A DNA stretch of 64,000 nucleotides from Helianthus annuus (lineage: Eukaryota; Streptophyta; Magnoliopsida; Asterales; Asteraceae), in contig NC_035436.2 in the NCBI RefSeq assembly GCF_002127325.2, positions 106,849,591 to 106,913,590 on the forward strand, in the 5' to 3' direction. The notes below the pieces were generated by a model. The model did not search any database, was not told the DNA's origin, and saw only the letters and a program-made list of their open reading frames with translations. The position numbers and the translations under genes are program-made. Below are positions 1 through 64,000 of this stretch, piece after piece; within the stretch, counting starts at the first letter, position 1; the number at the start of each line of letters is the position of its first letter.

Positions 1-2
1 TG

Positions 3-3000
3 CTTCCCGGTGTTGTAACTCAAGTTCACGAGATATACAACAATAACAATAACAATAACAATGCGCAGTGTAATTTCAAGAACTTCAATTCTGCTAAACC
101 TCTAAAGTTTTCTGGGTTGCAAGGAGCAACTGCGCTCCTACAGTGGTTCGAGAGTATTGAGAACACATTCAGGCATGTGTAGTGTCCGAATGCACGTAAG
201 GTTGAATTTGCTTCAAGCGTATTTGAGAAGCGAGCGCTTACCTGGTGGAATGGTATTATGCGCGATAGGGGTGCCGAAGTGGCGTTGGCACAAACATGGG
301 ATGAGCTTCGGGCTTTCATGATGAGAGAGTTCTGTCCCCGTCACGAGATTCGAACTTTGGAGCTAGAGTTTGACGATTTAAAACAAGATGGGGCTGAGCA
401 CCGTGCGTACACGGATCGCTTTGAGGAACTCAGTCTATTGTGTCCCACCATGGTTACCCCACCAGACAAAGCAATCGAAAGATATATCGATGGTCTACCC
501 GATTCTATGCTGGATATTGTGACCGCTGTTAAACCCACTACCCTTCGTCAAGCGATCAAGTTATCTGCTACCCTAACTGAATCCCAAGTCAGGAAGGGTA
601 AACTCACCCGCAAGGGTGACAAGAAGAAATCGTCTGATTCTGCGAAAAACAAGAAAAAGGGTAAAGGTAAAGAAGGTGAGTCGTCGAAGAAATCAAGGAA
701 GCGAAAGGGTGCACAAAACTTTGCTGTTACGACACAGACTAAACAGAACACACCGGCTCAACCTCCTCTGAAAAAGGCGTATGCTGGTACCGCACCACAT
801 TGTGCTCGCTGCAACGGTCATCATGTTGCACAGCAAGCTTGTAAGCAATGCACGACGTGTGGTAGACTTGGGCATTTAGCCAATGTTTGTCGTTCAGGAC
901 AAAATCAGGTTGCTCAGGTTCAAGCTCCGGTTCAGGGGAATGCTGCAAGATTCCCACCGGGTTCCTGTTTCAATTGTGGAGAGTGTGGTCACTTCCGCAA
1001 CAACTGTCCGAGGCTGGCAAATGCTAATGCGAATCCGAATGCGAACGTCAACGCCAACGTGAATCCTGCTCGAGGGCGAGCATACAATTTGAATGCAAAC
1101 GAAGCGAGGGCTGACAACGAGGTTGTCAATGGTACGTTTCTTGTTAACAATCGACCCGCATCTATTCTTTTTGATTCTGGTGCCGATAAAAGTTTTGTTT
1201 CGTTATCTTTTGAGCCTTTGCTTGCGATACCTAGAACTAAATTGAGGAAACCCTTGTCTGTCGAAGTTGCTACTGGTAAACCTCTTGTTCTCGATTCTGT
1301 TATCCGTGATTGTCAGTTGAACCTTGATAACCATCTTTTTCCTATTGACCTAACACCGATGCAACTTGGGAGTTTCGACATTATCGTTGGAATGGATTGG
1401 TTAACCAAACACCATGCTGAGGTGGTTTGTTTTGATAAGATTGTTCGTATTCCTTTGTCTTCTGGCGATATTTTGGAAGTTCGTGGCGAGAAGCCATCTG
1501 GCGGTTTGAAGCTTATGTCGTGTACAAAGGCCTAGAGTTATTTGAGAAAAGGATATGTTGCTTTTCTAGCACATGTCACTGAGGAGAAAGACAAGAGTAA
1601 GAGTATTCAGGATATTCCGATTGTTCGGGATTATCCAAAGGTGTTTCCTGATGAACTGCCTGGTTTACCTCCGGTTCGTCAAGTTGAGTTTCATATCGAC
1701 CTTGTACCCAATGCCAACCCGATTGCGAAAGCACCTTATCGTCTTGCACCTTCAGAGATGCAAGAGATATCGAAACAGCTTCAAGAGTTATCTGATAAAG
1801 GATTCATTCGTCCGAGCTTTTCACCTTGGGGAGCTCCTGTCATCTTCGTGAAAAAGAAAGATGGGTCTTTTCGAATGTGTATCGATTATCGTGAGCTTAA
1901 TAAGCTTACCATCAAGAATCGACATCCCCTACCTCGAATTGATGATCTCTTCGATCAGCTGCAAGGTGCTTCATGTTTTTCTAAGATCGATCTGCGTTCT
2001 GGGTATCATCAACTTCGTGTTTTCGAAGAAGATATTCCCAAAACTGCTTTCCGCACGAGATATGGGCATTACGAGTTCACAGTCATGCCTTTTGGCTTGA
2101 CAAATGCTCCAGCTATCTTTATGGACTTAATGAATAGGGTCTGTAAACCTTATTTGGACAAGTTCATTATTGTGTTCATCGACGATATTCTCATTTATTC
2201 GAAGACTCGAGCCGATCACGAGCAACACCTTCGCTTAACGTTGGAACTCCTTAAGAAGGAACAACTTTTCGCTAAATTCTCCAAGTGTGAATTCTGGCTT
2301 AAAGAAGTTCAGTTTCTGGGTCATATAGTCAACAAGCAGGGCATTCATGTGGATCCATCCAAGATTGTTGCTATTAAGGATTGGAGTACGCCAACGACGC
2401 CTACAGAGATACGATCTTTTCTTGGTCTTGCTGGTTACTATCGTCGATTCATTTCTAATTTCTCAAAAATTGCGGTTCCACTCACTGCTTTGACTCGGAA
2501 GAATAAGCCTTTTGAGTGGGGACCCAAACAAAAAGAAGCGTTCCAAACACTGAAGCGGAAGTTATGTAATGCTCCTGTTCTATCTCTGCCCGAGGGAAAC
2601 GATGATTTCGTTATCTATTGCGAGGCATCCAACTTAGGCCTTGGTTGCGTCCTCATGCAACGAGGTAAGGTTATTGCATATACATCTAGACAGCTGAAAA
2701 TCCACGAGAAGAACTATACGACTCATGATCTTGAGTTAGGAGCTGTGGTTTTCGCACTTAAAATCTGGAGACATTACCTCTATGGCACGAAGTGTGTGGT
2801 TTTCATAGACCACAAAAGTCTCTAGCATATTCTTAATCAGAAAGAGCTGAACATGAGGCAACGACGTTGGGTTGAACTCTTGAACGATTATGATTGCGAG
2901 ATTCGCTACCATCCTGGTAAGGCGAATGTCGTGGCCGATGCGCTTAGTCGAAAAGAGCGAGTCAAGCTTCATTCTGTTCAAACACTATCTGATCTTCAAA

Positions 3001-4436
3001 CTCGTGTTCTTCAAGCTCAGCAATCTTGTGTCTCACAAAATTTGATGGGTATGGAATTGCCACATCAGCTTGAGCTTAAACTCGAAGCAAAAGGCGATGG
3101 TTTGCTTTATTTCAAGGATCGTTTGTGGGTCCCGAAACAAGATGATCTTCGCGCCCTAGTGATGGATGAATCTCACAAGTCTCGATATTCTATCCATCCT
3201 GGTGCTGATAAGATGTACAAGGATCTTCGTACTAAGTTCTGGTGGCCTGGTATGAAGAAAGATGTTGCCTTGTATGTAGCGTAATGCCTAACTTGTCTTA
3301 AAGTCAAGGCTGAACATCAACGACCTTCTGGTTTGCTTGTACGACCAGAGATACCGGTTTGGAAGTGGGAGAGCCTTGCGATGGATCTCATCACTAAGTT
3401 ACCGCGTACATCTAAAGGTCACGATGCTATTTGGGTTGTTATCGATCGATTAACGAAGTCAGCTCATTTTCTTCCGATTCGCGAGGATCTATCTGCTGAT
3501 AAACTTGCAAAGATTTATGTTGATGAGATTATATCACGACATGGTGTTCCTTTGGATATCATTTCTGATCGTGATGCTCGATTTTCATCTCATTTCTGGA
3601 AGACCATGCAATCTGCTATGGGAACCCAACTAAATCTAAGCACTGCTTATCATCCCCAAACAGATGGACAATCCGAGAGGACAATTCAAACTTTGGAGGA
3701 TATGCTTAGAGCATGCGTGATAGACTTTGGTGGTAATTGGGATTCTCATCTGTCAATGATCGAGTTCTCTTACAACAATAGTTATCATGCTAGCATCAAT
3801 ATGGCACCATTCGAAGCTCTCTACGGTCGAAAATGTCGTTCACCTGTCTGTTGGAACGAGACTGGTGAAGCTCAGCTTACTGGACCTGAGCTCGTTCTGG
3901 AAACAACAGATAAAATCAAGAAAATCCGCGATAATCTTGTGACAGCTCGAAGCCGTCAAAAGAGTTATGCGGATATGAGAGGCAAGCACTTGGAATTTCA
4001 AGTCGGAGATCGTGTCCTACTCAAGGTTTCACCTTGGAAAGGAGTCGTGAGATTTGGAAAGAAAGGAAAACTTGCACCTCGATATGTGGGACCATTTAAG
4101 ATTGTGGAAAAAATTGGGAAGGTTGCCTATCGACTAGAGCTACCTCCAGAGCTTGGAAATATTCATCCGACTTTTCACATGTCCAATCTGCGAAAGTGTT
4201 TAGCTGACACTGATCTTCACATACCTCTCGACGAGATCTAAATCGATGAAACGATGCACTTTGTCGAGAAACCCGTGGAGATAGTGGACCGTACATTCAA
4301 GCAGTTGAAGAACAAACGGATTCATTTGGTAAAAGTTCGTTGGGAGTCCAAACGTGGCCCAGAATTTACTTGGGAACGTAAGGATCAAATGATGACCAAA
4401 TATCCGCAATTGTTTTCACAAGCTTCCTCTAGTTAA
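3..4436 (+). pseudogene. Element 1 gag-pol polyprotein, broken by five in-frame stops
   Basis: One reading frame runs across the whole stretch with no frameshift. In order it encodes gag, a basic Lys-rich linker (about 600-700), CCHC zinc knuckles (about 802-1010; the last has CFNCGECGHFRNNC spacing), protease (DSGAD near 1169), RT (FIDDIL near 2177), RNase H (EASNLGLG near 2622), integrase ([10 protein letters not shown] zinc site, D-D-35-E core with IISDRDARF and DGQSER) and a chromodomain (about 4257-4415). Stops lie at 180-182, 1533-1535, 2823-2825, 3282-3284 and 4239-4241. Comparison with the sibling elements suggests most or all replaced glutamine codons. The start of gag is outside the window. 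It cannot make a full protein. Confidence 0.92.
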
Positions 4437-4471
4437 AATTTCGGGACGAAATTTCCTGAAGTAGGGGAGAC
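4436..4471 (+). other. Element 1 terminal palindrome and polypurine tract
   Basis: The gag-pol stop is followed by a palindrome with 8-bp arms around GGA (4436-4454). A purine run, GTAGGGGAGA (4461-4470), then leads into the LTR start TGTGACAAC at 4472. The purine run is the expected plus-strand primer. The same palindrome precedes the 3' LTR of every other gypsy element whose 3' LTR is in the window. Confidence 0.8.
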
Positions 4472-5510
4472 TGTGACAACTATGCTCTGTAATCTCTGTA
4501 CGATTTAAAACAATGTTGATTATTAATAAAACAATGTGCTTTGGTGTTATTATATGTGTTTTGGTATTATTTTGTGTGTATTTGTGTTTGGTGATTTTTA
4601 CAATTCGATTTGATTCCAATTTCAAGCTTTAAATCGCTTTCTGGAAGGTTATACGAGCACTGATGCGTAAATATAACCAGTTTAATGCAACAAAAACTCC
4701 GGAATAGTGAAATAGGCTTAACATATCTTAAATAACCTCCACATAACTTAGAAATAAGTTTTGGATGGTTTGGTGTGTCGAAAACAAGTTTGTTCGATCG
4801 CAGGGACTATTTGTGTCAAACTGCGAAACTATACCGATTTGTATAGTAACGAACACTCCGAAACTTGATCATAAGTTAAATATACCATAAATATACTTTA
4901 CATAGCCTAGAAATAGGCTTTGAAGGGTTCGGTATGCTAAAATAAACTTTATTGATCAATAGAGACTAAAAGCGTCAAAAGTGCATAAGTTTGCATTTTT
5001 GCGCATATCTTACGTTCTGAATAGAACTAGACGTCCAAAAATTTATGTATTCATTAAAATATTTTATTTTAGTGATTGGCATGATAAAATTCCATTCGTC
5101 GCTTAATTTGGATCGTTTTTGCGTTCATTACGACTTCCGTCATAATTAACCGAATAACGCAACCGTATGGCCAAACGAACCGACATTCGTGATGTCTTTG
5201 AGCATATTTTAAGTTCCCTATACTTTAATATCATTTTAGAGCCTTGAAATGAGGTTAATAGGCTTTCAAGTTTTACAAGTGCATGGACCATTTTTGAAAA
5301 TTCTGGCAGATACATTGAACTTGGTCCATTTTTTTAGGCATCCATGGTATTTCAAAACAATGTGCCACACATGGATGGTTTTGATCCTTATTTTGCAATA
5401 CCATTTGATGGTTTTAAGTATTCCCATGGTTTTGAAAACCATGTGCCCACATGTAAGGTCTAGATCAAAGCACATTTTTCGACGAACGATCTTAACGGTA
5501 CTTGAATTCC

Positions 5511-5518
5511 TATAAATA
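5511..5518 (+). promoter_or_regulatory. TATA box of the element 1 LTR
   Basis: TATAAATA lies about 1040 bp into the LTR. It is followed by a CT-rich leader start (AAACCCATTTCACTCC), which fits a pol II start about 25-35 bp downstream. A transcript from here would contain the predicted structured intron at 45869-46867 once element A is ignored. Confidence 0.65.
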
Positions 5519-6425
5519 CCCAAACCCATTTCACTCCCAAAGCACACTTGAATCTGATTTTTGCTCTCTAAGTTGAAGTTTATGCTTCATACCTGAGAGT
5601 AAATCGGATCAAGAGCTTGCGGGGACCTTTTGTAAGTATTCCTTCGTTCTTTTCGTTCATTTCTATCGTTAAAGTCAAACTGTGTTTGACTTTCTGCTTT
5701 GACCAGTTTATGCTCAACGCGAAGTTCGTTTGAACTTCATAACGTGAGCGTAATAACGATGGTTATAGTCCCTAGTGACTATACCTACTGATTACCACGT
5801 TATCTAGGCTCAGTGACGAGTCGTAGTTTCGGCCAAAATACGTTTTCTCGCGTATTTTGTAACCAAACTACTCAAGGATATCAAAACCGTTTGTTTTGAT
5901 ATCAAAACTTGTTTTCTAACTTAACTAAACATGTTTCGACATGTTTAGCTCGTCACTTGTTAGTTTAGTGCTTGTGTAGAGTCGTAAGTCAAGCGGACTA
6001 AACACCCGCTTAGACTTTCGAACACGACCCGTTTGGTCGATCATTAGGATCCGACCAAACATGTTTAGTGACCATAGTAGCATAGCGAATAACCTTTCGA
6101 GGTTATACCTTATGGTCACTTAGGTTTAATTAGTCGCATGATAGGTAGTTATATGCCTTTGGTAAATTACCAAAATACCCTTTTCATGCATAATTGGTAA
6201 TTAAGCATATGTAACCTAAACTTTTGACACGTAACTAATTATGTAACATAATTAAACATGTATGGGCATATAATACTTGTCATAGGACTAGTTAGACGTC
6301 TCGAACGCGCTTTTGCGTGCACGACGCGTTAAAGTAGCATAAGCTACTTTAATGGGTCACGATGGGTCGAAAGCACTTAGGTTAGGTTCCGATTTAGGAT
6401 GTAGGCTTTGTTAAACCATATAACA

Positions 6426-6430
6426 TGAGG
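6426..6430 (+). repeat. Target-site duplication of element A, left copy (TGAGG)
   Basis: TGAGG lies immediately before TGTGACAAC of the A 5' LTR and again at 45705-45709 after the A 3' LTR. This proves A inserted as one unit and that everything between belongs to A or to later insertions. Confidence 0.95.
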
Positions 6431-7349
6431 TGTGACAACTCGAACTTTAGACTTACTTTGTGTAACGCATGTGAACGTGTTATGATTATATGAACGTTGA
6501 CTTATTGAATATTATGACATTATGATATGTAATCATGTGAACCTTGTGAGTAATGAATGCTATGTGCTATATGTGTTTCGTGCATGTATGATAAACACAC
6601 AACCCGAACCCCACAACGCGAACCGATCGCACAAGGCCATTGGGCCGTATTGTTTGCACACGGACCAAAAGGGCAACCCATGATTGGGTTCGGCCCACTC
6701 CTATTGCACGTATAACACATGGGGATAGGGTATACCCCTCATATTTTGGCAAAAATCACAACACACTCAAACCCTAGTTCTTCCTTCTCGTTTGCTTGGA
6801 ACCCGACGGCACACACACCCTTACTATCAAAGACATCTCCTGAATAGGATCAATCCTTGTCACCCTCTATTTTCGGTTAGTGCTTTGGTTTATGATTTCA
6901 TGTTGATTGATGTTATGATTCCATGCTTAGGTTAAACCGATTAGAGTTGCATGATAATAAGTTAGAACCGATTTGATGTAACTATGTTGCTATGCTTTGT
7001 TTTCGGATTGGTTGTTGTGATGATTAAGTTCGAATGAATGTAATCAGATTTGTATGAATGTTAATCGGCTAGAATGTCATGTTTTCGGATTTGTTACACA
7101 ACCAATTGGATGAGTTAATTAACTTGATCGGATATATGTTACTGATTCAAGTGGCATGCTAATATGTTTTAGTGATATGATTACTATTCTTGTTGATTAT
7201 GATTAGAGTTCATAAGAATTGAGGTTGGAAATCTCTGTTTGATCGATATTAGGTGAATCGAATGATTGAATGTTGTGTTAATTGATTGGTGTTTGTTTGG
7301 AAACTGATAAACTAATGGTAACCGAATTGCTTGATTTTTGGAATGATTA

Positions 7350-7830
7350 AACTAATCGCACAAGGGGCTCTGATCGCACAAGAGACCCCATCACACAAGA
7401 CTAGCCGATCGCACAAGGGAGCCCACTCGTACAAGGCTCCTGGTCGCACAAGGCCCCTAGTCGCATAAGACCTCCTTCGCATAAGGCTGGTCAACCGTAC
7501 AAGACACATCCAGTCGCACAAGGCTTGCTGGATCGCACATGCGTTTAACAGTTGGGCCTTCAAGCCCAAAGTGAGTCGCACAAGACACATGGACCGGGCT
7601 GGATAGTTGTTGTTTGTTGTAACTGGACCGCATGAGATTGTTTGTTTAATTATGTTGTTGGGCCGGGTGTTATGTTGGGTTGGGCTAGTTTGGATCGCAC
7701 AACCCAAAGGGTTCGCACAAGACTAAGGTATTAATTAATTGGGCCGGGAACTGTTTGGGCCTAGATTTATATCGCACAAGATGGTTGGGCTCGCACAAGC
7801 TCAACGGCCCAACCATCCGAGACGCACAAG
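7350..7830 (+). repeat. TCGCACAAG motif array in the A 5' LTR
   Basis: About 17 copies or near-copies of TCGCACAAG are spread over 480 bp with irregular spacing (10-60 bp) and different flanks. It is therefore a motif field rather than a regular tandem repeat. The same field recurs in the A 3' LTR (44297-44778). It lies downstream of the likely transcription start and upstream of the predicted splice donor. Confidence 0.8.
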
Positions 7831-7996
7831 TGTGATTATGATATGCTTTGACTCTCTACGTGCTATACGTGTTTGCTATGATTCATATGTGCATTACTTG
7901 AACCAAACCTGACTTGTATGGTAACCCTGTTAGGACGTGGTTGACCACTGTTAGTTCAAGAACCCTCTCCTTTGTGTATCTGCCGAGCAACCCAAG

Positions 7997-8465
7997 GTGA
8001 GTTCACACAGCCAAGGCATGGGTTCCCAGGGTGGGAATGGGATTGGATGATTATTCGTGCGTACATAGTTAATGGAACCTAATGATATGGTCCTCAGGGT
8101 GAGGATGGTAAATGATAAGATACGGCTAGACTAGTATACCTACATGAACTGATCTTCGCACACACGCCAAGGGTTGGCTGCGATATTATGACTGATCTTC
8201 GCACACACGCCTTAGGGAGGCTGCGAACTATACATACTAAACTTCGCACACATGCCAGGGTGGCCAGCGATACAAATATACATAGTCTAGAATACTTGAG
8301 AACTTTCCTTAGTCTTCGCATACATGCCTAGAGGGCTGCGATGGAAACCAATACTACACGTGAAAAATGAACGAACATAATACGACACATACAATTACTA
8401 TTACCAAACTTACTTTCTATGAACTCGCTCAACTAGTTGTTGACTCTCTGTTGCATGCCTTGCAG
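7997..8465 (+). other. Predicted structured intron in the A 5' LTR
   Basis: The donor is CCAAG|GTGAGTTCACA (7997) and the acceptor CCTTGCAG|GACC (8465), 469 bp apart. Donor strand 7997-8007 pairs with 8418-8427; this copy has one extra mismatch (TATGAACTCGC) compared with the A 3' LTR. A hairpin array lies between them. Confidence 0.6.
8148..8345 (+). repeat. Hairpin array inside the A 5' LTR intron
   Basis: There are four units of the form TTCGCACACACGCC - loop - GGCTGCGA, in which TCGC pairs with GCGA and GCC with GGC. Loops differ in length and sequence while the arms are kept. Equivalent units occur at the same place in element E (54842-55042), where GGCTGCGA is replaced by GGCCGCGA. Confidence 0.7.
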
Positions 8466-8544
8466 GACCTTAGGTATCATATGGAGCTTGCACAGGGAGG
8501 AGCAGGTCGTTGTGGGCAACGGATTGATAAACACTTATTACATT

Positions 8545-8549
8545 ACAAA
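8545..8549 (+). repeat. Target-site duplication of element B, left copy (ACAAA)
   Basis: ACAAA precedes the B 5' LTR and recurs at 18522-18526. The uninterrupted site in the A 3' LTR (near 45494) has a single ACAAA. Confidence 0.95.
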
Positions 8550-9214
8550 TGTGACAACCCGAATAATTAAGGATAGCACTACTTAAAATTCCACAACCTT
8601 TGGCGTGTACCTTTACGTTTGTTGCCTATCTTGTGCACCACTAAGTGTTTGCGTGTGTTTGATTGATTAACTATACAAGGAACCGTTAAACGCTAGTATG
8701 TGTCGATAAGCTAACTTAGAAAACTAACTTAATTGGGCTGCGAGTTACTTAACACATTTGGGCAACGAACTCGATTAAACACGTGATGTCTTGCGGCCCA
8801 CTCAAAACAAACTGATTTGTTAATGATGTATGAGATCGATAAAAGCCCACTATATGCTAGTCCATCCACGTGCACCCCTCTTTCCATGTGCGGCTGCATG
8901 TGATGAATAATGATATGTGTTAATGATGGATGATTGATAATTTTCCTCTCAAAACCTCCTGTGCACGTGAATGAGTGATCATATATTTGGTTTAATTAAT
9001 TGCACTTGTCTCTCAATTCCTTCCTTAAAGTCTGTGTGTACATCTCATGTTGAACTCGATTAACGCACACACACATTGACATGGGCTGGAGACCACACAT
9101 CCCTTTCCTCGGCCCACTCTACTCGGAGCCCATTCCGAGCGCACACACAAACCTAAGCCCAACTCGTGGGATTAAAGGCATGTACGCATGCATTAGGAAA
9201 CCGTTTCTTGGTAT

Positions 9215-9222
9215 CTTATAAA
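9215..9222 (+). promoter_or_regulatory. Probable TATA box of the B LTR
   Basis: TTATAAAC sits about 12 bp upstream of AAACCCTAA and just before a CT-rich leader. The B 3' LTR has the same element 7118 bp downstream (about 16333). Confidence 0.55.
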
Positions 9223-10561
9223 CACTTCAAACCCTAATTGATGGTAAACGACAACAGTAGAAGATCATCGCTACCCCTTCTTGTGTGTTAACCACCTATA
9301 CCTTCACGTCTTAATCGTCTGGTTAGTATCATCGTTCTTTTCTTCATTTACGTGATTATGTGTTGAGTTACATGAGTGTCGAGTAAGATCAAATCATGGG
9401 TAAATCTTGTTAACTGATAGTATATTAGTATGATGCTAAGTTACATGTAAATTGGCTATATAATGTTAAGTTACCTACGGATGTGTAACTGTTGGATTAA
9501 ACCATGTTGAAATAAATTGCTATGCATGTTGATGCTTACCTTGTTCACTTGATGCTTCTGGGTAGTTGAAAACATGTTTAAATAATGAGTTAACAAGATA
9601 ATGATGTAATAGAGAAGGATTGATGAATCATGCTCGGTTTTTCCTTTAATGTACAACTGTCGAAGCACCAGGTACAACCTGGTCATGCACACCATGAAAT
9701 CGTTAAGATGGTTTTATAGAATGAAATGTTACGAGAGTATCCTTCCTGTTAGTGTTTTCGTTAATGATAATGATGCTCCCTAAGCGAATTCGTCTCGACT
9801 CTTAGTGATTATATGCTTAATGTTCATAGATCGATCAAACGAGAAAAGAAAGAAAAGCATAGTTCTTGTGATTACGATACAGTTAGAATGATTAGGATAT
9901 ACCATGTTGATAATTGATATTTGATAATCGATGAACTGTTATATGTGCTTAAGAGATTGCCATCTTTTCTTTAGATCCGTATAATATGATATGGTGGGTG
10001 TGATGGTTGTATTGGTTGCGATCAATTAGGGAATTAAATGGTAATTGGTAAAACTAATATGTAATAATCATGGGGAGGAATAACTGAAAAGAAATTGTGC
10101 AAAGAATGAACGTGCAATTGCATGAAGATCGCACCGGTGGCCCAACATCACACCTCAACTGGGCTTCACAACTTGATTTGGGCCGTACACCAAGCAAGTG
10201 GGCCTTATTGTTTTGGGGTCGCACACGGGGTAGCCAACAGGATTGATTAATGGCACATGTAGTTGATTATGAACTTGTACATAATGTGTGTGTGATGAAA
10301 CATTGACATGGAGTAAGGCCAAGTGCATGATGTGAATGATGTGTATTGTAACAGTGATGGGTTGGTTGAAAACGTAAACTTGGGGTGTATCAAGAGGAGG
10401 TTTAAATATCTGCTACATGTTATATGATAAACTAACTTATGTGTGCAACCTGTTTAACATGTGATTGGAATAAATGTGGATCTAATGGTCGTTGGTGATT
10501 ATGTTAGGACTCGATTGACTGAATTATAATCAAGTAAACAATCTAACCGAGCAAAACCAAG

Positions 10562-11100
10562 GTGAGTTCACTGCACTTTTCTAAGCATGCGTCCCGGTGG
10601 TTTGGGACATCTGGTAAACGTTTCTGAAGGGAACACTGGGTAAACTGTTTATTTGGGATGTTGGTTATTGAACACAGTATAAATCATGTAAGACCCCATA
10701 CATCTACCGTGTTGCTGAAGAAGCAACGAGGTATTTAGTTGATAGCGCTATTAGGTTTGGCACCCTCACACCGGGCCGAAAGGACGGGCGTGAACTAATT
10801 ACCTGAACATCATGACCAATGCCTAGTTAAAGGCATTGGGGTTGGGCATTCACATCGTGTATATATATAAGACCCCTTACATCTATCCAAGGTTGGTTGA
10901 TACCTTGACATCATGACCAATGCCTAAATGGAGGCATTGGGGTTGGGCATTCACATCTAGTCGCCACATACGGTAATCGAGTAATAACAACATCAAAACA
11001 AAACGTTGAACTGTTGTAAACACACATCTGGTAACTAAACGCGTTAACAAAACTTTGAACTCACCAGCGTCGTCTGACACACTTGTCTGCACGCTTGCAG
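10562..11100 (+). other. Predicted structured intron in the B 5' LTR
   Basis: The donor is ACCAAG|GTGAGTTCA and the acceptor ACGCTTGCAG|GTC, 539 bp apart. GGTGAGTTCA (10561-10570) pairs perfectly over 10 bp with TGAACTCACC (11056-11065), 35 nt before the acceptor. Here the G-U wobble seen in the other families is a G-C or A-U pair, which supports selection for pairing. Confidence 0.6.
10816..10940 (+). repeat. Two perfect 8-bp hairpins in the B 5' LTR
   Basis: CCAATGCC - 8 nt loop - GGCATTGG occurs at 10816-10839 and 10917-10940. The loops are different and the arms identical. Each is followed by GGTTGGGCATTCACATC. They lie between the predicted donor and acceptor. Confidence 0.8.
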
Positions 11101-11405
11101 GTCTATTGAGTTATATCTTGTGGAACTTGCTGTCTGGGAGGCTGGAGTGGTCATGGGTCGAGATACATAGAATCGTAATACAAGCTTAATGGTTTATATA
11201 CACATGTTTTACGAAACACTTAACAAATGAGTTATGCTTCCGCTGTATACAATGAATGTCATGTAACATTTGTAACATTTTATGCTAATGAATGAAAGTT
11301 TTATTTAAATACATTTATGAGTTCAATGTGATTGGTGGCTTGGATCCTGGTACGTCACACGCCTCGCGGGGGTTTCCGCATGTGGTATTTTGGGGGTGTG
11401 ACAGC

Positions 11406-11420
11406 TTGGTATCAGAGCCA
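11406..11420 (+). other. Element B primer-binding site
   Basis: TTGGTATCAGAGCCA is complementary to the 3' end of plant initiator tRNA-Met and sits two bases after the LTR end. A hairpin with GGTTAT...ATAACC and GGTTTTA...TAAAACC arms follows. Confidence 0.9.
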
Positions 11421-12590
11421 CTGGTTATGGTGAACTTGGTTTTAAAAACGTTTTTATAAAACCAGACTATAACCGAACAGTTCTGAAAACGGGAATACGA
11501 CCATGACACTCAGCTCCAGATTGCAAGGTTCGTCTTTCTCACTTGTTGCCTACATTACATGGCTTGTACACATTTGTTTATGACGTAGCATACAGACACA
11601 CACTTGTCACTATAGAACGATTACATGAATTGCTTGCTTATATTATGATGCTTTGGTGGTATGTCATAGCCTTGCGATTTCTGTGATCTTATCGTTTTGA
11701 TAGCCTCTGTTTGGCACTCGAGTTTGGGGAACCATTTAACATGAGTTAGGAGGAACTGAGATGAACATGCAAATTGCAATATTATTGTGGGTGCACACAC
11801 AATAATAATGTGGGGTGCATGTGAGTCCCAGTAAGGCTTAACAAGTGAAAAAGGGGTTCTGTTTCGTTATTTGATCAATGTGAAACACAACAGTCTATAG
11901 GAGTCGTAGCAGTGATAGTCTCCTACTTGAACGTGATCTTTTCATTTCTCACGAAATCCTTGTGAATCTCGATGCTATCGAGTATTACTTGAACACCCAT
12001 CTGAACGCCTAGCGAACTGTGTAGAATGTTAGGTGCTTGTATGGACGCCATTGAGTTGAGCTTCACATCGTTTAATGATTGGTCTATACCTTTCTCACCT
12101 TTCTTTGTTTGCTGGAACATAATGTACTGACGTCTTAGACCCCGAAGTGCGATCACTTCTGCAGCACTCTCGAAACACACCGTGTAATACCCAGTCAACT
12201 TGCAAGAATAAGGGACAAGAGGATGAGTGTAGTGCCTTACCAACCTCAGTATTGAGACGACCCTGGTTACCGACAATGAACTCCAGCAGATTGACTTTAA
12301 TCGAATTCTTAACCCTTGTCTGCGGCCCATGGGAGCCAACTCTTACGAACCAATCGGGGCATAGGCGATGACAATTGACTATAGTGTGGAATGTGTGACC
12401 ACCAGCACAGTGAGTAGCGCGATGGGACGTGACACATAAGGTGAAAAGATGGATTTGGTTGGTGAAAGATCGTAGGGCTCCGTTTCAAGCAACAACGTTA
12501 GAGACAACAGTCACGGCGGTATCAAGGTATTTGTAACCATGGCCTACGGTATGGAAATGAAGGTGCCTATGACATGGATTGGCCGTTTTT
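11421..12590. other. Element B leader and unidentified interior
   Basis: After the primer site and leader hairpin I see no recognisable gag N-terminus here, unlike in A, C, D and F. The stretch carries an uninterrupted 138-codon minus-strand frame (11923-12339) that resembles no retrotransposon domain I know. It may be captured sequence or chance. The recognisable gag tail resumes near 12592. Confidence 0.5.
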
Positions 12591-12591
12591 A

Positions 12592-15460
12592 GAATCAAGA
12601 AGACAACAACCAAGGGAACGACGACAATAACAACACTGGAAATGATGCTCGTGGAAGGGCATTTAGGATTGGCGTAGGCAACGCCAAGTGTAATAACGGC
12701 ATGGTAGCTTGTATGCTTTTGGGTAACTAATCGTCTCAGTTATGTTCTGTTTAACGCTAATGCTTCTTGAAACCAAACCTGTTGTGGGGCCAACTGATGG
12801 CAAGTCAATGGAAACCTTCTATGTTCGTTGGGATGCAAACTCGACCTTGTGGGACAAGTGTTCGACATCGACCTTCCTTCCACTATTCTTGATGGTTTTG
12901 ATGCAGTAGTTAGTGTGGATTGGTTATCTCGAGATCGCGAAGATATACCCTGTGAAAAAAAAAATCGTGTATCTTTCTCCCTAGTGGAGAATCGTTATCT
13001 ATTCTAAAGCGTCAGAGTTATGCAAGGGTTAGCACCATTTCGTTTCAGCTATGTAGGCCCGGAAGTGTCTACGGTCACACCAGGAAGGTTGTAGGAACTG
13101 CCTAATCAACTTCAGGAGTTGTTGGACAGGAGTTTTGTCAGATCTAGCTCTTTTCGTGTTGGGGAGCCCCAATTATATCCGTAAAGATAAGCCTTTTCGT
13201 ATGCTTTCTGATTATCGAGAACTTAACAAGGTGACAGTCGAGAACCGTTTGCCTCGACCATGTATTGACAACTCCGTATTCCCTGACCTTTGGATTGATC
13301 GACACACCAGCAGCTTTATGGACCACAAGAATCGACCGTGTTTGTTGATGGCGTTTTGAATCATTACCAAGAGAAAGGAACAACATGGGCGACATATGTA
13401 TCCTATTTTTAGAGCTCCTGAGGGAGGAGCCACTCCGCGCGAAGTCTTGCTAAAAGGTAACTTCTGGAATCGAGAGGTACATTTTTGGTGATATAAACAA
13501 CGAAGTGGGAATACACGTGAATCTCACCAAGATACATTTTGTTAGAAACCGATCGACACCAAAGATCCGTTCGAGGATACAACAATTTCTTGGTCTCACT
13601 AGATACTATCGTAGATTCATCACAGGATTTTCGAAGATCGTGCAGCCTAAATCTCTTTAGCACAGCAGGGTGCTGTGTTCATGGAAGACGAAACAGGAGG
13701 ACGTCTTTTCAGCTTTCGAATCCCAACTCTGCAAAGCACTGAGCATCGTCTTTACTTAAGGGAACGGATGATTTAGTGGTATACGATGATGGTTCGAATC
13801 AGAGTTCCAGTTACACACCGATGCAGCACGAGGGGGTGATGACTCACGTAATGGAATTACGAAGAGGAACTGCACGACACACAACCTGCGGCGGAAACCA
13901 TGGTCTTTGGATTTAAGTTGGAGGCATTACTTGGACGGTACCGAATGCACTACTCAGACCGATCACAAGGGCCTCCGTGTACCCTGGTTTCGCAAGAGCT
14001 AAAACAGTAAATGACATTGCTGGATGGAACTTTTGGATGATTACGACTGTGAAACTTGGATGTGCACGAGCTTTGCAGCTCACTATCGACTCTAACTTAC
14101 CTGATCAGACTCGCTTTGTTCAAACTGGAGAACTGAAGGAAGAGGATTTTCAAGTTGAACCCATGAGGGGCATGGAGAAGCAACCTTTGGCAGGTCAGAT
14201 GATATTCGCTACCTTAAGGAACGAGTGTGGATCGCATTATATGGCAACTGTAGGGAACTCGTGTTGAGAAAAGCACACCGGCCTCAGCACTCTAGTCATC
14301 TGGATTTTTAGGATCTATAAATCTTGTACTGTTGATCGGGCATGAAGGCCCACCTAGCTATGTAGGTGAATGTTGGTTGACTTGTGGGAAGGCCAAGGTG
14401 AAGTATCAGCAACTAGCAACACCCATATGAAAATGAGAACAGACTGCCAGGGATTCTGTCGCTAGTCTACTTACAACTCGGAACGGAAACAATATCACCT
14501 GGGTGATCGTTGATTGTCTCACGTTACTAGCACACTTTCTTTCAATCAAGGAAACTGACGAGTCGTCACAGCTAGTGAATATTCCTTTGAGAGAGACGAC
14601 TTTTAAGCACGAAGTGCCAACTCCTGTTACCATTGATTTTGAACTATACCTGATTTATGACAGGCCATACACAACACCCTTGGCTCATATCTAGACATGA
14701 GCATTACTTATCCTTGTAGGACAACCAGACAGAGTAACGAACCATCCTGACTCACGAAGACATGCTGCAAGAACGTACGTGATTGACTTTAGTAAAATTT
14801 AAGGGATATTTACCTTTGGTTGAGTTCTACTACAGCAGTCACCATTCTAGTATTCAGACATCTCTGTTTGGGGCATTGCCTGGATGATAATACCAATCTT
14901 CTTGTTGGACTAGGTGGGGTGAAGACCTAATCACAGATCCAGGACTTGTACTCGAAACTCTTGGGAAGATTGCTTAGATCGGAAATTTTTTTGATGGCAA
15001 CGCGTGACTGTTAGAAAAGCTGATAAGCTTAGGAAAACACTGGGAGTTCGCTGTAGGCGAACGCGTTATCATCGAAAGTCTCACCCTGGGAGGGTGCGGT
15101 ACGCTACAGAAAGCGTGGCAAGCTTAGTTTACTATGCATTGGGACATTCGGATTTCTGGAACGAATCGGTAACATGGCTTACAAACTCGAGTTTACTAAC
15201 GAATTGGATAGTGTTCACAATGGCATTTATACCTTGGATCTAACGCAGTGTTTGTCCGATGAAACAGTTGTGACACCCTTGCTAGAACCTAAGATTAACG
15301 TTGAGTTGCAGTTTGTCGAATTCTATTGAAGTCATGGATCAGAAAATTAAGGTTCGTAAGCACAGTCAAATTCCAATCGTGAGAGTTCGTTGGAACTCAA
15401 GACGCGGACTAGAATGCACGTGGGAACACAATGATCGGAGTAAGCACTAGTATACTTAGC
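12592..15460 (+). pseudogene. Element B gag-pol remnants
   Basis: The Asn-rich gag tail NDARGRAF lies near 12592-12690. A protease tail (VDWLSRDRED) is near 12915-12945. RT fragments are [17 protein letters not shown] near 13208-13265 and IQQFLGLTRYYRRFI near 13577-13622. Integrase core remnants (VIVDCLTLLAHFLSIKETD) are near 14505-14565 and a chromodomain remnant ([11 protein letters not shown]) near 15370-15402. The active-site segments FIDD, the integrase D-35-E region and most of RNase H are missing or unreadable. Many stops and frameshifts separate the pieces, so nothing functional can be encoded. Confidence 0.85.
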
Positions 15461-15496
15461 TGTACAAATGGTTGCATCAACTTTTGGTATTATTAG

Positions 15497-15667
15497 CGAA
15501 TTTCGGGACGAAATTCCCTTTCAAGTTGGGGATGATGTGGCACCCGAGGAAAATCCACAGTCATCCTAATCTAACACTTTGCCGCTTTTTGTTACTTTTG
15601 GCTTACCGTGTCACTTTTGGTTTACTTATCAAATTTCGGGACGAAATTTCTTTCAAGTTGGGGATGA
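15497..15667 (+). other. Element B duplicated terminal palindrome and polypurine region
   Basis: Two copies of AATTTCG-GGA-CGAAATT, each followed by TTTCAAGTTGGGGATGATGTG, lie about 135 bp apart. The second copy abuts the LTR start at 15668. The first is followed by an LTR-start-like GTGGCACCCGAGG. Confidence 0.8.
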
Positions 15668-17679
15668 TGTGACAACGCGAATAATTAATGATAGCACTAC
15701 TTAAAATTCCACAACCTTTGGCGTGTACCTTTACGTTTGTTGCCTATCTTGTGCACCACTAAGTGTTTGCGTGTGTTTGATTGATTAACTATACAAGGAA
15801 CCGTTAAACGCTAGTATGTGTCGATAAGCTAACTTAGAAAACTAACTTAATTGGGCTGCGAGTTACTTAACAAATTTGGGCCACGAACTCGATTAAACAC
15901 GTGATGTCTTGCGGCCCACTCAAAACAAACTGATTTGTTAATGATGTATGAGATCGATAAAAGCCCACTATATGCTAGTCCATCCACGTGCACCCCTCTT
16001 TCCATGTGCGGCTGCATGTGATGAATAATGATATGTGTTAATGATGGATGATTGATAATTTTCCTCTCAAAACCTCCTGTGCACGTGAATGAGTGATCAT
16101 ATATTTGGTTTAATTAATTGCACTTGTCTCTCAATTCCTTCCTTAAAGTCTGTGTGTACATCTCATGTTGAACTCGATTAACGCACACACACATTGACAT
16201 GGGCTGGAGACCACACATCCCTTTCCTCGGCCCACTCTACTCGGAGCCCATTCCGAGCGCACACACAAACCTAAGCCCAACTCGTGGGATTAAAGGCATG
16301 TATGCATGCATTAGGAAACCATTTCTTGGTATCTTATAAACACTTCAAACCCTAATTGATGGTAAACGACAACAGTAGAAGATCATCGCCACCCCTTCTT
16401 GTGTGTTAACCACCTATACCTTCACGTCTTAATCGTCTGGTTAGTATCATCGTTCTTTTCTTCATTTACGTGATTATGTGTTGAGTTACATGAGTGTCGA
16501 GTAAGATCAAATCATGGGTAAATCTTGTTAACTGATAGTATATTAGTATGATGCTAAGTTACATGTAAATTGGCTATATAATGTTAAGTTACCTACGGAT
16601 GTGTAACTGTTGGATTAAACCATGTTGAAATAAATTGCTATGCATGTTGATGCTTACCTTGTTCACGTGATGCTTCTGGGTAGTCGAAAACATGTTTAAA
16701 TAATGAGTTAACAAGATAATGATGTAATAGAGAAGGATTGATGAATCATGCTCGGTTTTTCCTTTAATGTACAACTGTCGAAGCACCAGGTACAACCTGG
16801 TCATGCACACCATGAAATCGTTAAGATGGTTTTATAGAATGAAATGTTACGAGAGGTTCCTTCCTGTTAGTGTTTTCGTTAATGATAATGATGCTCCCTA
16901 AGCGAATTCGTCTCGACTCTTAGTGATTATATGCTTAATGTTCATAGATCGATCAAACGAGAAAAGAAAGAAAAGCATAGTTCTTGTGATTACGATACAG
17001 TTAGAATGATTAGGATATACCATGTTGATAATTGATATTTGATAATCGATGAACTGTTATATGTGCTTAAGAGATTGCCATCTTTTCTTTAGATCCGTAT
17101 AATATGATATGGTGGGTGTGATGGTTGTATTGGTTGCGATCAATTAGGGAATTAAATGGTAATTGGTAAAACTAATATGTAATAATCATGGGGAGGAATA
17201 ACTGAAAAGAAATTGTGCAAAGAATGAACGTGCAATTGCATGAAGATCGCACCGGTGGCCCAACATCACACCTCAACTAGGCTTCACAACTTGATTTGGG
17301 CCGTACACCAACCAAGTGGGCCTTATTGTTTTGGGGTCGCACACGGGGTAGCCAACAGGATTGATTAATGGCACATGTAGTTGATTATGAACTTGTACAT
17401 AATGTGTGTGTGATGAAACATTGACATGGAGTAAGGCCAAGTGCATGATGTGAATGATGTGTATTGTAACAGTGAAGGGTTGGTTGAAAACGTAAACTTG
17501 GGGTGTATCAAGAGGAGGTTTAAATATCTGCTACATGTTATATGATAAACTAACTTATGTGTGCAACTTGTTTAATATGTGATTGGAATAAATGTGGATC
17601 TAATGGTCGTTGGTGATTATGTTAGGACTCGATTGACTGAATTATAATCAAGTAAACAATCTAACCGAGCAAAACCAAG

Positions 17680-18218
17680 GTGAGTTCACTGCACTTTTCT
17701 AAGCATGCGTCCCGGTGGTTTGGGACATCTGGTAAACGTTTCTGAAGGGAACACTGGGTAAACTGTTTATTTGGGATGTTGGTTATTGAACACAGTATAA
17801 ATCATGTAAGACCCCATACATCTACCGTGTTGCTGAAGAAGCAACGAGGTATTTAGTTGATAGCGCTATTAGGTTTGGCACCCTCACACCGGGCCGAAAG
17901 GACGGGCGTGAACTAATTACCTGAACATCATGACCAATGCCTAGTTAAAGGCATTGGGGTTGGGCATTCACATCGTGTATATATATAAGACCCCTTACAT
18001 CTATCCAAGGTTGGTTGATACCTTGACATCATGACCAATGCCTAAATGGAGGCATTGGGGTTGGGCATTCACATCTAGTCGCCACATACGGTAATCGAGT
18101 AATAACAACATCAAAACAAAACGTTGAACTGTTGTAAACACACATCTGGTAACTAAACGCGTTAACAAAACTTTGAACTCACCAGCGTCGTCTGACACAC
18201 TTGTCTGCATGCTTGCAG
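17680..18218 (+). other. Predicted structured intron in the B 3' LTR
   Basis: It is the counterpart of 10562-11100, with the same donor, acceptor and length. The closing stem pairs 17679-17688 with 18174-18183, ten bp and perfect. Confidence 0.6.
17934..18058 (+). repeat. Two perfect hairpins in the B 3' LTR
   Basis: These are the counterparts of 10816-10940: CCAATGCC / GGCATTGG arms, two units. Confidence 0.8.
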
Positions 18219-18521
18219 GTCTATTGAGTTATATCTTGTGGAACTTGCTGTCTGGGAGGCTGGAGTGGTCATGGGTCGAGATACATGGAATCGCAATACA
18301 AGCTTAATGGTTTATATACACATGTTTTACGAAACACTTAACAAATGAGTTATGCTTCCGCTGTATACAATGAATGTCATGTAACATTTGTAACATTTTA
18401 TGCTAATGAATGAAAGTTTTATTTAAATATATTTATGAGTTCAATGTGATTGGTGGCTTGGATCCTGGTACGTCACACGCCTCGCGGGGGTTTCCGCATG
18501 TGGTATTTTGGGGGTGTGACA

Positions 18522-18526
18522 ACAAA
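18522..18526 (+). repeat. Target-site duplication of element B, right copy (ACAAA)
   Basis: It follows the terminal GTGTGACA of the B 3' LTR and matches 8545-8549. The A LTR sequence continues directly afterwards. Confidence 0.95.
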
Positions 18527-18733
18527 CATTTATATTTATGATTGGGTTTTACTTTAATGCTTCCGCTACACTTATTCACATTGGTTTTTGATGAACATCA
18601 ATCATGTCGTGATGAATTACTTTATCTTCCTATATTATTAAATGCTATGTTTGATATGATTGATGGCTTGATCCTGGTCACGTCACGCCTCCAAGCGGTG
18701 GTACTCCGCGTGTGGGATTTTGGGGGTGTGACA
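18522..18733 (+). repeat. Element A 5' LTR, last part
   Basis: It continues the A LTR after element B and ends TTTTGGGGGTGTGACA. It matches 45493-45704 of the A 3' LTR with no difference noticed. Confidence 0.95.
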
Positions 18734-18735
18734 GA

Positions 18736-18750
18736 TTGGTATCAGAGCCA
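18736..18750 (+). other. Element A primer-binding site
   Basis: TTGGTATCAGAGCCA lies two bases after the LTR and matches the initiator tRNA-Met 3' end. It is followed by the conserved GGTTATAG...CTATAACC hairpin. The untranslated leader then runs to about 19037 with no gene. Confidence 0.92.
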
Positions 18751-19134
18751 TTGGTTATAGAGAACTTGGTTTTAATATGGGAAAACGTTCTTATTAAAAC
18801 CAGACTATAACCAGAACAGTGCTCTCAACGATCCACAACGACGCTTCGCTCCACGTGCAAGACTCAACATCCTAGGTAATAAGGTTTATGTTTATTACCT
18901 GCATGCTAGAACTGTATAGAACTTTGCTCGCATTACGTTTAGATACACATGATACTATTACATGAGAATACCTACGTGCTTACACTTTTCTGTCATCGCC
19001 CTACTCGCGAACCATTCTCACTTACGCTACTTTTACTATGAAGATCATGTCTGGACGAATTAACATGACTCAAGCCCAGCTAGAGGCTCTCGTTCAAGCT
19101 CAAGTTGCTGCGGCACTTGCAGCTGCTCAAGCAG

Positions 19135-19233
19135 GTAGTATATCTTGTAGTCATAACTTACACTAGGATCTTTAGATCCTACACTCCTAAACTAGCCCTT
19201 GTATTTAAACTTTGCCCTATTCGTACACAATAG
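19135..19233 (+). other. Candidate spliceosomal intron in element A gag
   Basis: Between CAAGCAG and GTCAACACG, A has 99 bp starting GTAGTATATC and ending ACACAATAG. C and F are contiguous at exactly this point (CAAGCAGGTCAACCC). The insert is phase 1, contains an in-frame TAG and holds a hairpin AGGATC-TTTA-GATCCT. Element E has a 90-bp homologue at 55854-55943. Confidence 0.75.
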
Positions 19234-22011
19234 GTCAACACGCGCAGCAACCTGTCTGCACTTTCAAGAACTTCATGGACTGTCGTCCAAGTACTTTCAG
19301 CGGCACAGAGGGGGCAGTGGGACTCCTCCACTGGTTTGAAAAGCTCGAGTCTGTGTTCGAGATGTGTGAATGCCCTGAGGCTCGCAGGGTGAAATACGCC
19401 ACTGGCACGCTAGAAGGAATAGCACTAACTTGGTGGAACGCCCAAGTTCAGATCTTAGGGTTGGCAGTGCTAACGCCACACCCTGGAACGACTTCAAGGA
19501 ACTCATTAAGAGGGAATATTGCACGCGTGATGACATCCACAAGTTGGAGAACGAGCTTTATCACTTGAAAATGACGGGGTCAGAGATTGAAGCCTATACG
19601 AAACGGTCAAACGAACTGGCCATTCTGTGTCCAACTATGGTGGACCCTCCAGTGAAGCGCATTGAGTTGTATCTCAAGGGACTTGCGCCAGAGATCCAGA
19701 GCAATGTTACATCGGCAAACCTCGACAACATCCAAGACATCCAGCGTCTTGCTCATCGACTCACAGATCAGGCAGTAGAACAGAACAGGCTGCCCAAACG
19801 CGTCGGTGCAACTACTACTCCAGCTGCTACTTCTGCTACACCCAACGACAACAAACGGAAATGGGATGGGGATTCCAGCAGGGGATCAGTTTCCGTTCAG
19901 TCTCAAGCACAGCAGCACAGAACCAACGACTACCAGAATTCGAGTCAGCAATCATCTGGCAGTCAGGGGCAGGGTGGATACCGGGGAGTTCACCCACTAT
20001 GCAACAAGTGTAACAGGCACCACAGTGGAAGGTGTCGCAAAGAACGTTGTCAGAGATGTCTCAAGCTAGGGCATGAAGCTAAAGATTGCAGGAGCTCACG
20101 ACCTGCGAACCAGAATCAGCAACTTCCGCCACCAGTTCCTCAAAACGCACAGCAGCAGCAACCATAGCGTGGAAACCGGGGATGTTTCCAGTGTGGGGCA
20201 GAAGGTCATTACAAACGCGATTGTCCTCAGTTGAACCAGAACCAAAACCGCAACAACAACAATCAGGGCAATGGGAACAACAACAACGGGGGAAACAACA
20301 ACAATGGCAATGAAGCTAGGGGACGCGCTTTTGTGCTAGGTCGAGGTGACGCAGTGAACGATCCCAACATAGTTATGGGTAAGTTTCTCCTCGACAATAT
20401 TTATGTTACTGTTTTATTTGATTCGGGCGCGGATACAAGTTATATTTCTGTGAAAGCTAGTAAATTGTTAAAACGCGCATCAACACCCCTAAACACCAAA
20501 CACGTCGTAGAACTAGCTAATGGTAAGAGTTTAGAAGCCACGCAGATAGTCAGGGGTTGTAGTATCGTCTTAGCCGGTCAAACATTCTCGATCGACCTTA
20601 TTCCCATAGTCTTGGGAAGCTTCGACATCGTCATAGGGATGGATTGGTTATCCCAACATCAGGCAGAGATCTTGTGCAGCGAGAAGATTATTCGCATTCC
20701 ACGTTCTGGTCAAGAACCTCTCGAAGTTCAAGGAGACAAGAGTGGTGCAGTGGTAGGCATCATCTCTTTCTTGAAGGCTCAGAAATGTCTGCGAAAGGGT
20801 CACACCGCAATCTTGGCGCTCGTTTCAGATGCATCAGTGAAGGAAAAGAAATTGGAGGATATTCCAATTGTTCGTGACTACCCTCAGGTGTTTCCTGAAG
20901 ATTTACCTGGATTACCGCCTCACCGTCAGGTCGAATTTCAAATCGAGCTCGCTCCAGGAGCAGCACCCATAGCTCGCGCACCATATCGTCTAGCTCCATC
21001 AGAATTGGAAGAATTGTCAAAGCAGCTACAAGAGCTCTTGGAAAAGGTCTTCATTTGTCCAAGCTCTTCGCCTTGGGGAGCTCCAGTACTTTTCGTGAAA
21101 AAGAAGGATGGCACTTTCCGGATGTGCATCGACTACCGTGAACTGGACAAGGTGACGGCGAAGAACCGTTATCCTCTTTCGCGCATAGACAACTTATTCG
21201 ACCAGTTGCAAGGGTCGTGTTATTACTCCAAGATAGACTTGAGGTCAGGTTACCATCAGCTGAGAGTCCGGGATGAGGACGTCTCCAAAACTGCATTTAG
21301 AACTCGCTACGGCCACTACGAGTTTCTTGTCATGCCATTCGGGCTTACGAACGCGCCTGCAGTATTCATGGATCTTATGAACAGGGTGTGCAAACCCTAT
21401 CTTGACAAGTTCGTCATTGTCTTCATCGACGATATTCTGATCTACTCCAAGAGTCAGGAGGAACACGAGCAGCACTTACGTCTTATCTTGGAACTTCTTC
21501 AAAAGGAGCAATTGTATGCCAAGTTTTCAAAATGTGACTTCTGGCTTCGTGAAGTCCACTTTCTAGGCCACATAGTAAACAAGGATGGGATTCATGTCGA
21601 TCCATCCAAGGTAGACTCGATCAGAAATTGGCCTGCACCACGTACGCCAACGGAAATACGCCAATTCTTGGGTTTGGCGGGTTACTACAGACGATTTATC
21701 ATGGATTTCTCAAAGATTGCTCAGCCGCTTACGCTACTGACACAGAAGGGTGTCACCTACCGTTGGGGCGATACGCAGGAAACTGCTTTTCAGCACTTAA
21801 AGGATAGACTTTGCAGTGCCCCTATCCTCTCTTTGCCAGAGGGCACGGACGATTTCGTAGTATATTGTGACGCATCCATCCAGGGTCTTGGATGTGTATT
21901 GATGCAACGGGATAAGGTTATCGCATACGCTTCTCGCCAACTTAAGATTCATGAACGGAACTACACGATGCACGACTTAGAGCTGGGAGCTGTTGTGTTC
22001 GCGCTTAAGAT

Positions 22012-22016
22012 ATGGC
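22012..22016 (+). repeat. Target-site duplication of element C, left copy (ATGGC)
   Basis: ATGGC precedes the C 5' LTR and recurs at 31697-31701. The site lies inside the A RNase H coding sequence. Confidence 0.96.
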
Positions 22017-22530
22017 TGTGACAACTCGGACTTTAGACCTACCTTGTGTAACGTATGTGAACGTGTTATGATTACGAGCTTTGATTTAAATGAATGTTAT
22101 GTTATTATGTGCTACGTGTATTGCGTATTTAATGTGTGTTGCTATTAAAATCGGATCACACAACACGCACGGCCCAAGGGCAGCCCGATCGAATGGGCCG
22201 GCCCACTCCCTTATGCGCACCAATTAAACACATTAGGGACTTGGTTAGTTTTCTCATTTGTTACCAAAACCCTAACACACACAAGAAACCTAGCTCTCTT
22301 TTCTCCCTCTCATTCGCGAATCAAAGGCAGCCGTACCTCGGATCCCTTATCAAATCGGATCACCCTCGACCGATCGGTTAGTGTTTAAATTGTATTGTTT
22401 TGATTGATTAAATGATTTCATGTTCAATGTTGCGTATTGGTTGTTAATCGGCTGAATTGATGTTTGTTAAATGAGTGATTGATAATACGATTTGATGATA
22501 ACATGTTTGATTAAGCTTTGTTCGATCGGC

Positions 22531-22752
22531 CGGACTTGTTGGATCGGCCGGACGTGAATGTTGTTAACCGGCCGGATATTGCTTGTATGATAATTGGATA
22601 GTTGTTAATCGGCCGGATGATGTCATGATGTTAACATGATTGATCGATTCAGTTAGTATGATTGTTTGATTTGATTGTTGTTGAACGATTCGTGTAATGA
22701 TAACCGGCCGAACAGATTTGCTAATCGGCCGGACATAGATGTTAATCGGCCG
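22531..22752 (+). repeat. CGGCCGGA motif field in the C 5' LTR
   Basis: Seven copies or near-copies of (A/G)(A/T)(T/C)CGGCCGGA are set in AT-rich sequence at uneven spacing. CGGCCG is palindromic. The second copy of the field is at 29881-30102. Confidence 0.75.
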
Positions 22753-23027
22753 TTATGAATTGATATATGTTCGGATTCGTTAATCGGACCGTCAACTTGA
22801 TGATAATCGGATGCATGTTCATATAAATTGTTAAAGGTTGGTCCATGATATGATATTAGGGTTCGTTAGGGTTCTTGATAAAATACCATGTTTAGCCGAT
22901 AATTGGGTTAATTGATTTGTGGATCGGTGTTAATTGATAACTGTTAAGATGATTAATTGATTGGTAAATTGGAAACTGTTATGTGATTGTAACTGAATTC
23001 ACGATATCCGGTTACACAAATCTCAAT

Positions 23028-23385
23028 CCGGACGGATTGTAAACCGGACTGACATCCGCACGAACCAGCAGTCAGCACAGTCCGCACGAACTGTCAATCC
23101 GGACGGATTGTCACCCGCACGGATGATTCAATCCGGACGAACTGGCCACGCGAATGGACCACACGAATTGAACTGGTATGCCGCACCAGACCCCACTCGC
23201 ACGAACGACTAACCGCACGAATTGTTAAAACACATCCGGACCAACTGGCAGTCCGCACGAACTGCCCACCCGGATGGACAGTTAAACCGCACGAATTACC
23301 CATCCATCCGCACGGACCGACTGTCCGCACGGATTGGCTATCCGCACGAGGTGCCACCCGGACCAACTGCCACTCGCACGATTTG
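23028..23385 (+). repeat. CCGCACGAA / CCGGACGAA motif field in the C 5' LTR
   Basis: About 20 variants of TCCGCACGAACTG and TCCGGACGGATTG crowd 360 bp just upstream of the splice-donor-like site. They make the 90-codon minus-strand frame at 23094-23366, which I do not regard as a gene. The second copy is at 30378-30735. Confidence 0.75.
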
Positions 23386-23545
23386 ATTGATTTGTTTGGG
23401 CCATGCTTAGTGTGCTTGCTTGTTAACTCTATGTAACCCTACGTGCTATACGTGAATCGAACCTGACTTGAATAAATACATGATAGGACGTGATTGATCA
23501 ATTACTTGCTACCTGTTCACTTGTGTATCTGCCGAGCAAACCAAG

Positions 23546-24066
23546 GTGAGTTCACACAGCCAAGGCATGGGATTCCCGGGTTGGGAATTGGGTTGGATAT
23601 GTTATTGTTTACAGAGTTACTCGTACTTACGCATATACCAGACTATAGACCATCGTCCTCAGGTTAGTCAGGACACGTTGCGTAAAGCCTACGCAACCCA
23701 GATTATTTGCCATATGTCTCCCGGGTCGGGAGGACACGTTACGTAAAGCCTACGTAACCCAATACCATTCACTGGCTTCCAGTTCGGAAGGCCACGCTGC
23801 GTAAAGCCTACGTAGCCCTCACGCGTACCACTGTCCTCGGGGAAGGGCACGTCACGTAAAGCCTACGTGACCCTGTACGTTTTCCTGTTCTCGGTAAAGA
23901 AGAACACATGGTCGGAAGTTAGTCTAGTAAGTACCGTTGATGAGAAGCCCTCATTAACCAGGATGAACATGGGAAGCCCCCACTAGCTACACTTATGCAT
24001 GTTAGAACCTTACTTTCTGTGAACTCGCTCAACTAGTTTGTTGATTATTTGCTGCATGCCTTGCAG
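23546..24066 (+). other. Predicted structured intron in the C 5' LTR
   Basis: The donor is ACCAAG|GTGAGTTCACA and the acceptor GCCTTGCAG|GACC, 521 bp apart. 23546-23556 can pair with TGTGAACTCGC at 24018-24028: eleven pairs with one G-U. That strand ends 38 nt before the acceptor. The hairpin array lies between. Confidence 0.62.
23650..23900 (+). repeat. Covarying hairpin array in the C 5' LTR
   Basis: Four hairpins with a constant AAGCC loop lie at 23677-23697 (GTTGCGTA/TACGCAAC), 23738-23758 (GTTACGTA/TACGTAAC), 23796-23816 (GCTGCGTA/TACGTAGC) and 23851-23871 (GTCACGTA/TACGTGAC). Arms change in pairs. They alternate with second hairpins such as GGCTTCC...GGAAGGCC and GTTCT...AGAAC. Confidence 0.85.
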
Positions 24067-24348
24067 GACCTTAGGTATACATGGAGCTTGCACCAGAGGA
24101 GAAGCGGGTCGTTGTGGACAAGAACATGTGAATGCATATTAAACACTTTTACATTCATGCATTGATACTTATGATTTGGGTTTTACATTTAATGCTTCCG
24201 CTACATATATAACGTTTGGTTTTGAACATCAATTATACTTATGATTATTATTAAATGCTATGTTTGATATAATTGGTGGCTTGATCCTGGTCAGTCACGC
24301 CTCCAAGCGGTGGTACTCCGCAGTGTGGGATTTTGGGGGTGTGACAGA

Positions 24349-24363
24349 TTGGTATCAGAGCCA
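24349..24363 (+). other. Element C primer-binding site
   Basis: TTGGTATCAGAGCCA, complementary to initiator tRNA-Met, lies two bases after the LTR end. Confidence 0.95.
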
Positions 24364-24365
24364 TT

Positions 24366-24425
24366 GGTTATAGAGAACTTGGTTTTAATATGGGAAAACG
24401 TTTTTATTAAAACCGGACTATAACC
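24366..24425 (+). other. Conserved hairpin directly after the C primer-binding site
   Basis: GGTTATAG (24366-24373) pairs with CTATAACC (24418-24425). Inside, GGTTTTAATA (24381-24390) pairs with TATTAAAACC (24405-24414). The same two-part stem follows the primer site in A, B, D, E and F. Its position suggests a role in priming, dimerisation or packaging of the RNA. Confidence 0.8.
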
Positions 24426-24652
24426 AGTACAGTGCTCTCAAAGATCCACAACGACGCTTCGCTCCACGTGCAAGACTCGACATCCTAGGTAATAAGGTTT
24501 ATGTTTATTGCCTGTATGCTAGAATTGCTTAGAACCTTGCTCGCATTACGCTTAGATACACATGCTTTGATTTCATGAGAACACCTATATGCCTATGCTT
24601 TTCTGTCATCGCCCTATTCGCGAACCATTCTTACCTACGCTACCTTTTTACA

Positions 24653-27600
24653 ATGAAGATCATGTCTGGACGAGTTAACATGACACAAGCCCAGCTAGAG
24701 GCTCTCATTGCTACGGCAGTTGCAGCCGCTCAAGCAGGTCAACCCGCTCAGCAACAACCTGTGTGTACCTTCAAGAATTTCATGGACTGTCGTCCAAACA
24801 CCTTCAGCGGCACGGAAGGAGCAGTGGGACTACTCCACTGGTTCGAGAAGCTAGAATCAGTCTTTGAAATGTGCGAGTGCCCTGAGGCCCGCAAGGTCAA
24901 GTTTGCTACCGGTACTTTGGAAGGAATAGCACTGACTTGGTGGAACGCCCAAGTCCAGATCTTAGGGTTGGCAGCTGCTAACGCCACCCCATGGAACGAC
25001 TTTAAGGAACTCATCAAGCGTGAGTATTGCACGCGGGAAGACATACACAAGCTGGAAGACGAGCTTTATAACTTGAAAATGGTTGGATCGGAAATCGAGG
25101 CGTATACCAAACGGTCCAATGAGCTGGCCGTTCTGTGTCCTACTATGGTGGACCCTCCCTACAAGCGCATTGAGTTGTATCTCAAGGGATTGGCGCCAGA
25201 AATTCAGAGCCACGTGACGTCGGCTAACCTCGAAAACATCCAAGAAATCCAGCGTCTTGCTCACCGTATCACTGATCAGGCAGTGGATCAGAATAGACTG
25301 CCCAAGCGTGTTAATGCTACTGCTAATGTCACCACCTCAGTTACTCCTGCTACATCTGGTGACAGTAAAAGAAAATGGGATGGAGATTCTAGCAAAGGTT
25401 CAGCATCTGTTCAGCCACAAGCTCAGCAGCAGAAGATCGATCACTATCAGAGTCCCAGTCAGCAATCCTCTGGTGGTCACAGGCAGAGGAGATATCAGGG
25501 TAGTCAACCTAGGTGCCACAACTGCAACAGGCATCACCACGGCCCATGTAACAAGGGTCGTTGTCAAAGGTGCCTTAAGATGGGGCACGAGGCCAAAGAC
25601 TGTAGGAGTCCACGGCCTGCGAATCAGAATCAGCAGCCTCAGCAACCAGCTCCACAGAACCAGCAGCAGCAGCAGCAGCCACAGCGTGGAAACCGGGGAT
25701 GTTTCCAGTGTGGGGCTGAAGGTCACTTCAAACGCGATTGCCCCCAGTTGAACCAGAACCGCAACAACAATAACAACCAGGGCAACGGCAACAATAACGG
25801 CGGGAACAACAACAACGGCAATGAAGCTCGTGGTCGTGCTTTTGTGCTAGGTCGAGGCGATGCAGTGAACGATCCCAACGTTGTTATGGGTAAGTTTCTC
25901 CTCGACAATATTTACGTTACTGTTTTGTTTGATTCGGGTGCGGATACAAGCTATATGTCTGTGAAAATGTGTCAACTGCTAAAACGTGCACCAACACTTT
26001 TACCCACCAAACACGTAGTAGAGTTAGCTAACGGTAAAAGTTTAGAAGCCACGCACGTAGTTCAGGGTTGTAATCTTATCTTAGCCGGTCAAGCCTTCTC
26101 TATTGATCTCATTCCCATAGTTTTGGGTAGCTTCGACGTCGTGATTGGGATGGATTGGTTATCCCAACACCAGGCAGAGATCTTATGCAGTGAAAAGATC
26201 ATTCGTATTCCTCGTTCGGGTCAGGAACCTCTCGAAGTTCAAGGCGACAAGAGTGGTGCAGTGGTAGGCATCATCTCTTTCTTGAAAGCGCAGAAATGTT
26301 TACGAAAGGGGCACACTGCCATTCTGGCACTCGTCACAGACGCTTCAGCAAAGGAAAGGAAACTGGAAGATATACCAGTTGTACGTGACTATCCTCAGGT
26401 GTTCCCTGAAGACTTACCTGGACTACCGCCTCACCGTCAGGTCGAATTTCAGATCGAGCTCGCTCCGGGAGCAGCACCCATAGCTCGCGCACCATATCGT
26501 CTAGCTCCATCAGAATTGGAGGAACTGTCAAAGCAGCTACAAGAGCTCTTGGAAAAGGGCTTTATACGTCCAAGCTCTTCGCCTTGGGGAGCTCCAGTAC
26601 TTTTCGTGAAAAAGAAGGACGGTACATTCAGGATGTGCATCGACTACCGTGAACTCAACAAGGTGACGGTGAAGAACCGTTATCCTCTTCCGCGCATCGA
26701 CGACTTATTCGACCAGTTGCAAGGGTCGTGCTACTATTCGAAGATAGACTTGAGGTCGGGGTACCATCAGCTGAGAGTCCGGGATGAGGACGTCTCCAAG
26801 ACAGCCTTCAGAACTCGTTACGGTCACTACGAGTTTCTTGTCATGCCATTCGGGTTAACGAACGCGCCTGCTGTATTTATGGATCTTATGAACAGGGTCT
26901 GCAAACCCTATCTTGACAAGTTCGTCATATTATTCATCGACGACATCCTGATTTACTCCAAGAGTCAGGAGGAACATGAGCAGCATCTTCGTCTTATTTT
27001 GGAACTCCTTCGGAAGGAACAGCTGTACGCCAAACTTTCTAAATGCGACTTCTGGCTTCGAGAAGTCCACTTCTTAGGCCATGTAGTGAACAGAGATGGG
27101 ATTCATGTCGATCCATCCAAGGTAGATTCGATCAGGAACTGGCCTGCACCGCGTACGCCGACAGAAATACGACAATTCTTGGGTCTGGCAGGTTACTACA
27201 GACGGTTTATTAGAGACTTTTCGAAGATTGCTCAGCCGCTTACGCTACTGACACAGAAGGGTGTCACCTACCGTTGGGGCAACACGCAGGAAACTGCTTT
27301 TCAGTATCTGAAGGATAGGCTTTGCAGCGCACCTATTCTTTCATTGCCAGAGGGCACAGATGACTTCGTAGTATATTGTGATGCATCAATACAGGGTCTG
27401 GGTTGCGTACTTATGCAGAGAGATAAAGTTATTGCCTACGCCTCTCGTCAGCTAAAGGTTCATGAACGGAACTACACGACGCACGACTTAGAGCTGGGAG
27501 CTGTTGTTTTCGCGCTTAAGATATGGCGACACTACCTGTACGGTACCAGGTGCACGATTTACACCGATCACAGGAGTCTCGAGCATATTCTTAAGCAGAA

Positions 27601-29290
27601 GGATTTGAACATGCGTCAACGACGATGGGTTGAGTTACTTAACGACTACGAATGCGCTATCAAGTATCATCCAGGCAAAGCCAATGTTGTGGCTGATGCC
27701 CTTAGTCGAAAGGACACTTTACCACGGCGCGTACGAGCGCTACAGCTTACGATTCAGTCTAGCCTTCCAGCACAGATACGAGATGCTCAGATAGAAGCAT
27801 TGAAGCCCGAAAATGTCAAGGCTGAAGCCTTACGCGGCTCACGACAACAGATGGAACAGAAGGCAGACGGCGCCTACTATGTAACGGGCCGGATTTGGGT
27901 CCCTCTTTATGGCGGCCTACGCGAACTTGTGATGGATGAAGCTCACAAGTCTCGCTATTCGGTACATCCAGGGTCGGATAAAATGTACCACGACATCAGC
28001 ACTACTTATTGGTGGCCTAGTATGAAGGCCCACATTGCTACGTACGTTGGAAAGTGCTTGACCTGTGCGAGAGTCAAGGTCGAATACCAGAAACCAGCTG
28101 GCCTACTTCAGCAGCCTAAGATACCGCAATGGAAATGGGAGGAAATTTCCATGGATTTTGTTACGGGTTTGCCCAGATCCCAGCGTGGAAACGATACGAT
28201 ATGGGTCATAGTTGATCGACTCACCAAGTCTGCACACTTCTTGCCGATTAAGGAAACGGACAAGTTCTCCACTCTCGCAGACGTCTATCTTAAAGAAGTT
28301 GTCTCGAGGCACGGGGTGCCCACGTCTATCATTTCGGATCGCGATGCACGATTCACGTCAGAACTTTGGCAAGCAATGCACAAGTCTTTTGGCTCAAGGT
28401 TAGACATGAGCACAGCATATCATCCTCAGACGGATGGGCAGTCTGAGCGAACGATTCAAACACTAGAAGACATGCTTCGGGCATGCGTTATCGATTTCGG
28501 CAACGGCTGGGAAAAGCATCTCCCTTTGGTGGAGTTTTCTTACAATAATAGTTATCACACCAGCATTCAAGCCGCTCCATTTGAGGCATTGTACGGGCGT
28601 AAATGCCGGTCACCCCTCTGCTGGGCAGAGGTGGGAGATAGTCAGATCACGGGTCCAGAGATTGTAGTGGACGCCACAGAAAAGATCGCACAGATACGAC
28701 AACGCATGGCGGCAGCACGTGACCGTCAGAAAGCCTACGCAGACAAGCGTAGAAAGCCATTGGAATTCGAGGTCGGGGACCGGGTTTTATTGAAAGTTTC
28801 ACCCTGGAAGGGTGTGGTTCGTTTTGGCAAACGGGGCAAACTGAATCCGCGGTACGTCGGACCATTCGAAATCATAGAAAAGATTGGCAAGGTAGCCTAC
28901 AAGTTGAACCTACCAGCTGAACTCGGGGCAGTTCACAATGTCTTTCATGTATCAAACTTAAAGAAGTGCCTATCAGATGAAAACCTCATCATTCCTTTTA
29001 AGGAACTTACTATCGACGAGCGGTTGCAGTTCGTTGAGGAACCAGTGGAAATCACGGACCGGGATGTGAAGGTCCTCAAACACAAGAGAATCCCTCTTGT
29101 TCGAGTTCGTTGGAACTCCAAACGTGGCCCAGAGTACACCTGGGAGCGCGAAGACAGGATGACAGAAAAGTACCCCCAGTTATTCGGGAACCAGGCAACC
29201 ACTACTGAGGCTGAAGCTACTACTTCGGAATTTCGGGACGAAATTCCAGACCAACGGGGGGAGGATGTGACACCCCAGGAAAATCAGTGA
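24653..29290 (+). CDS. Element C gag-pol polyprotein, intact
   Basis: The frame has 1545 codons and no stop or shift. I chose the ATG at 24653 ([12 protein letters not shown]), shared with A and D, although the frame is open back to an ATG at 24575. Rough residue positions: gag about 50-200; zinc knuckles 288-317 and 350-363; Gln- and Asn-rich linkers; protease DSGAD 427-431; RT about 600-790 with FIDD 761-764; RNase H with D910, E947, D972 and D1015; integrase zinc site (H1098 to C1135/C1138) and catalytic D1188, D1229, E1265; GPF/Y module; chromodomain about 1460-1512. It should copy its RNA to DNA and integrate it, with targeting by the chromodomain. The spacing D1229 to E1265 fits the D-35-E rule. 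Confidence 0.96.
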
Positions 29291-29366
29291 ACAATACAGT
29301 TTACCTAGCTTCCTCAGTGAGTGCATACCAAATTTCGGGACGAAATTTCCAATTAGTTGGGGATAA
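29227..29366 (+). other. Element C duplicated terminal palindrome and polypurine tracts
   Basis: Palindrome 1 (29227-29247, 9-bp arms around GGA) is followed by ACGGGGGGAGGA and an LTR-start-like TGTGACACCCC. Palindrome 2 (29330-29348, 8-bp arms) is followed by GTTGGGGATAA and the true LTR start TGTGACAAC at 29367. The gag-pol stop (29288-29290) lies between them, so the first copy is also coding. A, B and D show the same duplication; element 1 has one copy. Confidence 0.85.
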
Positions 29367-30895
29367 TGTGACAACTCGGACTTTAGACCTACCTTGTGTA
29401 ACGTATGTGAACGTGTTATGATTACGAGCTTTGATTTAAATGAATGTTATGTTATTATGTGCTACGTGTATTGCGTATTTAATGTGTGTTGCTATTAAAA
29501 TCGGATCACACAACACGCACGGCCCAAGGGCAGCCCGATCGAATGGGCCGGCCCACTCCCTTATGCGCACCAATTAAACACATTAGGGACTTGGTTAGTT
29601 TTCTCATTTGTTACCAAAACCCTAACACACACAAGAAACCTAGCTCTCTTTTCTCCCTCTCATTCGCGAATCAAAGGCAGCCGTACCTCGGATCCCTTAT
29701 CAAATCGGATCACCCTCGACCGATCGGTTAGTGTTTAAATTGTATTGTTTTGATTGATTAAATGATTTCATGTTCAATGTTGCGTATTGGTTGTTAATCG
29801 GCTGAATTGATGTTTGTTAAATGAGTGATTGATAATACGATTTGATGATAACATGTTTGATTAAGCTTTGTTCGATCGGCCGGACTTGTTGGATCGGCCG
29901 GACGTGAATGTTGTTAACCGGCCGGATATTGCTTGTATGATAATTGGATAGTTGTTAATCGGCCGGATGATGTCATGATGTTAACATGATTGATCGATTC
30001 AGTTAGTATGATTGTTTGATTTGATTGTTGTTGAACGATTCGTGTAATGATAACCGGCCGAACAGATTTGCTAATCGGCCGGACATAGATGTTAATCGGC
30101 CGTTATGAATTGATATATGTTCGGATTCGTTAATCGGACCGTCAACTTGATGATAATCGGATGCATGTTCATATAAATTGTTAAAGGTTGGTCCATGATA
30201 TGATATTAGGGTTCGTTAGGGTTCTTGATAAAATACCATGTTTAGCCGATAATTGGGTTAATTGATTTGTGGATCGGTGTTAATTGATAACTGTTAAGAT
30301 GATTAATTGATTGGTAAATTGGAAACTGTTATGTGATTGTAACTGAATTCACGATATCCGGTTACACAAATCTCAATCCGGACGGATTGTAAACCGGACT
30401 GACATCCGCACGAACCAGCAGTCAGCACAGTCCGCACGAACTGTCAATCCGGACGGATTGTCACCCGCACGGATGATTCAATCCGGACGAACTGGCCACG
30501 CGAATGGACCACACGAATTGAACTGGTATGCCGCACCAGACCCCACTCGCACGAACGACTAACCGCACGAATTGTTAAAACACATCCGGACCAACTGGCA
30601 GTCCGCACGAACTGCCCACCCGGATGGACAGTTAAACCGCACGAATTACCCATCCATCCGCACGGACCGACTGTCCGCACGGATTGGCTATCCGCACGAG
30701 GTGCCACCCGGACCAACTGCCACTCGCACGATTTGATTGATTTGTTTGGGCCATGCTTAGTGTGCTTGCTTGTTAACTCTATGTAACCCTACGTGCTATA
30801 CGTGAATCGAACCTGACTTGAATAAATACATGATAGGACGTGATTGATCAATTACTTGCTACCTGTTCACTTGTGTATCTGCCGAGCAAACCAAG

Positions 30896-31416
30896 GTGAG
30901 TTCACACAGCCAAGGCATGGGATTCCCGGGTTGGGAATTGGGTTGGATATGTTATTGTTTACAGAGTTACTCGTACTTACGCATATACCAGACTATAGAC
31001 CATCGTCCTCAGGTTAGTCAGGACACGTTGCGTAAAGCCTACGCAACCCAGATTATTTGCCATATGTCTCCCGGGTCGGGAGGACACGTTACGTAAAGCC
31101 TACGTAACCCAATACCATTCACTGGCTTCCAGTTCGGAAGGCCACGCTGCGTAAAGCCTACGTAGCCCTCACGCGTACCACTGTCCTCGGGGAAGGGCAC
31201 GTCACGTAAAGCCTACGTGACCCTGTACGTTTTCCTGTTCTCGGTAAAGAAGAACACATGGTCGGAAGTTAGTCTAGTAAGTACCGTTGATGAGAAGCCC
31301 TCATTAACCAGGATGAACATGGGAAGCCCCCACTAGCTACACTTATGCATGTTAGAACCTTACTTTCTGTGAACTCGCTCAACTAGTTTGTTGATTATTT
31401 GCTGCATGCCTTGCAG
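30896..31416 (+). other. Predicted structured intron in the C 3' LTR
   Basis: It is the exact counterpart of 23546-24066. The closing stem pairs 30896-30906 with 31368-31378. Confidence 0.6.
31000..31250 (+). repeat. Covarying hairpin array in the C 3' LTR
   Basis: It is the exact counterpart of 23650-23900, with four AAGCC-loop hairpins and the alternating second set. Confidence 0.85.
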
Positions 31417-31696
31417 GACCTTAGGTATACATGGAGCTTGCACCAGAGGAGAAGCGGGTCGTTGTGGACAAGAACATGTGAATGCATATTAAACACTTTT
31501 ACATTCATGCATTGATACTTATGATTTGGGTTTTACATTTAATGCTTCCGCTACATATATAACGTTTGGTTTTGAACATCAATTATACTTATGATTATTA
31601 TTAAATGCTATGTTTGATATAATTGGTGGCTTGATCCTGGTCAGTCACGCCTCCAAGCGGTGGTACTCCGCAGTGTGGGATTTTGGGGGTGTGACA

Positions 31697-31701
31697 ATGG
31701 C
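31697..31701 (+). repeat. Target-site duplication of element C, right copy (ATGGC)
   Basis: It follows the terminal GTGTGACA of the C 3' LTR. The A coding sequence resumes with CGACACTAC. Confidence 0.96.
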
Positions 31702-32548
31702 GACACTACTTGTACGGTACCAAGTGCACGATTTACACCGATCACAGGAGTCTCGAGCATATTCTTAAGCAGAAGGATTTGAACATGCGGCAACGAAGAT
31801 GGGTCGAACTACTGAATGATTACGAATGCGCCATCAAGTACCATCCAGGCAAAGCCAATGTTGTGGCTGATGCCCTCAGTCGGAAAGACACTCTACCACG
31901 ACGCGTGCGAGCGCTACAGCTTACGATTCAGTCTAGCCTTCCTACACAGATACGAGATGCTCAGGCAGAAGCATTGAAACCAGAAAACGTCAGGGCTGAA
32001 GCCCTACGCGGCTCAAGGCAACGATTAGAATAGAAGGCAGACGGCGCCTACTATGTAACGGGGCGTATTTGGGTCCCACTTTATGGCGGTCTACGCGAAC
32101 TTGTGATGGATGAAGCACACAAGTCTCGCTACTCGGTACATCCAGGGTCGGATAAAATGTACCACGATATCAGGAATACCTATGTCAGCAAGTGCTTGAC
32201 CTGTGCGAGAGTCAAGGTGGAATACCAGAAACCAGCGGGTCTACTTCAGCAACCCACGATACCGCAATGGAAATGGGAAGAAATTTCCATGGATTTTGTT
32301 ACAGGCCTACCCAGATCCCAGCGTGGGAATGATACCATATGGGTGATCGTGGATCGACTCACCAAGTCTGGACACTTCCTAGCTATAAAGGAAACGGATA
32401 AGTTCTCCACTCTCGCAGACATCTATCTCAAAGAAGTTGTTTCGAGGCACGGGGTGCCCATCTCCATCATTTCGGATCGCGATGCACGATTCACATAAGA
32501 GCTATGGCAAGCGATGCACAAATCTTTCGGCTCACGATTAGACATGAG
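31702..32548 (+). pseudogene. Element A gag-pol, middle part (RNase H end and integrase)
   Basis: It resumes after element C with [21 protein letters not shown], the RNase H C-terminal motif [10 protein letters not shown], the integrase zinc site and the first part of the catalytic core ([22 protein letters not shown]). Defects are a TAG at 32031-32033, a 12-codon in-frame deletion near 32170 between the His and Cys pairs of the zinc site (TYVSKCLTC, against a longer TYWWPSM stretch in C), and a TAA at 32496-32498. Element D interrupts at 32548. Confidence 0.93.
32544..32548 (+). repeat. Target-site duplication of element D, left copy (ATGAG)
   Basis: ATGAG lies before TGTCACACC of element D and recurs at 42419-42423. 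The integrase reading [11 protein letters not shown] spans the junction once one copy is counted. Confidence 0.96.
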
Positions 32549-32847
32549 TGTCACACCCCCAAAAATCCACCCGCGGGGTATCACCGCGTGGGAGCGTGAC
32601 TGACCAGGATCAAGCCACCAATCATATAGAACTATGTATATAATTAAAGTAATAACAATTAAACCAAACCAATTCCATATGAAAGGTGTTTTCAAAAACG
32701 TAAGTAAGTTAACATTGTTTAGCGGAAGCGTATAATCAAAACCCAACATAATTAAGTACGAAACGTCATAAGTGTTTAATAAGATAATCACGATCCAAGC
32801 CCACAACGACCAGCTCCTCCCTGTGCAAGCTGCATGTACCTAACGAC

Positions 32848-33422
32848 CTGCAAGGCATGTAACAGAGGATCAACAACTAGTTGAGCGAGTTCACAGAAAG
32901 TAAATGCGTAATAGTAAGTTTGTATGTAACAGATGGCTCTACTGGGCCGTTAGTACGTTCTATTGGTGGGGGCTTCCCATGTTGTATAACCACTAGACTA
33001 TTTGTAACCATAAGTATCCTTCACAACCGAGGATAGTAATAAGTATAAGTATCCTTCACATCCGAGGATAGTAATTTAGTATAAGTATCCTTCACATCCG
33101 AGGATAGTAATTTAGTATAAGTATCCTTCACAACCGAGGATAGTAGTATGTATAAGTATCCTTCACAACCGAGGATAGTAGTAAGTATAAGTCTACGTAG
33201 ATTGTAGGTATGTGTCCTGCACAACCGAGGACAGTGAATAGCATAAGTATGTGTCCTGCACAACCGAGGACAGTGAGTAGCATAAGTATGTGTCCTGCAC
33301 AACCGAGGACAGTGGTATGGTAGTCTAGTATTAGTGTCAGTACGAATCTATTCAACCTTATTCCTTCAATCCCATTCCCAAGCCCTTGGGAATCCCATGC
33401 CTTAGTAAGGGTGTGAACTCAC
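32848..33422 (-). other. Predicted structured intron in the D 3' LTR
   Basis: Read on the minus strand the donor is CCAAG|GTGAGTTCACA (33422 downward) and the acceptor CCTTGCAG|GTCG (ending 32848), 575 bp apart. Closing stem: 33412-33422 with 32885-32895, eleven pairs with one G-U. Confidence 0.6.
33015..33320 (-). repeat. Hairpin array in the D 3' LTR
   Basis: There are eight units. As printed on the plus strand, five are TATCCT - TCACAACCG - AGGATA and three TGTCCT - GCACAACCG - AGGACA. The second pair of the stem is A-T in one group and G-C in the other, a clean compensatory change inside one array. Confidence 0.85.
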
Positions 33423-33896
33423 CTTGGTTTGCTCGGTAGGTTATTGCTTCTAGGGTTAATTAATGCTTAAGTCCGTTACTCACTACCTAAGGTGTATTGC
33501 ACATAGATCCGATGTGAGTATTTTACTTTCAATTACGTTTACAACTCTTTGGTGTTCAAACAGTAGCATACGGTAACGTATCACACAATAATAGGCAGTA
33601 TCATTCAGTAATACGTAACATCATATCAGATAGTATCACATAATCGTATAAACTCAGTCTCTTCAACGCTACGACAGTGAATCATGTGTGCATATATTTT
33701 AAACTCGGGCAATGCATCATACATATGAAATTTGAACACATATACTTCGTTTCATCATACAAACCTTATCCAGTAATAGCAAGTAGTGATCATCCGGTAA
33801 TCGGTGTATGTTAAGCATGAAACATAATCTGCTATTAATTTTTACTATCATACCATTAGCATGTCACAGTTATCAATCATTTCACAATACAATTAA

Positions 33897-34405
33897 ACTC
33901 GGTCAAGGCTTTAAAGCCTAAAACTCGGACAAGTGGGTCACATAGGTCGGACTTGGGAGGCCCATCACAAAACTCGGACCATGTAAGGGGTGACATGAAG
34001 TTCGGACAGGGGTAGGGGGTTTAAAAAAAAACTCGGATAAGAGGTGTGGGGTGTTGAAAGTCGGGCAAAGAGTTTCATTGAAGAAACTCGGACCACATGT
34101 GGTCATGAAACTCGGACCACATTTACAAGAAACTCGGACATGGTGATGGGCTTCACAAAAGTCGGACAAAGGGAGTCTCCCCCATAAAGTTCGGACCTCC
34201 TAACCTTATTAAAAAGTCGGACCCCATGCACATAACATAAAAGTCGGACCATATAATGGGGATTAAAACTCGGTCCTTAATTCATCTTACAAAGTTCGGA
34301 CTAGGGTGACACTTCGTAAAACTCGGACACATGCACCTTCTAAAAGTCGAACCTTGAGCACACTTTAGAAACTCAGACAATCAATTACGCACAAAACTCA
34401 GACAA
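33897..34405 (-). repeat. ACTCGGAC (GTCCGAGT) motif field in the D 3' LTR
   Basis: About 25 copies or near-copies of AAACTCGGAC, unevenly spaced over 500 bp, separated by unique sequence. On the transcribed strand the motif reads GTCCGAGTTT, the same as in element E (53690-54262). Confidence 0.8.
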
Positions 34406-35149
34406 CAATAATACGTGAATTCCAATACAGCGTCAAAAGAATCAAATCAGTTACGTTTTGGTTTCTAATCGTGATCATAAAACCCTAACACATATACTTG
34501 CATCGCAGAATTCATATTTAATCACTCGATTTAATCAACAACAAACAATCCTTTCACGAATCATCTGTCGGGAATACAACTTGTCATATTCAATACTCTA
34601 TAATCAGAATCCATAAACACAGAAGTATTATATGTAAAACTAGGGTTTTCAAGAGTTCACAAGAATCAAGAATTCATAACAATCAAGCAACCAATTAGAG
34701 TTTACAAGTATTACAATGATCAATACCAATTACCTTGAATGATTTTAGAGAAAGAGAGGAATCAAACTTGTGATGTCTTGCCAATGATTTGGTGATGATT
34801 GCCAGAGAATTGTGAACTACGTGCTTGGATTTTTTTTTTGTGTGTGTGGTTTAGTGGAGGATTAGGGTTAAGTATAATTAAGTTTTCACTAATTACTCAA
34901 TACACCCTGAATAATTATATTTTACACAAGCATACCATCTTACAAGCATTTCACAGTTTCACCACCAAGTTCACATAATTGACAAGTCTATCACAATTAA
35001 TCAAACAACCATGCACAATCACACAATATGATTTATTGTATCAAAACGTATACCATTCCATAGCAATCAATTGTGCAAATAATTAACTACACGAACCATG
35101 AACGTGCAATAAATGCGAAATAGAAATCTTGGAAATTCGAGTTGTCACA

Positions 35150-35300
35150 TTATCCCCAACTTAAAAGAAATTTCGTCCCGAAATTTTGTACGCACTCACT
35201 GAGGAAGCTAGGTAAGCTGTATTGTTCACTGGTTTTCCTGGGGTGTCACATCATCCCCCCGTTGATTTGGAATTTCGTCCCGAAATTCAGTAGTAGTAGC
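35150..35300 (-). other. Element D terminal palindromes and polypurine region
   Basis: On the minus strand, two AATTTCG-GGA-CGAAATT palindromes (about 35167-35186 and 35271-35290) are followed by purine runs. An LTR-start-like TGTGACACCCC comes after the first and the true LTR start after the second, as in C. Confidence 0.8.
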
Positions 35301-38300
35301 TTCAGCCTCAGTAGTGGTTGCATTGGTTCCGAATAACTGGGGGTACTTTTCTTTCATTTGGTCTTCGCGTTCCCAGGTGTACTCTGGGCCACGTCGGGAG
35401 TTCCAACGAACTCGAACAAGAGGGATTCTCTTGTGTTTGAGGACCTTAACATCCCGGTCCGTGATTTCAACTGGTTCCTCGACGAACTGCAACCGCTCGT
35501 CGATAGTGAGTTCCTTACAAGGAATTATGAGGGTCTCATCTGACAGGCACTTCTTCAGATTCGACACGTGAAATACATTGTGAACTGCACCGAGTTCAGC
35601 TGGTAGGTTCAGTCTGTAGGCTACTGGGCCTATTCTTTCAGTGATTTTGAACGGTCCAACATACCGTGGATTGAGTTTGCCTCGTTTACCAAATCGAACC
35701 ACACCCTTCCAGGGTGAGACTTTAAGTAAAACCCGGTCCCCGACCTGAAATTCCAATGGCTTCTATATCTTATCCGCGTAGGCTTTCTGACGGTCGCGTG
35801 CTGCCGCCATGCGTTGTCGTATTTGTGCAATCTTTTCTGTGGCGTCCATTACAATCTCTGGACTCGTGATCTGACTATCCCCCACCTCTGCCCAACAGAG
35901 AGGTGACCGGCATTTACGTCCGTACAATGCCTCGAATGGAGCGGCTTGGATGCTGGTGTGGTAACTGTTATTGTATGAAAACTCCACTAAAGGGAGATGC
36001 TTTTCCCAGCCGTTGCTGAAATCGATAACACACGCACGAAGCGTGTCTTCTAGAGTTTGAATCGTGCGCTCAGACTGCCCATCCGTCTGAGGGTGGTATG
36101 CTGTGCTCATGTCTAAACGAGAGCCAAATGCTTTGTGCATCGCTTACCATAGCTCTGACGTGAATCGTGCATCCCGATCCGAAATGATGGAGGTGGGCAC
36201 CCCGTGCCTCGAAACAACTTCTTTAAGATAGATGTCTGCAAGAGTGGAGAACTTATTCGTTTCCTTTATCGCTAGGAAGTGTGCAGAATTGGTGAGTCGA
36301 TCCACGATCACCCATATGGTATCATTTCCACGCTGAGATCTAGGTAGGCCTATAACGAAATCCATGGAAATTTCTTCCCATTTCCATTGTGGTATCGTGG
36401 GTTGCTGAAGTAGGTCCGCTGGTTTCTGGTATTCCACCTTGACTCTCGCACAGGTCAAGCACTTGCCAACGTAAGTAGCGATGTGGGCTTTCATGCTAGG
36501 CCACCAATATGTTGTTTTGAGGTCGTGGTACATCTTATCCGAACCTGGATGTACCAAATAGCGAGACTTATGAGCTTCATCCATCACAAGTTCTCGTAAA
36601 CCGCCATACAGTGGGACCCAAATACGCCCCGTTACATAGTAGGCGCCGTCTTCCTTTTGTTCCATTCGTTGCCTTGAGCCGTGTAAAGCTTCAGCCTTTA
36701 CGTTTTCTGGTTTCAATGCTTCCACCTGAGCATCTCGTATCTGTGCAGGAAGATCAGACTGAATGGTGAGCTGTAAGGCTCGTACACGCCTAGGTAAAGT
36801 GTCTTTCCGACTGAGTGCGTCAGCCACAACATTGGCTTTGCCTGGATGGTACTTGATGGTGCATTCGTAGTCGTTCAGTAGTTCAACCCATCTCCGCTGA
36901 CGCATGTTCAAATCCTTTTGCTTAAGAATATGCTCGAAACTCCTGTGATCGGTGTAAATCGTGCACCCGGTACCGTACAGGTAGTGTCGCCATGTCTTAA
37001 GCGCGAAAACAACAGCTCCCAGCTCTAAATCGTGCGTCGTGTAGTTTCGTTCATGAACCTTGAGTTGCCACGAAGCGTAGGCAATAACTTTGTCATGCTG
37101 CATCGATACACAACCAAGCCCCTGTATCGATGCGTCACAATAGACCACGAAATCGTCGGTGCCCTCTGGCAATGAGAGAATGGGTGCACTACAAAGCCTA
37201 TCCTTCAAGTACTGAAAAGCGGTTTCCTGGGAATCTCCCCAACGGTAGGTGACACCCTTCTGCGTCAGCATAGTAAGCGGCTGTGCGATCCTCGAAAAGT
37301 CTTTGATGAATCGCCTGTAATATCCCGCCAAACCCAAGAATTGGCGTATTTCCGTCGGTGTACGCGGTGCAGGCCAGTTCCGTATCGAATCTACCTTGGA
37401 TGGATCGACATGAATCCCATCCCTGTTCACCACATGGCCTAAGAAAGTGGACTTCTCGAAGCCAGAAGTCGCATTTAGAAAACTTTGCGTACAATTGCTC
37501 CTTTCGAAGGAGTTCCAAGATAAGACGTAAGTGCTGCTCGTGTTCCTCCTGACTCTTGGAGTAGATCAGAATGTTGTCGATGAAGACAACGACGAACTTG
37601 TCAAGATAGGGTTTGCACACCCTGTTCATAAGATCCATGAAGACTGCAGGCGCGTTCGTAAGCCCGAATGGCATGACAAGAAACTCGTAATGGCTGTAGC
37701 AAGTTCTGAATGCTGTCCTGGAGACGTCCTCATCCCGGACTCTCAGCTAATGATGACCAGACCTTAGATCAATCTTGGAGTAGTAGCTCGACCCTTGCAA
37801 CTGGTCGAATAAGTCGTCAATACGAGGAAGAGGATAACGGTTCTTCACTGTGACCTTGTTCAGTTCGCGATAATCAATGCACATTCTGAAAGTGCCATCT
37901 TTCTTTTTCACGAATAGTACTGGAGCTCCCCAAGGCGAAAAGATAGGTCGGATAAATCCCTTATCCAAGAGTTCTTGTAGCTGCGTCGATAGTTCTTCCA
38001 ATTCGGATAGAGCTAAGCGATACGGTGCGCGAGGTGTAGGTGCTGTCCAGAACTATAGGAATGAAGTCGATAGGGAACGTCTACCCAACGAGGATAATAT
38101 TACAACCCTGAACTATGTGTGGCCTCTAGGCTTGTACCATAAGCTAACACTACGACAGGTTTGGTGTTCAAGGGAGTTGGTGTACGTTTTAACATTCGAC
38201 TAACTTTCAAAGACATATAATTGGTATTCACACCCGAATCAGACAATATAGTAACATAGAAGTCGACAAGAAGAAACTTACCCATTATTACGATAAGATC

Positions 38301-38327
38301 GTTCCTTGCGTCACCCTGACCAATCAC
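35226..38327 (-). pseudogene. Element D protease to chromodomain, broken
   Basis: Read on the minus strand: protease with altered active site (DSGVN where relatives have DSGAD, near 38232); a deletion of about 350 bp near 38050 that joins the protease end to RT (APYRLA) and removes the GMDWL segment; RT with a TAG near 37747; FIDN replacing FIDD near 37590, so a catalytic Asp is lost; a 1-bp insertion near 37447; RNase H and integrase in one frame to a TAA at 36141-36143; a TAG near 35761; then the GPF module and chromodomain (about 35320-35480). It cannot encode a working enzyme set. Confidence 0.92.
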
Positions 38328-39505
38328 GTACGCGCGGCCCCGGCGTCATTGTTTCGTCTGTTTCCCCCAACGCTATCACCATTGTCGTCCCTGTTTCCAT
38401 GGTCGTGGTTCTGAGTCTGGTCCTGGTTCATATGTGGACAATGCCTCTTGTAGTGATCTTTAGTATCACACTGAAAACATCCTTTAAAACTTTGTTGTTG
38501 CTGCTGATTCTGTGAAGATTGAGGCAGTCGTTGTTGTTCTTGAGTTACAGGACGTGAGTTTCGACAATCCTTAGCTTCATGACCAATCTTGAGACACCGC
38601 TGGCAACGACCCCTGTTGCACTGGCCACCGTGGTGTCTGTTACATTTGTTGCACCATGGGTGAATTCCTCGATATCTTTTCTGCCCATGACTACTAGAAA
38701 ACTGCTGTCTGGGGCTCTGGTAGTCATCTATCTCTTGCTGCTGCGTCAGAGGCTGGACCAAAATTAATCCCGTGCTCAGGTTTTCATCCCACTTGCGTTT
38801 GTTATCTCTAGAAGCACATGCAGTATCAGTCTTAGCTCGTTTCGGTAGTTTGTTCTGTTCTACAGCCTGGTCTGTGAGACGATGAGCCAGTCGAGTGGCT
38901 TGCTGGATAGTGCCAAGGTTAGCTGTGGTCATATGGTTCTGAATTTCGGGCACCAGACCCTTGAGATACAGTTCGATGCGTTTGGTGGGAGGGTCTACCA
39001 TAGTAGGACAAAATGTGGCTAACTCGTTTGATCTCCTCGTATAAACTTCAATTTCAGACCCCACCATCTGTAGGTTGAGGAACTCTACCTCAAGTTTGTG
39101 GATGTCCTCTCGACTGCAAAACTCTTCCTTAATTAAGTCCTTGAACTCGTTCCAAGGGGTGGCATTAGCAGCTGCCAGCCCTAACATCTGAACCTGTGCT
39201 TTCCACCAGGTTAATGCAGCACCTTCGAGTGTTCCAGTAGCAAACTTTACCCTACGTGACTCAGGGCAATCATGCACCTCGAAGTCAGTTTCGAGTCTCT
39301 CGAACCAATGGAGGAGGCCTTCAAGCCCCTCAGTTCCACTAAAGGTACTAGGTTGGCAATCCTTGAGATTTTTGAAGGTGCAAGCAGGTGACTGAGCGTG
39401 TTGACCTCCTGCTTGTATGGCTGCCAGTGCCGCAGCAATTCGTTCGTTAATGAGAGTCGTCAACTGGGCTTGTGTCATGTTGATATGTCCGGCCATGATC
39501 TTCAT
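38324..39505 (-). pseudogene. Element D gag, open frame of 393 codons
   Basis: It starts ATG at 39505 (MKIMAGHINMTQ) and runs through the gag core (FSGTEGLEGLLHWFERLET), three zinc-knuckle-like Cys/His clusters (CNKCNRHHGGQC, CQRCLKIGHEAKDC, CFQCDTKDHYKRHC) and an Asn/Asp-rich tail. It has no gag intron: the join reads IQAGGQHAQ with one extra Gly codon relative to C. The frame ends by a shift into GAART-stop just before the protease. The gag itself may still be translatable, although it is separated from pol. Confidence 0.88.
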
Positions 39506-39801
39506 AGCAAATGTAACGTAAGTGAGAGAGGTTCGCGAATAGTGCGATGACAGAAGAGTGTAAGCACGTAGGTGTTCTCAAGCAATAACAAGTAGTGAGC
39601 AGAAATGATGTAAGCATACTTCGAGCAAAGTTCTATGCAGTTCTAGCAAGCAGGTAATAAACATAAACCTTATTACCTAGTATGTCGAGTCTTGCACGTG
39701 GAGCGAAGCGTCGTTGTGGATCGTTGAGAGCACTGTTCTGGTTATAGTCTGGTTTTAAATAAAACGTTTTCCCATATTAAAACCGAGTTCTCTATAACCA
39801 A

Positions 39802-39816
39802 TGGCTCTGATACCAA
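39802..39816 (-). other. Element D primer-binding site
   Basis: On the minus strand TTGGTATCAGAGCCA lies two bases after the LTR end. The conserved GGTTATAG / CTATAACC hairpin follows (about 39740-39800). The leader to the gag ATG (39506-39738) holds no gene. Confidence 0.93.
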
Positions 39817-40117
39817 TCTGTCACACCCCCAAAAATCCACCCGCGGGGTATCACCGCGTGGGAGCGTGACTAACCAGGATCAAGCCACCAATCATATAGA
39901 ACTATGTATATAATTAAAGTAATAACAATTAAACCAAACCAATTCCATATGAAAGGTGTTTTCAAAAACGTAAGTAAGTTAACATTGTTTAGCGGAAGCG
40001 TATAATCAAAACCCAACATAATTAAGTACGAAACGTCATAAGTGTTTAATAAGATAATCACGATCCAAGCCCACAACGACCAGCTCCTCCCTGTGCAAGC
40101 TTCATGTACCTAACGAC

Positions 40118-40692
40118 CTGCAAGGCATGTAACAGAGGATCAACAACTAGTTGAGCGAGTTCACAGAAAGTAAATGCGTAATAGTAAGTTTGTATGTAAC
40201 AGATGGCTCTACTGGGCCGTTAGTACGTTCTATTGGTGGGGGCTTCCCATGTTGTATAACCACTAGACTATTCGTAACCATAAGTATCCTTCACAACCGA
40301 GGATAGTAATAAGTATAAGTATCCTTCACATCCGAGGATAGTAATTTAGTATAAGTATCCTTCACATCCGAGGATAGTAATTTAGTATAAGTATCCTTCA
40401 CAACCGAGGATAGTAGTATGTATAAGTATCCTTCACAACCGAGGATAGTAGTAAGTATAAATCTACGTAGATTGTAGGTATGTGTCCTGCACAACCGAGG
40501 ACAGTGAATAGCATAAGTATGTGTCCTGCACAACCGAGGACAGTGAGTAGCATAAGTATGTGTCCTGCACAACCGAGGACAGTGGTATGGTAGTCTAGTA
40601 TTAGTGTCAGTACGAATCTATTCAACCTTATTCCTTCAATCCCATTCCCAAGCCCTTGGGAATCCCATGCCTTAGTAAGGGTGTGAACTCAC
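40118..40692 (-). other. Predicted structured intron in the D 5' LTR
   Basis: It is the counterpart of 32848-33422. The closing stem pairs 40682-40692 with 40155-40165. Confidence 0.6.
40285..40590 (-). repeat. Hairpin array in the D 5' LTR
   Basis: It is the counterpart of 33015-33320, with five TATCCT/AGGATA and three TGTCCT/AGGACA units. Confidence 0.85.
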
Positions 40693-42418
40693 CTTGGTTT
40701 GCTCGGTAGGTTATTGCTTCTAGGGTTAATTAATGCTTAAGTCCGTTACTCACGACCTAAGGTGTATTGCACATAGATCCGATGTGAGTATTTTACTTTC
40801 AATTACGTTTACAACTCTTTGGTGTTCAAACAGTAGCATACGGTAACGTATCACACAATAATAGGCAGTATCATTCAGTAATACGTAACATCATATCAGA
40901 TAGTATCACATAATCATATAAACTCAGTCTCTTCAACGCTACGACAGTGAATCATGTGTGCATATATTTTAAACTCGGGCAACGCATCATACATATGAAA
41001 TTTGAACACATATACTTCGTTTCATCATACAAACCTTATCCAGTAATAGCAAGTAGTGATCATCCGGTAATCGGCGTATGTTAAGCATGAAACATAATCT
41101 GCTATTAATTTTTACTATCATACCATTAGCATGTCACAGTTATCAATCATTTCACAATACAATTAAACTCGGTCAAGGCTTTAAAGCTTAAAACTCGGAC
41201 AAGTGGGTCACATAGGTCGGACTTGGGAGGCCCATCACAAAACTCGGACCATGTAAGGGGTGACATGAAGTTCGGACAGGGGTAGGGGGTTTAAAAAAAA
41301 CTCGGATAAGAGGTGTGGGGTGTTGAAAGTCGGGCAAAGAGTTTCATTGAAGAAACTCGGACCACATGTGGTCATGAAACTCGGACCACATTTACAAGAA
41401 ACTCGGACATGGTGATGGGCTTCACAAAAGTCGGACAAAGGGAGTCTCCCCCATAAAGTTCGGACCTCCTAACCTTATTAAAAAGTCGGACCCCATGCAC
41501 ATAACATAAAAGTCGGACCATATAATGGGGATTAAAACTCGGTCCTTAATTCATCTTACAAAGTTCGGACTAGGGTGACACTTCCTAAAACTCGGACACG
41601 TGCACCTTCTAAAAGTCGGACCTTGAGCACACTTTAGAAACTCAGACAATCAATTACGCACAAAACTCAGACAACAATAATACGTGAATTCCAATACAGC
41701 GTCAAAAGAATCAAATCAGTTACGTTTTGGTTTCTAATTGTGATCATAAAACCCTAACACATATACTTGCATCGCAGAATTCATATTTAATCACTCGATT
41801 TAATCAACAACAAACAATCCTTTCACGAATCATCTGTCGGGAATACAACTTGTCATATTCAATACTCTATAATCAGAATCCATAAACACAGAAGTATTAT
41901 ATGTAAAACTAGGGTTTTCAAGAGTTTACAAGAATCAAGAATTCATAACAATCAAGCAACCAATTAGAGTTTACAAGTATTACAATGATCAATAACAATT
42001 ACCTTGAATGATTTTAGAGAAAGAGAGGAATCAAACTTGTGATGTCTTGCCAATGATTTGGTGATGATTGCCAGAGAATTGTGAACTACGTGCTTGGATT
42101 TTTTTTTTGTGTGTGTGGTTTAGTGGAGGATTAGGGTTAAGTATAATTAAGTTTTCACTAATTACTCAATACACCCTGAATAATTATATTTTACACAAGC
42201 ATACCATCTTACAAGCATTTCACAGTTTCACCACCAAGTTCACATAATTGACAAGTCTATCACAATTAATCAAACAACCATGCACAATCACACAATACGA
42301 TTTATTGTATCAAAACGTATACCATTCCATAGCAATCAATTGTGCAAATAATTAACTACACGAACCATGAACGTGCAATAAATGCGAAATAGAAATCTTG
42401 GAAATTTGAGTTGTCACA

Positions 42419-42423
42419 ATGAG
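42419..42423 (+). repeat. Target-site duplication of element D, right copy (ATGAG)
   Basis: It follows the terminal GTTGTCACA of element D and matches 32544-32548. Confidence 0.96.
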
Positions 42424-43311
42424 CACAGCATATCACCCTCAGACGGATGGGCAGTCTGAGCGAACGATTCAAACTCTTGAAGACATGCTTCGGGCATGCG
42501 TTATCGATTTCGGCAACGGCTGGGAAAAGCACCTCCCTTTGGTGGAGTTCTCATACAATAATAGTTATCACACCAGCATTCAAGCTGCTCCATTCGAGGC
42601 ATTGTACGGACGTAAATGCCGGTCACCTCTCTGTTGGGCAGAGGTGGGTGATAGTCAGATTACGGGTCCAGAGATTGTAGTGGACGCCACGGAAAAGATA
42701 GCACAGATACGACAACGCATGGTGGCAGCACGCGACCGTCAGAAAGCCTACGCGGATAAGCGTAGAAAGCCATTGGAATTTCAGGTCGGGGACCGGGTTT
42801 TACTAAAAGTCTCACCCTGGAAGGATGTGGTTCGTTTTGGCAAACGGGGCAAACTAAATCCGCGGTACGTCGGACCGTTCGAAATCATTGAGAAAATAGG
42901 CAAGGTGGCCTACAAGTTGAACCTACCAGCTGAACTCGGAGCAGTTCACAATGTCTTTCACGTGTCGAATCTGAAGAAGTGCCTGTCAGATGAGACCCTT
43001 ATCATTCCTTTTAAAGAACTCACTATCGACGAGCGGTTGCAGTTCGTCGAGGAACCAGTTGAAATCACGGACCGGGATGTGAAGGTCCTCAAAACAAGAG
43101 AATCCCTCTTGTTCGAGTTCGTTGGAACTCCAAACGTGGCCCAGAGTACACCTGGGAACGCGAAGACAGGATGACAGAAAAGTACCCCCAGTTATTCGGA
43201 ACCAATGCAACCACCACTGAGGCTGAAGCCACTACTGCGGAATTTCGGGACGAAATTCCAGATCAACGGGGGGAGGATGTGACACCCCAGGAAAAACCAG
43301 TGAACGATTGA
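42424..43311 (+). pseudogene. Element A gag-pol, last part (integrase end and chromodomain)
   Basis: It continues the integrase core after element D with [19 protein letters not shown] (catalytic Glu present), the GPF/Y module ([18 protein letters not shown]) and the chromodomain. A 1-bp deletion near 43094 (CTCAAAACAAG where C has CTCAAACACAAG) shifts the frame early in the chromodomain. The untouched remainder would end at a TGA at 43309-43311. Confidence 0.93.
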
Positions 43312-43378
43312 ACTTACCTAGCTTCCTCAGTGAGTGCATACCAAATTTCGGGACGAAATTTCTTTTAGTTGGGAATAA
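43240..43378 (+). other. Element A duplicated terminal palindrome and polypurine tracts
   Basis: Palindrome 1 (about 43241-43261) is followed by ACGGGGGGAGGATGTGACACCCC. Palindrome 2 (about 43343-43361) is followed by GTTGGGAATAA and the LTR start at 43379. The layout is as in C. Confidence 0.83.
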
Positions 43379-44296
43379 TGTGACAACTCGAACTTTAGAC
43401 TTACTTTGTGTAACGCATGTGAACGTGTTATGATTATATGAACGTTGACTTATTGAATATTATGACATTATGATATGTAATCATGTGAACCTTGTGAGTA
43501 ATGAATGCTATGTGCTATATGTGTTTCGTGCATGTATGATAAACACACAACCCGAACCCCACAACACGAACCGATCGCACAAGGCCATTGGGCCGTATTG
43601 TTTGCACACGGACCAAAAGGGCAGCCCATGATTGGGTTCGGCCCACTCCTATTGCACGTATAACACATGGGGATAGGGTATACCCCTCATATTTTGGCAA
43701 AAATCACAACACACTCAAACCCTAGTTCTTCCTTCTCGTTTGCTTGGAACCCGACGGCACACACACCCTTACTATCGAAGACATCTCCTGAATAGGATCA
43801 ATCCTTGTCACCCTCTATTTTCGGTTAGTGCTTTGGTTTATGATTTCATGTTGATTGATGTTATGATTCCATGCTTAGGTTAAACCGATTAGAGTTGCAT
43901 GATAATAAGTTAGAACCGATTTGATGTTACTATGTTGCTATGCTTTGTTTTCGGATTGGTTGTTGTGATGATTAAGTTCGAATGAATGTAATCAGATTTG
44001 TATGAATGTTAATCGGCTAGAATGTCATGTTTTCGGATTTGTTACACAACCAATTGGATGAGTTAATTAACTTGATCGGATATATGTTACTGATTCAAGT
44101 GGCATGCTAATATGTTTTAGTGATATGATTACTATTCTTGTTGATTATGATTAGAGTTCATAAGAATTGAGGTTGGAAATCTCTGTTTGATCGATATTAG
44201 GTGAATCGAATGATTGAATGTTGTGTTAATTGATTGGTGTATGTTTGGAAACTGATAAACTAATTGTAACCGAATTGCTTGATTTTTGGAATGATT

Positions 44297-44778
44297 AAAC
44301 TAATCGCACAAGGGGCTCTGATCGCACAAGAGACCCCATCACACAAGACTAGCCGATCGCACAAGGGAGCCCACTCGTACAAGGCTCCTGGTCGCACAAG
44401 GCCCCTAGTCGCATAAGACCTCCTTCGCAAAAGGCTGGTCAGCCGTACAAGACACATCCAGTCGCACAAGGCTTGCTGGATCGCACATGCGTTTAACAGT
44501 TGGGCCTTCAAGCCCAAAGTGAGTCGCACAAGACACATGGACCGGGCTGGATAGTTGTTGTTTGTTGTAACTGGACCGCATGAGATTGTTTGTTTAATTA
44601 TGTTGTTGGGCCGGGTGTTATGTTGGGTTGGGCTAGTTTGGATCGCACAACCCAAAGGGTTCGCACAAGACTAAGGTATTAATTAATTGGGTCGGGAACT
44701 GTTTGGGCCTAGATTTATATCGCACAAGATGGTTGGGCTCGCACAAGCTCAACGGCCCAACCATCCGAGACGCACAAG
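44297..44778 (+). repeat. TCGCACAAG motif field in the A 3' LTR
   Basis: It is the counterpart of 7350-7830, with about 17 copies or near-copies. Confidence 0.8.
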
Positions 44779-44944
44779 TGTGATTATGATATGCTTTGAC
44801 TGTCTACGTGCTATACGTGTTTGCTATGATTCATACGTGCATTACTTGAACCAAACCTGACTTGTATGGTAACCCTGTTAGGACGTGGTTGACCACTGTT
44901 AGTTCAAGAACCCTCTCCTTTGTGTATCTGCCGAGCAACCCAAG

Positions 44945-45413
44945 GTGAGTTCACACAGCCAAGGCATGGGTTCCCAGGGTGGGAATGGGATTGGATGATT
45001 ATTCGTGCGTACATAGTTAATGGAACCTAATGATATGGTCCTCAGGGTGAGGATGGTAAATGATAAGATACGGCTAGACTAGTATACCTACATGAACTGA
45101 TCTTCGCACACACGCCAAGGGTTGGCTGCGATATTATGACTGATCTTCGCACACACGCCTTAGGGAGGCTGCGAACTATACATACTAAACTTCGCACACA
45201 TGCCAGGGTGGCCAGCGATACAAATATACATAGTCTAGAATACTTGAGAACTTTCCTTAGTCTTCGCATACATGCCTAGAGGGCTGCGATGGAAACCAAT
45301 ACTACACGTGAACAATGAACGAACATAATACGACACATACAATTACTATTACCGAACTTACTTTCTGTGAACTCGCTCAACTAGTTGTTGACTCTCTGCT
45401 GCATGCCTTGCAG
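44945..45413 (+). other. Predicted structured intron in the A 3' LTR
   Basis: The donor is CCAAG|GTGAGTTCACA and the acceptor CCTTGCAG|GACC, 469 bp apart. 44945-44955 pairs with TGTGAACTCGC at 45366-45376, eleven pairs with one G-U. Confidence 0.62.
45096..45293 (+). repeat. Hairpin array in the A 3' LTR
   Basis: It is the counterpart of 8148-8345: four TTCGCACA..GCC / GGC..GCGA units. Confidence 0.7.
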
Positions 45414-45704
45414 GACCTTAGGTATCATATGGAGCTTGCACAGGGAGGAGCAGGTCGTTGTGGGCAACGGATTGATAAACACTTATTACATTACAAACAT
45501 TTATATTTATGATTGGGTTTTACTTTAATGCTTCCGCTACACTTATTCACATTGGTTTTTGATGAACATCAATCATGTCGTGATGAATTACTTTATCTTC
45601 CTATATTATTAAATGCTATGTTTGATATGATTGATGGCTTGATCCTGGTCACGTCACGCCTCCAAGCGGTGGTACTCCGCGTGTGGGATTTTGGGGGTGT
45701 GACA

Positions 45705-45709
45705 TGAGG
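45705..45709 (+). repeat. Target-site duplication of element A, right copy (TGAGG)
   Basis: It matches 6426-6430 and directly follows the terminal GTGTGACA of the A 3' LTR. Confidence 0.95.
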
Positions 45710-45868
45710 TCCAACACTCATTTGGTTTACAAGACATCATTCTGTCCGATCTTCCGATTTAGGCGTCTATTGTTTGACTAGTGGTTCGATTACTAGGAGC
45801 TACTTGATTTCTCTGGTTTGCTCGAGTTTGTTGAAGTTTTATTTGATCGAGGATACTTTGCACTACAT

Positions 45869-46867
45869 GTGAGTACATAGTTCCCCTATTTTACTGTTTT
45901 TAAATGTTTTGGGGTGATTCATATGTACGAAATGTTTTCAAGTTTAAACGAGGATTTCAAAAACGATTAAAACATTTTTTACTAAACTAAGAACGATTTC
46001 GATAAAGTGAACGAGCTTGTTGGTTGTAGTTACATAACGAATGACATTCATTAGCATTGATCAAGCCGACCAGTATTAGGTTATGGTACCATAGGATCTG
46101 ACAAATCCCGTTACTTTACTACACCCATGGTTATGTGTGGGGATTGTGGGTAGCGATTGAATCTGATGTTTGTTAACTTACCCTTTGGTGGTTTGTTAAT
46201 ACGAGAACGAGTTGAACGATGGACGAGTCACAAAGGTTTGAATGTTGTTAACGAGACGACCATATATAAGTTTTCACAATTAAAACGATGACGATTTAAA
46301 CGATTTGGAAACGAGTAAACGATTGGGAACGATTGGAAACAATTTGGGAACGAGTAAACGATTTGGGAACGATTTGGAAACGATGTTAAACGATTTCGAT
46401 AAACGATTGGTTTTTGGTTAAGTGTTTAGATAACGAGACGGGGGTAATGTGGTGAAAACATGGTAGATACGCCGTTGGTACTTCTTATATATAAGTGTTT
46501 TCATCATATTACATATCGTGGCGTTATTTAGTTCACTTGGGTAAACGATTTTGAAACGATGTCACACAACGATGTTTTTCTAAGAGATATAAACTATACG
46601 AGTTTTTAACGAGTTTTTACAAGATGTTTTACAAGTTGGTTTTCTAAAGCAAATGTTTTTGGGTTAAGAATCATGCCTACGAGGTTTTATAAACTATAAC
46701 CCGCTTGATTTGAGTTGGTTAATTAAGTTGCAATATTATACTCTTTTCAAAACAAAGTTTTTAATAAAGTATTGCAACACTTAAACTAGCCATGAATTCG
46801 ACACTCCTATAAAACCTATGTACTCGCCAGCATTTCTTTGCTTACTAAGTTTTTACATATGTTTCAG
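45869..46867 (+). other. Predicted structured intron in the element 1 LTR
   Basis: The donor is ACAT|GTGAGTACATAG and the acceptor TTTCAG|GTGCTG, 999 bp apart. Donor bases 45869-45880 can pair with 46816-46827 (CTATGTACTCGC): twelve pairs with one G-U wobble at the donor T. That strand ends 40 nt before the acceptor. Spacing and wobble match the other families although the paired sequence differs. Splicing itself is inferred. Confidence 0.55.
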
Positions 46868-47002
46868 GTGCTGATGCTTGAATGACTACTAGGATGCATG
46901 CGTCACATAGGATCTGGACGAGGCCTTAGTGACATAATAATAGTGATAGACGATGTAAAACATGTTTATTCTATGTTAAGACAATGCAATGTTTAATATT
47001 AT

Positions 47003-47639
47003 TGTTGGTGCAGTCATCTGTCGACTACGTCTAATGTCGAGTTCTGGTTGCGATGCGGATCCGGTTAGCCATGACATCACGAGTGACATCACCCAAGTGA
47101 CATCACAAGTGATGTCATGATTTCTCAAAAATGATGTTGGCCGACTTAATTACTAGTCACAAGAAATTATCATATTCATAAGATGTCATATTCAAGCCTT
47201 GTGTTGATTGGACCAAATGATGGTCCAATGAATCCTCACCATTACAAGGGCCAATGATGTGCAAGCATAAGAAGACAAAGATACTTGAAGTTGTTAACTT
47301 TGAAGGGCTCGATGATTTGTCAAAGATAAAAGATGGACCGCTTAAACAGACATGATAGAACCGCTTTTATGTCAATAGTGGAACCGCCTTTACGGCATGT
47401 CACTATGAGCGGTTCATGGATAGTATATATAGGTCATTGTTCATGTCATTTGTAACGGAGTTCAGAATTAATACCGAGGTGCTGCCGGTATTTCCTCTTA
47501 CTGTAAACATTGTAATATCAATATACAAGAGGATTAAAGTGTGATACAAGCTGTGTATATGTTCGTTTCTTTGTTTCCGCCGCTGAAACGGATTTGAGCT
47601 CTTCCGAACGACTCGTTTAGGTCGAAGTCCGATCCTACA
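47003..47639 (+). repeat. Element G 5' LTR
   Basis: It runs 637 bp from TGTTGGTGCAG to GATCCTACA, one base before the primer site. It has tandem GTGACATCAC units (47090-47115), several GAACCGC motifs and a TATA box. The right-hand LTR is not in the window, so this end call rests on the TG...CA termini and the primer site. Confidence 0.75.
47424..47431 (+). promoter_or_regulatory. TATA box of the G LTR
   Basis: TATATATA lies about 420 bp into the LTR and about 210 bp before the primer site, a normal place for a copia promoter. Confidence 0.65.
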
Positions 47640-47640
47640 A

Positions 47641-47655
47641 TTGGTATCAGAGCCA
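47641..47655 (+). other. Element G primer-binding site
   Basis: TTGGTATCAGAGCCA, complementary to initiator tRNA-Met, lies one base after the LTR end. The leader from here to 48582 has no gene; it holds the GAACCGCT and CCACCGCCCAA fields. Confidence 0.85.
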
Positions 47656-48582
47656 AGGAGGAGGAGATCTCGCATATACAGCTCGTTTTCATCACTTTTT
47701 CTGCTTCTACACCTTTCTTTTTCGAGAAACGCAACTTTTTACGGTCAACATCGCTTCAAATTTACATATTGTGTGCGGAATCATGACTTAGCAAATCCTG
47801 GAAATTTTCAGACCTTAATTCGGCTTAAAAGTGATTAAAATTGAATTTTCGCTCGAAAGCGGTTCGTGTTTGCTGACGTCACTTCTGGAACCGCTCGAAA
47901 ATTATATCATGAACCGCTCGAAATTACTGTCATGAACCGCTCATAGGAACGTCTTTGAACCGCTCCAAAAGCCTAGTGAGGACCGCTTTTTGAGACCGCT
48001 TATAGGGAATCTTCTGAACCGCTCTTAGCATAAATTCTGAGTTCGCTTTTTGAGACAATAGAGTGAACATTTGAAATCAGATTGTGCATGTGAATTAAAA
48101 GTTGCCGGCTACTCATGTGTGATGATGTCAGTTCATATGCATGTGACAATGAGACTTATCATTCAGTTTGACAGTGAAAGTGTCGGATAAATGCCCAAGT
48201 CAGCGGCCCAATCACGTTGGTTGAATATTAAAAGTTGTTTCCTTATTTTGCCTGATTCAGCACCGCCCCATTATCTTTAAGTGAGCCAATCAAATCTTGC
48301 TGCCCAACCCATTATCGGCCCACTAAACCCAAAAGCCACCGCCCACTATTTTGTTGTTTGTACCGCCCAAACCCACCGCCCAAATATCATTCGTCGGCCC
48401 AATGGAAATTCTTCAAAGTGCACCCTTTTAGCCACCGCCCAAAACATTAGAACATTAAAATTCGTTTTTGGCCTATTACATTTGCTGCCCCACAGTACTG
48501 TTTTTGGCCCAATTATTGATTAGTGTAGTGGACTGGAGGTCCCGCCATTTGAAGGTAGACACGTGTCGGATTTTTGCAAAAC

Positions 48583-51078
48583 ATGGAGATGGTGTTTAAT
48601 GAAGAGGAGAATTATTATTTCGAAAGATTTAATAATTGGCATCAAGGATTTCTAGATGAGGGGTATAGAAAAGTGAGCAAAGAAGGTTGGGCAAAAAGGT
48701 TCAAATATTTCGTATGTCTGAAAGATGAAACGTTGGAAGATCTTGAAAAACGATATGGAGTCTTACTTGAATATCTAAAAGAACATGAGATATTTCTATC
48801 AAATAGTGAAAAGATAGAAAAGTTTGCAGATGCATTACCTGTCGAGTGGAGTGAATGTTTGGAAAATTTGAGAAAAGATTCAAAGTTTTCAAAATTACAT
48901 CTAAACAAATTCATCAGCAAACTTAAAGCTCATGAACTTGAAACCAGAAAGAAAAAGGAAGAAATGATCAAGGTTTTGGAGGTTAACATGCTAGATCTGG
49001 ATTCAAATGTGATTGAGGAAATACACAAAAGAGTTGCTAAATGTGTCAGGGCAAAACATGTGCTGAAATATGATTTCAAACGAGGTTGTTATATTGATAA
49101 TAATGGAAACTCTTTTGATTTCGTTAAATTGTTTTGTGCAGGTACATTGATAGCAAAGGAAGAAGAAACTCCAAAAGCTGAAAAATCGGTGAATAATGAA
49201 ACAATGTGCTCAACATGCGATAACTTTAAGACTGACAATGACAAACTTGAGAGAGACATAGAAAGTTTGGCATTTGAAGTCAAAAAGTTGAAAGATGAGA
49301 AGCACGTTGCTGAAAAACAAATTCTTTCTTTGGATAAAGATTGTGAGAAGTTGAAAGCCGAAAACGACAAACTGTTGATTGATTTTAACAGTTTGACTTT
49401 GAAAAATCAAGAATTTGAGGGGCAAGTGAAAATTCTTGAAGATGGGAAAAATGTGTTTAGTAAAAACAACATTGAAAAACAAAAGATGATAAATTCCCAT
49501 CTTCAGAAGATTGTCGAACTTGAAAAAGAAGGTGAAAGCGCTGAAAAGAGAATCAAAGAGTTGGTAAAAGAGCTTGAAAGCAAAAAGAAATCGTCAGAAG
49601 ATGAGGATTTCTGGATAAAGCTTGAAAACAAAAATCTAAAAGCGAATGAATCAAAATTTCAGGAACAGATCAAAAGTTTGACAAATGAAAATTCTGTTCT
49701 TGAAAGTTTGAAGGTTGAGAATGACAATTTCATCAAGTCTCATCTTGAGAGAATATCTCAGCTTGAGGAAGAAGCTAAGAATTCCAGGACCAAGATAGAT
49801 AAACTTGAGAAGAAATTGATCAGTTTTGCGACTAAATCTGACAAGTTGAATATTCCGTGTCCAAAACCGATCAATTCAGTTCCGATGAGTGAAAAGGCTA
49901 CAAACTTTGACAAATTCAAAGTCAAAGATTGTGATGATAAAACTGATGAGGAAAATGAGAAATTTTATTCAGCAGATGAGTCTGTGACAGAGTCTGATGA
50001 TGAAAATGTTATGAAAGAAAAACAAAAATTGTTTTTAAAGTTGAAAGAAAAATTTCAGAAAACTGTTCTGCAATCAACTGAAAAAGGTGAATGCTCTAAG
50101 CAAAAACCTGTGAAGAAGATTGTAAAACAGAATCAAAACTTTAAAAATGAAAGAAAAAACTCATCAGTACGATCATCCAATCAAAAGAAAAAATTACAAA
50201 AAGTTGAAAATGAAAATTCAAAATTTGTTGTGTGCAGGACGAACCACAGTGCTAAAGCGTCAAAACCAGCACATTTGAGGAAGGAATATCACCAAGCCAG
50301 ACAATGCTATGATCTGAGCGTTTGGTGTGAAAATGGTAACTGGTATGATAACAGGGTGTGCTACAGCTGCGGATATCAGGGGCATATTGCTGTTAACTGC
50401 CAATACTGGAGTTATGAGACCAGGAGGTGTTATAATTGCAATATCAAAGGTCACATTGCCAGAGATTGCCCAAGGAGATCGCATGAAAGATTGAGGGCCA
50501 ATTCTCAGAAAATGGCAAAGAAAATACCAGTCGTTGTCAAGCCCAGAGAATTGAAAGCTTCGGGCCAAAATGTCAAAGAACAAAATGTCAAAGAACCTAA
50601 AGTTCAAGAAACAAAAGTGAAGCTGTCTCAGGGGCAGAAAGACCGACTGAGAAAGAAGAGAAAGAAAGCGAGAGAATATCTCGAAAAGATTTTGTCCTCG
50701 GGTTCACCCGACAGATTGAAGAAAAGTTCTGATGAATCAACTCCCTCCACTACAAAGTCAAGCAAGTCGAATTCATCAGATGCAAATCTGAGGACAAAAG
50801 AGGAGAAAAAGAAGAAAGTGAAGTTTTCACTTCCTGGCGATGAATCTGTTTCTTCGAAAACAAAGGAGCCACATGTCGGCGATGAATCTGACTCATTAAA
50901 GTCTGACAAGCCACATTCAGGCAATGATTCTGGTATGGTAAAACCAGAAGAGCCATGTGTTGAGGTAAAGGTCGAGAATTCTAGTTTAACAATGGATGAG
51001 AAAAATTTTCCCCCATTGTTGAACAAGAATTCAAAATCACCCAAGGCTGGTCAGGCTTGGGTGAAACTTTTCAAATAG
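48583..51078 (+). CDS. Element G gag-like protein with long coiled coil and two zinc knuckles
   Basis: The frame has 831 codons from the first ATG (48583; the frame is open a little upstream without an ATG). Residues about 1-140 look like a copia gag core (FKYFVCLKDETLEDLEKRYG...). About 210-435 is a long Lys/Glu/Leu heptad region, probably coiled coil. About 435-590 is acidic then basic. Two knuckles follow: CYSCGYQGHIAVNC (593-606) and CYNCNIKGHIARDC (616-629). The tail is Lys/Ser/Glu-rich with repeated KEPHVGDESDS-like phrases. It probably binds and packages element RNA. The open frame suggests recent activity or selection. A host CCHC protein is possible but unlikely given the primer site and LTR upstream. 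Confidence 0.82.
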   Translation: MEMVFNEEENYYFERFNNWHQGFLDEGYRKVSKEGWAKRFKYFVCLKDETLEDLEKRYGVLLEYLKEHEIFLSNSEKIEKFADALPVEWSECLENLRKDSKFSKLHLNKFISKLKAHELETRKKKEEMIKVLEVNMLDLDSNVIEEIHKRVAKCVRAKHVLKYDFKRGCYIDNNGNSFDFVKLFCAGTLIAKEEETPKAEKSVNNETMCSTCDNFKTDNDKLERDIESLAFEVKKLKDEKHVAEKQILSLDKDCEKLKAENDKLLIDFNSLTLKNQEFEGQVKILEDGKNVFSKNNIEKQKMINSHLQKIVELEKEGESAEKRIKELVKELESKKKSSEDEDFWIKLENKNLKANESKFQEQIKSLTNENSVLESLKVENDNFIKSHLERISQLEEEAKNSRTKIDKLEKKLISFATKSDKLNIPCPKPINSVPMSEKATNFDKFKVKDCDDKTDEENEKFYSADESVTESDDENVMKEKQKLFLKLKEKFQKTVLQSTEKGECSKQKPVKKIVKQNQNFKNERKNSSVRSSNQKKKLQKVENENSKFVVCRTNHSAKASKPAHLRKEYHQARQCYDLSVWCENGNWYDNRVCYSCGYQGHIAVNCQYWSYETRRCYNCNIKGHIARDCPRRSHERLRANSQKMAKKIPVVVKPRELKASGQNVKEQNVKEPKVQETKVKLSQGQKDRLRKKRKKAREYLEKILSSGSPDRLKKSSDESTPSTTKSSKSNSSDANLRTKEEKKKKVKFSLPGDESVSSKTKEPHVGDESDSLKSDKPHSGNDSGMVKPEEPCVEVKVENSSLTMDEKNFPPLLNKNSKSPKAGQAWVKLFK

Positions 51079-52895
51079 AAAAACCTGACTTGCCGGAGCT
51101 CCCAGGTTTGTAAGAGTGGAGCATGAATCGGCATCTTTTTAAATCTGTGTTTGAAGATTTTGCAGGAATTGCCGGAGATCCCAAGATGGTATCGTGGATC
51201 ATGAATCGGCATCTTTCTCGAATTTTATTCGTTAACGTCAATCATGCAAACGGTAAAGAGGTTTGGTTGTGTTTGTGAATGTTTTACAAGTGGTACAGAG
51301 GATACTGGACTGCATATGGTAAATCAAGGACATTAACTTGTACTTGGATTTTCCTACTTTTGTGTAGAAAACAAGATGATGAAGTAACCCCGTACCTAAA
51401 CTGTTTGGTAAACAAACTAAGTTTTCCGGAAAAGCCATTTTGATTAAAACAAACTTAAGTGTTTTGAAATCACAATGGGAAAATAGTTTGTTGTGAGGGG
51501 GAGTTCTGATTGTTTATGCCAGGTGGATAGAGAATTGAAGTGATTCTCATCAAGTTGTCAAGTTTGTACAGTTTGTTTCAAATTTTCCCAGAAAATCAAA
51601 ATTGAAACATATTTTGATTTTAGGGGGAGAAAAATTTTAAAAAAATTAGAAAATTTGAAAATGTCAAAAACATTGAAAAAGTCAAAAATGAGTTTTGTTG
51701 TGAAAAAAGAGGAAATGATAGTAAATCAGTGGACTATCACAGCATGCTAAAGAAATGTAATGCCAAATGTGATAAACGGTCTCACTGATGATGTGACGAT
51801 AGGTTTTTGTACATTTAGTAGATTTATTCGGGATATAAACCTAAAATTTCAAACTTGTGAAATTCGTGGGGAACACTACTTGGATATATAGGTAACCCCT
51901 GAAATCTCGTTTGAAAGGTCTCGTATTCTGATATACTAGGTGTTTATACTCTATGATGTCTGGGGTATTATTCCGGGACTTCTGCTGAACGATAGTTCTG
52001 ACCTAGTCCTTGGCTAATACTTTCCGCAAAATGCTTGAAATATAGCATAAAGCCCTCAGTTGATTAGACAATAAAATTGATAATCATCTGTTGTAGCTGA
52101 AAAGATCCTCTAAAGGGGACACACTGCTAAGTCGAAGCTGATATCTCTCTGCTGAACGGAAGTTCTGACCTGAGATCCCTCAGTTCTCGCATTTTTCCCC
52201 TAATTTATATACAGACATCGTTGTAGTGTTCATACCTGTAAGACTGAATATTGGGATTCTAGATACGGGAGTATATTCAAGAGGTGGGACACATGAATTG
52301 AACTAAGTTCATAAAATACCTAAATAGTATCCTGAATAGATTGAAAATTGTATGAAAATTTAAGAGGACAATTATATCGTCAATCTACGTGAATCGTTTA
52401 GAACTTAAAACGATTAAAAGCTTAACGGTGCTTGTGTTATGTCTCAAAGACTGATATGATCCTCTTGCACAAACTCACAAAAATATGTTTGTTTTGCATT
52501 TAAATTTCTGTCTTTGAATTTATGTTTCATATTTTCAAAAATCCAAAAAGATTTTCGACAACTGATGGTGAAGAGCTGATTTTCAAAGGCTAAACTTGAT
52601 GAACATACAGGTTGGTTAAGACATTTGAAATGTTTAAAATGATTCAGTAGGTTGAATCAGTAATTGAAATGTTTCAAATTTGTGAAGCAGTGGTTAATTG
52701 AAAACGGTATCACATGATTAAGTTGATTCATTAAATTGAATCACAATTATTCTGTTTTGTGATAGAGTGGTTGAGTTTTGCAGGTTTCTGATCCTGTTGC
52801 TACAGATAGCCAGGAGATATATCAGAACCAGAGATGATGAACTGAACAGAGAGAAGCCAGGAGATAATTTCGATGGTGGTAACAAAATCCCAGAC
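51079..52895. other. Element G region after gag, non-coding
   Basis: No protease, integrase or RT motif is visible in any frame. It holds a direct repeat (about 51093-51145 and 51169-51215, ending CATGAATCGGCATCTTT), two polypurine tracts (GAGGGGGAG at 51495, GGGGGAGAAAAA at 51623) and a second direct repeat CTGCTGAACG-AAGTTCTGACCT (near 51982 and 52150). Gag directly followed by such sequence fits a gag-only non-autonomous element. Confidence 0.6.
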
Positions 52896-53689
52896 TGTGA
52901 CAACTTGAATTTCCAAGATTCCTATTTCGCATTTATTGCACGTTCAAGTATTGATTAGCTGTTTAATTGCACAATTGATCACTATAGAATTGTATACGTT
53001 TTGGTATAACGAAGTGTATTGTGTGTTTGTGCATGTCTACGTGTTAATTATGATAAACTTGTTAAATGTGTAATCTTGGTGGTGAAACTGTGTAATTAAT
53101 TGGAATAGTGCACTATTGTAAAATATAATACTTGAGGATGTAGAGGACAATTAGTGGAATTCTAGTAATACATAACCCTAAACTCATTCACTAATCATTC
53201 TCTAATCATTTTTACACAAAACCAAAAGCACGTACTTCATTCTCTAATCTCCTAGCAATCATCATCACCATCATCATTGGCACAAGATATTCATCACTCT
53301 TGATTCCTCTATTTCTCTAGAATCATTCAAGGTAATTGTTTATTGATTTTGTAATACTTGTAAACCCTAATTGATTGTTTGATTGTATCAATTCTTGATG
53401 CTTGTGAATTCTTGAAAACCCTAGCTTTCATATGATACGTCCGTGGTTTTTGATTGAGTTCTGATGATTTAGAAATGATGTAGTTAGTGTATGATCATTT
53501 GCCTGATGATAAGCCACGAGACATGTTGGAATGATTGACTGTTAATTGAATTCTGCTTTGCTAAATGTGTGATTTAGGGTTTCCAGATCGTGAAAGCAAG
53601 AAACGTAACTGTCAGTGCATATGAATGTATGAATAATTTCATGATAAGTCTGAGTTTTGAAACCTTGAATTAAATGTCTGAGTTTATTG

Positions 53690-54262
53690 ATCCTATTAGT
53701 GGACCGAGTTTAGTGATCTTGTTAATGGTCCGACTTTATGCAATGTGTGATGTATGTCCGAATTTAATGAATAAAAATGTGGCCTGAGTTTAAATAATCA
53801 GGTAATATGGTCCGAATATAATTTACATATGGCCGAACATAATGCTTGTTATTGGTCCGAGGTTATAAAGGGACTTGATGTCCGAGTTTAATGGAAATAC
53901 TTTGGACCGAGTTTATTACTTTGGTGTTTGGACCGAGTTTATTACTTTGGTGTTTGGACCGAGTTTATACAAATGAAGGTGGTCTGAGTTTGTAACCCTC
54001 ACATATGGTCCGAGTTTAATTCCTTGAAGGCTTGTCCGAACTTATTGAATCCCTTAAAGGCTGGTCCGAATTTATTGGGGGGTTTATCATTCTGCCCGAG
54101 TTTATTCAGCCCTCACCTTAGTCCGACTTTGGTTTCTTGTTGATATCCGAGTTTATCATCCAACATGGGGTCCGAGGTTGTGAGGTTGATTAGTCCGAGG
54201 TTAATGCCACACACACACACACTTGTCCGAGTTTGATAAGATCAGGGCCCTGTCCGACCTTT
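53690..54262 (+). repeat. GTCCGAGTTTA motif field in the E LTR
   Basis: About 24 copies or near-copies are unevenly spaced with unique sequence between. It is the same motif as D on the transcribed strand, but the spacers differ. Confidence 0.8.
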
Positions 54263-54682
54263 TTATGATGCAAGGAGTCCAAAGATGTTAAGTGGATCGT
54301 GTTGTCCAAGTGTTATTGATTGTATATGCTACAAATAAGTGAATGAGTGTTCTGTTATGACAAACACCAGTAATTAGGCCCTCTGTATGCTTCTGTATAT
54401 AGTTTCATGCAACTGTTCATGTTTGCTTATAACTGAATGATACGTTATATGATTTCATGATTTTGATTTCAACTACATGATCCTGCATGCGTGAGCATCC
54501 TATGTGATAATTGCATGTACACACTAAACACACAAAAACACAGTTGCTTGATTCTCATGACATGCAAACCCTAATTTGATGCAAACACTTACATCATATC
54601 ATGTGCAACATGTCCTAGGTCGTGTGTAACGGACTTAGAGATTTATAAACCCTAGAAGCAATAACATACCGAGCAAACCAAG

Positions 54683-55161
54683 GTGAGTTCACACAGCCAA
54701 GGCATGGGGTTCCCAGGGTGGGAATGGGATTTGATTATTTACTGGTACTTGTCTATACTGGAACGTAGTGATGTGATTTGACGAACTATTGTACATACTC
54801 CGCTGATTGAACTACGACTAGACTAGTAACACTTATTGAACTGATCTTCGCACACCTGCCAAGGGTTGGCCGCGATATTATGACTGACTTCGCACACCTG
54901 CCTTTGGAAGGCCGCGAACTGTAACTTACTAATCTTCGCACACCTGCCTGGTAGGCCGCGATACAGATAAACCTAGTCTAGAATACTCGGGATGAACGTC
55001 CCCCTAATATCTTCGCATACCTGCCTGGGAGGCCGCGATGGAAACTAATACGATACATGACATAACGAACGAACATACTACTACTCACACTATACTATTA
55101 CTGAACTGTTAACTGTGAACTCGCTCAACTAGTTGTTGACTCGTTGCTGCATGCCTTGCAG
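54683..55161 (+). other. Predicted structured intron in the E LTR
   Basis: The donor is CCAAG|GTGAGTTCACA and the acceptor GCCTTGCAG|GACT, 479 bp apart. 54683-54693 pairs with TGTGAACTCGC at 55114-55124, eleven pairs with one G-U. Confidence 0.62.
54842..55042 (+). repeat. Hairpin array in the E LTR
   Basis: There are four units CTTCGCACACCTGCC - loop - GGCCGCGA with varied loops. It belongs with the array of element A although the rest of the E LTR belongs with D, whose array is different. Arrays and LTR backbones have therefore been exchanged between families. Confidence 0.75.
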
Positions 55162-55458
55162 GACTTTAGGTACTTATGGAGCTTGCACTGGAGGTGCGGT
55201 CGTTGTGGACAAGGATCGTGACTACTACATTGAACTGTTATGACGTTTAAAACTATTAACGATGTTGGACTATTTACTATGCTTCCGCTATACTTTAAAC
55301 TATGATTATGTTTGAAACACCTATCGTATTGGATATTTGGTTTACATTTATTTTTACTTGGTATTAATTTCATGTTCAATATGATTGGTGGCTTGATCCT
55401 GGTCAGTCACGCTCCCAAGCGGTGATACTCCGCAGGTGGATTCTGGGGGTGTGACAGA

Positions 55459-55473
55459 TTGGTATCAGAGCCA
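55459..55473 (+). other. Element E primer-binding site
   Basis: TTGGTATCAGAGCCA lies two bases after the LTR end and is followed by the conserved hairpin. The leader to 55777 has no gene. Confidence 0.93.
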
Positions 55474-55777
55474 TTGGTTATAGAGAACTTGGTTTAATAT
55501 GGGAAAACGTTTTTATTGAAACCAGACTATAACCAGAACAGTGCTCTCAACGATCCACAACGACGCTTCGCTCCACGTGCAAGACTCGACATCCTAGGTA
55601 ATAAGGTTTATGTTTGTTACCTGCTTGCTAGAACTGCATAGAACTTTGCTCGTAGTATGCTTACATTACTTTGCTCACTACTTGTTATTGCTTGAGAACA
55701 CTTACGTGCTTACACTCTTCTGTCATCGCACTATTCGCGAACTTTTCTCACTTATGTTGCCTTTGATGTGAAGATCA

Positions 55778-57070
55778 ATGGCCGCACGAATTAACATGAC
55801 TCAAGCCCAGCTAGAGGCTCTCATTGCTGCGGCAGTTGCAGCCGCTCAAGCAGGTAGTATATCCTGCAGTATAGACTCATACTAGGGTCTTTAGATCCTA
55901 CATTAACGCTCGTATTTAACTTTGCCCTATTCGTACACAATAGGTCAACCCGCTCAGCAACAACCTGTGTGCACCTTCAAGAATTTCATGGATTGTCGTC
56001 CTAACACGTTCAGTGGCACGGAGGGAGCAGTTGGACTCCTCCACTGGTTTGAAAAGCTCGAGTCAGTTTTCGAGATGTGTGAATGCCCTGAGGCTCGCAG
56101 GGTGAAGTTCGCCACTGGCACACTTGAAGGGATTGCGCTCACTTGGTGGAACGCACAAGTGCAGATCTTAGGGTTGGCAGCTGCTAACGCCACACCCTGG
56201 AATGATTTCAAAGAACTGATTAAGAGGGAATACTGCACTAGAGAAGACATTCACAAGCTGGAAGACGAGTTGTATAACCTAAAAATGGTTGGTTCGGAAA
56301 TCGAAGCTTACACCAAGAGATCAAATGAGTTGGCTGTGTTATGTCCAACTATGGTGGACCCTCCATACAAGCGTATTGAGTTGTATCTCAAAGGTTTGGC
56401 ACCAGAAATACAGAGCCACGTTACCTCGGCTAACCTCGACAACATCCAGGAAATCCAGCGTCTCGCTCACCGTATTACAGATCAGGCAGTGGATCAGAAC
56501 AAACTGCCAAAACGTGTCAAGGCTACCACTACTGCTGTCACCACTTCTGCTACTCCCAGTGACAACAAGAGGAAATGGGAGGGGGATTCCAGCAAGGGAT
56601 CGGTTACTGTTCAGTCTCAGCAGCGCAAGACAAATGACTACCAGAATTCGAGTCAGCAATCATCTGGCAGTCAGGGGCAGGGTGGATATCGGGGAATTCA
56701 CCCACTGTGTAATAAGTGCAACAGACACCACAGCGGAAGATGTCGCAGGGAACAATGTCAAAGATGCCTCAAGATGGGTCATGAGGCTAAGGATTGTAGA
56801 AGCTCTCGGCCAGCAAATCAGAACCAGCAACTCCCACCGCCAGCTCCACAGAACCAGCAGCAGCAACCGCAGCGTGGAAACCGGGGATGTTTCCAGTGTG
56901 GGGCAGAAGGTCATTACAAACGCGATTGTCCTCAGTTGAACCAGAACCACAACAATAACCAGGGCAACGGGAACAACAACAACAACGGGAACAACAACAA
57001 CAACAATGGCAACGAGGCAAGAGGTCAAGCTTTCGTATTAGGACGAGGAGACGCAATGAACGATAATTGA
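55778..57070 (+). CDS. Element E gag, two exons if the GT...AG insert is an intron
   Basis: The start ATG is 55778 ([15 protein letters not shown]); the upstream ATG used by C is GTG here. Segment 1 is 55778-55853 and segment 2 is 55944-57070, separated by a 90-bp insert with an in-frame stop. Joined they give 400 codons. Features are the gag core ([20 protein letters not shown]), three Cys/His clusters ([40 protein letters not shown]) and a tail of Asn repeats. The frame ends at TGA 57068-57070, just where other elements enter protease, after an abrupt loss of homology at 57066. If the insert is not spliced, translation stops after about 37 codons. Confidence 0.85.
55854..55943 (+). other. 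Candidate spliceosomal intron in element E gag
   Basis: Between CAAGCAG and GTCAACCCG, E has 90 bp starting GTAGTATATC and ending ACACAATAG. It is homologous to the 99-bp insert of A and absent from C and F. Phase 1, in-frame TAG, and a GGGTC-TTTA-GATCC hairpin-like centre. Confidence 0.75.
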
Positions 57071-57099
57071 ATTTTTAATTTATTTTGGGTTATCATTAT
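57066..57099. other. Unexplained AT-rich filler between E gag and F
   Basis: After AACGAT the sequence turns into about 34 bp of AT-rich DNA with no match to any sibling element, then the F LTR begins. It could be a deletion junction with filler, or the start of a replaced 3' region in E. Confidence 0.6.
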
Positions 57100-57939
57100 T
57101 GTGACAACTCGAACTTTAGGCTTGCTTGATGTAACGTTTGTGCACGATATGTGATTTTATAAACCCGAATGATTAATTGATTTCATGATATATGTTATGT
57201 TATATGCATTATGTGTGTATGTATGTCGTATGTATGTGAACCGGCCACACAAAGCCCTTGGGGCCACTCCTTGTTCTCGGGTCCATTAGACAACCGAGTG
57301 GGCTCGGCCCACTCCCCATTCGCAACACAAAACCGGAACAAGGGGCTTGTTTCACCACTTTTGCAAATCACAAACACACACACACAAACCCTAGAAGCTT
57401 TGCTCTCTCTCGGCTTGCTTGGAACCCGACGGCACACACACACACACTTTGAAGCTTGTGAAACGAATCGATCCTCTACCTTCATCCGGTTAGTGATGAT
57501 GTTATGTTTTTGGATTATTTGTGATATTATGTGATTGCTATCATTCTGTTAGGTGATGTAACTAAGGTGTATGCTTGTAATATTGATTGGTTGTTGATGT
57601 TGGATGCGGGTACTTATAATAGTGATGTTTGTTAATCGGATAACATGTACGGTTACGTTTTATGCTCGACTTATTGTTTGATTCGAACCGGTTAGGTGCA
57701 TGGTTATAGGATGTCATGAAATTGATTAATCAAAACGTTTCTGCATGATTCGGTTTAGGCTGTTTGATGATCCGATTGATTGTTATCTAGGCTGTTTTGT
57801 TTAAGCATATGAACATGTTTGAAGATTGCTATGAAACTGCTATTTTCGGTGTTTGATCTGTTTCCGAAACTGTTGAATATGTTTGCTGAAATCACGGAGT
57901 TTAATTGACTAGAATTATGGAAATCAGTTACACAGCCGG

Positions 57940-58136
57940 TTGCGACTCAGATTGCGAGTTGAAACCCCCGTCTCGACTCGAGACCACAAACAGCACCAGC
58001 CGAAACCACGGTTGCGAGTCCCGTTGCGACTCGTAACCAGACCATGATGAACCGAGATCTCCATTGCGACTCGCAACCAGCTGTTGCGACTCGTAATCTC
58101 CGGTTGCGACTCGAGATCTCCGTTGCGACTCGAGAC
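57940..58136 (+). repeat. GTTGCGACTCG motif field in the F LTR
   Basis: About eight copies or near-copies of TTGCGACTCG(A/T/C), in part followed by AGATCTCC or AGACCAC, are crowded in 200 bp. None of the other LTRs has this motif. Confidence 0.78.
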
Positions 58137-58502
58137 CACCCTTTACACGCACACTGTTGGGCCTTCACTGTCACGGGCCCAATCTATTGAGCCCAACGAT
58201 TTGAATTGTGGACTGTTTTGCTAATGGACTTGTATGTGTTTGCTACTTGGGCCGATTGGGAATCTGGATTGTTATATTATTGGGCTGCTTATGTTATTGG
58301 ACCGGGCATTGTTGGACTTAGACAATTGGATCCTCACATGCTATGTCTTATCTGCTTACGTGCGTACATGTTTGCCATGACTATACGTGATTACTACATA
58401 CGTGTTATATACGAACCTGACTCGTATAACAACCATGCTAGGACGTGATTGACAAATTACTAGCTTATCTATACTCTTTGTGTATCTGCCGAGCAAACCA
58501 AG

Positions 58503-59056
58503 GTGAGTTCACACAGCCAAGGCATGGGATTCCCGGGTTGGGAATTGGGTTGGATTTGTTACTGTAAAATGAGTTACTCGTACTTACGCATATACCAGAC
58601 TATAGACCATCGTCCTCAGGTTAGTCAGGACACGTTACGTAAAGCCTACGTAACCCAGTATACTTGCCATATGTCTCCCGGGTCGGGAAGGACACGTTAC
58701 GTAAAGCCTACGTAACCCAATACCATTCACTGGCTTCCAGGTCGGAAGGCCACGCTGCGTAAAGCCTACGTAGCCCCCACGCGTACCACTGTCCTCGGGG
58801 AAGGGCACGTCACGTAAAGCCTACGTGACCCTGTACGTTTTCCTGTTCTCGGTAAAGAAGAACACATGGTCGGAAGTTAGTCTAGTAAGTACCGTTAATG
58901 AGAAGCCCTCATTAACCCGGATGAACATGGGAAGCCCCCACCTTTAGTACACACTAGTATGGGAAGCCCCCACTAGCTACACTTATGCATGTTATGAACT
59001 TACTTTCTGTGAACTCGCTCAACTAGTTTGTTGATTATTTGCTGCATGCCTTGCAG
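58503..59056 (+). other. Predicted structured intron in the F LTR
   Basis: The donor is ACCAAG|GTGAGTTCACA and the acceptor GCCTTGCAG|GACC, 554 bp apart. 58503-58513 pairs with TGTGAACTCGC at 59008-59018, eleven pairs with one G-U. Confidence 0.62.
58607..58880 (+). repeat. Covarying hairpin array in the F LTR
   Basis: It is the same layout as C, with four AAGCC-loop hairpins. The first (58634-58654) is GTTACGTA/TACGTAAC, where C has GTTGCGTA/TACGCAAC at the same place: both sides changed together. Extra GGGAAGCCCCCAC repeats follow at 58928-58972. Confidence 0.85.
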
Positions 59057-59340
59057 GACCTTAGGTATACTTGGGAGCTTGCACAGGGAAGGAGCAGGTC
59101 ATTGTGGGCAGATGGATCGTTAATGATGTCGAACTCATAACTCGTTTTGAATTTACTTTACTATGCTTCCGCTACTTAAAACAGTATTTGGTTTTGAAAC
59201 ATCAATCATGTCATGGTGACTTACGTTAATTACTTTTATTATTATTAAATGCTATGTTTGATATGATTGATGGCTTGATCCTGGTCAGTCGCGCTCCCAA
59301 GCGGTGGTATTCCGCGGGTGGATTTTGGGGGTGTGACAGA

Positions 59341-59355
59341 TTGGTATCAGAGCCA
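59341..59355 (+). other. Element F primer-binding site
   Basis: TTGGTATCAGAGCCA lies two bases after the LTR end. The conserved hairpin follows (59358 onward). The leader runs to 59658 without a gene. Confidence 0.93.
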
Positions 59356-59658
59356 TTGGTTATAGAGAACTTGGTTTTAATATGGGTAAACGTTTTTATT
59401 AAAACCGGACTATAACCAGAACAGTGCTCTCAACGATCCACAACGACGCTTCGCTCCACGTGCAAGACTCGACATCCTAGGTAATAAGGGTTATGTTATG
59501 TTTATTGCCTGTTTGCTAGAACTGCTTAGAACTTTGCTCGCATTACGCTTAGATACACATGCTTTGATTTCATGAGAACACCTATATGCCTACGCTTTTC
59601 TGTCATCGCCCTACTCGCGAACCATTCTTATGTATGCTACTTGTTACTATGAAGATCA

Positions 59659-62600
59659 ATGGCCGCACGAATTAACATGACTCAAGCCCAGCTAGAGGCT
59701 CTCATTGCTGCGGCAGTTGCAGCCGCCCAAGCAGGTCAACCCGCTCAGCAGCAGCCTGGGTGCACCTTCAAGAACTTCATGGAATGTCGTCCTAGCTCGT
59801 TTAGTGGCACAGAGGGAGCAGTTGGACTCCTCCACTGGTTTGAAAAGCTCGAGTCGGTTTTCGAAATGTGCGAATGCCCTGAGGCTCGCAGGGTGAAGTT
59901 CGCCACTGGCACACTTGAAGGGATTGCGCTCACTTGGTGGAACGCACAAGTGCAGATCTTAGGGTTGGCAGCTGCTAACGCCACCCCATGGAACGACTTT
60001 AAGGAACTCATCAAGCGTGAGTATTGCACGCGGGAAGACATACACAAGCTGGAAGATGAGCTTTATAACTTGAAAATGGTTGGATCGGAAATCGAAGCGT
60101 ATACCAAACGGTCCAATGAGCTGGCCGTTCTGTGTCCAACTATGGTGGACCCTCCATACAAGCGCATTGAGTTGTATCTCAAGGGATTGGCGCCAGAAAT
60201 TCAGAGCCACGTGACGTCGGCTAATCTCGAAAACATTCAGGAAATACAGCGTCTCGCTCACCGTATCACCGATCAGGCAGTGGAACAGAATAGATTGCCC
60301 AAGCGTGTTAATGCTACTGCTAATGTCACCACCTCAGTTACTCCTGCTACATCTGGTGACAGTAAAAGAAAATGGGATGGGGATTCCAGCAAAGGTTCAG
60401 CATCTGTTCAGCCACAAGCTCAGCAGCAGAAGATCGATCACTATCAGAGTCCCAGTCAGCAATCCTCTAGTGGTCACAGACAGAGAAGATATCAGGGTAG
60501 TCAACCTAGGTGCCACAACTGCAACAGGCATCACCACGGCCCATGTAACAAGGGTCGCTGTCAAAGGTGCCTTAAGATGGGTCACGAGGCCAAAGACTGT
60601 AGGAGTCCACGGCCTGCGAATCAGAATCAGCAGCCTCAGCAACCAGCTCCACAGAACCAGCAGCAGCAACAGCAGCCACAGCGTGGAAACCGGGGGTGTT
60701 TCCAGTGTGGGGCTGAAGGTCATTTCAAACGCGATTGTCCTCAGTTAAACCAGAATCGCAACAATAACAACCAGGGCAACGGCAACAACAACGGCGGGAA
60801 CAACAACAACAACGGCAATGAAGCTCGTGGTCGTGCATTCGTGCTAGGTCGAGGTGACGCAGTGAACGATCCCAACGTTGTTATGGGTAAGTTTCTCCTC
60901 GACAATATTTACGTTACTGTTTTGTTTGATTCGGGTGCGGATACAAGCTATATGTCTGTGAAAATGTGTCAACTACTAAAACGTGCACCAACACTTTTAC
61001 CCACCAAACATGTAGTCGAGTTAGCTAACGGTAAAAGTCTAGAAGCCACGCACGTAGTTCAGGGCTGTAATCTTATCTTAGCTGGTCAAGCCTTCTCTAT
61101 TGATCTCATTCCCATAGTTTTGGGTAGCTTCGACGTCGTGATTGGGATGGATTGGTTGTCCCAACACCAGGCAGAAATCTTATGCAGCGAAAAGGTTATT
61201 CGCATTCCTCGTTCGGGTCAGGAACCTCTAGAAGTTCAAGGCGACAAGAGTGGTGCTGTGGTTGGCATCATCTCTTTCTTGAAGGCTCAGAAATGTTTAC
61301 GTAAGGGTCACACAGCCATTCTGGCTCTCGTTACAGACGCATCAACAAAGGAAAAGAAATTGGAGGATGATCCAATTGTACGTGATTACCCTCAGGTGTT
61401 TCCTGAAGACTTACCTGGCTTACCGCCTCATCGTCAGGTCGAATTTCAGATCGAGCTCACTCCAGGAGCAGCACCCATAGCTCGCGCACCATATCGTCTA
61501 GCTCCATTGGAATTGGAGGAATTGTCAAAGCAGCTGCAAGAACTCTTGGAAAAGGGTTTCATTCGTCCAAGCTCTTCGCCTTGGGGAGCTCCAGTGCTTT
61601 TCGTGAAGAAGAAAGACGGTACGTTCAGAATGTGTATAGACTACAGGGAACTGAACAAGGTGACGGTGAAGAACCGTTATCCTCTTCCGCGCATCGACGA
61701 CTTATTCGACCAGTTGCAAGGGTCGTGTTACTACTCGAAGATAGACTTGAGGTCTGGTTATCATCAGCTGAGAGTCCGGGATGAGGACGTCTCCAAGACA
61801 GCTTTCAGAACTCGTTACGGTCACTACGAGTTTCTCGTCATGCCATTTGGGTTAACGAACGCGCCTGCAGTATTCATGGATCTTATGAACAGGGTATGCA
61901 AACCCTATCTTGACAAGTTCGTCATTGTATTTATCGACGACATCCTGATTTACTCCAAGAGTCAGGAGGAACACGAGCAGCATCTTCGCCTCATTTTGGA
62001 ACTCCTTCGGAAGGAGCAGTTGTACGCCAAGCTTTCTAAATGCGACTTCTGGCTTCGTGAAGTCCACTTCTTAGGCCATGTAGTGAACAAGGATGGGATC
62101 CATGTCGATCCATCCAAGGTAGACTCGATCAGGAACTGGCCTGCACCGCGTACGCCGACAGAAATACGACAATTCTTGGGTCTGGCAGGTTATTACAGAC
62201 GGTTCATTAAGGATTTCTCGAAGATTGCGCAGCCACTCACACTACTGACACAGAAGGGTGTCACCTACCGTTGGGGCAACACGCAGGAAACTGCTTTTCA
62301 GTATCTAAAGGATAGGCTTTGCAGTGCACCTATTCTTTCATTGCCAGAGGGCACGGATGACTTCGTGGTATATTGTGACGCGTCAATACAGGGTCTGGGA
62401 TGCGTATTGATGCAGCGGGATAAAGTGATTGCCTACGCCTCTCGTCAACTCAAGGTTCATGAACGGAACTACACGACGCACGATTTAGAGCTGGGAGCTG
62501 TGGTTTTCGCGCTTAAGATATGGCGACACTACCTGTACGGTACCAGGTGCACGGTTTACACCGATCACAGGAGTCTCGAGCATATCCTTAAGCAGAAAGA

Positions 62601-64000
62601 TTTGAACATGCGTCAACGACGATGGGTCGAGTTACTTAATGACTACGAATGCGCCATCAAGTACCATCCAGGCAAAGCCAATGTTGTGGCTGATGCCCTT
62701 AGTCGAAAAGACACTTTGCCACGGCGCGTGCGAGCGCTACAGCTTACGATTCAGTCTAGCCTTCCTGCTCAGATACGAGCTGTTCAGACAGAAGCACTGA
62801 AGCCCGAAAACGTCAAGGCTGAAGCCTTACGCGGCTCACGACAACAAATGGAACAGAAGGAAGACGGCGCCTATTATGTAACGGGCCGGATTTGGGTCCC
62901 ACTTTATGGCGGTTTACGCGAACTTGTTATGGATGAAGCTCACAAGTCTCGCTACTCGGTACATCCAGGGTCGGATAAAATGTACCACGACATCAGCACT
63001 ACTTATTGGTGGCCTAGTATGAAGGCCCACATTGCTACGTACGTTGGAAAGTGCTTGACCTGTGCGAGAGTCAAGGTCGAATATCAGAAACCAGCTGGCC
63101 TACTTCAGCAGCCTAAGATACCTCAGTGGAAATGGGAAGAAATTTCCATGGATTTCGTTACAGGCCTACCTAGATCCCAGCGTGGGAACGATACGATATG
63201 GGTCATAGTTGATCGACTCACCAAGTCTGCACACTTCCTGCCGATTAAGGAAACAGATAAGTTCTCCACTCTCGCAGACGTATATCTTAAAGAAGTTGTC
63301 TCGAGGCACGGGGTGCCCACATCTATCATTTCGGATCGCGATGCACGATTCACGTCAGAACTTTGGCAAGCAATGCATAAATCTTTCGGCTCACGATTAG
63401 ACATGAGCACAGCATACCACCCTCAGACGGATGGGCAGTCTGAGCGTACGATCCAAACTCTCGAAGACATGCTTCGGGCATGCGTTATCGATTTCGGCAA
63501 CGGCTGGGAAAAGCACCTCCCTTTGGTGGAGTTTTCTTACAATAACAGTTACCATACCAGCATTCAAGCCGCTCCATTCGAGGCATTGTACGGGCGTAAA
63601 TGCCGGTCACCTCTCTGTTGGGCAGAGGTGGGAGATAGTCAGATCACGGGTCCAGAGATTGTTGTGGACGCCACAGAAAAGATTGCACAAATACGACAAC
63701 GCATGGCGGCAGCACGCGACCGTCAGAAAGCCTACGCGGATAAGCGTAGAAAGCCATTGGAATTTGAGGTCGGGGACCGGGTTTTATTGAAAGTCTCACC
63801 CTGGAAGGGTGTGGTTCGTTTTGGCAAACGGGGTAAACTGAATCCGCGGTACGTCGGACCATTCGAAATTATAGAAAAGATTGGCAAGGTAGCCTACAAG
63901 TTGAACCTACCAGCTGAACTCGGGGCAGTTCACAATGTCTTTCATGTATCGAACTTAAAGAAGTGCCTATCAGATGAAAATCTTATCATTCCTTTTAAGG
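59659..64000 (+). CDS. Element F gag-pol polyprotein, open to the window edge
   Basis: The start ATG is 59659 ([15 protein letters not shown]). The ATG ten bases upstream (59649), which starts the C protein, is out of frame here because of an inserted A and opens only eight codons. The frame was checked at many points and stays in phase to 64000, with no stop seen over about 1447 codons. It contains gag, zinc knuckles (including [14 protein letters not shown]), protease DSGAD (near 60930), RT FIDDIL (near 61932), RNase H YCDAS (near 62373), integrase with [23 protein letters not shown] and DGQSER, and the GPF/Y module (near 63856). The chromodomain would follow outside the window. No gag intron. 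Probably functional. Confidence 0.9.

Follow-up and report, generated by a model that had tools for sequence, protein, structure and literature searches.

Introns within the long terminal repeats of sunflower Ty3/gypsy elements and a predicted donor stem that may help to divide mRNA from genome

Introduction

How retroelements apportion one RNA to translation and to replication has long been asked. The question is raised by the window examined here (the whole 64,000-nucleotide stretch of Helianthus annuus DNA that was analysed), a nest of Ty3/gypsy elements, here called A to F and element 1, with long terminal repeats (LTRs) of 2.3-2.9 kb. An initial annotation, made from the letters alone, held that every one of these LTRs carries a donor-like GTGAGT locked in a conserved, covarying stem, and proposed either a structured LTR intron or an RNA switch deciding between spliced mRNA and unspliced genomic RNA. 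In the available part of a 2025 review plant LTR elements are described as generally intron-free, with Ogre and EVADE as notable exceptions (PMC12786077), and the available parts of three sunflower papers describe Tekay elements as abundant and active in this species (PMC11728184, PMC12844716, PMC7730604). Here we ask whether the LTRs of the window contain introns, and what the stem might do to the RNAs that carry them.

Results

Element C and its leader

The two LTRs of element C (22017-24346 and 29367-31696) are 100% identical, and the frame between them is open over 1571 codons. Gag, protease, RT, RNase H and integrase domains were identified (five pieces scanned), i.e. the gag-PR-RT-RH-INT order of a Tekay chromovirus (Ty3/gypsy). 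At the integrase end SH3_Tf2-1 was matched and no chromodomain model was; the residues that follow SH3_Tf2-1 look chromodomain-like. Comparison with viral contigs gave 0 matches, and an Rfam scan of 22017-24760 returned two weak MIR4380 matches only, far below gathering. The features of element C are as follows, with introns numbered I1 to I3 and slashes marking splice junctions.

22017 to 24346, forward strand: 5' LTR, 2330 bp, with I1 and I2 complete and the I3 donor
22377 to 23486, forward strand: I1, 1110 nt, CG/GTTAGT..GATAG/G, the donor placed by comparison with copy L025 and D/E-type copies, a C-type I1 fossil being absent from the copies read
23487 to 23545, forward strand: exon 2, 59 nt, 0 ATG
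23546 to 24066, forward strand: I2, the intron at issue, 521 nt, AAG/GTGAGT..TTGCAG/G, removed in some genomic copies
23546 to 23556, forward strand: 5' arm of the donor stem, including the donor GT
23677 to 23871, forward strand: run of four AAGCC-loop hairpins, compensatory change at three pairs
24018 to 24028, forward strand: 3' arm of the donor stem, 38 nt before the AG end
24067 to 24074, forward strand: exon 3, the microexon GACCTTAG, 8 nt
24075 to 24658, forward strand: I3, GTATAC..ATGAAG, holding the LTR end and primer-binding site
24662 to 29290, forward strand: gag-pol frame, its ATG 3 nt past the I3 acceptor (the mechanical ORF begins at 24575)

Motifs resembling GCTTCCGCT and TGGCTTGATCCTGGTCAGTCACGC lie near the LTR 3' ends (e.g. 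24190-24346) of A-F, B included, and are possible poly(A) or replication signals. Separately, a primer-binding-like TGGTATCAGAGCC at 47642, downstream of element 1, apparently comes from a different element.

Splice sites and leader structure

The donors lie where they had first been placed in ten LTR copies, and the copy at 7997 likewise has a complete intron. Beyond the C 5' LTR, the corresponding stretches are:

7997 to 8465, forward strand: I2 in the A 5' LTR, complete, a 3'-arm change breaking one stem pair
10562 to 11100, forward strand: I2-like stretch in the B 5' LTR, stem GGTGAGTTCA/TGAACTCACC, spliced copy not found
17680 to 18218, forward strand: I2-like stretch in the B 3' LTR, stem and sites as in the B 5' LTR
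30896 to 31416, forward strand: I2 in the C 3' LTR
32848 to 33422, reverse strand: I2 in the D 3' LTR
40118 to 40692, reverse strand: I2 in the D 5' LTR
44945 to 45413, forward strand: I2 in the A 3' LTR
45869 to 46867, forward strand: 999-nt stretch of element 1 resembling I2, with a donor stem of 12 bp, spliced copy not found
54683 to 55161, forward strand: I2 in E
58503 to 59056, forward strand: I2 in F

The acceptor ends at 45413 in A, 11100 and 18218 in B, 24066 and 31416 in C, 55161 in E, 59056 in F and 46867 in element 1, and on the minus strand at 32848 and 40118 in D; intron lengths of 469-999 nt in the copies examined agree with the donor-acceptor spacing of the initial annotation. 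In A, C, D, E and F, I2 measures 0.47-0.58 kb and lies wholly within the LTR. Chance donor motifs are ruled out, the donor with its exon pattern occurring at 56,230 sites genome-wide as against 1 and 0 for the reversed-pattern control.

The picture of a lone intron had to be abandoned: the LTR leader has three, of which I2 is one. I1 (0.95-1.29 kb) lies wholly within the LTR upstream of I2, and I3 (about 0.6 kb) starts inside the LTR, spans the LTR end and the primer-binding site, and stops just before the gag ATG. Exon 2 is 59-64 nt long and exon 3 is 8 nt in all five elements, its ends outside the C type being placed by similarity; the primer-binding site falls within I3 in four of four elements. 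The leaders of the other elements are laid out thus:

A, forward strand: I1 43824-44881, exon 2 44882-44944, exon 3 45414-45421
D, reverse strand: I1 40757-42002, exon 2 40693-40756, exon 3 40110-40117, I3 39500-40109
E, forward strand: I1 53332-54618, exon 2 54619-54682, exon 3 55162-55169, I3 55170-55773
F, forward strand: I1 57489-58441, exon 2 58442-58502, exon 3 59057-59064, I3 59065-59654

All three introns have plant-like GT..AG ends in the elements read. I2 looks like a weak plant intron, since it is less U-rich (U content 0.25-0.31) and more G+C-rich (0.41-0.49) than I1 and I3 of the same element. I1 of C, D (minus strand) and E is packed with short degenerate repeats whose type varies by lineage: those of D and E resemble TCCGAGTTT, those of C TCCGCACGG/CGGCCGGA. 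The acceptor CAG of I2 is part of a small hairpin, CTGCATGCCTTGCAG (CTGCA..TGCAG), in the A 3' LTR, C (24052-24066), E and F, with a variant in B; the hairpin was not found in D or element 1.

Intron-free copies in the genome

The genome scanned for junctions comprised 3.010 Gb, with matches on contigs C1-C17. Fused I2 exon junctions were found at nine sites (three mismatches or fewer), in six elements. With the reversed control of this pattern there were 5 forward and 0 reverse matches; by number alone the three-mismatch matches could thus be chance, a point in favour of a reading without splicing, in which the short LTRs arose by DNA deletion or the long ones gained insertions. All nine sites, when read, nevertheless proved to be element sequence, eight with LTR on both flanks and the ninth (L028) with LTR followed by gag. 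Four elements (L036, L039, L040 and L041) are without I2 in both LTRs and retain a primer-binding site; their LTR identities are 99.4, 98.6, 99.2 and 98.9%, and they are bounded by the perfect 5-bp target-site duplications aaatg, gcaca, aatgt and gagga, respectively. L039 has a substitution at the first base of exon 3. A spliced RNA that is reverse-transcribed should give rise to an element with I2 missing from both LTRs, both being copied from its spliced 5' end; the expectation that splicing would delete part of the LTR is thus borne out by these exon-fused copies.

Alignment of the L039, L040 and L041 LTRs (774-787 bp) with E and D shows a further 1.2-1.3 kb to be absent, corresponding to I1, with the gap bounded by TCAAG/GTAATT and by CTTAG or CCTAG/GTCGTG. 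L036 (892 bp) and L025 look I1-free too, less certainly, having been read without an intron-bearing sibling. Among the best 40 of 10,201 matches to the L041 LTR, the nearest intron-bearing relative is 99% identical over bases 1-422; exon 1 of L041 ends at 420, and the match reaches 422 since both continue with GT. This relative carries I1 as CAACACAAG/GTAAATG..CCTAG/GTCGTGTG and, further on, I2 as CCAAG/GTGAGT..TTGCAG/GTCGTTAG, and L041 is the same with both introns removed. Thirty of these best 40 of 10,201 matches end at the exon 1 end, eight apparently lack I1 only, and two (L041 itself) cover the full span; of the 38 rows other than L041, five were read in sequence.

Loss of I1 alone was also observed. 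In L066-L069 I1 is gone, the I2 donor is kept in 4/4 and the I2 acceptor is matched in 3/4; L067 and L068 show an exact I1 join, L066 a join with one substitution, and L069 a two-base difference there. Across the genome, 42 sites carry the E/D-type I1 junction (11 exact; control 0 and 0), mostly paired, 5-7 kb apart, and two of these sites (on C3 and C9) are L067 and L066. Since none of the 42 coincides with the nine I2-junction sites, I1 has been lost more often than I2, and the existence of I1-free copies means that RNA with an intron already removed is sometimes reverse-transcribed. I2-junction sites number about 1e-4 of donor-bearing sites (9 vs 56,230), a ratio to be taken as an order of magnitude only, as the two patterns catch different families.

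The intron-free LTRs are not monophyletic. In a tree of 14 rows and 298 columns, with B and five near-identical rows omitted, a single clade of such LTRs was rejected (p-AU 7.8e-10), D grouping with L040 (support 100/100) and E with L039 (96/94). The two-base offset of L069 would suit an origin by deletion or insertion, but boundaries at the GT..AG ends of two introns, in both LTRs and in copies that do not form one clade, together with the empty I1 control, leave that origin very improbable.

One further junction bears on I3. In L028/L034 exon 2 is followed directly by GACCTTAG and then by ATCATG of gag, i.e. I2 and I3 have both been removed, from which it follows that exon 3 is an 8-nt microexon and that I3 strips the LTR end and primer-binding site. 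The element concerned (L034/L038, G000:C10:163580500-163593400) has the fused exon 2/exon 3/gag sequence in its 5' LTR and an intact 556-nt I2 in its 3' LTR; upstream of the junction the two LTRs are identical for 1392 bp, and atgaa occurs at either end of the element as a perfect 5-bp duplication. With a 5' LTR that is without the primer-binding site and two introns beside an intact 3' LTR, it looks like a template-switch product of unspliced and spliced RNA during reverse transcription. The doubly spliced junction was found at seven sites, one of them exact; the other six, at three mismatches, are noise-like (control 150 and 137; flanks of three checked) and were set aside.

Spliced junctions of B and of element 1 were found at 0 sites genome-wide in each case. 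The notion of a structured LTR intron is therefore upheld for the A/C/D/E/F-type, in which exon fusions at the predicted sites show removal in genomic copies, and splicing is unsupported for B and element 1.

The donor stem of I2

The initial annotation had placed a donor stem in every LTR; a stem of 9-12 bp is present in ten copies, and in the A copy at 7997 pair 10 is broken. The stem has 11 bp in A, C, D, E and F, 12 bp in element 1, and in B 9 bp inside the intron or 10 with a flanking G-C. The 3' arm stops 36-40 nt short of the AG, within the range of about 35-45 nt first given. When single bases of the last 120 nt were shuffled, the stem was reached in 8-30 of 20,000 shuffles for A, C, D, E and F, 13 for element 1 and 277 for B; whole-intron shuffles reached it in 11-56 of 3000, and for B in 387 of 3000, so that the B stem is unremarkable on its own. 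Pair probability is 0.94-1.0 in six of seven folds and 0.72 in E, where the top-ranked fold replaces the donor stem by a small local hairpin. Whole-intron stability was set aside as evidence of structure, z scores being mixed: -0.8 (A), -2.4 (B), -2.8 (C), +0.2 (D), -1.8 (E), -2.2 (F) and -1.3 (element 1).

The stem is restricted to I2. In I1 and I3 the best pairing between donor and acceptor end is 4-9 bp and is matched by 103-1833 of 2000 shuffles, as against 0-5 of 2000 for the I2 stem in the same test. The arms are kept in 10/10 C-type readings (9 loci), in 16/16 element-1 loci (14 in full, two with one mismatch) and in 16/16 B-type loci, the best of 12 registers having been taken in scoring the C-type and element-1 loci. 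Covariation is thinner than had been claimed: compensatory changes do occur across three lineages, but at only three pairs, counted as changed on both sides among eight distinct arm pairs, and A (3' LTR), C, D, E and F add none among themselves because their arms are identical. The covariation score was reached by 0/500 shuffles and the number of covarying pairs by 119/500.

Element B (8549-18521, LTRs 99.3% identical), which is inserted at 8549, downstream of I2 in the A 5' LTR, has no interior frame over 138 aa and only scraps resembling RT and integrase, and is probably a non-autonomous element mobilised by others. The role of the stem is thus not confined to Gag production in cis, since this coding-broken element keeps it.

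Predicted stem pairing energies (-15.7, -15.1 and -16.6 kcal/mol) are alike though the sequences differ, and predicted U1 pairing at the I2 donor (-10.2 to -11.7 kcal/mol) is weaker than the stem, in a comparison that excludes the cost of closing the long loop. A stem over a splice donor usually lowers splicing. The opposite effect is also conceivable, namely that the stem promotes I2 splicing by bringing the donor to the branch region and looping out a hairpin-rich intron, and that U1 opens the stem. By joining the intron ends, a stem that closes I2 could aid splicing, and the 3' arm stops just upstream of the likely branch region even though the introns range from 469 to 999 nt. We consider this unlikely, however, as the stem covers six of the nine U1-pairing bases and is predicted to be stronger than U1 pairing, and as I2-free copies are very rare and I1-free copies without the I2 fusion commoner (42 sites, with the donor kept in all four copies read).

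The presence of the donor in both LTRs would also suit a role in poly(A) control, in which the donor mainly recruits U1 to block premature polyadenylation in the 5' LTR and the stem frees the site in the 3' LTR; according to the available part of one study, foamy viruses use a structured LTR donor in this way (PMC3694450). Such a role is quite improbable here, given that I2 removal at a matched acceptor is seen in genomic copies and that transcripts of both LTRs could fold the same stem.

Hairpins inside I2

Hairpins in I2 exceed those of shuffled sequences in C, D and F (0/100 shuffles); A, B and E show a weaker excess (17, 10 and 9/100) and element 1 shows none (96/100). I1 has no hairpin excess over shuffles, with the possible exception of F (10 vs 5.8, sd 2.2). 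The C/F hairpins include three compensatory pairs in four distinct rows, a number reached by 24/500 shuffles. These features raise the possibility that I2 is chiefly a packaging or dimerisation domain, in which Gag would bind the stem and hairpin array and splicing would mark mRNA by removing them. The hairpin excess in C, D and F, the compensatory changes, the retention of the stem by the broken element B and the rarity of fused-exon sites (~1e-4 of donor-bearing sites) speak for it; the weak or absent excess in the other elements, the differing array sequences among lineages, and the integration, with proper duplications, of four elements without I2 in either LTR speak against it. On balance a predominant packaging role seems rather unlikely, although it is compatible with a brake exerted by the stem, and the 42-site I1 count suits both equally.

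Start codons in spliced and unspliced leaders

The spliced leaders of A, C, D, E and F contain 0 ATG in 1,113 nt, where 32.8 would be expected from the ATG density of the introns of those elements. For exon 1 the count covered its final 150 nt, a chosen length, and a longer leader could add ATGs; in E there is one further upstream in the exon 1 region. The gag ATG follows 3-4 nt past the I3 junction. The corresponding unspliced stretches contain 51 (A, without I3), 61, 64, 73 and 62 ATGs. The proposed division between spliced mRNA and unspliced genome thereby gains indirect support, from the ATG-free leader, from the loss of the primer-binding site with I3 and from the rarity of I2-free copies.

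Discussion

Taken together, I1 and I2 have been removed at the predicted sites in genomic copies, in one case I2 and I3 together, the stem is conserved and the spliced leader is free of ATG. On this sequence evidence we favour, with a probability of roughly 0.7, a model in which the spliced RNA would serve as gag-pol mRNA and the unspliced RNA as genome, and in which the stem would brake I2 splicing. Transcription would start in the LTR, and removal of the three introns would give a gag-pol mRNA with an ATG-free leader ending 3-4 nt from gag; without its primer-binding site such a fully spliced RNA would be unable to start normal reverse transcription, and RNA that keeps I2 and I3 would be packaged as the usual genome. 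The long-range stem over the I2 donor would form only after the 3' end of I2 is transcribed, and since transcription of its 3' arm follows that of the donor by some 420-950 nt, there is an interval in which U1 can act before the stem exists. Competition between U1 and the stem might then set the share of transcripts retaining I2, the stem most likely acting as a brake that leaves part of the transcripts unspliced. Its position, predicted stability and restriction to I2 make it reasonable to infer that the stem is the switch. The fullest form of the proposal, in which an LTR splits mRNA from genome by splicing its own sequence, with two LTR introns and a microexon, an I3 that strips the primer site and a late stem that races U1, is tentative, and we would put it somewhat below even odds.

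Partial parallels exist. HIV-2 and SIVmac have a leader intron in R-U5, the removal of which has been reported to favour Gag translation. The likeness, an intron within an LTR-derived leader, is to an animal retrovirus with a single short intron; to our knowledge a three-intron leader, a microexon or removal of the primer-binding site is not known there. In foamy virus, as far as the available text goes, the major splice donor lies in the LTR R region and RNA structure is tied to U1 access, with a role in poly(A) control (PMC3694450). Donors that are structured and present in both LTRs are thus common to both systems, the structure here being predicted; that text describes no whole LTR intron, whereas two are present here, with removal seen in copies. 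Among plant LTR elements, the available part of a BARE1 study reports separate RNA pools for translation and replication, to which splicing contributes; the pools are likewise split, but there 104 nt are spliced at the start of the pr domain, outside the LTR and leader, and the product is a Gag-only RNA (PMC3735527). Ogre and EVADE likewise have alternatively spliced introns which, unlike those described here, lie in or between coding parts, according to the available portions of the sources (PMC12786077, PMC6317226). Maize CRM1 circular RNAs were considered as a parallel and rejected, as what is described in the available text does not concern LTR introns (PMC7010299).

In sunflower, splicing has been reported for two Ty1/copia elements, Tekay being missing from the expressed set in the available part of that study (PMC7730604). 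The sunflower Tekay elements of earlier work are possibly the same as those of the window, or close kin, and LTR introns are unreported in the available parts of those papers (PMC11728184, PMC12844716, PMC7730604). The literature searched, mainly open-licence papers and in part available as excerpts, held no description of a plant LTR with whole introns.

The introns make up the greater part of these long LTRs, and the intron-free copies suggest that short-LTR relatives can arise through reverse transcription of spliced RNA. Annotation of LTRs as mere promoter and terminator overlooks such leader exons. Products of several splicing routes are preserved in the sunflower genome, within a family that numbers tens of thousands of LTR copies, and this makes the proposed division of one RNA between translation and replication testable with RNA data.
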